Origin: Deroplatys truncata
Taxonomy: Eukaryota; Arthropoda; Insecta; Mantodea; Mantidae
Length of the DNA stretch: 64,000 nucleotides
Direction of reading: 5' to 3'
Assembly: GCA_030765065.1 (NCBI GenBank)
Contig: CM060986.1
Span: 76,439,573-76,503,572 of the forward strand
Shown: one piece after another, positions 1 through 64,000 of the stretch
How positions within the stretch are numbered: the first letter of the stretch is position 1
Layout: the number at the start of each line of letters is the position of its first letter
The notes under the pieces: model-generated
What the model was told of the DNA's origin: nothing
The model's input: the letters and a program-made list of their open reading frames with translations, nothing else
Database searches by the model: none
Translations under genes and position numbers: made by a program

Positions 1-1743
1 ACTAATTCGAATTTCAAAACTATGGGACCCTTTCATCCTGTTCATATACACCCATGAACATAGGCGTCATAATCCAACCTCGGGCTAAATTTCGAAACCA
101 CAAAACCCTGACGTTTTATTGCGTGTTTTTTCATTCATATGTTCGTGGCTCTTGCTCTGAAGTACATCAACAATAGCCACAAAGTGCTCCTACTTGTGGA
201 AGCGCAGCCTATCTATTTTAAAGTCTACAGATAAGGAAGTTTGTCGTAGTCACATGGCAGCAACGCTACCTGTTTCGCTGAAGCCAGTCTTGCGCACAGC
301 CATAATCTTGTGTCATTCCATACACATCATCCGTAAAATCCATTGTTTTCCCAAGTAAAGAAAAATGGAAAATAAAGACTAAGATATTGCTAGTTAAACG
401 AATATTTAATACAACCACATTTTTGGGCCTGTCAGATTATTATTGACAATTGGCATTACCACAGCAAACATCGTGGCAAAGTCATAATATAATTTGGCTA
501 TTACTTGGCCTAAAAAAACCAATAATCTTACAGCATTGGTTCAAAGCTTTCGGAAAATGTGTGATACTATCAATAAGAAATTTCGGTCATGGAATATTGC
601 AATAATGACCCTCCATTCAGTCTAAGGAACACACCTTCTGTCCTCTGGTATAACAAGCACGTAATTTGATACTAATTCTTTCTCGCGATAGCTACTGCAT
701 GGGTTAATTAAGATGTTTATTATAGAATCATGTAAATATATAAAGTGCACGCACTGTAACTAGCTATAACTAAATCTATATACAAACTATAGTGTTACTT
801 ATGTGTATAATGCGCTATTCTGACGCCAATGTAGTATCCTGTTTATATTAATTATGAGCTCAAGAATGAAGAGTTACTAGGAATCTTATATAAAATGTGT
901 TGGGACCAACGTATACTGGATATACCGGGACCCAGCATTACCTGCCATGTTCGCCCATTTTACGCTCCCGCTCCGAACAGAAGGTGCCCCATCACTGCTT
1001 CATCTCCGACTATGTGATTGCATCCACAAACCCTTTCTCTGCGACCACGTGATTGCCCCACCGCTATTCCCTTTCCCTACTCTTCGCGTTGAAATCTTTC
1101 ACACGAATAATGCTGATCAAAATAATAGAATGGAGAATTCTGAATCCAGGGATTGGCTGAAACAAAGTCAGATTATCGCTGCTGTTGACGACTGCATGGT
1201 TACTGCAATATTTAGGTGTTTCCACACCAAGAAAGAGCAAAGCGGACAACATTAAAATTAAGGCGGAGGATAAGCGTCTCTGAAAACATTGCCAAATAAA
1301 TGCGTTTACCGGTTGCATAGAACACCCACCATCTTTGCATCAGTGCGTTTAGATTCTTCTGTGATTTTAAAAGTCTCTGGTTACCAGCATTGTCATACAA
1401 AATTCTGGATAGTCATCTCCAAATTGCAAATTGTTCCTCTGAGAACTCATTTCATAGTATCCTGTGGTTCTTCCCTAGCGTGATCGAAATTTTAACTTAC
1501 AGGAAATAGAAAAACAGGTAATCCGTTATGTTTTTGAACAAAGAAACGCGAGATTTCTTATGAGATTTAAATGCGCACTTTAAGAAAAAGTAGGGAATGT
1601 TAGTAATTCCGATATAACTTTACAGAAAAATAATTTCTTATTGTTGCTTAAAGAAGTTATTAAATGGTGCATAATCTTAAGAGGTTAATCAGAATGTAAC
1701 TAAAGAAGTAGGATATATATAAGAAAATCGCCCTCCACTGACT
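1..1743. other. AT-rich flank without recognised genes
   Basis: Short overlapping reading frames around 950-1400 occur on both strands with no recognisable motif. I see no repeat from the families described elsewhere in this window before about 1744. Confidence 0.5.
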
Positions 1744-1958
1744 TTGAACTCGGCAGAAGGTGAGGATATTTTCGGGCGTAAAATTCCTCAGCATGGTTTC
1801 CTTCGGAAGGGAAGTAAAACTGGCGGCCTTGTGTTGTAGATTTACGACACGCAAAAGAACCTCAAGGCTGATAAAGAGGCGTCTGAGCAAACTTTTCGAT
1901 ATAGAATGAGGTGCTAAGAACTACAGTAGTTAAAGAGCGTCCATAAATAAAACTCAAA
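1744..1958 (+). repeat. SINE-A copy 1, head truncated
   Basis: The SINE-A body is read in the forward sense: TTTCGGGCGTAAAA, then CTTCGGAAGGGAAGTAAAAC, then GTTAAAGAGCGTCCATAAAT and the ending AACTCAAA. The tRNA-like head is missing apart from a decayed remnant at 1733-1760. The copy is diverged. Confidence 0.85.
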
Positions 1959-2053
1959 TTTTCAAAAAGTAATGACTGTTTGACTTTAATACATTTAAAA
2001 CATTACAAACATGTCAGTTACAGAATTAAAGCTTACTTAGTTTCCCACATAAT

Positions 2054-2304
2054 TTTTTTTTAATTTATGGACGCGCTATAACTGCTGTGGTCCTTTGCGT
2101 CCCATTCTGTATTGGGCGTGAAAGACCGGAAATTTTGCTCAGAGGCCTCGTTATCAGGTTTGAGATTCTCTATGACACGGGACCGCCGGCTTTACTTCCC
2201 TTCCGAAGAAAGCCAAGCTAAGGATTTTTACGCCCGAAAAAATCCATCGCCCACTCGGGAACTAGAGGCTAGCAGGGTAATCACTACACCATGGAGGACG
2301 ACTT
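2054..2304 (-). repeat. SINE-A copy 2 with target duplication
   Basis: A reverse-strand copy runs from the TTTATGGACGC tail through to CACCATGGAGGACGAC at the tRNA-like head, with a short deletion in the box B area. CCACATAAT at 2045-2053 and again at 2305-2313 forms a 9-base target-site duplication. Confidence 0.88.
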
Positions 2305-2540
2305 CCACATAATCACCTCTGTTATTTAGGCTCTGTCTATGAGCTTTAGAATTCCCGTGTAGTAGTTGGCTGCTATCAGTCCATTAAACCAAGATGTGTA
2401 AACACAATTTCACCAAGCAAAGAACGAAAAATGTTTGGGAAAGAAGTTTCTAACTCATCTAGAGTTGCACGTCTTTCTTCTACGATTTTGCTGTTACTTA
2501 AATTATTCATTCATTATCTGTTTACCCTCCTCTTATGTAG

Positions 2541-2875
2541 GACTTACACCCCCCAGGACTTACAGGCGGGTGCCTGTGCCCGTCGAGGAGCAGACACTCA
2601 TGGATCAGACAGAACAGCCAGGATGGGGGATCAGCCCGATGCCTGGTATGGGACAAAGGAAGTAGATGAAACGAAATGTTGGTGAAATGGATGAAAGGAA
2701 AGATGATGATGGAGCACTTGGTGGAATGAATGGCGGGGGAAACCGGAGAACCCGGAGAAAACCCGCCCAGACGCCGCTTCGTCCACCACAAATCCCACAT
2801 GCAGGTCCCTGGGATTGAACCCGGGCCGCCTCGGTGTTAGGCGAGCGGTCTAACCACTCGGCCACGGCGCCGCCA
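2541..2875 (-). repeat. SINE-B: tRNA-Ser/Leu-like SINE
   Basis: The reverse complement of 2805-2873 is tRNA-like, with box A TGGCCGAGTGGTTAGACCGC and box B GGTTCAATCCC, as in type II (Ser/Leu) tRNAs. The body includes a GGAGAACCCGGAGAAAACCC stretch. About 335 bp; the only copy of this family recognised in the window. The only long frames in it are incidental. Confidence 0.8.
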
Positions 2876-2891
2876 CTACCTAAATTAGATT

Positions 2892-3155
2892 GAGTTTTAT
2901 TTATGGACGCTCTTTAACTGCTGTCGTCCTTGGCGTCCCATTCTATATTGGGCGCGAAAGACTGGTAATTTTGCTTAGAGGTTCTTTTACGTGCCGTAAA
3001 TTTACGACACGGGACCACCGGCTTTACTTTCCTTTTGAAGAAAGCCATACTAAGGATTTTTACGCTCGAAAAACTCTATCGCCCTCCGCCGGATTTGAAC
3101 CCGCGACCTGGGATATAGAGGCTAGCATGGTAACCACTACACCACGGAGGACGAC
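2892..3155 (-). repeat. SINE-A copy 3, full length
   Basis: Full-length reverse copy from GAGTTTTATTTATGGACGC to ACCACGGAGGACGAC. In its sense direction it begins with a tRNA-like head: box A TGGTGTAGTGGTTACCATGC and box B GGTTCAAATCC. It abuts SINE-B. This copy is a good reference for the family's ~265-bp structure. Confidence 0.92.
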
Positions 3156-3664
3156 TTGCTGTTCACCTAATTCTTCAAATCATCTGTGATGTGTGACTGA
3201 AGTCCGGGTCGAGTTTCGTTATGCGCATTTGTTCGTCCATTTACATTTCACACATTTTCTCACATTTCTTTTTCACTTTACTTTAACGGTAAATTTATGA
3301 GGGTTTCAACTTCCGAGCATTCAAAAATCGAATACCTCTCACCTCAGAGTCGATAGGACTTTGTAGCAAACAGTTCATTTGAACAATCACAGAAAGCCAC
3401 TAAACTTGTTTCGACTGTTACTCACACAACACTGAGAAGGGGTGTCGAGGAAACTATTCGACTTAGGATAGAAGCCCGACAGCGATCTGCATAGCGGGAA
3501 TGCACAAACGGTCCTTACTTCCTGGATCACCCTTGTGACTGCAATGCATGATAATATGGCAACATTAGAAACAAGAGAAATAAATTACTAATAGTAAATA
3601 GTCATAAAATCACGCATTTAAACCAATTAAATTTGAAAAGTTTTCGTTTTTAATTTTGTTAAGA
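3156..3664. promoter_or_regulatory. Upstream region of the Tctex gene
   Basis: About 500 bases between SINE-A copy 3 and the ATG. No recognisable repeat is present, and it should contain the promoter and 5' UTR. No convincing TATA box plus initiator pair stands out. Confidence 0.35.
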
Positions 3665-3944
3665 ATGGCAGATGAAAGTTCTCCTACACCTGAGACAGAA
3701 GCTCCTCCAGAAGAAGAGGCTCAAGCTGCCGAAGAAACAGAAGCTGCTGCAGAAGCAGAAGAAGCTACTGACGCATCTCCACCAGAAGAAGCCCCTCCAT
3801 CTGAGACACAGGAATCCGTTCCCGAAGATGCACCAGATCAACAGGAAACCGCTGTAGAAGGCGAGAGCTCGGAGGCTCCTAAACAGCAGGCATCAAAGGA
3901 TAAAGAAGGAGATCCTAAGAAGAAATCCAAGTCTATAATATTCG
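3665..3944 (+). CDS. Tctex gene exon 1: start and acidic tail
   Basis: ATG at 3665 opens MADESSPTPETEAPPEEE and the frame stays open to a GTAAGT donor at 3945, leaving one G of a split codon. The residues are almost all Glu, Ala, Pro, Ser and Thr, then become Lys-rich (KEGDPKKKSKS) just before the splice. The encoded 93 residues look intrinsically disordered. An in-frame ATG exists slightly upstream at 3656, but its context is poor and it adds only MLR; the MADE start is preferred because it sits at the natural beginning of the acidic run. Confidence 0.85.
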
Positions 3945-5386
3945 GTAAGTGCTTAAATTAAAAGAAAATAAGGATATAGAACCGTAGGTACAAAGTGTAT
4001 TCATAGACGAAGTTAACGATGCTTACCGTTTTAAATTAATATTATATATTCAAATTTTTATCCTGGTATCAATGAGCGCAATGCCAAAATTTCGTTTTGT
4101 CATGTTATATTCATAACAGAAAAACAATTCTCCTTTATTATTAATTCATTCAACTATTTCAAATGACGAGGACTTGATATATTTTTTTTTTTTTACAAAA
4201 TAAACATCTTAACAGTGATTGATGACCAGGAATTTACGGATTTTGTTTGTAGCTACTCTGAATACTTCGGAAAACATTCTTAAACGCCTTAATATTAAAC
4301 TTTAACATCGTTACTTTCTCTAACTCTTACTATGACAGAAGTAGTATGGTATTCGACTAAAGTGATATCTAAATGTTATTAAAATACACGTTTTGAGGTC
4401 CAGTGAATAAAAAATTCATTTTTAGAGAAAATGCGCGCATGTGAGAACAACATATACCAAAGAAAGAAGGGGGAGAAAAGAAACAGCGCATAAATACCAA
4501 AATTAAATACCCAAATTGATATCTTAAGTTCAGCATGTTCTAAGACTGTGTCAGGAAAACTGCTATTTTAGTGGAAATATTTTCGATTTTCGTAAAAACA
4601 GCTATAACGGTTTAAATTAATATACCATTGTGTTTGGCATATTTGAATGACCAGTGATAATAAAGTGTATATTTTGAATTTTCTGCGAAAAACCTAAAAA
4701 ATTGTTTTCAGTTTACACGATTTTCTTTAAAATAATTTGTATACCTAGTAAACTATAAGAGATAGGCGAAAATTTACTGCCCAAAAATTGAAGACCTCTT
4801 GGGAGTTTGGACAAGTAACTTTCTCTGTCGCGTTAACCTTTCTGGAAATATTCCTTATTACATATTCAGTTTTCTCAGGTTATATGGCATCTATAAAGCA
4901 TCTTGAACAAATACTGACTTACGATATGAGAATAATTGTATTCCTCGCATTTATATACCGCCTTTAGAATCTTAGGTCATACCTGGCTTTTTGCCTTTGG
5001 AAGAATTGCTCATCGGCAGTGATGTTCACTCGTTTATTGTTGTGGTACATTGTTTTTTACTTTGAGTTGTCTTTAAACTCAACATACAGTCATAATTTCT
5101 TTCATACTTCTACCCTCTAGGGAGCATAGAATAATTCTGACTAAAGAAAACTCTCCACCTCCAACCGGAAATCGAACCCGGGACCTCTGGATTGGGAGGC
5201 TAGCATGCTAACCACCAAATCACAGAGACAGTGTATTTCCCATAATTTTTTAGTTCCATTTATACCCTGCCTTTAACTGCAGTGGTGTTATCGCGGACTT
5301 TCATTTGGAAGACATTGTTGCCTAAAGGCAATGGTGTTAACTCGTATTCGCTTGTATTTTTGGTAAACTTTGGGTTCTATTCATTA

Positions 5387-5426
<40 letters not shown>

Positions 5427-8400
5427 CCAAAAACACTCATACATTCACACTGTCATTCATACTTCCAGAATCTGAGGAGGATAGGATCAGAGAAGTTGTC
5501 CTCCATGGTGTAGTGGTTACCATGCTAGCCTCGAGATCGCGGGTTCAAACCCGGTGGAGGGCGATGGATTGTTTCGGGCGTAAAAATCCTTAGGATGGCT
5601 TCCTTGTAAGGGAAGTAAAACCGGTGGCCCCGTGTCGTAGGTACGTGAAAGAACCTCAAGCCTGATAAAGTGGCCTCTGAGCAAAATTACCGGTCTTTCA
5701 AGCCCAATATAGAATGGAACGCTAAGGACTACAGCAGTTAAAGAGCGTCCATAAGTAAAACTCAATTTAATTTTTGGTCAGAGGAAAATTCCAACCCCAA
5801 CCAGGAATGGAACTCGAGACCCCTTACATAGCAGGCAGGCGCTCTACCGACTGAGTTTTCCATATTGTACATGTAACTAAATACTAGTTGCTTAATTTTA
5901 CATTGTTTCTAGACAAACATTTCTCCCAAGTAACGGAGCGTAAATAGAAGATTCACCTTTTAACTGAATACTATACATAAGGTATTTTGTGAAACCGCAA
6001 TGACTAGAATGAGTGCATCTCATCAGATATTTTCTAAACTTTGTCTGATTGAATTCCAGATGTATGGAGTAATATAAATATGGTAGGAAAATTGTGTAAC
6101 AAAGTTTGTTCTTAGCTATGTCCTATTTTCTGTCGAAAACTCGGATAAAAATAAACACAAACTGTATCATTTGAGTGCAACTACGTAGGAAAAACAAATG
6201 CGAGAAAAGCGCCACATTTCCACATTTAGCTAATATACATTATCGTGTGTAAATGGATATTTAAAAAGTTACATGGATTTAAAAATCCTTCACACGAAAA
6301 TATGACAGATTATTGAAGTACAAAGTTCAAAGATTTTTAAAAGTATTAAAATCCAAAATTGAAATTTTTGAAGATTTTTGTAAAATTTCGCCATTTCATT
6401 CCCTTAAGGCTTCATACTACAAGCACCCAAGAGAAAGTATCTGGCTTATCTTGAATAATGCGACTGTCTCGTCTGAATCGTAGCAGGTATTGGGTTGAAT
6501 GACTCCCGCGGTAGCCTAGCCCACGTCCCTTCGGAAGTAATAACATTTGCAGTTCAGTCTAACATTGTTTGGTATGGCGTATAGTAGTAATGGCATTATA
6601 TAAACCTTTCTGACGACTATATTGTAGCTATCATGGCGTATACTACTAAACAGCGTGTGTCTACTGTGACTATTTCACACTTACTAAACCGTACTACTTT
6701 TGACCAAAAAAAAAAATGGTACGAAATGAAGTGTTTCAATCAATCATTGCAGCTTATCCCCCAAAGTTTATCACTTCCCTAGCATATGTCTTTTATCACA
6801 TCCTTAGTATTTGTTCGTTTTTATCCTCTCTAGCATTTGTTTCTGTGTTTGCCATACACTACTGTGATCGTCGTTTGTTTCTCTCATATAAAATTAATTG
6901 AAAACAGCTATAGTATTTTAGTACATCAGTTAATATTTAATTGTATTTATTTCCTCTAATCTTTAAATACATTTTTCTAATCGTGAAATAGTCAATTAAA
7001 TTCCACGCGAAATATCGATATAATCAGAATCTCCGGTGAGATTAATATTGATAAATCAACTGTGGTCAGTAAAATGTGGTTTTACAGGATTATACACTGT
7101 TCCTAACAAATCCACGATTATAGGTGGTTAGAAGAAATTAAGACTCTTTTCGAGTTAGATAAAAATAAACAAACAGACACAACCAAAAACACTAACCGAG
7201 CAAAAACTATATGAAGCAAGGGCTGTCATGGAAAACGTCCAAGAAAATCGCTGAGTGTTTTTAAGGACAGGAAAATTGGTGGTTTACTCACTTTCGAAGC
7301 CTCAGTCCATGTGATAATTAGCTGTGGAGATTGCTTGAAGATAAGGTTTAAGCAATAAATCCTCTACTCTCGATGAACTAGAAGACAGTATCTGGCGTGG
7401 TTTTCCAATATGTCGGTTTAGAAATTCATGAGTGTTTACTAACGTGTTCAAAAAGCTAATGCATACGCAGATGGAATATAATTTGGAACACCCTGTTTTT
7501 AGGGAGCATGTTCATGTCAGTTGCTGCGCTCTAAGGGCATCGCTGGATATACCGAGATCGTACATGAAACCAAATTCATGGGATCAGCAGCAACAGAAAG
7601 AGGAGAACCGATTAGCGAACACGTACAGTTATGGAAAAAATTATTGAGTGCACTCTGAGGGCATAATATTTCTAAGTCCCACTTCATATTGCAGCGCGGT
7701 TTACACAAGTCGATATTTTCAGCATGCAGCTGGACTTTATTAACAGTCTCTGTGTCATGCGTTATCGTCTGTCGTACACACAAATATGCTGTGTCTTGAA
7801 TCACGTCTCGCACTTGTGTTTGTTCCTGATGTAAAACAGGGGCGGTGCGGCAAACTAATGCTATACTTCCTGTCCTTCGTTAGCCAGTGCATCAACAGAA
7901 CGCAAAAGTATTTCTGTCTGATGCCATGCTCATTGGTATTTATACAAATAGGAGGAGCAATCCATTCGACCGAAACGACCAAGACCCAAATCATAAGCCA
8001 CCAAGTCCCTGAATACGATAAATGGCAGCTGTTATAGCGCACATATGGAGTGACAACAGACCTTCTGAAACCCGATTAAATGTATAGAGTTTTTTATTTA
8101 TGGACGCTCTTTAACTACTGTGGTTCTTAGCGTCCCATTCTATATTGTGCGTGAAAGACCGGAGATTTTGCTCAGAGCCCCTTTATCAGGCTTGAGAATC
8201 TTTAACCTGCCATAAACCTACGACACGGGACCACCAGCTTTACTTCTCTTCCGAAGGAAGCCATGCTAAACATTTTTACTCCCCAAAAAATCCATCGCCC
8301 TCTGCCGGGTTTGAATCCTCGATCTTGGAAACTGGACGTAATATGTTGGCCTTAAAATTTTATACTGTTTCAATGGAATTGCGAGAAACAGCTGTATTTT

Positions 8401-11400
8401 GACAGGACTTTAAATTGTTCAATACCGTGGCTAGGTACTGAACAATTCGAAACATCAATAGTGGATATCTCGGAAATGGCTGATGCCACAAAAAGCTTAT
8501 TGGAAATGAATTGTATGTTTTAAAGAGATCTACATTTCCTGTGAGATACGTTTACGTCTATCGCTTAAGGTTTACAAGTTATACGAGATTATACAAAATT
8601 TCTTCTTAATGAAGAGGACTTCAAAGTCTATTCCAAGAACATTCAAGATATACATTTTATTTGTCAATAAATAACTCTAATGATGTGACGTATGCAGAGA
8701 TTACAGGACATACGTCTCTCTGGTCACCGGGATTTGAGATGGCAGTTGGTTTGGAGTAGGGGGAACTAGGCACTTTAGGAGGGGATGAGTTTGTTTAGCG
8801 TCACTGACGCTTGAGGATGGCGTGGCTTGATAAAGCGAGTCAGGAGGTAACCTTCGAGCTGTAAGGGTGTGCAACTGCTTTCTCCGTGCCAAGGCATGAT
8901 GGCCTCGCCGACAGATATTGGGCTGAGAGTGTAAGCACTGTTATCTATCTTTATACAATAAATTCCTTAGCCATCCATTTTCGGAAAGTTTTAATTATGT
9001 TAGTGTAGAGTCCTTTCCTTCCTTTAAGCTATGTAACGTTTCGAATTAGTAATATTTTCTGTACTTTCTTTAGCTGCGTCCCTCGTCGTAGCCTCGCCGT
9101 GTAAGAAGCTTGATTAATTTCCCGGTACATTCTCTTGTAAGCGAGTAGCTCCCCATCATTTTTGAGTAAATATTAAGAAGAGGCTACGACAATATATGGT
9201 ATTTTAATCAAAATCGTTAGAGCCAGTTTTTAGAAAATAAAAAATTTCGAAACATATTTAATGTAAAGAGTATTTGGGGTAGAAGATTTTCTTTAAAATC
9301 TTCGTATCACACTTTTTTGGAAGATATTGAACTTAAATACCAAGTTTATGGATCCAACTTTTCGTTTTTGAGATATGCGCGCGTGCGCACACAAGCACAC
9401 AGACACACGCTACCTTTTTGTAAAAGTGCATTTTTTGTATTCAGGTGCATTAAAACACGCATTTTTGTTGAAATCTCGGTATCGAAGTTTTGGTGGAATG
9501 GACCTTCTCTACCTACTAGATACGTGGTAGGGAAAGTAAAAAGATAACCGAGGTACATGAAGTACACAAATCACTTTAAAATGTAACTAACATCTAATTG
9601 CAGACATAAATAATAATTCATATTAAAGGTAATAATATTACTCTTACTTTAAGGTGAGCTGCATCGGGTGGTTGGTTAAAATTTGTTTCTCTCAAACATA
9701 AGCCTAATATTTCTCCGCTCAGTTTATCTTTCATGTGGAGTATGTGACTACTTTCAACAAGCTATGTATCCTTCTTTAGTGTAGAAGCTCTAAAATGTAA
9801 GGTGTGCCATTGAATTTTCTTAAAATCCACGTGAAGTTCTACTGATAAGGGCATATTTGTGTTGAACCTGCATGCTGGTGCGCGAGTTCCATTTTAATAA
9901 CTTCTCCTACGTTAGTGCTAGAGGCGCCAGTTGCTAACATAATGTGTTGTATCGCATTGTTAACATTATCTAAGGGAGAAACACTGGGGCGGTCCGCCGC
10001 AAGTGTTCGAACGGATACGTACCAGGTCTGTTCAAAAAATTCTGAACCATTCGTAATTTCGCGCCAATGGAGTGTTGGAGCGAAATGCGGTTGGCATCCC
10101 TGTATACGCCTGTGTTTAATATCTAATTGCCAGAAGTTTCATTATTCTATGTCTGTTAGTTATTGTTCAGTGCTGTATTGAGTAGAACGTTGTATCGCAC
10201 AGTTTGCGAATTTCGAGATGGCAGAGTTAGAGGAGCAACGCGTCTGCATTAAATTTTGCGTGAAATCAAGAAAACCTTTACAGAGACACCAAATGATGCA
10301 GGAAACCTACGGTGATGGATGCTTAGCTGTACTCGGTGTTACGAATGGTTCATGCGGTTTAAAAATGGCCGGATGGAAGTTAAAGATGACCCTCGTTCAG
10401 GACGCCCTTCGACGTCTACCGACGACGCTCATGTCAGGAACGTCAACAAAATTGTGCGTGCCAATCAAAGACTGACTATCGAGACGTGTTGCGACGCCTG
10501 AAATGTGGCGAGACAATTCATGGCTCTCGATAACGCACCCGCACATTCATCCCTGTTGGTTGCGAGACTATTGCACAAAAAATGATATCATTGTGCTGCC
10601 TCATCCTCCGTACTCTCCAGACCTGGACCCTGCGGACTGTTTTTTATTTCCAAAGTTGAAAACCCCGTTGAAAGGACGAAAATTTGCAACGATAGACGAG
10701 ATAAAATAAAATTCGCAGACGACGCTTCGCGCGATCCAGAAAGAGATGCACCAAGACTGCTTCCGGAAGTGGAAATGGCGCTGGGAGTGGTGTATCAATT
10801 GTGGAGGAGAGTATTTCGAAGGAGACCATGCACAATAAGTAAAAGGTAAGCGTAGGAAAATGTTGTGGACAAAGTTGCGGAAGTTTTTGAACAGATCTCG
10901 TATAGTTGTGCCGCGGGGCCGGTCTGCTTTTCCCGTCATTCAAGAAAATCCCAATCATTAAATTTCAATATGTTTTGATAATTATTTACAACATGTACCT
11001 ACACGAGTACAGGATAAACAAAACCTGTCTTGTATTAGTATTTCTGATTCGAAGTTGGTCTTCCTACTATGTACACAAACAGGTAACGTTGCCCAAACCT
11101 CGGATAGGTAAAACAGTATCTAGTTAAAACCGTTACTATTCTATCTTTCAATGTCTGTGATTATAAACGAGGTAACCCTATATTTTCTGTAACCAATGTA
11201 ATTAGTTAATTACTAACGTGGCATTTCAATACTTAAACTGCAGAGGAGAAAGAAGCGGAAGGAGGAGCGCCAGAAGCGGCAGAAGGGGCACTAGAAGGGG
11301 CAATATCAGCGGCAGAAAGGTTATCAGCAGCACAAGAAGGGGCACCAGAAGCGGCAGAAGAGGCACCAGAAGCGGCAGAAGGGGCACCAGCAGCGGCAGA

Positions 11401-13328
11401 AGGACCACCACCTGCCGAACCAGCTCCAGCACCTTCAAAGGTGCCGGCAGAAGAAAAACAGCGGCGGAGGAAGTCCAGGGCCGCCAAGCCTGCACCTGGA
11501 GGAAAGGTAACCAACCTTACACATAAAATGCAAACAAGGTGTAAACATTTGATTTGATATGCTCCTTGACTTTCATTTGCTATTATTGTTTCACAAGTCT
11601 CCCGTATGTCACATAGAATGATTCAATGAGAGAAAAATTTTTAAAATTCTTTGTGAAACTAGCGTTACTAATGTGCCGTTTTATACAACAAAGGAAAACC
11701 TTTCAGTTCTTGATAATTATGTCCCACACCAAGCGAGGTGGCACCGCGGTAACGTGTGCGACTTGCTTCGGGAAGTCCCAGGTTCAATCCCTGGCGACCG
11801 TCCAGTCTTACCCATGGGTTTTTCATGATTTCCCCGGATCGGTAGGCGAATGCTGGGGTGGTTCTTCCCTACCACGATTTCCTTTCCATAATTTCCCTTT
11901 CATTCCGTTTCCTATATTTCCTATCTTTAAGGTGTAATTCTAGGTTTCGTGGCGTATGTCAGTGCCGGACAGATGGCGCGGATGCATGCTCAATGGAAAG
12001 AGTACTCCCGTGGACTCCAGAGGGCTGCTTGGTGATGGGTCCTTCATCGTCCTCTCAAGGCAGAACCGGCAATGGGACGGATTTGCGAGCTTGGAAATGT
12101 TAGGGACTTCCGCGCGTCTCTGTGGTCTATCTTCCTGCGGCCTGTAGCCTCCTTCACCTCATCTCTTCTTCTGAATCTCCTATACCTACATGTCCTACAA
12201 ATGGCCTCCATTTCTGTCATGACAATTTTAAATTGAGTTTTATTTATGGACGCCCTTTAACTGCTGTGGTCCTTAGCGTCCCATTCTATATTGGGCGTGA
12301 AAGATCGGTAATTTTGCTCAGAGGCCTCTATCAGGCTTGAAGTTCTTTTACGTGTCGTAAAAGACACGGGACCACGGGCTTAACTTCCCTTCCGAAGGAA
12401 GTCATGCTAAGGATTTTTACGCCTGAAACTAGAGGCTAGCATGGTAACCACTACACCATGGAGGACATCATGACAATCTGTCAGCCTACGAAGCATATCG
12501 GTAAATGAGTTTTGTAACATTTTTAACTGGAATAGTATAATTTCTCTGTGAATATTGTTTTAAGGTCTATAAAGTTTTGTGTGCGATTTGAATAAACTTT
12601 ACTCATAAAGCGGGTTATTGGATTAACTTTGCCGTGCGTTGAGTGGCTGTCTTCGGAGGTAGCTTTAAATTTAATGTACTCACCGATTGGAGATCTTGAA
12701 GCGCCGATATATCTCTGCGGGGAAGGTATTGTCAAACAATTTCTACGATTGTACAGAAACTTGTATTTATCCTGAAATACGTATTACTTCACAAAAATAA
12801 TTACTGATTCAAAATTTGCGAATATTTTTTGAACTCACTGACCTATTTATTTAAGTGATTATCACTTGAAATGTCCATTCCGGAATATGCTACCTAAGTC
12901 GTCTCTCCGCAGTTTCGAGTGCAACTGATACAAAATTTGTCCCTACTCTTCGGAAAAAATTACATAGAAATCACCGTTGCTATGGTTACAAATCAATAAC
13001 CATTGTTGCCTGTCTCCTCTACAAAGCTAAAATCAAGTGATGTAAAATTTTTTCTCATCTATGCGTTTCTTCATGGTGGGCTATGCAACTTTTCAAATGA
13101 TTAATATTTTTCCTTTTTTCTCAATATTCCCGACGTTTTAGTTATCCAAAATATATACAAATATTATTTAGAATGAATAAATAAATATCACGGTATTAAT
13201 ACATGATAAACTCAACTGAAATTACTAAGTATTTTAAAATTCACAACATTTTCAAGCAATCTCCCCATTTTGAAATTCTGATCCTTTTAATATCTGTCTC
13301 ACTCTTCAAATCTCACCAGAGAAAGTAG

Positions 13329-13394
<66 letters not shown>

Positions 13395-14770
13395 ATCTGG
13401 GCATCTTAGAAACTATACAATATCTCCATTACGACGAATTCCCGAAGTCGGACAAGAAATTCTGGCAGTATGTGCTGTAGCACAACCTTGTTGGAGCCAT
13501 GTTGGCTGCTCCCTGTAAATCTTAAAGACAATATTCACAGAGAAATTAATAATAAGAAATTAAATGGATTTAATTTTGAGTCAACATAATATTAAAAGTC
13601 TTCACTTATATCATGATGGTCCAGAAGGATGAACGATCGTTTCGAGGCGGTTATGTCCCCCATCTTCAGGGGGAACAAGTCGACTAAACTCACAAAGTCA
13701 GAAGAAAAGTATGTGAAACCCATGAAGTCTAATGGAAGGACCTCAGGTGGAAGTTTCTGGAACTGCCATAGGTGAGTCAAAAAACTGCTGTAATGCCCTC
13801 TCTTGGTGTCTTGGAGACCTTGAGGTGGAATGGACTCCCCTTTCACCCAATCTCTTCTGTGGTTGGACCAGAAGGCGAGTGACGTCATCCAACGGCGGAA
13901 TTTCAAAATTCAAAGTTTGTTGATTGTTTTTAATTATAAATATTTTTTCCCAAGCATCTAAATGGGCTGAATTGTCTACAGGTGCTGACTATTCAAAAAT
14001 GATAAACAGCTGATTTATTAGTTTGTTTAAGTTTGATGTTTCTTTGGTGTTCTGTTAAACGAATTAAGAGATTACGTTTTGTTTTTCCAATGTAAAACTT
14101 ATGTCGACTCATAATTAAATCAATTTGTTACTTCACTGTTAATAACGTCCCATTGTAACTAAGTTAAAGAAATTAAATGTTCTAGTTGAAATATTACAAA
14201 AATCGTTTGACGATGTGCATTGCAGGCTGATATATTGTTGCGGAAATGGAGGCGATATGCGCAAAAAATTTCAAGTTTGACATGTTTTCTTGCGTTTCAT
14301 GAAATGACGTGGTATACCGGGTGAGGAGGTCATTAAATCAATTTAAAGCAGTTGAAAATCTCATTATTTGGAACATAGTTTGTATCTCTCAGCTTTGTAT
14401 ATGATCATTTTCTGCGGAGGTATTTTAAGTTTTTTGAGAGCATAAAACGCAGGCACTGGCAACATCCCAGTGGCAGCCGACCGATTGCTATGAGCGGGGG
14501 TAGCACTCTCGCTTTCAAAACCATAAGTAGGTTAGCGTATAAACGGGTTTCAGTTTCGCTGTATGGCGCGTGGTTCATAAGTGTATATAAAGTTTTCATG
14601 TCTGTAACGTTGTAATAATTGCGTGCATCTTCCAATGATATATTTTATAACCTAAACTCTGAATCCACGGTTAATCGGTTCGTTCAGCATTAAACTTAAC
14701 GTTTTGCAATTTATACCTCTAATTTAATAAACCAAACCATCTTTCTGATACGTAAACACACGCGCGCGCG

Positions 14771-14809
<39 letters not shown>

Positions 14810-17261
14810 ACACATACACACACACAAAGCACATAGCCTATTACAAAGTCTACTAAACGGTACGTTTAACAAGGGAAACAAAATAATAAACAATAAACAA
14901 ATTATTCATACGATTCACAGATATTGTTCAAAATGTCCACCATTTGCACAGCTGCAAGCTTCACACCTTCGTAACCAATTACGTGTACTTTAGCAAATAC
15001 AGGTTCTTTGTCGTCTTCCGTGGTGTAGTGGTTACCATGCTAGCCTCTAGTTCCTGAGGTAGCGGGTTCAAACTCAGCGGAGGGTGGCGGATTTTTTTCG
15101 GGCTTAAAAATCCTTAGCATGGCTTCCTTCGTAAGGGAAGTAAGACCGATGGTCCCGTGTCGTAGAACCTCAAGCCTGATAAAGAGGCCTCTGAGCAAAA
15201 TTACAGGTCTTTCATGCCCAATATTGAATGGGACGCTAAAGACCATAGCAGTTAAAGAGCGTCCACAAATAAAACTCAATTTAATTTTTTGACACTGTAA
15301 TTGTTGCGCATTTCCTCTACAGACAGATGAATACGTTGTGTCAAAGATTCGACATCAGTAATCGATGTTTTGTAGACCCTGCTGTTCATATCCCCCAAAA
15401 GAAAACTCCAGGGGATTCACGTCTGGCGACACTTCGGATTCCTTTATCACTAAACCTGTGAATTTCAAAGCGTAGTACGATGTTACTCAAATAGTGACTC
15501 AACTTCTAGTGGTGCTGACGTAAATATGGTGTGCTTTTCAGTAGGCGACCGTGAAACGCTTATTGGACCATGAAGGCATTACTTCCATACTGCTAGTGTA
15601 GGCCAATAGCTACCAAGTTGTACTTGTCATTTAAGGTGTGCTGATTTTTTTACGTCCAGGTGCTGGTTCTTATACTGACCTACCTTGACCTAGAACGTTT
15701 CCTTTGTCTCCAACCACATTACGTCTGCAAAACGGCGTTCGGAAATGATTAATTATTTGAAAACCCTGTGTGATGTCACCTAGTTACTATCGAAATAGAT
15801 TACTCTACCCATCTTACAAGTAACAAACTATTCTCTTCAAACATTCTGGTGGAATAAACTATCTAATTCGGAATTTCTTTTTCGAAAACGGTTGATCACA
15901 GAACACAATGGTATCATCCCTGCTTGTTTGTAATACTTCTATGAAATACATATTAGAAGGAATATAATATGTTGCCTTACACCCCGTGTATCTGTTAATC
16001 TACGTAAATAATATGATTAAGGTTTACTATGCAGCTGTAAACATTTTATTTCATTGAATCGCCCTGTGCTGTTCGTATAAAAACTGATTCTTCTCTCAGA
16101 TTTAGGTTGGTCACAGCAACTTATTGCTAGAAATACTTTCAAACAATGTAACATGGACTTGATCAAGATGCGAAGACGAAACACAACCGTCTTTACATTC
16201 TAAGCCAGTTTTAGTTATAGGTGAGTTCATGTTAGAAAGAAAAGAATCGCATACTTCCAAAGGTGGTTCACAGATGCTATATCACAATTAAACCAGAAAA
16301 TAAAGATCTGATGTGTCACACTCATACGACTTTCTCTACCCATTACAATTTTCACTTTCCTTTATGTATATTTTAATATTTAAACCAAAACTGATTAATT
16401 CCTCTATGTTACTTGGGATAAATATTTTAAGTAGAAATAATCTCAAATCGAGCAAAGTAGACTTGGTTGCATGCACAGTATGAAAAAGTCTGCCTCTGTA
16501 CTCGAGTGCTTAGCGTTCTGGCTTCTCAACCTGAATTCGATGCCCAGTTGGATTGGCAGAATTTTTCTGGATCACTACCTACCCTCCACAGAGACAGAGA
16601 GTATACATGTGGAAATGATGTAAGCTTGTTTCATGGTTAAAATTAATAAACCTACGTATTAAAAATACCTACAGTCAAACGATTTATAAGACCGTCAGTT
16701 GTTTTTCAATTTCAGTTTCGGTCAAAGCCACCATAGAAGTTAAAGGGGATCATACAAATGAAGACAAAACACAGTGTCAGTTTTTTCATTAATGAACTCA
16801 TATGGGAAAAAAGAATCACGTAAAATGTTTTAAAATGCTGCATGAAAGTTCACATAAAGTTATGGCAACGAATATTTTCAAAGCAGCTAATGCCACAGAC
16901 AGTCATTTCACACGAATCGTGTATTTAAGTAATCTCTAACCTTTTGTGCAATAACTTTTCATCTATCTCTTAAAGATTAGTACTTTTACAAAATTATAAT
17001 AAATGCCTTCCAACAGGCTACTCACAGATACTCCATATATAAACGTTGTTAAGATGCATCTATCTTAAACGTATAGTATTTTATAAAAGCCTTAGTGAAA
17101 TGTTTGAAAAAACAATAACGAAAAGTCTTCAATATGAAGGGTAGTTTGGTTGGGGCTATTTCCTGCAAAATCTTCGCGTCGCATCCATGGAAGATGCCAA
17201 TCTCAATTACCAAGCTTGGTATTAATCTGACTTTTCATTTTTGAGTTACACTATCTAGTGA

Positions 17262-17294
<33 letters not shown>

Positions 17295-18009
17295 TACAGA
17301 CACACACACACACACACTATATATTTCCCATTACACTCTACAGTTAAAACTTCAGGGGTTTAAATCAGAGGATCGAGGGAGCACTAAAAGAAAAAGGTTA
17401 CAAAACAAATCTATAAATTTTAGACGAAATAACATTCATCAAGAAATTGCTACCATTTCTCAGAAATTGAGTTTTATTTATGGACGCTCTTTAACTACTA
17501 TGGTTCTTAGCGTCCCATTCTATATTGGGCGTGAAAGACCGGAAATTTTGCTCAGAGGCCTCTTATCTGGCTTGAGGTTCTTTTACGTGCCGTAAATCTA
17601 CGACACGGGACCACCGGCTTTACTTCCCTTCCGAAGGAAGACGTGCTAAGGATTTTTACGCCCGAAAAAATCCATCGCCCTCCGCCGCCTCGGGAACCAG
17701 AAGCTAGCACGGTACCACTAGTCCACGGAGGACGACCATTTCTCAGAGGAAACTATAGAGTGTAATTTCCTAAGTAGGTACCAGAAGTGCTTGAACAACG
17801 AAGGGAGGCAATTCCAATATCTCCTTGCTTGATATACATGAGTAGCTTACTTATCTTTTAAGTGTTTATGTCATATATGTTAGAAATAACTTACGCGACA
17901 AACCGTACTACATATATTTACTGCGGATTTCCTGTCACCCGCAGCGCCGACACAGCAAAGTTTCGCCGGCTGCGAAACCGGTCCCACTAAAATTATTCAC
18001 CCGGTATAT

Positions 18010-18073
<64 letters not shown>

Positions 18074-19443
18074 TGCGCAGCAAGAAGGAAACGCATGAAT
18101 TCAATGAATTTAATATCACAGGTTAGGCACATCACAAGTAACAAATGATAAACATTTCAAATCTATACATGACCTTTGAGCTCTAATATTAAGTATTTGG
18201 TGTGGCCTCCATGCGCTGCAATTAGAGCTGCTACACGCCGTGGCATTGAATCAAAAAGGCTCTGCATAAGGGATTTCCCTCCACGCAGTTTGTATTCCAG
18301 CCCACAAAACCGTGACACTGGTTACTGGAGAACCGTGATGCACCAGGTGCCGACTAACCATATCCCAGACATATTCGATGAGCTACATGTCAGGCGAACG
18401 TGCAGGCCAGGGAAGCAATGGTACCCGTCGCTCTTCGAAGAAGGCTTGTACATTCCTCAAAATATGTGGACGGGCCTTGCCTGTTGAAATGCGGCCTATG
18501 GAGATGCCTGAAGCAGGGGGAGTACCTCAGGCTTATAACCACCGTTAGGCACTGGTTGCTGTTCAAAGTGCCCTCAATTCGTAGGAGGTGAGATCGATTG
18601 TTGTAACCAATGGCGACCCAAACCATCACACCTGGTGTTTGTCCGCTATGCTGCTCAACAATGCAGCCCTCCAGGTTGCACGCACCACGGTACCGCCGGA
18701 CACGTATGTGGCCATCACTGTAGGACACGTTGAAGCGGGATTCGTCCGAAAAGACTACATTTTGCCCCTTCAGCACCCCAGTGAGGTGTTCACGTGCCCA
18801 TTGCAGTCAGAGGAGCTTGTGGCTTCTGGACAATGGAAGCCGACGTAATGGCATGCATGTAACCAGTCCAACCTGCAGCAGACGGCGATGCACCGTAGAT
18901 GCAGACAAGTTCACACTTGTTGCAGTGCTCCAGCATCGAGCCAACACTGTGGATGAAGCTGTATGGTCCGTTATGGCCATGCGGACAAGATGACGGTCAT
19001 CCCGTGCTGTGGTCCTGTTTCGTGGTTCAGTACCCGCTCTTCGCGCGTACGACCTTCATCTATCCACTACTTCCACACACGCATCCCTGTGGTAGCAGCT
19101 CGCCCTGTACGAGCCGAAATGTCACGGTATGACAAACCCGCTTCCCGGAGACCGATCATTCTGCCCCGTTCGAACTCGCTCACATGCCGATATGGCTTCC
19201 TTTGACGTCAACGAGGTATAATGGCAATCACTTTATTGTTTCCACCTTCTTTGACAGCTCTGCGACTACACTGGGCGCAACGCTGATCTTGTCGGACCGA
19301 CACGAGAGGGCTCTGCTGGGCCTACGTATACCCATCTCTCTGCAAACCTAATCACTTATTGCTTGCAAACTGTTCTACACTTCCACCAAGTTTGGAGTTA
19401 TTCGGGAAATTCTTTCTTGGTGTTGCAATTTTCACAAACGGCA

Positions 19444-19503
<60 letters not shown>

Positions 19504-22500
19504 GTGCGCGGTCCCTTTTTGGTGGCGAGGTCAAAACACGTGTTTCCGGTGTAATGTCGATATCGGATTCTTGGTTGAAATGGAATACTTTCTCTACTTA
19601 CCATAGGTAAGTGGTAGAAATTGGATTGGATTGGGTTGTAAAGCGGAGGGTATTCGGCACCAATCCAGTGATTCCGGATATTGTACATACGCCCCCGAGG
19701 GGGAGGCGTCCCCGGAAGGAAGGAATGAGGTGAAGGGAGACACCGGGCAGCCGGAACTAGGAGTGGCGGCACAACAATGACAGGATTCTTACAGTTTCCA
19801 GATATAAACACTTCGGCAGACAGATAGGCAGACTGGATTCCGCCTCACATGGGGTCCAACGCCCCTGCCTGGGGTGGTCCTTATGCCCCGGCAACCAAAC
19901 GAAGACCGAGGGACCCAAAAAGTTCACAGAGAACATCCGTTTCTCCTGCCACGCTGCACCGAAACTACATCGCCGACACTTCCAATCCTGAAAAAGACCA
20001 AACGGGGTGAAGGATGAATGAATGATTAATGGAACGAAATGGAGGGACAGGAAAATCTGGGGGGGGGTGAAAGTAACCACTCCAGCATTTGCCTGACGAC
20101 CCGGGAAAACTCCCAAACACCCATGGTTCAGAGTTGGAGGCCGCCGGGGTTCGATCCCAGGATCTCGCGAATGCGGGCCACAGACGTTGCCGCTTGAGTC
20201 ATCCCGCTCAAGGTGTTTCCGATGTTACCACAAATGATTCTTCCGTTCTGGCTAGAGTTAAGACAGTTTCATTCATGCAAAGTTGTATTCCCTCACTTAT
20301 TCCTCTCAGTTAGTACTATGCAACCACACAATACATTTTTACACTCGCGTCAGAAGCCCCACTCGCAAATTCTTCACTACAAACTTTTGTTCTTCTCGGG
20401 TATACGATACCTATGTTACGAGTCCGAGATATAGAACTGCGAACTGGGGAATACGTTACATGTCCAGCCCTGCGGACTTCTGAATGATAAGCGAGCTTAC
20501 GTCATTTGATTTTTGGTTCCAGCAACTAAGTCACGTGCGACGGCTCTTATATTGTTTGTGGAATATATATTTTTATGTTCAATGTCTTTCTCTTATTGCT
20601 TCGAAAATAAGCTGAGGAAATATTACATTCCACCCAAAACATTCGATACCGAGATTTCACCGGAAATACGTGTTTTGAGAATCCCTGAATTAAAAAAAAT
20701 ATATTTCTGAGAAAAGATCTCTATCTGTGTGTATTTCTGTCTCTCTGTAAATCTGCGACACGGGACCACCGGCTTTACTTCCCTTACGAAGGAAGCCATG
20801 CTAAGGATCTTTACGCCCAAAAAAATCTACCACCCTCCGCCGGGTTTGAAATCGCGACCTTGGGAACTAGAGGCTAGCACGGTACCACTAGTCCACGGAG
20901 GACGACAAGCAAGTCTTCGAACATAGTCTCAAGGAAGGTCCTTTGTCGTCCTCCGTGGTGTAGTGGTTACCATGCTAGCCTCTAGTTCCCGAGGTCGCGG
21001 TTTCAAACCCGGCGGAGGGCGATGGATTTTTTCGGGTCAATATAGAATGGGACGCTAAGGACCACAGCAGTTAAAGAGCGCCCATAAATAAAACTCAATT
21101 TAATTTAAGGAAGGTCCTTATAGTCTAGAAAATGTTTTTCGGAATTCACTTAGTCGGTTGAACTTATATTTCTCTGTATGTCCATACTGAATTCAACAAA
21201 ACACCAATATTTTAAAATTATAGCAAAGCAACTTAGAAAGATATTTTATCACACATTTTAATCAGGCTTCTGTCCAGCTTCAGGATCATATTGGGAGAGT
21301 TCTGCTCACGGAATCTTGCACTTATAGACCATAACTGTTCTCTAACTACTTGCCTAGCCAAAATGCCTACTTCCTTCACTGTTTTCTGGATACTACAATT
21401 TTCATTCAGATGTTTTCTAGTTGTACCCTTCTACATTTTTCAGTGAAAATAGTTAATCACATACTGGTAGATGCTTTGTTCCAAAGCTATTACTAAGACG
21501 TTCTTGAATATTCTATTCACATTGCCAATGTAAAACAGATGTAGATAACACAATTGTAACATTGTAATTATTGCTCATTAAAGGCTATAAACTTTGGCTT
21601 AAGCATTCCAGGCCTGTATAGAATATGCTTTATACAGTGTGCCAACCAGAAATATGTTGTTTAAAAAGTGTATTTCCTTTATTACACAGTCTCGTTTAAC
21701 CGTAGCGGGTAAAGGAAGACGACCCACAGTGTACAAGTCCAAAATCGACCTTGAAGGAAAGGTAAGAGAAACAAATGTTTACATCCAAGATGGAATTTCT
21801 TTATTCTTAGTCTGTAATACCAATAGCATAAAAATGGACAACTTTGCACTACAATTCGGCTGATTTCTCTAAGTTCCAATAAATGAGTAGCTTGCTTCCA
21901 AAACCTGTTATTTTTATAAATTGTCGAATTGTTGTTTTAAATGTTACTCTATGCATTTTTACCTTCTGAATCCGATGGTGAGAATATTTGTTGCCAGTTC
22001 CTATATAAAAACTGTCCTCTGAAAGGCACAAACGTATTCCAAACCTGCTATTTATGGTGGTCTGAAATGTGATTCTATTTCTATATTACGCTACATACTT
22101 TTAATGCCAAAATCTACTGTTTTTGTATACAAAATATGGGACAACACAACATTAATTTACAAAACTTGCTATTTAAGTTTTGAAACAAATTCTTAGAAAA
22201 TGAAATAAGCGTTCATTCCACAAATGGACAGGAGTGGAGTGGAGTGCATCTGGTAGGTTCGTGGTGAACCTAAGAGAGTTTGCCTGTGGTTTAGTTATAT
22301 ATCTAAATAGTCTGGTGTGAGTTGGTAAATTTGTGTTCATTGTTGAACATCTGTCACATTGTCAGCACAAAGCTGTATCCACTGTAATAATACCGTTATT
22401 TCACTTCCAACAGTGTTATAAGGAGTACTCAGTTTGAAGCTTTATTATTTAAACAGTGGCAATTAAAACTTTAGTTCAAATATGTTCAAAAGTGAAGATT

Positions 22501-25500
22501 TTGGTGATGTTGTAGAAGTAGAAATGGAAAAAAAAGTCGAAAACGAGACATTAAGAAGGCTGGCAAAAACCAAGCTGAAAATGAAAACGTGGAACAAAAG
22601 TAACAAAGGTTGGAAAGTATCTTATAATTATAAAAGTATACCTTCTGTGAAGTTAAGGAAACTCCTAATAGTGGCATTGAATTGTTTCACAATAAGTTTT
22701 GGACTTTACAAGATGCGGTTAAAAATTGCAATACATTCAGCGGAGTATTAGGGTATCCTTGATTAACATTCTTCAGAAAATCCAAAAAGAAGCTGTTTAT
22801 TTAACAACATATACTATGTTCAAACACAAGAGGGACCTGTGAGAGTTGTAAAGAAGCATTTCTTGGGATTTTAAGCATAGGAAGGTCCAAAGTTGAGTAT
22901 GCCGCTAAAATGATTATGGAAGAAGATGCAGAGATGAAAGAGAAAAGAGGTGGCTCTTGAGTGACAGAAAAGATGAACATGCTTAAAGAGGAAATAAAGG
23001 ATCATGTCAAAGAATTCAGGTGTCGAAAGTCACTATGGCCAAAAAAGAGCACCTGGAAAAATATATCTATTGGCTCATTTTACTGCAAAATGCGCAAAGA
23101 GTTTCTTAAGAAAACTGACAAAATATCAAAGAATGTTGGTATTTGTTATATTATTCCGTTTTTCGGTCAGCCTTCATTTAGGTTTTGCTCAAAAACCGAT
23201 ACTTGCAGCGAGTGCCTGGCTAAAAACCTTGCGGCAAACAGAAACAAACTCGCAAGAAAAGAAGCTCATTGTTTCACATCCTGTACACACCGCCCGGGCA
23301 AAGCACTTTTTTAGAGTTCAACCTGCTGCCAGAAGGAACTTTATCAATTTTGATCTCGTGCAAAACCAACCTCTACCAAAGACCAATATAGGTCTTGAAG
23401 CATACTATGCCCGCCAAATATGGTGTTACGAATTCGGAGTAGTGCTTCATGCACGAGAAAAATCAGTGAACAAGGACATAGCATTCTTCTACAGGTGGCT
23501 GGAGACAGAGGCTGAAATAACTTCGTATTTGAATCACTTCCTTAGCAACATAGTAAGTGAGAAACTGAACAATGTGAGGGGACAATGAAATAAGTTAGAC
23601 TGGACGACACCCTAATGCCATCTTCACGGCGCGAATCAGAAGATCCGGTTGCTATGTGCTAGGGTCTCTGTGGACACGACGAAGCGGGTGGTTACAGGTA
23701 TGAGACCTAGAAGGCTAATGTCCGCCACACCTCGATCTAACAGTTATCCACTAACAGATCCGTCGCGATATGACCCTGTAGTTAAGGCAACGTAAAATAA
23801 ATAGAGTGATAAATCGCTTCTTTTCTGATTCTTGTGCGGCGCAGAACAAAAATTACACTGTACTAACTTTTCTGATTCGATTCTGCCAGCAGAAGACTTC
23901 GGTTTGAATGGTTTTTCCCCATACGTGGACATTCCTGTTTACCTGCAGATCGGGCATCTGGTGGATAAGAAGATAGGGAAGGAAGAAACTACTCTATATC
24001 CATCACAGTATGATGCTATTCTTTCAACAGTGAGAACTCGGTTTACTACTTCTAACGTACAGTTTGTGGATTGGAAGGCAGGGTGTGAAAAACGCTTAAA
24101 ACAGAAAAGGGTTTCAAAATAACCGATGCAAACAATTTGGGACTTCCAGAACTATTCATCCAACAGGCTAACGTTTAGGAATTTATACTGTTCTGCAGTC
24201 AGCACACCCATAACATTTTCAAGCAGATGCTTCCTATGAAGAATAGGGTATTCATCCTCAAGACTGTTAACCGTTCGAACCAGATGGTGTTAGATATCAA
24301 AAAAGCTACTCCTTGCAATAGACATCAGTGAGACCAACTAGATTTCTACAAAGAAGTTTTAGGAGTCCAGCCTGCAGACCATGATGATGACGACATACAA
24401 GACCACACTCAACTTTTGAATGAAAATTTGTTATAGATTTCTAAACAAGCATTTGAACTGTCATAATAATTTCATATACATCCAATATTGCATATATTTA
24501 ACGTCTAAAATGCATGATACTATTAAAACAACATTTTTTCCTTCTCAGCCTAAGCGTATTATTGTTTCCAAAGTGTGCTATTTTTAAGTTTCTTTATAAA
24601 CCTTCTATTTTATAATTTAAACTAATTTTATAAGAAACTGAGACATTGTTACAAAGTAAGTTGTGTGATACATAATAGGGGATTAAAAGATATACTTTTT
24701 AATAAAAAAATTAATAAACTCCATGAGCCCCAAAAAGGTGACAGATTTCTCCCCTCATTTAAAGCTTGTATAAATTAAAATAGTAGGTTTTGGAAACAAG
24801 AAAATGTAAGTGTGATATGCCATTTTGAAGTAGGTGATTTATATTGCCTTCTGGTGTGCATATTTAGAAGTATGAGGGATGTTGTTAAAGTATGGTCAGT
24901 TATGCAATAAAATAAGCACTACTGAATATTTTGGTTAATTTATTTTTATTACGAGGGCAGTCCCAGAAGTACCCGATCTGACGTATAGATAGCGGTTGTT
25001 GTTTCAAGAAAATGACTATGGTAGAAAGTACGAACTTTATAAAGTTTAAGTTTGAAGTTTGACAATGCTACATTGTTTAGTAATTGTTTGGCAGCCATCA
25101 ATAGTGAACACTCTCAGCAAATTTGTAAACATGGATAAAACTGGCCATCGTTATGTGGTACAATACTTTCATTTGAAAAGGTCTTAGTCCAACTAACATT
25201 AAATCTGAGCTAGATTCTACTCTGGGGGAGTCTGTTCCTTCGTTTACAACAGTAAAATATTGGGTGACAGAGTTTAAGCTAGGCCGTACGCGTTGCCAAG
25301 ACGAACATAGCAGTGGTCGACCAAATGAGGTGACCACGCCATAAATTGTGAAGAAAATACACAAAATGGTATTGGATGACCGTCGACTGAAAGTGCGCGA
25401 GTTAGCAGACATCGTAGGTATTTCAAAAAGTGCTGTATATCGCATACTGATAGAAAATTTGGACATGAGAAAGCTGCGCACAAGATGGGTGTCGCGTTTA

Positions 25501-28500
25501 CTCACAATGGAACAAAAACAGTGTCATGAGGATGTTTCAGTCGGGTGTTTGGCGATGTTTCGCTGCAATAAAGCCGAGTTTTGCGTCGATTCATAACCAT
25601 GGATGAAACATGGGTCCATCACTTCACACCTGAGACGAAGGAACAGTCAAAATAGTGGATTAAAAGCCGCGAATCAGCTCCAAAGAAGGCAAAGACAGTT
25701 CCATCTGCAGGCAAGGTCAGGGCGTCAGTTTCCTTTTTTGGGATACGCGTGGGGTAATTTTCATTTATTATTTTCAAAAAGGAGAAACAATGGTGAGTAT
25801 TATGTAAACTTATTGCAGCGTTTGAATGATGAAATCAAGCAAAAACGGCCGCATTTAGCGAAAAAGAAAATTTTATTTCATCAAGACAATGCACCAGCTC
25901 ACATCCATTATCGCCATGGCCAAAATCAATGAGTTAAAGTTTGAATTACTTCCTTATACACCTTATTCGCCAGACTTAACCCCTGCTGATTATTTTCTGT
26001 TTTCAAATTTGAAGAAATGGCTTGGTGGTGAAAGATTTGCCAACAATGAAGAGGTGGAGTCTGCAGTTGATGGCTATTTTGCAGAACTCGACGGTTCTCA
26101 CTGTAAGCAGGGTATTGAAGCGATTGAACATCACTGGGAAAAGTGTATCGAGCTGAAAGGAGACTATGTAGAGAAATAAAGATGTTTTTCCGAAAATTAT
26201 TTGTTTTCTTTGTTAGGTCGGGTACTTCTGGGACAGCCCTCGTACATTCTATATAACTTAATCTTTCTTTACACACATTTTTCACAATTAATTAAATTCT
26301 CATTCTGGTGTAGAATAAATTTTAGTGGCTCCTCATACTAGAAGTTCGCCACCAGTCCATAAAACAATCGTATAGTTTGTAAGATGCATTTTTTCTGTGT
26401 CTAAGATTCCATGGCAGAGGAAATTGCGTTACTGGTATCGTTGGTTTCAGGAGATGGGAATTGAAAGTAAAGGCCCGGAAGTCAGATCTTTATCACAGAG
26501 TAGCTGAAAGGAAACAAATTGTGAATCTGCAAGTTAATGTGATGTTGGTCAAAACAGACAACTCATTACTTATGCCCTCCAAGGAGCATTCGTATATGTG
26601 CCGCATATGTTCCCTAAGAGATTATCACAGACAAATTTAACTGCAGAAAAACTCACGTTTCCTATATGAACTTGCGGGGAAGTCTGCAAAGGTTATACAA
26701 AACTTATGCTATGCAAAGACGAATGTTCGAAAAACATTGATAACTGGTAGAAAAGTGGTGCAAGCAATATACTAGCGGAAAATATTTAGTAGTTCATATT
26801 TTATTACAAAACAAACCTTACTTTTAAGAAAACTCTGGTATATACCGTGATGAATGGCTCAGGCGGCATCGTCTGTGGTCCGCATTCGGGAGGTCCCGGG
26901 TTCGATTCCGGATGGTCGCCCACTCTAACCATGGGGCTTTTCGTGGTTTTCCTTTGGTCGCCTAGGCGAATGATAGGTTGGTGTATTCTACCACGATATC
27001 TCCTTTCCCCCATTTCCTTTTATTTCATCTCTCCCTCTCATGTTTCAGGAGTGTCTTCGGGTCCTTCAGTGCTGGCGATGTCGGACAGATGGTTAGTTGC
27101 TTGCGCATTGTAAAGATTTCTCCCCGTGAACACCAGGGTGCGTTGTCCTGCTCACTCGGGTCGTTTCATCGCCCTCTCTCGGGATTCTTCGCCTCTACTG
27201 GTGAGCGAGTGTTTCAACCTGGAAGTATTAGAGACTTCTAGCGACTCTGTGGTCCTGTATGCCTACGGAGCTGCGAGCTCCTTCACTTCATCCCTGTTAC
27301 CCGGGGGCGTAGTCACAATAGACTAAGCTGGTCGCAGTGGCGAGGTGTCCCCCTCCGAAAATACATCCTACATCCTATCCCTCATATAATTTGATTTTGT
27401 ACTCTTTCCGGTTTTCTGTTTAGCTCATCGTACTTTCGCGTCTTGTAAACATTGTGACTAGGGAACGCTGCTTTACTATAGAAGAGAAAGATTTATGTTA
27501 GGAATAGCCAGCTGGAGGAGCCATCAGGAATAGGAGCGCAATACCGCACTTTATGCACAGTGGGACCTTTGTGCTTCCAAGTAACTCCTGGGAAGGAAGG
27601 GATGAAGGGGAGACCCGAAGGAGGTCCAAATTCGGACGACGATGTACGCTAGCAAGAACGGGGTTCCTAACGATTCCATCATGACATTGATCCTAAAGCC
27701 GGCTAGTCCTGCCTAAGCCACCAACAACCTGGAGGTCCCGGAAATAAGCGAGTCTTTCCCAAGAAGGAAGGGGGCCACAGAGTTCCACCAAGTGCTAGGG
27801 AGAAATCTTTCCAAAGTGCAAATTCCACCGTCTTGCCACAACACACCAACCGCCGTGACCTGGTCCTATAACCCTGAAACAGGTGTGGTGAAATAGAGGG
27901 ACGGAAATGATGGGGACATGAAACAATGAACAGGAAGTTCGTGGTAGAAGGGGAATATTCGCCTACTGACCCAGCAGGTGCTGTTCATAGGCTCGCAAGC
28001 ATACACGCACATACACATACAGACACACACACACACACACACACGCAGACCTTTTTCTAATTTGTTTTGGTTCAGGGGACCTCAAAACTATACTTGCGGT
28101 GAAATATTGGTAGCGAATTTTTGGGTAGTTACGATGCTCCCATTACTTGCTATAGGTAGAAGAGGAAGTAAAAATACATTTAAAGTATAAGTAGTATGCC
28201 TGTAATGATAAAGTAAATATCAGATTAAAGAGAAAATTCCAACTAATAAGGCTGCAATATTTTTTCTAAGTTTGCCATTTAGTCTCCCTTTAAAAGACAC
28301 TGACATCCTACGTCTGGTTATCATTGGCAATCATTGTCGCAACAATGGAAAAAGAAATCAAACTTTTCTCTGAACTTGCGTTTGCATTGTAGGCGTCTTT
28401 CTTCTTTTATAGAATTTCCTTCCTTATACTTGAACATGGCCACTAACAACAAAATCCCTATACGGCGTTTCTCATTCAAGTTTCATCGCACTCAGCATTC

Positions 28501-29870
28501 GAATCTTGTATCCTGTACATAAGACGACACGTTTTGTGTTTTAAGACTGCACCGCGACAAGCGTACAGAGAATCGATTTTAACTCGTTCCTTGTACAGGC
28601 TATCACTCCTCTGGCTGAAGAGTAAACGTCATAGTATAAATTTTACCCTCGGTGAACTACAAGCTCTTTTGCTGTAATGCATAAACAAGGCTAGATTTTA
28701 AGTAAAATGAACGAAGAAATTAGCAAAGGACATGTCGCAGGAAAGCGGGTAAGCCTAGGAGCTATTTTCTTGCATGAAATTAATTAAAATAAATTATATA
28801 TCACAGAAGCTGATATTGAAGCAAACAAGAATTCTAGATGTAATTATGATTTTTGTTTCTTTGTTTTTTTTTGTAGATCCGCCTTGTACCATGTGTTGTA
28901 AATACAATCATTACAGTGATTTGTTTGCATTGTTTGAGGAATATCGACGGTGAAGAAACAATTTAAGAATTTTTTTACTTTCTCTACTACGTATAGTAAG
29001 TAGGGGAAGTATTGTATTCCGCCCAAAAATTCGATACCGAGATTTCACATATGTTTTGAGACCCCCTGAATCCAAAAAAAGCATTTTGGAAACATGTCCG
29101 TTTGTGTGTCTGTGAACAGCATAACTCAGAAACGTACAGTCGGATAAACACCAAACTTGGTTATAGGTTCAGTATCTTCCAGAGATGCGACACGAAGGTT
29201 TTCAAGAAAATTCCCCACCCCAGACTACCCTTTACACGGAACATTTTGGGAAATTTTAATTTTCTCAAAAACGGCTCTAACGATTTTGATTAAAATATTA
29301 CATGTTTAAGATATTTTCATGACAAATGAAATGTATATCTCGAATTTTCTGGGAATGTCTCCAAAAGTATTCTTCATTGTGAACGACGTTTGCATAACTG
29401 GTAAACCATAAGACAAGGGTGGCGAAAACGCTTTCCTTCCGCGAGTCACCAAATATGCAACACGCACTGCAGCACTCAGTAGCATGTGAAAATCAAACGG
29501 ACGGTTGTAGAGAGGGAACGTGCGCCTGCGAGTCAAAATAACTCGCGAGTCACGTTTCGCCACCTCTGCCATAAGAGATAGACAAAATGTTACTACACAA
29601 AAAATGTAGATCGCGTTAAAATACACAATTTATGTCATATACATTTTTGTTGTTGAGTGAACAATTTTCTAGATATTGCTTGTTATTCCCTTAAATTTTC
29701 CAATACTTATACTTTTTCTCAAATTTCTTATTCATTTTTACTTTCTCTACTACGTATAGTAAGTAGGGGAAGTATTGTATTCCACCCAAAAATTCGATAC
29801 CGAGATTTCACCGGAAACATATGTTTTGAGACCCCCTGAATCCAAAAAAAAAAGCATTTTTGGAAACATG

Positions 29871-29908
<38 letters not shown>

Positions 29909-32900
29909 TGTGAACAACATAACTCAGAAACGAACAGTCGGATAAACACCAAACTTGCTATTTAGGTTCAGTATCTTCCAGAGATGCGACACGAAGGTTT
30001 TCAAGAAAATCTCCCCACCCCAGAGTACCCTTTACATGGAACATTTTTCGAAAATTTTAATTTTCTCAAAAATGGCTCTAACGATTTTGATTAAAATATC
30101 ATATGTTTAAGATATTTTTATGAAAAATGAAATGCATATCTCGAATTTTCTGGGAATGTCTCCAAAAGTATTCTTCATTGTGAACGACTTTTGCATAACT
30201 GGTAAACCATAAGAGATGAGAGACAAAATTTTACTATACAAAAAATGTAGATCGCGTTAAAATACAGAATTTATGGCATATACATTTTTGTTGTTGAATG
30301 AATCATTTTCGAGATATTGCTTGTTATTCCCTTAAGTTTTTTAATACTTATTTTCTCAAATGGGAATTCGTTATTCATTTTTTTTGTCTTGGATATGCAA
30401 AGAGTATTATTCTGTGGCAAAGAGAATGGTACTGCACCTAGCAACCAGCTATTAAGAGATATGTCTGTGCTTAAAGGCTACTGTATTTCTATATTGCCCT
30501 TGCAAATACAAAACAAGGGGAATATAGTACGCCTTAAGGGATAGTCAAATATTTTTAGAACTGGTCGCTGTGTGTAAAATGTAATTCTCTTTGCATGTCA
30601 AAAGATCGTTTCTGCAAATGTTTATCTCGATTAATATGAATAAGAGTTTGTAAAAATAATTTGTACAAGAGTAAAGAAAGTCATGTGAGTGTAACATATC
30701 AGAATTTTTTTTTATTTCATGTAAGTTTTAATTTCATGTATGACACGCGGCTGCCTACCCATTATCAATTCTGAGGTATCCTCGTATACATGTACTTCAT
30801 GTGAAAGCCGGTTTTTACATCCATCTTATCTTAATCACGACAAATGTTTGGCTAAGAGTGGGTTCAAATTACGCAATATGGGTTAGGTCTACAGGCAAGA
30901 TACGGGCATAACATCCAGTTGCATAAAATACAAGTTCATTTTTGTCAATTAATGAGCGCAGGCAAAGCAAAATAGCAAGAAAAAATCTGATGTGATACAT
31001 TCACATGACTTTCTCTAGCCTCTATCTTTATTAGTGGGTGTACAAACTATTCTACCTTTCCAACCCTGTCCAGCACACGGCTTGTGTGGAAGAACAATTA
31101 ATTCTATTCTTACTAAAGCTTATTTTCCTCTGTACTACATTTCAATCCAGATAAACCTTTGCAGAAATGGCTACATCACACATTTCGTTAGGATACAAAG
31201 AGCACAGCGATAGTCAAATATTTAAGAACAGGACGCTATATGCTGGCCTTAAAATCCCATACGTTTCCATGACATCACGAGAAACAACTGAATGTCGACA
31301 GGACTTTAAAAGAATGACAATGAACAATTTGAATCTTTAATAACGGATATCTTAGAAATGGCTTATGCCACAAAAAACTCATTTGAAATTAATTGTGTTT
31401 TAAACAGTTGTGCATTTTTTGTGTAGTACGTTTTCGTCTATTGCTTAACGTTTACCAATTATACAAGATTCTATAAAATTCCTTTCGAATGAAGGGGACT
31501 CTACAGACTACTCTCAGAAAACACAAGATATACATTTTATTTGCCATATATACATCTTTAATACATGGGATTTTAATCGAAATTGTCAGAGCCATTATTT
31601 AGAAAATCAGACATTTCGAAAAATGTTACTTGTGAAGGGTAGTTTGGGGTAGGGGGGATTTTCTTGATAATCTTCGTATTGAATCGTGGGAAAATACTGA
31701 ACTTAAGTACCAGGTTGGTATTTATCCAACATTTCATTTTTTAGTTATACTGTTCATAGACACACGCGCGCGCACATCTACAGATAGAGAGACAAGAGAG
31801 ACAGACACACACACGGATTGTTTTCTAAAAGTGCTGTTTTTGGATTCAGAGGGCCTCAAAACATATTTTCGGCGAAATTTCGGTATCGAATTTTTGGGTG
31901 AAATACAAGTAGTAGTCTGTAGTAGAGAAAGTAAAAATCGGATTACTTCACAATACATTCTCTACCCATTGTCGTTTATTAGTTTCTCTATGTACAGTAG
32001 CTTGTATTCCAAACAAAAATTTCCAAATCGAGATTTCCTGGAAATACACGTTTTGAGTTTCCCTGAATAAAACACGCATTTTTAAAACAAGATGCATGTA
32101 TGTGTGTCTGTGTGTAGGTGTCTGTGAACAGCGTAACTCGAAAACAAAAAGTCAGATGGAAGCAAAACTTGGTATTTACCCATCTTCCAAGGTTGCGACC
32201 CGAAGATTTTCAAGAAAATCTCACATTCCAAACTATCCCTTCCTTGCATGAAAGATTTTTCGAAATTTTCTATTTTCTCAAAAATTGCTCTAACGATTTT
32301 TATTAAAATACTATGTTTAAGATACTTCATGACAAATGAAATGTATATCTTAAGTTTTCTGAGAATAGCCTGTGAAGTTCTGTTCATTCTAAATTAATTT
32401 TCAATAGTTTGTAAACCGTGAGAGGTAGGCAAAAGTTTACCCATACAAAAATGTATATCTTGTTAAATCACACAGTTTATGTCAAACAAACGTTTTTGTG
32501 GCATTAACCATATCCAAGATATACTTTATTATTGGTCTGAATTGTCAAGAACTTTATTTTGCAGTTAAGTACTTTAACTGCAAAATCATTATTCGCTGTC
32601 TTTTCATGGTAATGCAAAGAGAACAGAATTTCAAAGCCATCACATAGCGACCTGTAATTAAAAGATTTGACTATCCCTTTTCCCTTGCACCTACAAGGAA
32701 ATATATAACAAAACCATTTCTGCGAATGTTTATCTCGATTAGTATGAAGTAGATGAAAGAATAAGCTTTTGTAAGAATAGTTTGTTGAAGAATGAGTAGA
32801 GAAAGTCATGTGAAATAACACAAAGGGTTTTTATGTAGCTCCTACAAACTATTCTTAAGAAACCATATATTTGCTGTCTACTTCATATTAATCGAGATAA

Positions 32901-35900
32901 ACATTTGCAGAAATAGCTTCTTTATTCATTTCTTTGTAGGCACAAGGAAGCAGAAGAAACCAATCGATACTCAGATATTTATAAGCTGGTGGTTATGTGC
33001 TGACCTTGAAATTCCATGCTCTTTCCGCGACATCGCGAGAAACAACTGAATAGTGACAGCATTCAAAAAAATGAAAAATTATTGACAAATTCAAACCAAC
33101 AATAACAGATATCTTAGAAATGGGTGATGAAAAAATTATTGGAAATAAATTATGTGTTTTAAACAGATCTGAATTGTGTAGTACGTTTCTGTCTATAATT
33201 TTTATCGTTTACCAGTTATATAGAATTATACAAAATTCCTTCACAGGCTGTTCCCGAAAATTCAAGATATACATTTTATTGATCATGTAAAAATTTTCAA
33301 TATCTGTATTTTAATCAAAATCGTTACAGTCATTTGTTTACAAAATGAAAAATATAGAACATTTTTTCAGTGTATAGGTTAGTTTGACTTGCTGGAGGAT
33401 GGGGGTAATTTTCTTGAAAATCTTCATATCGCATTTCTGAAATATGCCGAACCCTTGGTATGCACCAGCTTAGTACCAAATTTGCTATTTATTGGATTTT
33501 TCGTTGTGCTGTTCTCAGTCACACACACACATGCGCGCGTCCGCGGACTTTTTTTTCTAAAAATTCCTTGTTTTATTCATTGGATTTGAGGCAGTATTTT
33601 TAACATTTAAATAATTTCAGTCTAATTATATAATATAAAATATAATAACAGCCCACCTTAAAGCAATATGCGTATGTGATAATGTATAAAAAGTGTATAT
33701 TACAGTATTGTATATGTTTGTATTATTATATACATGTAGTAACGTTATGTGAATGTATTACGTAATTTAATAATGTAGGAGCTGTGAAAAATAGGTTAAA
33801 AGTTGCTAACAATGAGGTAACAATGAGGTAACCTTGAGGCAAAATGAGTAAGAAAGTTTAAATGCTACTAGTCATTATTGGAGCAACAATAATGAAAATT
33901 TTTGAGACAGTTTAATAAAATAGCCAATTAACAACCAGAAAAAGCTTTAGTTAAATGAAGGTATTCTATTGGAGTAGGATTAGCCAATCAGAAACTTGAA
34001 ATACAGAAATTTACAAATTTAGGCTGTAGAAATGAAGTCAATTGCTTGTGGACAGTGCTCATAACTGGGCGTGTTGGTTGTAGACAGTGTTTCTAACTGG
34101 ATGCGAGATGTGTCCTCGAGAAGTTTAATACGTATTTGTGTGAGACGAAAATAGTTTTACGTATTAACAAAGTGCAAGTAATTAATTTAAAAAAAATCTC
34201 ACAGCTCCCTATATCAGTGAAGTTTATTTAAATTGTGTCAAGAATTAATAAATGTAGTGAAGTAAAAACAATTATATCTGCATAAGCCTACATTCTTAGC
34301 CGCACTACGCCCTGCCAAGACATTCATGTCTCTAAAAAATAAAAATACTGACGCAGCCGAGGCAAACATAAATATACAATATTTAAAGAAACAGTCAAAT
34401 TACATATTTAATATTTTTTGGGGGGCAAAGGCCACCGGAAAGTACATTTGGGGCGAAGGCTATCGGAAACTGTTTACCATACGTGCTGTTGCAACTAATT
34501 CAAGTTCGGCTCCCCAACAGTTGAACTACAATACAACTCCTACTTCAAATTGGCTTTCCATACACGAAGCAACAACCTACTTCAAACTGACGCCCAAAGC
34601 GTTGTGCAAATAATTTAAAAATAACAATACAACAAACCATCTACTTCAGATGTCAAAACATGTATTTCCAGTGAAATCTCGATATTGAAATTTTGGGTGA
34701 AATGCAATACTTCCTCGAGGTACGAGGTAAAAAGAAAAAGCATTAACATTTTCAAATAGTATTTCAGTGACACAAACAGAGAAGCTCAGATACCATTATA
34801 GATGTAATAGAACTTATTCTTTAAAAATCTGATGTGTTGCATTGACACGGTTTTCTCTACACCCTTCTACACACTAATCTTATAAAAGCTCATTACTCTA
34901 TCCACCTACTTCTTGTTAACTCATGGATCTTTCAATTTACATTTACAATAGTTTTGGGATACATTAGCTAAAGCAATAATCAGATTTTTAAATAGTGTGT
35001 CACTGTGTGGTGTCTTTGTAATTCCATGTATTTGTTATGACCACAAGAAAAAAAATCTGATGTGGTGCACTCACATGACTTTCTCTACTCTTGTAACAAC
35101 TATTTTTACAAAAACTTATTCTCCATTAACTTAATTTCATCGAGATTAACATTTGCGGAAAGTATCTTATTGCTAATTTTCTTGTAGGTACAAGGGGAAT
35201 ATGGTAGACTTTAAGAGCTGGTTGCTATGTGGAGCATTTCATTCTCTTTGCACGTCGGGACATTAAAAATTTGCTTTATGTAAAATTTTGAGAGAGCTGC
35301 GCTGGAAACTGCGGAAAAAACGAAACGCAACTTGTTGGTACCGATACCATCTTTATAAAATGGCCTCATGGGAGCATAGATCTTCGGTCTTTTTTTATTG
35401 CATTTAAATTTACATTTGCATTTAATCAAAAAATTCAATTTACTACTGAGATTAAACGTGACCGTAAACCCCCATTTCTAGATGTATTGGTCAGCAAAGA
35501 AACACAAAGTAAACTCGGTCACTCTGTTTACAGAAAACCGGTTAGCACCTATCAATACTTGCATAAGGCTCTAACCATCATTCTCAACAAAACGAGGTGT
35601 TATTAAAACCTTAGTTGAACGTGCCAAAAGTATCAGAAAGCCACAACACCTACAAAGTGAACTAAGTCTCTTCAGCAAGCTTTCGCCCATAATGATTCTC
35701 TAAACAGGAATTTACACATGCAATTCATCCCAATGAATCTCACAAGGAAAGCATAAATCGACCTAACCCGAGAGCTAAGGTTTTCTGCCACATTAAAGGC
35801 GTCACTGACAGAATCGGCAAGATATTAGATAAACAGCAAGTTAAAACAATACTTCTGCCCACAAAAAATTAAAACAGATCCACAAAGCCGAAGATCCATT

Positions 35901-38900
35901 GGCCCTGCCCTCAACCGCCGGTGTTTACAAGTACCGTGTACTTGTAGCATAAAAACCCACATTATCGAACATAAAAGATGTTGTTGGCTCGGTCACACAG
36001 ACAAATCTGCCGTTGTAGAACATTGCCTCGTATTAGACAAACAGGATAATATCTTCGATAAAACAGAAATACTTGCAAACACCAAACATTAGTACCCTAG
36101 AATGTTCAGAGAAACCATAGAAATATAGAATATCCCAATAATTTCAATAGAGAAGAAGGATTTAAAATAAATCAGGTTTGACTTCCTGCCTTTCAGTGCC
36201 TTCGCATCGGTCAATACAAGAGCCAATAATGACAGAGCATTCCATAAACAAGCCGTCCACTCCAACTCACCCACTGCCATATGAACTCCACTTCATCTCG
36301 AGCTTTCGAACAGATAGGAGCTACTCACTATGGGAAGGAGGAGGCAACGAAAACCTTCGCCGGCAACTGACCGTGCGACGTCAACCGAAGCTGAACCGGC
36401 AACCGCCGACCACACCGCAGTAGCTGGTGCTTCCAGCGCCTTTATCACTACCGCCAGGAAATTCGACACGGTGTCAACCGAAACCCCAGCACCTCCGGGA
36501 GGCCGATCCTCGGACAAACTCATCTCTCCTGCCGATGTAAGGAACCTGAATTGTGCTCATCTCAGCGCAGAGGTTGAAGATGCAACTCCGCAGATTCCTC
36601 CCGCAGATGTTTCTCAGTTACAACAAGAAACTCTGGCCTTCTGTAATGAAGGCTACCAGGATTCTGTCTAGGAGCGAACAAGCCTCTCGCCCCCCACGCA
36701 GTCCAGGTGGCGCCGGCGACCGCCGTAGACCACGCTGATTATTCTCCGGAGATCCTGCAGAAGTTGGAGGACGCACAAGCAGAGATACTCCTCACTACAA
36801 AGATAACAGAATTCGAGGAGATCCTTGTGGAGTCCCGCGACGATATCACCTACCACTCATCCAGACTGCAAATAGTACCAACAATATTGAACACTGCTAG
36901 TCTCACCACTAGAGCAGAACTCAACACCCGACGGGACGAGCATCTTCTATCGCTTAAAGACTTTTAAGGAGTAGGTGGCAGAGCTTCAACGATGCTGGAC
37001 GGCCAGCATACCGGACGGCCAGTGCCACTTCCGACGAGTCACCACCGTGGGCGTCGGAGAATCGAATTCACTTCATTCTACGATTCATCCTATACTTCGT
37101 TCTACCCTAATTCACAACGCTTCCATTACCAAACACCTGGATCTCCAAGGCGTAAGCAGGGCCTCGGTCATGCTTTCGTCCTGGCACCTTAATTTCACCT
37201 GGCTTTAGGCCCTCTATGGCTGGCCAATATGCTATTACCATGAATGCGCAGGTGCATACTGCGGTACTGCTCCACCCTCACCCATGAAGCCCTCTTTTTC
37301 CTTCTTGTTTTCCGGTGGAGGAGTTTTTAATGGGTATGGCCATCTATCACGGCGAGTCCCAACTCCCTGTCCCGACTCCCATCGAGACAGAAGTGCCCAA
37401 CAACATTTTCTCTTCCACTCGGAAAAAATGAATCTGCAGTCGACAGCCGTTCTTGTCACTCTTCTCTTCTGAGGATGTCCTCCACATCAAGTTTTAATAA
37501 TTTTATTGTTCAATTGGAAAATATGTTATATTTTGCTATATTTCTTTTGGAATGTGAGTGACCTGAATTGCATGTTTGGGGACACTATGGATTTTGTGGG
37601 ACTTCCCTACACTACCATTTCATTTTTAACTCTGTGCTCTCACTATTTTTTGTAGTCTGTCCCTCACTTTTCTTGTTTCGTAATTTTCTTGTCTGTAGAG
37701 AGCTTCTGTGATTCAGGATTGAAATTCCTTTTTGTCTCTGCAAAAAAGTATCATTCGTTATCAGGTTTCCAAATCCAAACCTTGCATAAAGAAATTTAAG
37801 TTCGTATAACGCAAATTTGTTATGAGAAGCATTGAGGCTCATTATTTATATCTGTAGAGTACAAATTTGGCTCAACATTTTTGATAGTGGAAGGATACAT
37901 TTAGGGGTTTCAGATGTATGATGCAGTTTTACAGTATTTGTGTATATACCATCACCACCACCTCCGCCGCCGCCATCACCGCCACCATCACCACCTCCAT
38001 GGGAACTAAAGCAAATGATACTACCTTTTTCGTGCATTCTTCATTCTCCATTGCATATAAAAGTGTAAAGTTATATAGATGTAAAATAGGTGATCTAATA
38101 TTTTGCATGGTGATGTACATTGATATTATGCTGTGAATATTTTCAGCCACGCTTTCAAAACACATATCGTCTAGATTCAAAGAATCCATTCAGTGTAGAC
38201 AGGGTCTATACTATTATCAAGACGATAGTGGATGAGACATTAAAAGATGTAACATACAATCCTGAAAACTGTGCTAAACTTGTTGCATTTATGTCCAATG
38301 AAATAAGAACCAGAGTAAAACTACAGGCTTATGAAAGGTAAGCATCACAATTTTAAATTTCTAGGAGTTGTCTTATTTACGCTTACCTAAATAATACGCT
38401 TACCTCTTATTGAAGAGTCCTTTAAGCGTTTACTGTTTCTATTTTCTGGTTTACATACTCTGCTGCTATACCAACGATTAGATAAAATACTGTCTGTGCT
38501 TTGTAACTTGGCTTTTGCATGATTCAAAATGAAGCATTAAGGAAATGTATAAATAAACGGATAAATAAATATATTTCAACGTCTGTGAATTTATTTATTT
38601 GTTTGTTTACTGTATGAATGCAAAGCCACAAAGTTGCATTGATGGTACAGACCAAATTTTCCACATATTTCCCTGCACCCTCCACCAGAACCGCACATCA
38701 GATTAAAAAGCAACCTATACAGCGACCTGCTCCTTTAATTCGTATGTTTTATAAAAATGATGAAGTGCTAGTTGTTTTATATTTGCTTTTAAAAGTTTGT
38801 TGTCAATTTAATTGTTTTATTGTTTTTGTTATACAATATACTATGATATAGGACTTTTACTGAACAGCATCCAAACACATCTTTCAAGATATTTGATGTG

Positions 38901-40748
38901 TTATTTTCTTCACAACTATAAGTACCATATGTATTTGGATACAATAACGTTTTCTAGACAGTTAAAACAAAAGAAACAAACAAAGAAAGAAAAAACCCAA
39001 AAAGACACAAAGCCAAAAAGAATAATTTGGAATTTCATATAACAGTCTTCTTTCTTTCTTTCGTTGTTTCTTTCTCTCTCTCTTTTATACCTATCCGTGT
39101 GTGTGTAATTAAGTATGAGTGAAAGCAAAGCTGTCTACTCCAAATAAGTAGGAGCTACCGATCGGGGTGGTTCAGGCGGTAACGCATCTGGTACTATTCA
39201 GGAGGTCTCGGGTTAAAATCTCGTGTTCCGTCAAACTTGACTAGACTTTTTCGTGATTTCTCTTATTAAAAGTAAATATTAGATTGGATATTTAATACCA
39301 CGACCCTAAGTTCCACCTTAAGTCTAAAGCAATAGTAAAAATGCAAATAGATAGTAATGGCGAATGCTCTCCCATCTACCCACAGATAATCACGGTTAGG
39401 TAGATTGGACGTCACCCTAATGCCATCTGTCCGACACGTGTAGAAGCAGAGATACAGTTGCCCAACACTAAGGTTTCTGTGGACACTTGTCGAAGCTACC
39501 ATCTCCCCGTCACATATAGTTACTGAGATACAGTTGTCTAGCAGTAAGTCGGCCTTTGTGGACACGTGACGAAGCAAGAAATAAATATTTCGTTTGTTAA
39601 CGGCGCTGTCAATTGCCAGAATCATGTCAGAGCCACCAGTGTGGCGAAATTTTGTCCCGTAGTTTTTTAACTTGTTAATAAATCTACAACATGGGGCTGT
39701 CGCTTTTAAGCTCAATTAAAAACCATCGGTCTGGGCTGATCTTGGGATCAAAAGGCCAGCGCCTAACAACTGAACCACTCAGACTGACATGATGGTATGG
39801 TACGGAGATGAGACCTAGAAGGCTATAGTGCAATTGCTTCAAGTTGAAGCATGGAAAGTAGAAAGAGATAGCACTATATTCCACACAACGGTTGGTAATC
39901 CTTAACTGTCTAATCTCAAAACCTTTACCATGGAAACGTACTATTTAATATCTGGTTTAGGTTGAAACATGATATTTAGAAGAGAACAACCAACACACCG
40001 AAGTTATCAGGGTAGTTTCTATATTTCACTGCCAAAAGTGTTGCTGGCAACAACACTACAACTGATACTGAGAGACTAGGCAATAAAATGTGACTGCGGC
40101 AGCAGTCGAACCGCCATTAGTGCACCCCTCCTAGACCGGTCAGGTAGCGTCAAAATGGTCTTGCTTCAACTTAAACCTTACATACTGTAACTGTACACCA
40201 CACACCGATCCAAGAGGTACTATGTTCTAACAGGTCTGTCGCGTTATGACCACGTACAAAACAGATAGCTGACAAACGTAACACAGTTCTCCTTTTGCTT
40301 TCTCTTTGTTCTTATCTTCTTGTTTGTTGCTTATCGACATAAAAAACATAAAGTAATCAGCATAATCGTATACATTATTTATTATAAATAATAAGAGTAG
40401 CAAGTCTGAAGCATTTGTGTGTATGTGTGTGTGAGAGTGAGTGTGTGCGTGTGAGTGTTATTTTCATGCAAGAATGGCCAGAACGGTTGATGTCAAATGA
40501 CCTTAGAACATAGGCTATGTGGCAGTTTATTTATTGTCCCCGAAGGCGAAATGTATCACCTATAATTTTTTATTCATTTCAGGTATAAGATAGGAGTCCA
40601 AGTGATTATTGGAGAAAAAAAACACCAAAGTATTTACAGCATATTGCGCTTTCTTTGGGATGTGGATAGAGATCACTACAGTTTCTATTCTTATGAGAGT
40701 TCAACACTATTTGCCGTTGCCCTTGCTTTTGGTGTGTATTATGAATAG
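3665..40748 (+). CDS. Tctex-type dynein light chain gene, five exons (whole gene span)
   Basis: Spliced from 3665-3944, 11244-11506, 21690-21761, 38147-38337 and 40583-40748. Every junction is GT-AG and the phases agree (280+263+72+191+166 = 972 bases, 323 residues plus stop). Residues ~206-323 form a Tctex1 domain, seen in FQNTYRL, then YKIGVQVIIGEKK, LWDVDRDHYSFYSYES and the family-typical C-terminus FGVYYE. Residues 1-181 are a disordered Glu/Ala/Pro-rich tail. Tctex1-domain proteins are light chains of axonemal or cytoplasmic dynein or adaptors to cargo; the long N-terminal extension and the SRLTV-NTY-L layout recall the DYNLT4/DYNLT5 (TCTEX1D) branch rather than short DYNLT1/3. Orthology is inferred from memory of those sequences, so no symbol is assigned. 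Introns are 7.3, 10.2, 16.4 and 2.2 kb and loaded with transposons. A further small exon in the 16.4-kb intron cannot be excluded, but the phases do not require one. Confidence 0.88.
4383..4800 (+). repeat. H1 repeat, old partial copy
   Basis: Order of matches to the H1 family: ACACGTTTTGAGGTCCAGTG, then an ATGTGAGAACAACATA block, then CAGCTATAACGGTTTAAATT, GTATATTTTGAATTTTCTGC, and ACTATAAGAGATAGGCGAAA. Both ends are eroded. It lies in intron 1. Confidence 0.6.
5150..5232 (-). repeat. tRNA-like SINE fragment
   Basis: On the reverse strand, GATTTGGTGGTTAGCATGC followed by GGTCCCGGGTTCGATTTCC reads as box A and box B of a tRNA-like head related to SINE-A. A SINE-A-like tail (TTTAACTGCAGTGG) follows at about 5270. 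Confidence 0.6.
5387..5426. repeat. (CT)n(AC)n microsatellite
   Basis: Uninterrupted CT dinucleotides pass directly into AC dinucleotides. Confidence 0.95.
5498..5769 (+). repeat. SINE-A copy 4, full length
   Basis: Forward copy starting TCCTCCATGGTGTAGTGG, with box B GGGTTCAAACCCGG, and ending CCATAAGTAAAACTCAATTT. Imperfect flanking matches (CAGAGAA / CAGAGGA) may be a decayed duplication. Confidence 0.9.
5778..5865 (-). repeat. tRNA-like SINE head fragment
   Basis: The reverse strand reads ACTCAGTCGGTAGAGCGCC and then GAGTTCCATTCCTGG, a Lys/Arg-type tRNA-like head. No acceptor-stem pairing is preserved, so it is not a functional tRNA gene. Confidence 0.55.
5870..8080. other. Intron 1 interior without recognised repeats
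   Basis: AT-rich sequence. Overlapping frames at 7430-8040 on both strands (up to 98 residues) show no motif I recognise. MAYTTKQRVSTVTI at about 6633 loosely recalls a transposase start but is too short to call. Confidence 0.4.
8089..8335 (-). repeat. SINE-A copy 5, head truncated
   Basis: Reverse copy from TTATTTATGGACGCTCTTTA to TTGAATCCTCGATCTTGG. It stops inside the tRNA-like head and runs straight into an H1 copy. Confidence 0.88.
8338..9543 (-). repeat. H1 repeat, full span interrupted by ~0.5 kb
   Basis: H1 in reverse from TGTTGGCCTTAAAATTTTAT, continuing through GGCTGATGCCACAAAAAGC and ACATTCAAGATATACATTTT, is broken at about 8675. It resumes at 9195 with TGGTATTTTAATCAAAATCG and ends TACGTGGTAGGGAAAGTAAA. 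The ACACAAGCACACAGACACAC tract replaces the usual dinucleotide run. Confidence 0.82.
8675..9194. other. Unidentified insert inside an H1 copy
   Basis: About 515 bases with no counterpart in other H1 copies. Its last 106 bases are bounded by an 11-base perfect inverted repeat, GTCGTAGCCTC at 9085-9095 and GAGGCTACGAC at 9180-9190. No clear target duplication and no coding signal. Confidence 0.5.
9550..10019. other. Unique intronic sequence
   Basis: No repeat or coding motif recognised between the H1 copy and the mariner. Confidence 0.4.
10022..10900 (+). mobile_element. Mariner-like transposon, internally deleted
   Basis: The TIRs CCAGGTCTGTTCAAAAAATT and CGAGATCTGTTCAAAAACTT (right end, reversed) match with few differences and are flanked by TA on both sides. 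The transposase starts at 10218 (MAELEEQRVCIKFCVKS), shifts frame after residue ~20, and continues as CYEWFMRFKNGRMEVKDDPR, SGRPSTSTDDAHV up to about 10497. It then jumps to the C-terminal catalytic part (LDNAPAHSSL; HPPYSPDLDPADCFLFPKLK). Roughly 400 bases including the first catalytic Asp region (GDETW) are absent. The 879-bp length compares with ~1.3 kb for intact mariners. It lies in intron 1. Confidence 0.92.
11244..11506 (+). CDS. Tctex gene exon 2: low-complexity Ala/Glu/Pro repeat exon
   Basis: The acceptor CTGCAG at 11238-11243 delivers AG to the G left by exon 1, restoring Glu. The frame reads EEKEAEGGAPEAAEGALEG and continues as degenerate repeats of about eight residues built on GAPEAAE, then PPPAEPAPAPSK, and closes with a basic run (EKQRRRKSRAAKPAPGGK) before a GTAACC donor at 11507. 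It has no ATG of its own, so a start-to-stop search misses it; the other open frames here are shadows. The array encodes 88 residues and likely varies in copy number between individuals (inference). Confidence 0.8.
11733..12200 (+). repeat. SINE-C copy 1: long tRNA-headed SINE
   Basis: The head AGCGAGGTGGCACCGCGGTA, with box B CAGGTTCAATCCCTGG, is followed by the body CCATGGGTTTTTCATGATTT, GGCGAATGCTGGGGTGGTT and a pyrimidine-rich stretch. A later block (CTCTGTGGTCTATCTTCC) also recurs at about 27247. At ~470 bp it is much longer than SINE-A. Confidence 0.75.
12227..12467 (-). repeat. SINE-A copy 6 with target duplication
   Basis: Reverse copy with an internal deletion around box B, ending CACTACACCATGGAGGAC. 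TCATGACAAT at 12217-12226 and 12468-12477 is a perfect 10-base duplication. It inserted at the 3' flank of SINE-C copy 1. Confidence 0.92.
13327..13391. repeat. (CT)n microsatellite
   Basis: Long CT run with a central CTTT variation. Confidence 0.95.
13592..13906 (-). repeat. Possible Penelope-like element tail
   Basis: The reverse strand carries CCCTGAAGATGGGGGACATA followed by CCTCGAAACGATCG. A CTGAAGATG...CGAAACG arrangement is typical of the 3' region of Penelope-like elements. Residues PLKMGDITASKRS in the open frame match that style. No RT motifs are seen, so the call is tentative. Confidence 0.35.
14759..14826. repeat. (CG)n(CA)n microsatellite
   Basis: CGCGCG passes into CA dinucleotides with ACATACAC interruptions. 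Confidence 0.95.
14920..15800 (-). mobile_element. Mariner-type (IS630-like) transposase relic split by a SINE
   Basis: On the reverse strand the C-terminus reads WLRRCEACSCANGGHFEQYL then stop (about 14920-14985), a signature ending of a large insect transposase family. Beyond SINE-A copy 7, 15290-15440 reads SPDVNPLEFSFGGY, the third catalytic Asp block (normally SPDLTPLDFFLWGY), and then SITDVESLTQRIHLSVEEMR. N-terminal parts were not found. Reading frame is lost in several places. Confidence 0.75.
15010..15288 (+). repeat. SINE-A copy 7 inside a transposase relic
   Basis: Forward full-length copy, TCTTCCGTGGTGTAGTGG to CCACAAATAAAACTCAATTT. It interrupts the transposase relic between its SPDV block and its NGGHFE C-terminus, so it is younger than that element. 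Confidence 0.92.
16492..16612 (+). repeat. tRNA-like SINE fragment
   Basis: CTCGAGTGCTTAGCGTTCTG resembles box A context and CTGAATTCGATGCCCAG resembles box B. Short and diverged. Confidence 0.45.
17262..17319. repeat. (CT)n(CA)n microsatellite
   Basis: Dinucleotide run at the microsatellite position of the surrounding H1 copy. Confidence 0.9.
17465..17734 (-). repeat. SINE-A copy 8, variant box A, target duplication
   Basis: Reverse copy from TTGAGTTTTATTTATGGACG to CCACGGAGGACG. ACCATTTCTCAGA at 17452-17464 and 17735-17747 is a 13-base duplication. Its head reads GGACTAGTGGTACCGTGC in the sense direction, unlike the TGTAGTGGTTACCATGC of other copies. Confidence 0.93.
18019..18071. repeat. 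(AC)n microsatellite
   Basis: Uninterrupted AC run of about 26 units. Confidence 0.97.
18176..19340 (-). mobile_element. Tc1-like transposase relic
   Basis: On the reverse strand a 128-residue frame (18390-18776) reads VVFSDESRFNVSYSDGHIRV, RRYRGACNLEGCIVEQHSGQ, TPGVMVWVAIGYNNRSHLLR. FSDESRF carries the first catalytic Asp of a DDE Tc1 transposase, and GVMVWVAI is the next strand. Toward 18180 the C-terminal part (IAAHGGHTKYL-like) is recognisable in broken frames; toward 19330 the N-terminal helix-turn-helix half is decayed. Higher GC than its surroundings. Inverted termini were not identified. It lies in intron 2. Confidence 0.88.
19447..19503. repeat. (TA)n(CA)n microsatellite
   Basis: TA dinucleotides pass directly into CA dinucleotides, at the microsatellite position of the flanking H1 fragment. 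Confidence 0.95.
19500..19614 (-). repeat. H1 repeat, terminal fragment
   Basis: GGTCAAAACACGTGTTTCCG then ATGTCGATATCGGATTCTTG and TACTTTCTCTACTTACCATA match the left-terminal region of H1 in reverse. The TA/CA run and sequence to about 19400 probably belong to the same copy. Confidence 0.75.
19622..20216 (-). repeat. SINE-C copy 2, longest
   Basis: The reverse strand begins GAGCGGGATGACTCAAGCGG and has box B GGGATCGAACCCCGG, then CCATGGGTGTTTGGGAGTTT. The head matches the SINE-C copy at 26846 (CGTCTGTGG-CCGCATTCG). About 595 bp with a GC-rich body; open frames in it are incidental. Confidence 0.75.
20612..20747 (+). repeat. H1 repeat, left-end fragment
   Basis: ACATTCCACCCAAAACATTC, then GATACCGAGATTTCACCGGA and GTGTTTTGAGAATCCCTGAA match the start of H1. 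The fragment is cut off by SINE-A copy 9 at the microsatellite position. Confidence 0.8.
20749..20907 (-). repeat. SINE-A copy 9, tail truncated
   Basis: Reverse copy from GCGACACGGGACCACCGG to CCACGGAGGACGAC. It has the variant head GGACTAGTGGTACCGTGC and lacks the tail third. Confidence 0.9.
20944..21106 (+). repeat. SINE-A copy 10, internally deleted, target duplication
   Basis: The forward head TCCTCCGTGGTGTAGTGG with GGTTTCAAACCCGGCGG joins directly to TCAATATAGAATGGGACGCT and the usual tail, so the middle third is missing. AAGGAAGGTCCTT at 20931-20943 and 21107-21119 is a perfect 13-base duplication, showing that it integrated in this short form. Confidence 0.94.
21690..21761 (+). CDS. 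Tctex gene exon 3 (24 residues)
   Basis: The exon runs from acceptor ACACAG to donor GTAAGA, phase 0 on both sides, and encodes SRLTVAGKGRRPTVYKSK followed by IDLEGK. The SRLTV motif just ahead of the Tctex1 domain also occurs in vertebrate TCTEX1D1/DYNLT5-type proteins as I recall them, which supports this short exon as real. It lies directly between the disordered tail and the folded domain. Confidence 0.78.
21891..24800 (+). mobile_element. Unclassified DDE-like DNA transposon relic with inverted ends
   Basis: The ends CTTGCTTCCAAAACCTGTTA (21891) and, reversed, CTTGTTTCCAAAACCTACTA (24800) form an inverted pair. The related motif CCAAA-CCTGCTATTT recurs near 22035, 22160 and 24570. Between them lies a transposase-like gene in pieces. 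From 22482: MFKSEDFGDVVEVEMEKKVE, KTWNKSNKGWKVSYNYKSI. From about 22856: HFLGILSIGRSKVEYAAKMI. From 23004: FCSKTDTCSECLAKN (Cys pair), FDLVQNQPLPKTNIGLEAYY, ARQIWCYEFGVV. After an inserted repeat, from 23808: FFSDSCAAQNKN and later VDIPVYLQIGHLVDKKIGKE. The TDTC--C, YY-RQ-W-Y--G and SDSC--QNKN motifs are those of a multicopy insect protein family with an RNase H-like fold. Several stops and frameshifts break it. Confidence 0.72.
23595..23793 (+). repeat. Repeat E copy 1, inserted in the transposase relic
   Basis: TAGACTGGACGACACCCTAA then GACCTAGAAGGCTAATG and CAGATCCGTCGCGATATGAC all recur in the same order at 39400-40250. It separates two halves of the 21891-24800 transposase just before its SDSC--QNKN motif. 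Confidence 0.7.
24952..26242 (+). mobile_element. Mariner transposon, full length, broken
   Basis: TIRs CGAGGGCAGTCCCAGAAGTA and CGAGGGCTGTCCCAGAAGTA (right end, reversed), flanked by TA at 24950-24951 and 26243-26244. The transposase starts at 25131 (MDKTGHRYVVQYFHLKR) and is followed by stops near 25185 and 25344. The helix-turn-helix is intact at 25393-25470 (LKVRELADIVGISKSAVYRI). The catalytic blocks are TMDETWVHHF (~25600), HQDNAPAH (~25880) and YSPDLTPADYFLF (~25967), giving a DD34D mariner. The C-terminus ends GDYVEK at 26176. Total 1291 bp is the normal mariner size, so it lost function by small changes, not deletion. It lies in intron 3. Confidence 0.95.
26846..27380 (+). repeat. 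SINE-C copy 3
   Basis: Head GATGAATGGCTCAGGCGGCA, box B CGGGTTCGATTCCGG, then CCATGGGGCTTTTCGTGGTT, GCGAATGATAGGTTGGTGTA and a TCTCCCTCTC body, ending near CATCCTATCCC. About 535 bp. Confidence 0.78.
27505..27965 (-). repeat. SINE-C copy 4, head lost
   Basis: The reverse strand reads GGCGAATATTCCCCTTCTAC, CACGAACTTCCTGTTCATTG and a TTTCCGTCCCTCTATTTC body, matching the SINE-C post-head region. The head side runs into an H1 fragment. With copy 3 it makes an imperfect inverted pair. Confidence 0.6.
27985..28177 (-). repeat. H1 repeat, terminal fragment
   Basis: ACACAC tract, then TTGGTTCAGGGGACCTCAAA, GGTAGCGAATTTTTGGGTAG and GGTAGAAGAGGAAGTAAAAA: the left-terminal ~190 bases of H1 in reverse. 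Confidence 0.8.
28180..28970. other. Unique intronic sequence
   Basis: No repeat family or coding motif recognised. Confidence 0.4.
28975..29738 (+). repeat. H1 mosaic, copy a (right end missing)
   Basis: Starts ACTTTCTCTACTACGTATAG, continues AATTCGATACCGAGATTTCA and CCAGAGATGCGACACGAAGG, and stops within the region homologous to 30340 in copy b. Copy b begins immediately after, so the two are tandem. A hAT MITE is inserted in this copy. Confidence 0.9.
29414..29568. mobile_element. hAT-type MITE, 155 bp, 8-bp target duplication
   Basis: Ends CAAGGGTGGCGAAA and CAGAGGTGGCGAAA (reversed) match at 12 of 14 bases. CCATAAGA flanks it on both sides (29406-29413, 29569-29576), the 8-bp duplication of hAT elements. 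The neighbouring H1 copy b has the empty site. No coding capacity. Confidence 0.92.
29739..30706 (+). repeat. H1 mosaic, copy b (reference full-length copy)
   Basis: Left end ACTTTCTCTACTACGTATAG, a (TG)n run at about 29873-29908, and right end GTAAAGAAAGTCATGTGAG then TGTAACATATCAGAATTT. About 968 bp. The right end holds an inverted copy of the left motif and then ATGTG/CATAT, a weak hairpin, before a T run. No open reading frame spans it. Confidence 0.9.
29873..29908. repeat. (TG)n microsatellite inside H1
   Basis: About 17 TG units within H1 copy b. Confidence 0.95.
30985..31937 (-). repeat. H1 mosaic, copy c (inverted, full length)
   Basis: Begins ATCTGATGTGATACATTCAC then ATGACTTTCTCTAGCC and ends GTAGTAGAGAAAGTAAAAAT, the mirror image of copy b. 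The microsatellite position holds GCGCGCACATCTACAGATAG and ACAGACACACACACGG. Confidence 0.9.
31980..32815 (+). repeat. H1 mosaic, copy d
   Basis: GTTTCTCTATGTACAGTAGC start, AAATCGAGATTTCCTGGAAA, GTTGCGACCCGAAGATTTTC, and end GTAGAGAAAGTCATGTGAAA. Slightly shortened at the right terminus. Confidence 0.87.
32835..33605 (-). repeat. H1 mosaic, copy e (inverted, ends eroded)
   Basis: CATATTAATCGAGATAAACA near its start and GGGGGTAATTTTCTTGAAAA, ACACACATGCGCGCG near its end match H1 in reverse. Terminal motifs are lost. Confidence 0.8.
33778..34209. mobile_element. Candidate TA-flanked MITE, 432 bp
   Basis: GGAGCTGTGA at the left and GGGAGCTGTGA (reversed) at the right form short inverted ends, each bordered by TA (33776-33777 and 34210-34211). 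No coding capacity. The inverted repeat is short and no second copy is visible here. Confidence 0.45.
34648..34733 (-). repeat. H1 repeat, short terminal fragment
   Basis: GTCAAAACATGTATTTCCAG, GATATTGAAATTTTGGGTGA, then GCAATACTTCC: the left-terminal part of H1 in reverse. Confidence 0.7.
34828..35040 (-). repeat. H1 repeat, right-end fragment 1
   Basis: AATCTGATGTGTTGCATTGA then ACGGTTTTCTCTACACCC begin this partial reverse copy. Confidence 0.7.
35046..35275 (-). repeat. H1 repeat, right-end fragment 2
   Basis: ATCTGATGTGGTGCACTCAC then ATGACTTTCTCTACTC, followed by CATCGAGATTAACATTTGCG and a TTGTAGGTACAAGGGGAATA block, matches the right third of H1 in reverse. It lies head-to-tail with fragment 1. 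Confidence 0.75.
35430..36130 (+). mobile_element. Penelope-like retroelement fragment (RT end plus GIY-YIG region), broken
   Basis: Forward-strand pieces read KPPFLDVLVSKETQSKLGHS, VYRKPVSTYQYLH, then ALNRRCLQVPCTCS, IEHKRCCWLGHTDKSAVVEH and FDKTEILANT. PFLDV-V plus VYRKPT-T--YLH is the C-terminal RT block, and the later EHKR---G-T-KSAVAEH stretch is the GIY-YIG nuclease domain typical of Penelope-like elements. The N-terminal RT is absent, and the fragment is clearly old and broken in several places. It lies in intron 3. Confidence 0.8.
36178..37480 (+). other. GC-rich island with coding-like frames, identity unknown
   Basis: This is markedly richer in C and G than its flanks. Frames include a 113-residue stretch at 36330 (MGRRRQRKPSPATDRATSTE...PPGGRSSDKLISPADV), SPEILQKLEDAQAEILLTTK at 36740, and others at 36975-37470. 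Composition is Ala/Thr/Pro-rich with no motif I recognise. It follows the Penelope-like fragment directly and may be an ORF1-like or other retroelement part; a decayed host exon cluster is less likely. Confidence 0.45.
37949..37996. repeat. CAC/CCG-rich trinucleotide run
   Basis: ATCACCACCACCTCCGCCGC and similar CAC, TCC, GCC triplets, about 150 bases ahead of Tctex exon 4. Frames through it encode simple Ala/Thr or Gly/Asp runs and are not taken as genes. Confidence 0.85.
38147..38337 (+). CDS. Tctex gene exon 4: first half of the Tctex1 domain
   Basis: The exon begins after acceptor TTTCAG with PRFQNTYRLDSKNPFSVDRV and continues VYTIIKTIVDETLKDVTYNP, ENCAKLVAFMSNEIRTRVK, LQAYE. This is the helical half of a Tctex1 fold: two amphipathic helices with the conserved pattern V--I----V---L----Y. 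The donor is GTAAGC at 38338, leaving AG of a split Arg codon. Confidence 0.9.
39156..39315 (+). repeat. SINE-C copy 5, truncated
   Basis: GATCGGGGTGGTTCAGGCGG, then GGTCTCGGGTTAAAATCTCG (box B) and TTTTTCGTGATTTCTCTTAT: head plus first body segment of SINE-C. Confidence 0.65.
39400..40265 (+). repeat. Repeat E copy 2, with internal duplication
   Basis: TAGATTGGACGTCACCCTAA opens it. A ~90-base unit (GAGATACAGTTGCCCAACAC...TGGACACTTGTCGAAGC) is repeated once as GAGATACAGTTGTCTAGCAG...TGGACACGTGACGAAGC. GAGACCTAGAAGGCTATAG lies at 39810 and CAGGTCTGTCGCGTTATGAC ends it. A tRNA-like segment sits inside. Confidence 0.65.
39718..39795 (-). repeat. tRNA-like segment
   Basis: The reverse strand reads GTCTGAGTGGTTCAGTTGTT, then AGGCGCTGGCCTTTTGATCC: a tRNA-like head with type II features. 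Box B is poor, so it is not a functional tRNA. Confidence 0.5.
40415..40458. repeat. (GT)n-rich tract
   Basis: Imperfect GTGTGT/GAGTGT run shortly before Tctex exon 5. Confidence 0.85.
40583..40748 (+). CDS. Tctex gene exon 5: beta-sheet half of the domain and stop
   Basis: Acceptor TTTCAG then G completes Arg. The sequence YKIGVQVIIGEKKHQSIYSI, LRFLWDVDRDHYSFYSYESS, TLFAVALAFGVYYE, stop TAG is the swapped beta-strand half through which Tctex light chains dimerise in known family structures. The very C-terminal G-Y-E pattern is the family signature. The stop ends at 40748. Confidence 0.92.
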
Positions 40749-40986
40749 CTAAAGACAATGTTTTGAAAATGAAGCTCTTTCTCCCATACTAATATATTTG
40801 TGAGCGTGAGACAATATTAATACCAATAACATATATTCCAATTAAAATAAGGCAAATAGACATTCCTAGAGCCTAAGGTAGTATTTCTCAAATATTCCTA
40901 GATGATGTCTCCTCCCTCATAACCTCTGCCTTCCCATGCTTCCTATAATTATTACAATATTTATTTTTTCACAAAAGCGCTTGTAA

Positions 40987-40992
40987 AATAAA
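40987..40992 (+). promoter_or_regulatory. Candidate poly(A) signal of the Tctex gene
   Basis: AATAAA lies 239 bases after the stop. Further AATAAA copies sit at 41361 and 41603, the last just before an H1 repeat begins at 41646. Which one is used cannot be told from sequence. Confidence 0.4.
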
Positions 40993-41645
40993 TTAGAGGG
41001 GTATTCAATATTCCCAACTAATGCACATATTTTTTCAAACCTGATTCTACTTTCCTGCCTTAGGCTACACACATACAGTTTGAAAGTAAATCGCAGTGTG
41101 AATGGGAAAGTAATTCATTTTGATTAAGCTGTATGATGTGTGAAACACGAATTTAAGCTTCTATGTATAGACGTGTCAAATTTTTCAGTATTTGAAGAGA
41201 AGTATTTTCGATCTGAAGAGAAGTTTAAAAACATGTGACATATATCCACTCATATTAACTTACCCGAGAAACATTAAAATAATTTGTGTTCAAATTCACA
41301 GGAACTTATTACTCACTGCAGCCATTTTTGTAATTAATCACATTTTGTTTATAAGAACAATAAAGTAAAGAAAGCTAACACGGAAATGTAATATTATGGC
41401 ACCAGATGTAACTATAATATCCTCGTCAAAAGTCTTTAATACGTACCTGCAGTATATGAGGATGCTTATGTTTTTGAACAGGTCTGTGCTTTTCACAGGT
41501 GAACTTGTATATAATGAGAATCTAATTTAATGTTTCTAATGTAATTTAAAGTGATTTATATACAGACAATGCGAAAACATTTGTGTAGAATGTATTATTG
41601 GTAATAAAACACTTTTTATTTAATATAGCACTGTTTATTTTTTTT

Positions 41646-42515
41646 CTTTCTCTACCATGTACCTAGTAGAGAAGACATTGCATTCCACCCTAAAATTTGT
41701 TATCAAAATTTCACCGAAAATACATGTTTTGAAGCACCTGAATCCAATTAAAGCAATTTTAGAAAAATGTTCATGTATGCATGCCTGTTAACAACATAAC
41801 TCAAAAATTAAATGTTGGATGAATACCAAACTTGGTATTTAGGTTTGATATCTTCCAAAGATGTGACAAAAAATTTTCAAGAAAATCCCTTCTCCCCAAA
41901 CTACCCTTTACATGGAGTACTTTTCGAACGTTTTTATTTTTAAAAACCAATCTCTAATAATTTCGATTAAAATACCATATATGTAAGACATTTACATGAC
42001 AACTAAAATGTATATCTTGAATGTTCTGAGAATAGCCGATGAAGTCTTCTTCATTCAAAGGAATTTTGTTTAAATTTCTATAACTGGTAAACGTTAAGCG
42101 ATGGACGAAAACTTAGGTACTACACAAAAAATGTAGATCTCTTTAAAACACACAATTTATTTCAAATAAGTTTTTTTGTGGCATAAGCCATTTCTGAGAT
42201 ATCCGTTATTAAAGCTTCGAATTGTTCGTTTATTGGTCATTCTTTTAAAGTACTGCCAACATTCAGTCGTTTCTGCGATTAATGGAAACAACGCGGAATT
42301 TTAAGGCCAGCTTATAGCGTCCAGTTCATAAACATTTGACTATTACTGTTCCCTTTGTATCTATAACAAAATGTGTAACGTAGTCTTTTTCTGCAAAGCT
42401 TTATTTGGATTAAAATGTAGTAGATAGAAAAATAAGCTTTAGAAGGAATAGTTTGTATACCCAGTAATAAAGTTAGTGGGTAGAGGAAGTCATGTGAATG
42501 TATCACATCAGAATT
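41646..42515 (+). repeat. H1 repeat, full-length copy downstream of the Tctex gene
   Basis: CTTTCTCTACCATGTACC start, CCACCCTAAAATTTGTTATC, CAAAGATGTGACAAAAAATT, and end GTAGAGGAAGTCATGTGAAT then GTATCACATCAGAATTT. About 870 bp; the TG tract is nearly lost. Confidence 0.88.
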
Positions 42516-42662
42516 TCTCTCTCTCTCCCCATCCCATTTTGAAAACCACAGGCCTAAAGATAATATGACCTATGATCTATTTGTGTACAGAGAAATAGCT
42601 CAACCAGACATTGATTTTGGGTGGGGGCAGATAGGACATAACCAATTTTTCTGCTTTTACGC

Positions 42663-42725
42663 CAGGCGTGGCAAAAATCTGTTGCTTCCGCGGGTCATCA
42701 TATGCAACACGCGCTACATTAGTGG
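42663..42725 (+). repeat. Fragment related to the hAT MITE
   Basis: CAGGCGTGGCAAAAATCTGT, then TTCCGCGGGTCATCATATGC and AACACGCGCTACA track the first ~60 bases of the MITE at 29414. The other end was not found. Confidence 0.6.
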
Positions 42726-42729
42726 AGAA

Positions 42730-44380
42730 TGACCTTCTCAAATTGTAACTGTTAGTGTTTGTTACGTTATCTTTTTTATTGCTGTATGCATTACTTCATC
42801 AGTTCTTCCAGGGCTTCCAGAGCGTTGTATGTGTATTTCTTTAAAAGATCCAATTAAAATTTTTATTTGTCTAACTTTGCAGTTCTTCTAATGTGACATG
42901 CGTTGTTATTTGGACGTTAGCGACATAACGTCTGAAATGATAGTTTGATGTGTCTAGTCACATAGGTTATGCTGAGGAACACTTAAATGCCATCAAATAA
43001 GAATTGATGAAAGCTTATCGGGTGAGATAGAGAAAATTAAGAGCAAAAAGGAATTCAGAAATGGACTTGGTATAATAAAATTCAAATTGCATCAAAGATC
43101 TATCTAAATAAAATTAGATTTAGGTAGTCGTGACTTTAACAATGTTAAATAATGAAAAGCAGATTTTTAGACCTATATACAACCCAAAGTGAAACGTGCA
43201 TAGAAACAGTCTCATCTACCAACAGAATTGCAGAAAACCAAGTTGTTATAGTAATATGTGACGTAAATGCATGAAACTGGAAGTGTTTTGCCGGCCTCCA
43301 AACGGCAAAGTTGCGTTTGTCACCACGAGAAAAACTGTTATGTCGATATTAGTTTAATCATTTATATTTCCTTAAACAGTGAAGTGATACTCTGTATAGA
43401 AATAGTACAAAGTGAAAAGTATATCTTGTTTGTGAAAGTTGTTCATTTCGTGTGAAATGAAAAGGGATGTGAAATCTGTTCTGGGAATCAAAATCCTTTT
43501 ATTCTCTTCGGATCACAACCCGAGTTAAATACTTAGAAATAAGTATATTTTTACAGGAGTCTAGGACTACTCACTACCGCTGATCTATCCAACCGAGTTA
43601 CATCCAAGTAACGAATCCACAAGACGCTTTGTACTACGACGTCACACCCTGTATGTCACCCCCCTCACACACACAAACCAGGATGCATTCATTTACCATC
43701 GTTACAAGTCTTATCAGCGTTTTATTTCGAAACATCTTCAGCTGTGTTGCTTGAAAATAGAATTTTAAGGGCAGGTAATTTGTTTTTGTGCTTCATAAAT
43801 CTCTCTTAAAACTGAGCAAAGAAGTGGCATGGAAAGATAGTTTTTATCTCCTATGATAAGCTTCGAAGAGTCATAATGGGCATTGACGCATGTTGTTTGG
43901 TAATTAAATACATCTGGCAGTGTTTATAATCACGGCACACTGACCGTGTATATTTTGAGGTTTAAGAGCTGAATCAGACTTGATGAATTCAATACCATGG
44001 TCATAATCCAAACCGCGGATCTTCTGCGTTCTATTCTAGCGCACAGCTACCATGGCGAAATGCCCGAATGCGCATTAAACCTCATCTGATACATGTAACC
44101 TTTAACGCGATCTCACACACTCCAAGATATAAAGCTACCACTGGAACCAGCACCATCTGGATACTTTCAACATAGCAGGGTACGTAAATGGTTAATAGCA
44201 CTATTGCTCATTTTTATGACATTCATTTGCAGTAACTGTCAAACTATTTATAAAGCGATAAATAGTTTAGATGATGATCACAGTTCAAAAATTACACTGG
44301 CTCTCGGAGGCCTCAAAAGATCCAAATCGGGCCACTAACTACAATTGCCAAACGTGATTTCAGGAGTTTTAAATTTTATT
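42730..44380. other. Intergenic sequence without recognised features
   Basis: AT-rich; short frames only. A weakly tRNA-like stretch near 43500-43620 was noted but not called. Confidence 0.4.
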
Positions 44381-44382
44381 TA

Positions 44383-45199
44383 CAGGGCTTGTCCAATATC
44401 TATCGGAACTGATTTTTTTGCTGCTAATGCGAAGAGGTGGAGGAAGGTCTCTGGGCCGAATCAATGATGGGGGTGCCCCTTAAGCAAGGCTACCCGGCTC
44501 AGTTGTCTACGAGCCTTTGGAGTATGTCGATCGCACCTGAGGTGAAAAAGCATTCGCTTCGAGTCTCAAGATGCAGTGAACCATGGAGCAGTGCTGTGCC
44601 TTCAAATTTTGCGTTAAACTGAACAAATCTGCTGCGGAGATGTTTAATATAGTTCCTGAAGGTTACAAGGGCCAAGCCATGTTGAGAACAGTCTCTTTGA
44701 GCGACATAAAATTTTTAAAAATGGCGGAAAGACGAATAATACGGTGAACGTCTGACATCGATGCGAACCGATGAAAACTGCTTAGACTCCGTCACTTTCG
44801 AAGGAAGATCGCCGATTTCTGGATCCCTGATCATGACAATGAGGCGGTCACTAGTTGTAAGTAAGCCACTGGTCAAACGGAGAGTAACAATGCTGCCACA
44901 ACCACCCTACACTCCGGATATGTCTCCCTCAGACATCTGTTTGTTCCCTCGGATCATAAGGAACTTAAAAGGACATCATTTCAAGACGACTGAGTCGGTC
45001 CAAATGACTTCAACGGAATATCTGAATAGCCTTGCTGTTGCCGACTTCCAGGGGGCATACGAAGACTGGAAAAAACGCTGCAGTGGAGCATTGATCCAGA
45101 AGGGTCATATTTTTAAGAATATTAACTCACTGTACATAACATTTTTAATAAACTTATTTATATGAATTCAGTCCCTATACTTATTGGAAAAAACCTCTG
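44383..45199 (+). mobile_element. Mariner-like transposon, internally deleted
   Basis: Inverted ends CAGGGCTTGTCCAATATCTA and, reversed, CAGAGGTTTTTTCCAATAAG, each bordered by TA (44381-44382, 45200-45201). The N-terminal transposase piece at 44583 reads MEQCCAFKFCVKLNKSAAEM and the C-terminal piece from 44880 reads MLPQPPYTPDMSPSDICLFP, RIIRNLKGHHFKTTE. The PPYTPDMSPSD block holds the last catalytic Asp. The central region with the first two acidic residues is missing or scrambled. 817 bp against ~1.3 kb. Confidence 0.87.
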
Positions 45200-45533
45200 T
45201 ATAGACATAATACAAAATTAGACTTAACCATATGTAAACATTTATTTATACGTAGTATTTGGTTGTATACATTTGAAGAACAATGGTATCAAGTAAAGAA
45301 ATGTTAATTGTTTGATTTAGCTTTGTGTTTGTCTAAACATTATGGCATTCACTTATCATGATCAGGGTTAGGATTTTTGGGTACAAATTTCATATGAAAA
45401 AGGAAGGTAAAAAGTACTAAACAAGGTAACCAACCAGCGACAAAAGAGGTGCAGTTGTCATATAATTTAACAAATCCTCTATCTCCTATTCTAGTTTAAC
45501 GAGTTACAAACAAGTACATAAAACCATTACTCA

Positions 45534-46900
45534 TCAGAAGAAGGGAAAAAACATAAAGCCGTTGTACCTCAAGACATTAAGCATCGCTACATAACAAAGT
45601 CTGTTCCTCTTAGGAGATGGAGCGCCTTTGTAGATGCTAAATTTTTTTTCGATATCCACAGAAACAAGTTGAACAATCTTCGTATTCACTCGGAATGGCA
45701 ACTCTACAGGTGCGCCAAATTCCTCAACATCTGGATTCTTCTGAAGACTATACTCAAGTTTATCTTTGGCAAAGCCTCCTAACTGTTCCCTCATAGAAAT
45801 AAAATATTCTATGTTTTTCCTCTTCGAGATTTGTTCTTCCAATCATTTAATTGCTGCAGCCAGGTACTTGTAACCAATGGACGCAAAATAGTTCTGTCTA
45901 TAAATTATATATTTTCTCTGGTTCCAGAGGTTACTGCGCCTCGGAAATTGCACTTGCGTCGGCCGTATCCAAAGAGAGCACAAACAAACTGCATTATTTT
46001 GTCAAAATTCTCATACAATATGGCAGCACACTTAATCTACGATCCTTGGCGAGTAATGATCGAAGAATTTGGAAGGGACAGGCTAGTGATTTCTCTGTCA
46101 GCAACAACATGGCATGGAGCTTTCAGTAGACTCTTCTTCAGGACAGAGATGAATAACTTTGCGATTCGTATTCATACCTTGTGGATTCACAAACCCTGTG
46201 AAGGACATGGACTAAGCATGTCACACACTTAACTTAGGGAACAAAGGCTTCGATTGGTCAATAATTTGCTGAAAACATTTATGGAGCCTGGTCCGCAATC
46301 ACCAAGAACTTTTTAATGCTCGATACCACTAGGCCACAACTTTTTACAGAAGTCCATGATTAACTGTATCACTGTACAGAAAATGGCTTTCTGCAGCTCA
46401 TAGATTTATAACAATATGGGATTAACTTTCTATCCTGCTAGGGAAAATACTAAAATGTTCAGAACATTTCGCGCCATTGAGCTTGTGGTTTCATCCAGCA
46501 TGATTCCCACATTGCAATCAGACACTTCATCCTTGATTCTTTGTATAGTTTCTTGTGAACAGGCTCCATGTAATTTTTTTCTTAAAGTACTCTGATCGGG
46601 TAATGTCATATTTGTGCATACTTCAATACATCCTTTGAATCCGGATAGTTTACCTTATTGAGTGGAATTCCCACTTGCGGAAGAATTACACACAAATCAA
46701 TGTTGAATTCCTTCAAATGTTTCTTTTTTTGAAGAACACTGCTCAAATGCATTTCGTAATAGAGACTTACGATTTATTTGTTTGAAGAGTGTTGTTCGTT
46801 TTAGCTTAGAACTGAAAATGTATTACTTGATGCGGTCCCACTGGTGTATTTCATCCAACAAGATTCCAGAATCGCAAATAGTATATCATATAACAGTTCC
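45534..46900 (-). mobile_element. hAT-superfamily transposase relic 1 (CGGBP1/DUF659-like)
   Basis: Reading the reverse strand from 46900: FNIDLCVILPQVGIPLNKVN, LPDQSTLRKKLHGACSQETI, QRIKDEVSDCNVGIMLDETT, then CKKLWPSGIEH, TCLVHVLHRVCESTRYE. It ends in an open stretch at 45842-45534 with NPDVEEF and the dimerisation motif VSVDIEKKFSIYKGAPSPKR. Order and spacing follow the DUF659-type hAT transposases related to CGGBP1: IPL-KLN, DESTLRK, DETTD, TCLAHALHRV, SVDVERSFS-YK. Frames are broken repeatedly except in the last 102 residues. Terminal repeats were not identified. Confidence 0.78.
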
Positions 46901-47114
46901 ATCAGTTTCTATGTAATCTTATTTGAATTCCTGGGCCGGTACAAAAATGGATACTTGACACATTCGGCATAGTAAAATATAGCAATCCATTCGTTTAATA
47001 ACAAACTTACATTCACGAACAGGCTATTGATTCTGGTGAAGTTAAAAGCATAGAATGAAATACACACATTTCCACTGTTGGGGGCTATTAATTTCAGTAA
47101 AGTAGGAGAAAGAG

Positions 47115-47345
47115 GATTTGCAGTATGGTGGTAGCGTGTCTGCCTCATATTCAAGAGATCCCTAGTTCGAACCTCGGTTAGGATGAGTTACCCTGATAAG
47201 GTTTCTTTCCAGGGGTTTCCCTTATCCTGAGAAGACGAATGCGGGTAACTTTAAGCTCCGTGGATACCTGGTTCATTTGAGCATCATATCGTCAATTTCT
47301 TACATTCATCGTCCTATATGATGAAGGGACGTTAAAAGATTGCCG
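47115..47345 (+). repeat. SINE-D copy 1
   Basis: tRNA-like head GTATGGTGGTAGCGTGTCTG with box B CTAGTTCGAACCTCGG, then GGGTTTCCCTTATCCTGAGA and TAACTTTAAGCTCCGTGG; the tail ends GATGAAGGGACGTTAAAAG. Confidence 0.82.
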
Positions 47346-48109
47346 TACATATAATTATTTTCCATTGTTGAAGATATGCTTTCAGTCCACGTTTACTGAA
47401 ACATTGACTTAATATCCACATATTCCCTGTAAGCTGAGGAGACGTTAATTGAAAGTTGCTTTAATGTTTGATAGTGCTCCGAAACCATACACAATTGGAA
47501 TGAAACTCACAAGTCATATCTCCTGTAAAGGATAAAATTCGCTCTGGAAGATTATTGAAACGCTACAGTAAAATAAAAAAGGAGGGGTAAAATGGAATTA
47601 TGAGCGCGGATAGGGGAAAAAGTGATAAAGGTTACAAAAAGGGATACAAAGTTGCTTGAAAAAATATCTCTTTTCTCAAAAGGACCAGACCGGTGCTATT
47701 TTACCCCATAGAGCTTCACTTCATGCGAGTACGGTCTGGCGCACCCGGGATGCCCGAGTCAGTTAACACCACTGTCATCCCCTCATCTCCATTTAGACTA
47801 GCCACATGCGATTTATTTTACTCTTCCTGTTTTAAACCATTTCCTTATACTGGGTTTATGTCCTTAGGTTAATTAACACCTGTTCAACAGGGATATTTTT
47901 GTCACCGTGGTTGCTGTCCCCCGGTTTCAGCGCAGCTTCCAAATTGTGTGCTCTCTGGAGGTCTAAAGAATGAAGGTTAAGCGCACCCTCCTCACTACCC
48001 CTTTCGTACAACACTAAGTGCGGAGCCATTCCATACGTACACCAATGTAGCCATATTCTAGCGATCCTTTTCCGTGCGTCATCACTTTACTTATGGCTGC
48101 TGTATCTTC

Positions 48110-48760
48110 CACTGGTATTTATAAATTTCGATTCAATAAAGCAGACGGGGAGCTTTATTCAGTCTTGCCTGCTTCTCTAACTGCGAATTTCCAAATATTG
48201 ACCACACGATAGAGTACCTGAATTAAGTAATAGTGGCCGCTGCGAATGCTCTATCTCTCATACGTCTTCCCCCTGGTTCCTTTGTGGAAGGAAGATTGTC
48301 AGAAAGCAGTTAGTGCACGAAGTGGTGCGCTTAGGATATTTAGGTGGCACCCTATATCGGAGAACTTGATAATTTATAAACAACTGCGTGAGAGGACTCG
48401 AAGGATTATTCGCAGTAGTAAACAGGCCTCTTGGTTCAAATATGTGGCAATCTTTAAGAGATTTACCCCCACATCGTCGCTTGGGACAAACTTAAACGCG
48501 TAGCCGGTAAATCAAACATCACTACTATACCCGGTCTTAGAATCGGTACCGGCATCCTGGTTGATCCTTCTGTTATCGCAGACATCCTGGGCAAGACGTT
48601 TTAAGCAACCTCCAATTTTAACAACTATTTCTTGCGCATAAGGTTGCAATGGAAGCCCAAGAGATATATTTTCGCTAATGCAACCGGAGGATTATAAACG
48701 TCCTTTTATCGTTGCGCGAGCTAGAACATACACTAGGTACCTCTAGGCAATTTTATTGTG
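48110..48760 (+). mobile_element. LINE fragment (jockey-type), between endonuclease and RT
   Basis: IYKFRFNKADGELYSVLPAS at about 48115 and, from 48260, PLWKEDCQKAVSARSGALRI, FRWHPISENLIIYKQLRERT, RRIIRSSKQASWFKYVAIF, then in the next frame TPTSSWDKLKRVAGKSN. The W---C--A---R--AL--F--P----L---K--RA--RR-I--SK--SW order is the linker between endonuclease and reverse transcriptase in jockey-superfamily LINEs. No RT core follows. It has several stops and at least one frame change. Confidence 0.78.
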
Positions 48761-48843
48761 ATTTTATTTAGCTATTGATGGCTTTCTTTAGCTTTAGTGA
48801 TGGCGCAAATAATCTGAGCTGTTGTGCGCCCTTAAACCCCACT

Positions 48844-48862
48844 GCTCTCTCTCTCTCTCTCG
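48844..48862. repeat. Short (CT)n run
   Basis: CTCTCTCTCTCTCTCTCTC. Confidence 0.85.
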
Positions 48863-49179
48863 CTCCGGTGTTATTTTGGACTTACCATACCAAAATAACA
48901 ATATGATTTTCAAAACAAATGTAACTTGGTCTTGCAATGATAAATTGATTACAATCTTCATGAAATTAAAGTAATTAAATGGTGCTCATCTTTGTCACCA
49001 CTAGGCATTTAATAGTAGTATAAAGCGATTTTGAAAGGACAATTAAAAGTAATAAAGACAAAGACTAAAATTTAACAAAGCTTAGAGTATAAATTTTCTT
49101 GGTAGCAGGCAAATAAATTATTTATTCAACAATAAAAACAATTAAACTTGAGATTTGTATATTTTATCTCGTTATTGCA

Positions 49180-49640
49180 TATTGGTAAAGAAATCAAAGA
49201 CTTAATGAATGTTAATCCGCTGCGCCTTTTCGTGTTCTATTGACAATACAGGCGCTCTTTTTTGAGCTCTTGAGTCATAGAACTGCTGAGGTAGCTTTTG
49301 ATCAGTTTTAATTTGGAAAATGATGTTTCAGCTTTTGCAACTGTAACAGGAACATTTAAGTACATACAAGCACTACATACGTCAGGAAAGGTAGATTTTA
49401 AAGATCAATCAACAGTAGAATAGGAAGCTGTTCACGTCAGTCATGCTTTTAATCTTAGATCTAAAGGAACATCTAAGTGAGTATATTTTTGAGCTAAACA
49501 AAGGTTTTGTGTCGTCAAAACGGTTTCTTCAAAATGTTCTGCTTCTTTTTCCAGTTGATTATCAGCAGAAGCCAAAAAGAAGGGATGAATTACCATGTAT
49601 ACGTCTACTACTCACTTCATGCCCTTGAACCGATTGCAAA
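49180..49640 (-). mobile_element. hAT transposase relic 2 (C-terminal dimerisation domain)
   Basis: The reverse strand reads FPDVCSACMYLNVPVTVAKA, ETSFSKLKLIKSYLSSSMTQ, ELKKERLYCQ then stop, then NTKRRSG. P-TVA-AE-SFSKLKLIK-YL-S-M-Q-RL is the C-terminal hAT dimerisation motif of TTF/ZMYM-type insect hAT proteins. Upstream remnants include LEKEAEHFEETVL. The rest of the gene is not recognisable. Confidence 0.78.
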
Positions 49641-50068
49641 GTTGTGAGCACATGATAATATATATAATGGGGCAATATGAAACTAGAAGCGTGGAAGCTA
49701 GAGCCAGTTGCTGCGCATTGTGGTCGGACATGTCGTTAAATGGACTGCCAAGTGTGTAAACATACTGACGAAGCGCAGGACGCGCTGTAAATCCTCTAGC
49801 TTAACCACTGTTCTGCCGGCGTACTATATGATTTTTTTGAAAATATTCTCTCATATGCAATTGCAACAATAATAAGGAATAATCTCAATTAAATATTCAG
49901 TTGATGTGTAATTTGTTAAGTTTTTTTTACCATAAAATGGCTCCAAAAGCTTTTTAAATAAGAACCCAACCTTTAATGGGAGCGTGGGAGCCCTCATTTG
50001 GAGCCCCGATTACACCAGCCTAATTACACCCCCGACATTGGCTATATCTCGTATATGTCGTTCAGTTA

Positions 50069-51255
50069 TTACTTTCTCTCCCACGCATCTAGCCGACAGA
50101 AAAGGTGCTATATATTGCATTCCACCCAAAAATTCGATGTAGAAATTTTAGTGGAAATACATGTTTTCAGGCCCTGAAAAAAAGCAGGAAAAAAGCAGAA
50201 TTTTTAGAAAAACGTTTGCACACGTGTGTGTATGTGTGTGTGTGTGTTAGCAGCGTAAATCAAAACCGAAAAGTTGGATAATTACGAAACTTAACGTATA
50301 AGTTCAGCATATCCTGAGGATGCGACACGGAGATTTTTTTTAAGAAGATCTCCTTACACCAAACTACCTTTTGCATGGAAGATTTTTTCGAAATATTAGT
50401 TTTTCTCAGAAATGGCTCTAATGTTTTTTTTTTTATTAAAATAGCATGTATTTAAGATATTTACATGACAAATGAAACGTATATCTTGAATTTCCTGGGA
50501 ATAGCCTTTGAAGTCCTCATTCGGAAGGAATTTTGTATAATTTTAGATAATGGTAAGCTTTAAAACATAGACAAAAACGAACTACTCAAGAAAGGTAGTT
50601 TCTCTTTAAAACACACAGCTTATTTCCAATAACCTTCTTATGGCATCAACCTTTCCGAGATATCCGTTAGAATTGGTTTGAAATTTTCAATACTTGGTCA
50701 TGCTCTTAAAATTAAATTGAGTTTTATTTATGGACACTCTTTAACTACTATGGTCCTTAGCGTCCTATTCTATATTGGGCATGAAACACCGGCAATTTTG
50801 CTCAGAGACCTCTTTATCAGCCTTGAGGTTCTTTTACGTGCCGTAAATCTAAAACACGGGACCACCGGCTTTACTTCCCTTCCGAAGGAAGCCGTGCATT
50901 TTTATGGCCGAAAAAATCCATCGACCTTGGGAACTAGAGGCTAGCACGGTACCACTAGTCCACGGAGGACGACGTCATGCTCTTGTTATTCAGTTGTTTC
51001 TTACATTGTAATGGAAAGAGTATGGTTATGCTATGATATAGCTCTCTCCTTTAAACACCTTAACTATTGATTCGATTTGCTCTATTTCCCTTGTACCTAC
51101 AAGAAACTGAATGAAACTGTTTCTGCAAAGGTTTATCTGGATTAATGTGCTGTAGATAGAAAAATAAGCGTTTGGAGCAGCAGTTTGTAAAAACTATATA
51201 AATATAAACGATAGCGGTAGAAAAAATTATGTGATTGTAGCACATAAAGAATTGT
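50069..51255 (+). repeat. H1 repeat, full span, interrupted by SINE-A copy 11
   Basis: Starts ACTTTCTCTCCCACGCATCT, with GTGTGTGTATGTGTGTGTGT at the microsatellite position, and ends GTAGAAAAAATTATGTGATT then GTAGCACATAAAGAATT. Left and right parts resume on either side of the SINE at the same H1 position. Confidence 0.87.
50708..50973 (-). repeat. SINE-A copy 11 in H1, target duplication
   Basis: Reverse copy from TTGAGTTTTATTTATGGACA to GTCCACGGAGGACGAC with the variant head GGACTAGTGGTACCGTGC and a deletion around box B. GTCATGCTCTT at 50697-50707 and 50974-50984 is an 11-base duplication. Confidence 0.94.
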
Positions 51256-51345
51256 TTTTCTGATAGTTCGCCCAAAATATGGCGTCGAAAGACAATATAA
51301 ACAGAACACACATATGGTTTGTTTTAAGTTTGGCGTCCTCTAACC

Positions 51346-51530
51346 GGTTAGGTCATATCGGACAATGAAATACTTGATGATGCTCAATTATCAGCCCGGG
51401 ATCCATAGAGCTTAAAGTTACTCGACATACATCTTTTTAGGATAAGGGAAAAACCCGTGAAAAATACCTTATTCGGGTAACTCATTCTCGCCGAGATTCG
51501 AACTCGGGATCTCTCGATTCTTTGAAGCTA
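51346..51530 (-). repeat. SINE-D copy 2
   Basis: The reverse strand has GAGATCCCGAGTTCGAATCT (box B region), then GGTTTTTCCCTTATCCTAAA and TAACTTTAAGCTCTATGGAT, matching SINE-D copy 1. The extreme head is lost. It ends about 330 bases upstream of the MRPL13 start. Confidence 0.78.
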
Positions 51531-51534
51531 AATT

Positions 51535-51859
51535 AAAGCACAGCAGAAATGTGAAGCAAACAAACATGAAGGAGAAACACAATTTCTCCTTTAGGCAACT
51601 GGTTACATTTCATATCAACGTAATGTATTAATTTTCATTAGAAGGAAATATAAAAGAAATATAAAAGTCATTAAAGAAAGGGAATTTAAAAAATGTTTAG
51701 TGCAAATGTTGGCAGCACCTATGACGGAGAACAAAACACAAAACAAAGCTTATCACTGCGCCATTATGGAGGGTATGTCATTTTAAGGGGAAAAAAACAA
51801 TGGGCTATAGATAGTTCATCGAGAGCAGCATAATAAAATTTTCATAAAATAAAACTAAA
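51535..51859. promoter_or_regulatory. Upstream region of MRPL13
   Basis: About 325 bases between SINE-D copy 2 and the ATG, presumably promoter and 5' UTR. No clear TATA box or named element. Confidence 0.35.
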
Positions 51860-51883
51860 ATGAGTGCCTATAAACGCGTCCAA
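51860..51883 (+). CDS. MRPL13: MRPL13 exon 1
   Basis: ATG AGT GCC TAT AAA CGC GTC CAA encodes MSAYKRVQ and is followed at once by a consensus donor GTAAGT. The 24-base exon was located because vertebrate MRPL13 begins MSSF-R--QQWATFAR, so a short exon ending in Gln was expected just upstream of the QWATF exon. Confidence 0.88.
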
Positions 51884-54800
51884 GTAAGTAAAATGTGTGA
51901 GGCTTTAACAAGAGATTTGCGTTTAGTAAATTTGTGTTGATAGACCTAACCTATAAACCGTACGTTGATGGTAATTTACTGTGTTGAAATGTTATCAGCA
52001 ATGGGCAACGTTTGCACGAGTTTGGCACCTGTATGACGCAAACTGGCAAAACCCCTTCGATTCTGCAGAGATTATAAAGAAGTATCTAAAAGGATTGCAC
52101 AAACCGATCTATCATCCAATGAGTAAGTTTCCAAGTTTTCTTAACTGCTGTGAATATCGCCAGGTCACTTATCTGCAAAATACCAAACCTATGTTCATTA
52201 AAGTACAAACTAGACCAACATAATTTATCGAATAATTCATTTGAATTTAGCCAAAGATACCAAGGTGAAATTCAATCTTCTTCCAGGATAAGGGCATAAT
52301 TGCCAAAATGTCATAAATGCCGTGTAGTGAAACAATATTTGGATAGCAGCTATGCTTTACTATCCTCTGTAATAATGCAGGGATAAATTGTCATACTTGC
52401 GCCGACCTATATTAGGTATAAGGAAGTGAATAAATTACCTTAGGAGTGAGTTTAGAACGTGATGTGGTCTCTTCTATATCTGGTGCCCGCCCGCCCGCCC
52501 GTCCGTTTGAGGTGGTTTACTTATAACATTCCAGCTAAAATATTTTCTTAGCTTATGGTTTATGAAACAACAGATTTAAAATGTGTATTTTGAAGAAATG
52601 TTTGCTAATAATATATGTTTTGGATTCTGTGCACAGACTTTGGTTGGCTAAATAACTATGTGCATTATGTAAGGTTTAATTGTTTTGGAGAGAGAAATAA
52701 TTGTACATAATTGTATATAATGATTCAAGTCCGCACAAGGCAATGTGAGTGGGGTTTATCATGGTTCCACCCAGTTGCCAGAAGGGATGCCATGACTTAG
52801 TTTCCTATTAACTGATTGGAGAGAGAATTTTATGATTGCTTGTAAAAGCTCTTCACAATGTACATTACGAACTTCAGTGGGCTTTTTGTCAGGGAATATA
52901 GTGATCTCTCTTAAGCAACTGGAAAGAAAGTCCCAGTTGAACTTAACATAATTGGCTGTTATTTTGCTTGTAAAGTCCCAAGTTGAAATCCCATTTAAAG
53001 CATATTTTCCTTTCCTTTTTTCAGTTTTGTTTTGTGAATGAATGTGAAAAAATTGCGACATTATGCTCTAGTTGTGGCCCGTACAGCGATCCCACTGTCC
53101 CGCACAGCGATGACGATGTCATATATTTCCAACAGATGTCACTCTATGCAAAACACTAGCTCAACAGATGTCACTATGTCATATGCTTGACTAACACAAT
53201 ACTGCCAACATATGAATAATTGATGCCACCAAAGCGCCGCAACTTTGACCACAGGGCGTAGCCGGGGTATATTATATAACCTTAGGTTTATGAATTCACG
53301 TAAGATTACGTTTAGGTTACATTTTTTTTTTATTTATATAACCTTATGTTTCTGAATTCATGGAAGTTTATGTTACTTTTCTTTTAATATAAGCTTAGGC
53401 TTCTGATTTACTTTTATACATATAACCTTATTTAAATTTGTTACCAGTTGTTACATCAAAGCACGCTCCCTTCGCTCACGTGCGTTCCTAAGCTTACGTT
53501 TCTGGTTCACGGGAGGTTAGGTTAGGTTTAGTTTTTTTATATAAGCTTGTTTTAATCAGTTACCAGTGGTTACATCAAAGCACGCGAGCGAAGTGAGCGT
53601 GCGTTCCTAAGCTTACGTTTCTGGTTAGGTTTATTTTTTTTTTATATAGGCTTGTTTTAATTAGTTACCAGTGGTTACATCAAAGCACGCGAAAGAAGCG
53701 AGCGTGCGTACCTAAGCTTAAGTTTCTGATTCACGGTAGTTTAGGTTAGGATTACTTCTTTTTATATAAGCTTACGTTTCTGAATTCAGGGAAGGTTAGC
53801 CTTAGGTTAGGGTTTTTTTTTATGTAAGCTTACGTTAACTACTGTTAACTGCGTTAACCACTGTTACGGTAAAGCAACTTCTTTATTACATTGTTATTAC
53901 AATCGAAATAACCTCTTAATAAAATATAATTTGACAAAAACTATTACAAACTTAAAACTTTGGTGGATATTCTTTTGCTGCATTCAATTACTGCATGGTG
54001 CAGCCAGTCTTTGAATGCGTTACGTTTTCTCAGTGGGAATAACACACGAAGAAAAACAAGAAGTAGAAGAAAAAACACTACTAACAACTGCGCATTGCAT
54101 TTCTGGTGGATTTTCATTTCGGTTGCCAGTTCCCACTATACCTCTTCTTCAACGAAAAAATGGCTACGTTTGTTTTGTTTCGTACGCGATTCGCCTATAT
54201 AAGTAAAACACCGTCGAGGGACGGGTAGGTGGGCACAAGCTATTGAACAGATCACATCTACTTCTAAACTCACTCAGAAGGTAAATTATTCGCTTTTCTT
54301 TGGCTAATTTAAGCTACTTTGACGGGCCACAACTAGAGTAGATTAGCCAAAAATTGTGTTGTCTTTATATAATTTCGTATTTGAAAACATTGTTTGAGTT
54401 TTATGACATCTCTCTGCACATACTAAAATATAATCTGTAACTAAAACATCCTTTAAAAATAATTAAAGAAATGTTAATGTTCCATAAATACCTTCCAATT
54501 GAAATGCAGAAGAAAGAGAATTTAAAAGAGGAAAATACATGTATTACACACTTTAAAAGCAAATGTGAACAGTTAGAAAGCCTGTGGCACATCCTTTTTA
54601 AGACATTTTCTTGTATATGAAATAAGAATTCAAGTACTCCATTTTGATACTACTGCACATGAGTAGAAGAAAGTGGCAACCCACGAGTATGAGTGAAATC
54701 TGCGAAAATAGCAATATTTACGTCTTAGGGCACTCAACCTTGGACTATGCTTTGTGGCCTAGGGCTCTCAACGCTGGGCCTGGGCTGTGCTTTGCATCTT

Positions 54801-57800
54801 TGGACCCTAAATCACTCATTTGCATAAGGCGTGCTGTGTTTTTCATTCAGATGTTGGTGGCTCTTCCATATGAACAGGACAGCTACAAAGTGCCTGCTAC
54901 GGGCCAAAGCGCAAACTAATTCTGGAAGGTAGACTAGGAACAAAGCCCAAAGAAATAAATGAACAGAAAACAAACATCTTGAAAACACATAGAAACATAC
55001 ATTAATTAATGTTACATGTAGAAAACATTATTATGTGCAACTACCCTCAGTCTTTAGGGCATAGTTGAAATCGTATTCTACAATAATGTGGACAAGAGAC
55101 TACAACTTCCCAGGCTTCCTGAATTTGTGTCCATAAGGCACCTTTAGTGCTTCTTGCATGCAAAAAATTCAATCTTCACTCTTAAATAACCTTAGCTCAC
55201 CCATTTTTGATATGGATCAAATCTGTTGCAAAGGTAGTTTGACATGAGGACATTTCATAAATCTTGATGTGGTATCCTTGAAATATGCTGGAAGCAAATA
55301 TAAAGTTTACTCATTTGGCGTTTTTTATTTTGAATCCGCGATTATATTGTCTCATAATAAAATTGAAGATTAAGTGATTCATAGACTGCTCAATAACCTT
55401 GATAATCACTTGAATTGAAGCTCTGAAATATAGCACAAGATTTTTGCTGCATGAAATGTTACACTAAGCAAGGATTTAATATAATTCCAAGTAAAATAAT
55501 AAAATAGTTACTTAAATGAAACATTGGAAGCTACAGCCTTCTATTTGTATCATAAATGGCTTTGTGTTTTAAAAATTTTTCTTCCACACTAGCGTGTTTG
55601 GCCACTAAGTTAAATTTGTTATAATGTCCAGGACTCAAACCATGGATCTTTGGCTTCCTATGTTGATGTTCTACTACTGAGCAATTGCGGCAAGATGTCT
55701 GCAAGCTCATTGAAACTTCTCCTTTCTGTCAACTGTTGCCCTCCAATTTAACGGAAACATAAATTTTTTTTTTTCCTAAAGGGTATATTCTGAAATTGTA
55801 AATTTGCTTTCTATATGAAAACAATTAAAATTGATGACGAAAAGGGTGAATGTGGCAGAGATTAAATGAAAGTAATTCAAGTATTATTCTAGTTCTAAAA
55901 ATACCTGTGCAAGATTTTAAATCAGCTGGTCTTTCATTTGAAAGAGTTTAAAGTTATCTTTAATGAGGAAAAGATCTTCATTTAAACATGCCAAGTGGTG
56001 AATTACTCTTGCAGATACTTTCTACCATGCAACCATCTTTATTCTATTAAGCAACTTAGCACTCAATTGTAGAAGCTAAAATGTTATACAGGGTGGATAT
56101 ATGGGGTATAGATGATGCCTGGAAAGAGGTTGCTAAAATCAATAGAACCTTCTGTAAACAAATCTTAGGTTTACCAACAGCATCACCAAATGCTCAGGCA
56201 CAGACATAGGTAGACACTCCACCAAGAGCAAAATTATCACAAGAATAACCACACTGGAGAGAGAGATATTATTAAGGAATTTTTTCATTCCCAAAGGAAT
56301 GTGTGTAAGTGGAAAGAATCATGATTTTGTAAAGTACAGGAATTTCTGCAACAGATAGGTATGGGAGACGCTTGGATTAATAGTAATATCAAAACAGAGG
56401 TTTCTGGAAAGAAGACAAATATTCGGTAGTATGAGAGAAAAGAGTTCTCTGGTTCTCTTGAGATTCTATAGGGAAATAAAAACAGCATGGAGCAGGGAAA
56501 GTATATAGAGGTGTGTGATAAAACAGGTTTGCTTCCGCCAAAGGCCATCATAAATTTAAAAGGTGCAAGACATGCGAACAATTTAGAAAAATGTTCAGTT
56601 TGTGGAGAAACAAATGTAGATTTTCATTGTCTACCACACTGCAATCAAAAAAAAGATATGGAGAACAGACATGGCAAATAAATGGAAGAATTTAGATGGA
56701 GAAATACTAATAAGATATATTCTGACTGAAAAAAAAAAAAAAAACCATTGTAGAGAATTATTTGGGTTAAGTTAGAAATGGGTAAGAATGAGCAAAAGCA
56801 AACTTGAATTAAGCGAAGTTTTGTTAGAATGATAGGTAAGAAAATTGTAAATAAAGATAGGTGGATACAGTTAAAATTATTGGGTTTACCAATACTTTAA
56901 TAACCTGTAGTTGTGTATTAAGAGAAATCAATTTAGGCAAGCTACCTCAGAAAAATAATATTTAAGAGAGAGACAAGTGAGATCTGTAGCATCTTGTTTT
57001 AGATTTTAAGTTATACTAGAGTATAAGCAATATCAAATTGTGTAACTAATGTACCTGTGATAAGAAATAAAATAAACCTATCTACTCAATCTTTTCCATT
57101 ATAGCACGAAGCTCAAGCATGGGGAGGTGTGAATAAATGTATTGACATCAAAGATATACAATTTAGCTTACATTTTCTGACATTATAAAGTAATCTCGAC
57201 AACAACATGTAATGTACTTAGTTAAAGTGAACTGAGAAGTATTTATCTAGACATCATCGATCGATAAGAATGGCCAAGGTCATTGAGGCACAAACTCTTG
57301 AATGGAAGATTTGTGGTTAGAATCCTGTCAGGACCATTCTCCCTGACAGAGATTTTTTCCAGGTTTTCCTCAGTCCTAATAAATAGCAAATGCTGGAAAG
57401 GTACTGTAAACTTAGGCCTGGGATGTTCCCTCCCAAAATGGGCATTAAACTTTGCCCCATATTATCCAGATATTCAGAAATGATGAGGTAAAAAACCATT
57501 ACTGTGCTATCAGTGTACACGCTAGTGGTGGGAAAAAGTAATGTAACTTGGAACTGTTCCAAATATGGTATGATTGTTCAAGCATTTGTACAATTAGTTC
57601 CAAAAATAATGCTCTACTTGTATAGAGTATATGTTACAATACAACAGTTACAAGTATGTATATTATGCAAGAACTTGGAGCTGTCTCTGCTTCCAGTTCC
57701 AATAGAGAACAATACTCACTAAAAATTCTCTGGCCAATCAGATTTAATTGTGCTATTGGGCTGTTGCAGTACACATTTGAAAGGCAATTGCTGAGATGCT

Positions 57801-60800
57801 ATATTTGAATGTAGTTATAATTGGAGACCAGGATATGTGGTGAAATAAAATGAATAAAAGTGATGGAATAAAATGCTCAAAGTGGCAAAATAAAATACTC
57901 AGAGTGGTGAAATAAAAAATCATGGAATGAAAACTCAATGGAATAAGTATTGCTTTTTTATTGAAATAATCAAAATTACAATTATCTTAAAAAAAAAAAA
58001 AAGATCACATAGAAATGAATAGCAAGGACAATAAAATTAACTGAAAGTGCCAATGAAGTACAAACACAGCATTGTTTCTATATTTTCTGGGTGTAAATTT
58101 GTTCGCCTGTCTAACAATAAGTTTGCATATGCTGAAAAGCCTCTCTCGCTATCCACATTTTTAGTTGGAAACCATACTGCCTTCAAGCAGCAGCTTTAAA
58201 CATCAGAATATTCATGCATCAGCTCCTTCAGTAATTCAAGTTCTATGTCCTGCTTCACAACAACTGTCTTTGCCTAATGCTAGGTACCCTTTCAGAAATG
58301 TATCTTTAGAGCGGCACTTCAGAAGTGTAATCTGACTCATGTATGACATGAGCTCGTCGGATACTGGTGCTACCAATAAATTAGATAAATGAAAACGTTG
58401 GGCAGTTGAGCGAAAGATTTTTTCTGCAGGATTTTCTGCCAACAGTTTCTCCAGCTTTTTGATGCTGCATTTGAGCGTTAAGCATGTTTCCTCTCCAGAC
58501 ATCTTGTTTTTTTATGAGCTGCACATCATCAAGCAAAGCAGTCACTCTTGGCACAAGCTTGTGTGCTGTAGGATATTGACACTCCTCCAAAAATTGAGTA
58601 ATCTCAGAAATAGTGCAGCAAAGCTCTTTCACAAAAGCAGCCTCAAAACAAATGTAATTTCTGTCGTCATTTGAAAGCCCTTTAAAATAGCTGACTGCCA
58701 GATTAGAGTCAATTAGTTACTTGAAGTACTCGAGGAGATCGTTGAAGAATTCCCCAACATATAGAACAGAGTTTATCCATAAACCTCACCCAGTTAACAC
58801 AGGAATTGGAAACATCTTTCCTTCTTTAGCATCAGCATGTTTATGTTTCAAAAAGGTTATATACTGGTGCTTCTTCCTAGTATTCTTGAAGGCTGCCTTA
58901 ACAATAAAATGCACAAATAAACAATTAAACAATAAAAACTTGACATCGTCTGCAGCATTTTGCTACATTTCATGTTTTAAAGTATGTTTCATAAAATAAA
59001 AACATTTCATGATATTTTGTGGCTTCAGTTTAAAAAAAAATAGTTTATCTTATACAAATATGTGATTTTGGTAACATTAAATGTGTCACTTGGAAATGTT
59101 GTGGCTATCGTTAATACCAGAAATGTGGGCCTCTGGTCATAACCATGGAAACTGATATAACACATTTACTAAGATGATAAGGATGTAGATGTGAGTCCCT
59201 TTAATGTGAGTTAAGTGAACAGTGACTACAATAAGTATTTAAATGTAATGTGGCATGTGTATTTTTGTTAATAGTTCTGTACAAATTTATACATGCACTA
59301 CTAAATGTAGGACGAAAGGGAGGGAGGCAAGGAGGGAGAGGCTTGTCTTCTTCTTGAAAATATTTATTATGGAAGGAGGAATCGCAGTTTGATGCAAAAG
59401 TACCTGAGTCAGTCAAGTAACAATGTATCAGGAGTATTTTGCTCTTACAATATTGTATAATTAATAGTAAAATACTTGTGCATGCACTTGACAGTTATTT
59501 TGGAATGGTGATTTGGAACCTAGTACATTTTTAGAACTAGAATGGTTGGAACTGTTACTAAATAACATTTTTTTCCACTTCTAATACATGCAGCTATCTT
59601 TCTGTGAAATTTGTGTTTATATGTGTGGTAATCTGGAAAAAAATATTAACTTCTGAAAAATGGCAGGAGTATTGACCTTTGCGTTGCCTTTTCTCACAAA
59701 CTACTTGAAGCAGAGAGTTGGAATATTTACTATACCTTGAGATATTTCATGCCACTTAACTTAAGGATTTGAACTGTTATTAATATTTCAGTTTTTATGC
59801 ATATTTTTGCTCTGAGATAAAACTGAAGAATATTTTTTTTTAATTTCTTAATATTTTAAAGTTTAATACTGAAATATAGACCTAGTTCAGTGTATTTGAC
59901 GTATTTTCTAATATAATCATGTAAAGTTTCAGCTTTGTAGCATTAATAGTTTCTGAGATAAAGTGTGTTTATGCAAATTTGGTTGTAAGATAATCTTAAT
60001 TGAATTTTAACATAAGAAGTATAATTTACCTTTATGATCTCCACAGATTAGTGATTATCTGTATCCTATGTTGTCTGCTGATTGACTAACGAGTGCTGTA
60101 ATTTTGAGACCACATAGAATAACTAAATTTATCTCAAAGTTTCCCGAAGTTATACAATAGATACTAACAATTCCAATTAGAATGTGGCAAACCAAATTTA
60201 AAAAGGCATACATTCCATTTAAATTACTTTGTTAAAGGTTTAAGTGCACCCAATGAATGATATATATATATATATTATTGTGGCAAATAAAAATACTGGT
60301 AAAATGTGTTGCAAGCCTTGCTTTGTAGCTCTGATCTACAGTGTGCTCATAACTTGGGCTCAACTATCTCATAAGTCACTCAATTATTTTGTCATCTTTT
60401 AGTAGTCCTCTGTTGCTAGAAAGACGTATTAATACAGTGTTCCAGAATTTATCAGAATGCAGATGGTGAACTTCCTTTAAGAGTAGCCAGGGAACCTTTT
60501 CCATTACTTGGTGAACTGTACTATATGGGTTTGCTTTCTTGAATCTCCGGCCCTCAAAGCCTTCATCAATGGCTTGGCTGGTCATATCACGTGGGCTTGT
60601 ACGTGATATTGTATATCAGGAAGAATCACAGAATTTACAAAATGTTAAATTTAATAATTTACACTTCCTAGTCCCCTCAGTGATAAGACTGCAATGTTGA
60701 TGAATAATAACAAACGAAATCCTGTCATTTGTTGCAGATCAAAGTGGAGACCATGTGGTTGTTATCAACAGCAGAGATATTGCTTTGAGAGGTGATGAGT

Positions 60801-60892
60801 GGAGGAAACGAGTTTATTTCCACCATACAGGATATCCAGGTGGTGCCACATGGACATTGGCATGGGAGCTTCATCAGAAGGATCCTACTATG
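51860..60892 (+). CDS. MRPL13: Mitochondrial ribosomal protein L13 (uL13m), partial: exons 1-3
   Basis: Exons 51860-51883, 51999-52122 and 60738-60892 join in phase (24+124+155 = 303 bases, 101 residues). The product reads MSAYKRVQQWATFARVWHL..., ...YLKGLHKPIYHPMNQSGDHV, VVINSRDIALRGDEWRKRVY, FHHTGYPGGATWTLAWELHQ. This follows the uL13m family closely: an N-terminal QQWATFAR-W-L block, then GLHKP-YH, D-GDHVV--N, and the RNA-binding HTGYPGG loop. Human MRPL13 is about 178 residues, so roughly 75 C-terminal residues should lie beyond 64000. The protein belongs to the large subunit of the mitochondrial ribosome. Intron 1 is only 115 bases; intron 2 is 8.6 kb and carries SINE-like, LINE and hAT debris. 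Confidence 0.93.
51999..52122 (+). CDS. MRPL13: MRPL13 exon 2
   Basis: The exon follows acceptor TATCAG and starts CAA TGG GCA ACG (QWAT). It encodes QWATFARVWHLYDANWQNPF and KKYLKGLHKPIYHPM and ends one base into the next codon before GTAAGT at 52123. An upstream ATG near 51981 lies in the intron and is not the start. Confidence 0.93.
52486..52505. repeat. CCCG tandem run
   Basis: Four to five CCCG units, GC-rich in an AT-rich intron. Confidence 0.8.
53270..53870. repeat. Palindrome-bearing ~105-120-bp repeat array
   Basis: Three tandem units start GTTACCAGTTGTTACATC (53440), GTTACCAGTGGTTACATC (53559) and the same at 53664. Each contains ATCAAAGCACGC and a palindromic GCACGC-(11)-GCGTGC core, then CTAAGCTTACGTTTCTG, GGTTAGGTTAGG-like runs and TTTTTATATAAGCTT. 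Partial units extend to both sides. It lies in MRPL13 intron 2. Confidence 0.85.
53875..56060. other. MRPL13 intron 2, unassigned part
   Basis: Frames at 53960-54206 and 54644-54919 (up to 91 residues) have no recognisable motifs. Otherwise AT-rich. Confidence 0.4.
56070..56900 (+). mobile_element. LINE fragment, post-RT region
   Basis: KMLYRVDIWGIDDAWKEVAK, INRTFCKQILGLPTASPNAQ from 56079, then scattered matches and AINLKGARHANNLEKCSVCG, ETNVDFHCLPHCNQKK near 56540. LYG-EIWG---AW---- followed by FCK-ILG-P and a late C--C--------H---C finger is the standard order after the reverse transcriptase in several insect LINE groups. Multiple stops and frame changes. Confidence 0.72.
57268..57441 (+). 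repeat. SINE-C copy 6, diverged
   Basis: AATGGCCAAGGTCATTGAGG, TGGTTAGAATCCTGTCAGGA (box B remnant), then TTTTTTCCAGGTTTTCCTCA and AATAGCAAATGCTGGAAAGG follow the SINE-C layout. Confidence 0.6.
58037..58720 (-). mobile_element. hAT transposase relic 3, C-terminal part, well preserved
   Basis: Reading the reverse strand from 58720: SNLAVSYFKGLSNDDRNYIC, FEAAFVKELCCTISEITQFL, EECQYPTAHKLVPRVTALLD, then QHQKAGETVGRKSCRKNLSL in one frame and KKLEKLLAENPAEKIFRSTA in another. It ends VWFPTKNVDSERGFSAYANL, LLDRRTNLHPENIETMLCLY, FIGTFS, stop at 58037-58039. The last 55 residues are a clean hAT dimerisation domain (VDSERGFSAYANLL-DRRTNL-PENIE). Only a few frame changes are seen, so it is younger than relics 1 and 2. 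The N-terminal half was not found. Confidence 0.82.
58760..60730. other. MRPL13 intron 2, distal part
   Basis: AT-rich, with a short TA run near 60261. A 69-residue reverse frame at 60376-60585 (FRRFKKANPYST-like) could not be identified. Confidence 0.4.
60738..60892 (+). CDS. MRPL13: MRPL13 exon 3
   Basis: Acceptor GTTGCAG gives AT to complete Asn, then QSGDHVVVINSRDIALRGDE, WRKRVYFHHTGYPGGATWT, LAWELHQKDPTM. HTGYPGG is the diagnostic uL13 loop. The donor is GTTTGT, weaker than consensus. The next expected exon (IVK-A--GMLPKN-in the family) is not seen before 64000. Confidence 0.92.
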
Positions 60893-63800
60893 GTTTGTAT
60901 TCCATTATAAAGAGGAAAATACTGCATAGCAAACTTACAAACTTAAGACCTAGGTTTCCTAATACCTTTTCTTAGAGTTGATGTTTTGGCTTTCTAGTAC
61001 ACTATAGCAGAGTGCTCACTGGTGAGTTGAACACAAGAATTCTTCAATCTCTCCTACAGCAGCAGTGCTCACTGTATGTTTCAGATGTCACAAACTCACT
61101 TGTAGAACTGCATTTAATGTTTCACCAGAATTGCATTTGCTCATTAACTACTCAATTCACCGTCTGACTCTTGCGAGAACGCTTGCTTATATAGCCAGTA
61201 GAATCGCAGAAAAATATTCTAGAAGTATTCTTGATGCATGTTCTGGAGGAGGGGGAAAGAAATGTAAAAAATTCTAGTTATCTGCCAATAGCACTTCCAG
61301 TGTTTACGCTGGCGAGTGCCACCGATCTTTGTTTATCTCCATAATGGGCTTTGTACTATGGGTGTGGGTATTTGCTCATGGAGCTCTGACTCCGTTGATT
61401 GCTGGATTTTTATTCATGATATTTTGCTTAGTGGCTGTTTCTGGCAGTATCTTTCAAATCTGTGGTACTCACCAGGGTTGGTGATCTCGATGCATTGGCT
61501 TTTTTTGCGGTGTATCTCTCTTGCTGGGTTCCTGTTGTTTTTCTTCATTTCTCGAGCTGCGTTGTTTAATTTGTGTTGTCTTAGCTATGAGAACTCTTGT
61601 TTTACTAATATCTCGTGTTGTGGTATGGGAAAGTATGAATAAATTGCAAATTCTGAGAAATTTGAAATTTATTCTGAAAATCTAGATATTTCACTAAAAT
61701 AACACTTGTTTATGTAATTTCTGATGTATTATCACTCTCAATGCATGTCCGGAATATTGATAACAATACTTCCTAGACACGATCCTGTTCGCAAATTATG
61801 TGAATATTTATTCTGCCATAAAGAAACACTGTGAATGAACTCCCTCTTCCTTGAACAAACCTTATATATAGCTTTTTGATGTTGCGATAGTAACCAAATA
61901 AATAAACAATGTTGACTGACCCCTCTAGATAGCAATTGAAGTAATACAAAATTTTTTCACATTGGTGAGTTTCATTATGGTTGACTATGAGATTTACTAA
62001 AATAATGTTTTTTTCTTTTTCCTTAATAATCCGGACTTTTTAGTTATCCCAATAATTCACTTTTGCCCTGAATGAACAAAGAAATGCTAAAAAGGTTTAT
62101 GAGTTATTAATTTAATGCAAAGTAATAAATATTTTAAAAAAAATCTTTTATTATTTCCCAAAAATGTTGCCATTTAAAATCTCTTTTCTTTCCTAATTTA
62201 TAAACAATCTACAAAAATTTTCAATCTCTTAATACCTGTCTCATCTCTGAATGCCCCGCACTGACCTCCTAATAACCTTGAGCCTTAGCTGCTGCGTAAT
62301 AATAGTCTTTTCAACCTGAGAATATGTCTGCACATAAACAGTGCACATAGTATCGCTCCTCTCTTGACATCTCATGAACACATGGAGGAGCTTCACTTCC
62401 CCCCTGCTGTACAACTGGAGTTCAGAAATGCCATCATTACCTCCCAATTTTAAACTAATTATGTTCTATCTTTCACTGCATCAGCTTTGAGTGTTAAAGA
62501 GATACATGCTCTTATACTTGATAAATAAACTAAACATATCGGTACAAGAGTGGATGAAGAAATGTTATGAAATATATTTTATTACTATTTACTGCAGAAA
62601 GCACCTTATCTTTTGTAGGGGGCTTATTCTTTAAAAAAAAGGTATCTTGAAATGAATGGCACTTTTCACAAAGTCATCCTTTTTGCCTAAAACACTGCAT
62701 GTTGATTCGTTTCCTTTTTCAGGGTTTTCACAAAACTTGCCTCCTTCACTTCCTTCCTCAGATTGGAAATAGCATTCACAGGCGTATCAGTTGCTTCTTA
62801 TATTAATTTAATGACATCCTTACAATAATGCTCAAACAAAACGTTTAATACATTCAAAACGTATGTTTCTTTACACCAGGACTCCTTCTTGGGCTGAATT
62901 GAGTATTGATAATATTTGTAATAATCAGAGTTATTTTGGTTTTACAGATTAGCTACAATATTATTTACAATTTATTATAGGCTGAATTTACTGAATAAAA
63001 AGTATGTTGCAGTAAAAATGATTTCACTGTATTTCCTTTCTCTACCACATATGTAGTACAAGAAGGCATTTAAGCATTTTTCAAATTTCATACTTATGTT
63101 TTTATGAGAGATATTCCCAGGTTTTCTTTTCCAGAGTCTAAGTAAGTTGTTACTGAAGTTTCGTTTCTAAAAGTACTGTTCATTCTTTTAGCTACTGGGA
63201 AATTAATTTGTCATATTTGTGCCCAGTGAATAGAAAAAATGAAACCCATTGCAGTATTATGATCCATAAATATAGTTTGTTTATAATTATTACATCCAGC
63301 AATGATTTAAATTTTTTTGGCCAAATTAGCTGTGTTCATCATAAGAGAGTAACTCATGTAGCAAACCGTGCCACGTTATCTTGTTGGAGAAGTAACCTAC
63401 AGCTTAATATAATTAGAGAATAAATTTTCATGTATTAAAATAATTTGCTAAATTATTTATACACTTACGACAGCTACCATCTCAAATACCTAATCTCCCT
63501 GAATACAACAATGTTTTTTTTTTTTTTTTTTTTTTTATACCTTTCTGTTTTTCTTCAAAAAATTTATCTTCAAAAGTCTCAGGTTGTCTTTCTTTCATAA
63601 CAAATACGTTCTTAGCACACTGCTAAGAAAGAAACAAGCTTCAAACTTCAAGGGTTTCTGAAGGAAATGAGATCCACCCAAGAAATGCTAAAGTTAATTT
63701 CAAAATTCACAGCTGTTTTCTGTGTGTTTCATTTTGTTTCAACAAACCCAATGAATTTTAAATAAAGTTTGAGGAAGTATAAAAGATTCCCATCGGTACA

Positions 63801-64000
63801 TATATTTTCTTTACAGAACTAAAATAGATATTACAGCATTTTCTCTGTAAGCATTGGCTTGCCAGCTAAGGGCCATGCACAAAGAGACAGATATTGTTAT
63901 GTGCTCGTTTTCTCCTTGCTCCATTGTGCCTTTGTATGTTTCCATACAAATGCATAACAACAATGCATTATCTGTTACATCTGAATAGTGGTTGTACTTA
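60893..64000. other. MRPL13 intron 3 (continues past the window)
   Basis: No further MRPL13 exon was recognised. A weak H1-like start (CCTTTCTCTACCACATATGT) lies at about 63034 and a poly(T) run at 63514-63536. Confidence 0.5.
63514..63536. repeat. Poly(T) run
   Basis: 23 uninterrupted T residues, possibly the tail of a reverse-strand retroposed element that I cannot identify. Confidence 0.9.

Follow-up and report, generated by a model that had tools for sequence, protein, structure and literature searches.

Results

The H1 element in the window

In the genome of the mantis Deroplatys truncata, the whole stretch of 64,000 nucleotides analyzed here (the window) contains a non-coding element, H1, which extends on the plus strand from ACTTTC to CAGA (29740..30703), with its ends set by genome copies and empty sites, and is flanked by T-runs on either side. 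Five T's at 29735..29739 (+) form its left boundary, as read from the left ends of genome copies. They are followed by the left subTIR ACTTTCTCTAC (29740..29750, +) and, beside it, the inverted repeat GTAGGGGAAGT (29763..29773, +); a DNA fold pairs these two as a hairpin (z −3.18; 3 of 200 shuffles fold equally well). A (GT)n microsatellite, the TG tract, occupies 29874..29912 (+), and an internal T8 run lies at 30378..30385 (+; consensus 619–626), which the sequence and the junction data mark as a recurrent insertion site of family members. The right subTIR (30671..30681, +) reads GTAAAGAAAGT in the focal copy, one base off GTAGAGAAAGT, the version in most genome copies. It precedes a putative 3′ stem-loop, ATGTG..CATAT (30683..30699, +; CACAT in most copies), and the terminal CAGA directly after it (30700–30703, +). 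An earlier note, made from the sequence alone, had described a left end, a TG tract, an inverted motif 22 bases inside the terminus and a 3′ hairpin, and all four lie where it placed them in the focal copy. The inverted motif has the one-base difference given above, and the stem reads CATAT rather than CACAT. ATGTG..CACAT was present in most of the H1 right ends listed, and a typical right end folded no better than shuffles (z −0.30, single-strand).

The focal element has no coding capacity, its stop-to-stop frames of at least 75 aa being 77 and 80 aa long, and the sole ORF of at least 150 aa listed in the window (23004–23588) lies outside H1. No match was obtained in Rfam at gathering scores, for the two H1 end motifs in viral contigs, or for H1 in plasmids and phages. 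Elsewhere in the window, the frames at 10182–10706, 18393–19055 and 25345–26176 look like transposases that we take to be of decayed mariner/Tc1 type; a Pfam scan of ten window frames gave one weak DDE_3 match, below the cut-off.

The end motifs are strongly over-represented: ACTTTCTCTAC occurs 17 times in the window with at most one mismatch (1.26 expected), and GTAGAGAAAGTCATGTGA eight times with at most three mismatches (0.02 expected). A profile built from seven window copies recovered 17 stretches at E < 1e-10, the seven source copies included by construction, and a profile from 40 genome copies had no match at E 1e-3 in five locally shuffled windows. Two points of the earlier note need correction, however. 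Only 28972–29739 (87–89%) and 29735–30703 are H1 proper. The other blast pieces matched the focal copy at 66–77% when longer than 62 bases (78–100% when 30–62 bases long), and they are therefore older relatives of H1. In addition, several of the copies listed in the note are fragments.

The first of the two H1 copies proper (28972..29739, +) consists of consensus 1–622 only, and the focal copy begins in its T-run. This outer copy carries a MITE-like insert at 29413..29569 (no strand assigned), which has inverted ends GGTGGCGAAA..TTTCGCCACC and 8-bp CCATAAGA direct repeats on both sides and is presumably of hAT type. Both ends were found in five window members, namely those starting at 29735, 30977 (to 31937, minus strand), 31970, 41640 and 50066. 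Among the older relatives, two ends are present at 30977..31937 (−) and 41640..42518 (+); the relative at 31970..32833 (+) has a degenerate left end, and that at 50066..51255 (+) contains a foreign repeat (about 50.7–51.0 kb) that we assume to be SINE-like. The relatives at 32821..33605 (−) and 16301..17331 (−; the 16.3-kb piece) are without a left end; that at 8303..9542 (−) has a foreign insert, and its right end was not found. Three pieces, one from a left end and two in succession from right ends, make up 34640..35281 (−); the older relative at 4301..4893 (+) is a left part, and left-end pieces lie at 19.5, 20.6 and 28.1 kb.

Genome copies and termini of H1

The assembly that holds the window comprises 4.29 Gb in 818 contigs. 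When the focal copy was used as a nucleotide query, 44 matches were obtained from 40 scored candidates of 7659, and 40 copies, including the window copy, were aligned. The consensus that the earlier note had called for, from all genome copies, is in this form sufficient to fix the ends, but it represents the best matches to the focal copy and not a random sample. The 40 copies have a mean pairwise divergence of 6.7% and a mean distance of 3.6% (2.2–5.1%) to the 963-base consensus, in which we saw no satellite array. A left end was obtained from 34 of the 40 aligned copies and none from the other six; these left ends have the form T5|ACTTTCTCTAC with the inverted GTAGGGGAAGT close by; right ends have the form GTAGAGAAAGT-hairpin-CAGA, then T's, with the misread right ends of L002 and L026 left out. 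The subTIR pair ACTTTCTCTAC/GTAGAGAAAGT is at least 11 bp long and is placed near the 5′ terminus and 3′-subterminally, as in a HINE. The five bases before ACTTTC were TTTTT in 26/34 left ends, TTATT in 4/34 and other words in 4/34, and in a table of 28 copies position −6 was at background while T's prevailed at +1 to +6 after CAGA. Exact left-end words numbered 172,559 in the genome, and a reversed-pattern control gave 0.

A Helentron with the ends of H1

The earlier note had supposed that H1 is mobilized by an unseen Rep-helicase partner, and such a partner was found in the same assembly. The Pfam family PF14214 (Helitron Rep) gave 152 matches in the genome and none in 14 control genomes; among the matches listed, 18 lie in open frames of more than 2000 aa. 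Ends were examined in 12 loci, all from those 18 (copies A and B and ten more), with open frames of 2108–2543 aa. An H1-type right end was detected in 12/12 and the H1 left end in 11/12, that of B lying beyond the stretch fetched. In the 11 loci other than B, H1 consensus 6–842 (837 positions) was 89.9–94.2% identical to the first ~850 bases of the Helentron; the alignment in B falls on its inserted H1 and does not enter this range. The right-end identity covers only the last ~35 bases, and upstream of these the sequences differ. The simple form of the element is seen in C10_1444, with one left end, one right end and a frame of 2543 aa (about 10.6 kb by coordinates).

Copies A and B share 99.6% identity across 9550 bases and have one open frame of 2408 aa each, in which Pfam, scanned in two pieces, identified Herpes_teg_N, DUF6570, Helitron_like_N, PIF1 and UvrD_C_2. 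Rep is followed by a PIF1 helicase in one frame in A and B, the two of the 12 loci scanned in full. Exo_endo_phos_2 scored 27.5 bits in a 299-aa piece of A (cut-off 27.4) and 25.4 in a longer piece; in B it was absent, and Exo_endo_phos appeared at E 0.013. Against solved structures, the 299-aa piece of A matched only PIF1-type helicases. In L071 and L073, Herpes_teg_N and DUF6570 lie in the N-terminal part of the Helentron frame, and 63-base tandem repeats lie within the open frame at about 2787–3940; these repeats may be part of the reason for the differing frame lengths among copies. The related locus L052 reads YQRVEFQMRGSPHEH, that is, RGSPHEH with an S between the G and P of motif 2, a Helentron-type signature described in section 7 of Thomas et al. 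(2014, PMC4067079).

The genome also contains a stronger PF14214 group (L029–L048), and mobilization of H1 by these other Helitrons instead of the Helentron was considered. We take the group to be of canonical Helitron type. Such Rep fragments are indeed present, and in L038 the left half of an H1 is joined to one; in that locus, however, H1 stops at about 352 against a broken-off Rep frame, as in a random deletion junction, and L038 was rejected as an H1 carrying Rep. Among the other loci of the group, clear H1 pieces were found only in L045, within 1.5-kb flanks that do not cover the true ends, whereas in the 12 loci examined it is the Helentron whose ends H1 shares. We therefore judge mobilization by these Helitrons highly improbable.

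Empty sites and target sequence

Paralogous empty sites, which the earlier note had suggested for fixing the termini, place the insertions in T-runs. In the cleanest case, a 949-base H1 occupies a T8 run of Helentron B that is empty in its sister A, and the joined flanks match A at 99.3% over 1652 bases. The run counts eight T's in seven other loci and seven in three; in B it has become T6 + T7, giving five extra T's. The second clean site is that of composite C4_6942 inside an H1, where the joined flanks match the H1 consensus at 91% over 510 bases and there are five T's more than in the consensus. Apart from the element itself, five T's are all that either insertion visibly added. Looser empty sites, counted only where the match extended for 20 bases to each side of the join, were obtained for 6/28 loci, five aligning to H1 relatives and L014 to its own tandem; these alignments are loose except for L018, which has ACC between the right end and the T's. 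The data support insertion of H1 in T-rich DNA without target duplication other than T's; a T-only duplication is compatible with the T's on both sides.

Such a duplication could hide in these T's if H1 were a MITE of a cut-and-paste DNA transposon, which would also account for the short inverted motif at both ends. The motifs are asymmetric, however, lying 0 and 22 bases from the termini. Neither long symmetrical TIRs nor target-site duplications, which according to the earlier note would point to a MITE, were seen, with one exception: among the eight copies with an informative (non-TTTTT) left word, seven do not repeat the word at the right, and only L008 has TTTCT on both sides. Since the ends and 837 consensus positions common to H1 and a Rep/PIF1 element already contradict a MITE, the probability that we give to this origin is close to negligible.

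Nesting at the internal T8

Beyond the earlier reading, H1 and its partner insert into one another at the internal T8, and the resulting nests appear to be mobile as a whole. The H1 consensus has the internal T8 at 619–626 and another T8 at 526–533; the internal run was T6–T9 in 31 of the 34 H1 copies read. Ten of the 12 Helentrons are composites, in which the Helentron's own left end is immediately preceded by an H1 5′ part that breaks off in the T8 at 619–626 (the outer part of C3_1720 begins at position 33); in B, the left end of which lies beyond the fetched stretch, an outer part could not be seen. The junction word is nearly identical in eight composites. Near the junction (205–448 bases), the outer 5′ parts of six of these eight, on six contigs, are 98.2–100% alike, versus 89.7–92.7% to the window H1; the full outer 5′ parts of nine composites, 626–680 bp long, are only 86.0–99.1% alike, which leaves room for recombination or for separate outer copies. 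At the right side, 5/12 Helentrons stop at the first right end and 7/12 run on through an H1 3′ part to a second one. Alignments of 100 columns or fewer were left out when these loci were compared with H1. A product of the same kind lies in the window, where H1 1–622 (28972–29739) runs straight into the focal copy; in the flank searched, no H1 3′ part on the same strand was found after the focal copy.

Genome-wide, exact words identified 123,585 uninterrupted T8 sites (reversed-pattern control, 1) and 16,100 left junctions in T8, corresponding to 9.3% of the 172,559 left ends (control, 0); the right junctions predicted by nesting, counted with a looser pattern than the left ones, numbered 18,049 (control, 0). 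Special homing to the T8 was considered and rejected: 9.3% of exact left ends lie there, but the H1 T8 itself makes up perhaps 4–7% of all T-runs of 7–8 or more, if this one H1-rich window is typical, and H1's own wealth of T-runs may account for much of the recurrent targeting. Contig C1 carries close to its start (G000:C1:20307-122587) a tandem array that seems to contain an H1-family element, the H1 T8 word being repeated there 31 times on a single strand in steps of about 3,409 bases. Junction pairs 443–451 bases apart recur inverted a few kb off at G000:C1:13833732-13843086, 22028068-22033263 and 26123579-26132956, which suggests inverted duplications.

Units with two left ends could also arise by tandem rolling-circle read-through of a 3′-truncated circle instead of by nested insertion, and several observations agree with this. 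Of the 99 neighboring pairs formed by the first 100 left junctions listed, 21 lie on the same strand 443–669 bases apart; tandems of a right end followed by a left end occur in L014, L065, C4_1937, C5_9482 and C3_1720; and excerpts of the oyster study of Vojvoda Zeljko et al. (2020, PMC7492417) describe 3′-truncated inner copies in tandem for Helitrons. Junction pairing was examined on C1 among the first 100 places of each junction list, and on the stretch shared by the two lists 50 of 81 left junctions had no exact-word right junction nearby. The other 31 of these 81 had a same-strand right junction 300–2500 bases downstream, against 0.4 expected, and the right junctions that nesting predicts are present (18,049 by the looser pattern versus 16,100 left junctions). 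Furthermore, four of five junction pairs fetched, which were chosen for having both junctions, were complete nests, and C13_2382 has, besides three right ends, a third piece of H1 on its left side. In the four complete nests the inner copies are 93.3–95.5% alike, the outer 5′ parts 87–93% and the outer 3′ parts 85–96%, a spread that suggests separate insertions as well as copying of nests. On balance, read-through is a possible but rather unlikely source of these units, and we favor nested insertion.

Discussion

H1 is very probably a non-autonomous Helentron (HINE), a deletion derivative of a Helentron of the same genome that is its likely driver, the two nesting mutually at T8 runs and apparently being copied as whole units. 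The family is new here; its kind is already known. The common ends, the insertion in T-runs, the long Rep frames (with PIF1 in the two scanned) and a sequence-clean H1 insertion inside one Helentron were observed directly. They bring the reading of H1 as a HINE with a Helentron partner in the same genome, as the earlier note had proposed for its family, close to demonstration, the endonuclease being the weakest point. H1 would have arisen when the initial ~850 bases of the Helentron, corresponding to consensus 6–842, became joined to a short module carrying the right end. Judging from the products, a Helentron protein would nick at the left end, a single strand would be peeled off by rolling-circle replication, and copying would stop at the hairpin and CAGA of the right end, the strand being joined to a T-run. 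H1 and the Helentron would insert into each other because both carry T8 runs, and composites with shared junctions suggest that members enter one another in the same orientation. Copying of such a nested unit could start at the outer left end and run as far as either right end, the inner or the outer. Both the rolling-circle movement and the choice of ends are what we infer from sequences of the products. Against the partnership stands the 6–10% difference between the H1 consensus and the Helentron 5′ end, so that the Helentrons examined need not be the movers of the sampled H1 copies; in excerpts of Thomas et al. (2014, PMC4067079), other pairs are given identities of >95% or 84–99.9%.

H1 otherwise resembles the HINEs of Metaseiulus, Culex and Drosophila and DINE-1, as described in those excerpts (PMC4067079), in its 11-bp left subTIR after a few T's, its microsatellite, its 3′ subTIR before a putative stem-loop, its T-rich insertion without other target change and its autonomous Helentron with the same ends; with DINE-1 it also shares the IR beside the left subTIR. 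The distance of the 3′ subTIR to the terminus differs (22 bases in H1, 38–60 in mites), and nesting at one internal T8 is not among the HINE features that these excerpts describe. Cg_HINE of the Pacific oyster, according to the parts of PMC7492417 consulted, likewise has two modules, an 11–12 bp subTIR with an IR, a microsatellite after the left module, a 3′ palindrome and oligo-T sites. It differs in its satellite array, of which none was seen in the H1 consensus, and that study could relate no partner to its HINEs.

The nearest report of Helitron or Helentron nesting, tandem arrangement or self-insertion that we found, in a search that left most subscription papers outside, concerns Fusarium oxysporum (PMC5148889). 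In the portion of that paper on FoHeli Helitron2 elements with multiple 5′ termini, nested self-insertion is proposed to give two 5′ ends and one 3′ end, as in our composites. The duplicated 5′ part is typically <200 bp in FoHeli, compared with 626–680 bp in nine copies here, where it precedes long open frames, and both alternative right ends were observed here, unlike in the FoHeli account. That study detected no endonuclease among its fungal elements. Helentrons with a herpes-tegument-like deubiquitinase domain, as excerpts of PMC9741609 describe them, resemble A and B, in which Herpes_teg_N is N-terminal in the frame and recognized here by a match of sequence.

Whether the family grows by self-nesting is, in our estimate, an even question: the T-run in most full-length members would be a built-in target, and nests would become mobile units in which two left ends are combined with alternative right ends, composites being the commoner long-frame form (10/12). 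If so, Helentron composites would lengthen step by step, the non-coding partner forming their outer shell. The nested units correspond to the products predicted by the Fusarium self-insertion model, here before complete Helentrons. With a very large HINE family and long-frame partners in one assembly, the rules of rolling-circle termination can be worked out from products formed in nature, namely the left end used for starting, the right end used for stopping and the number of T's added.
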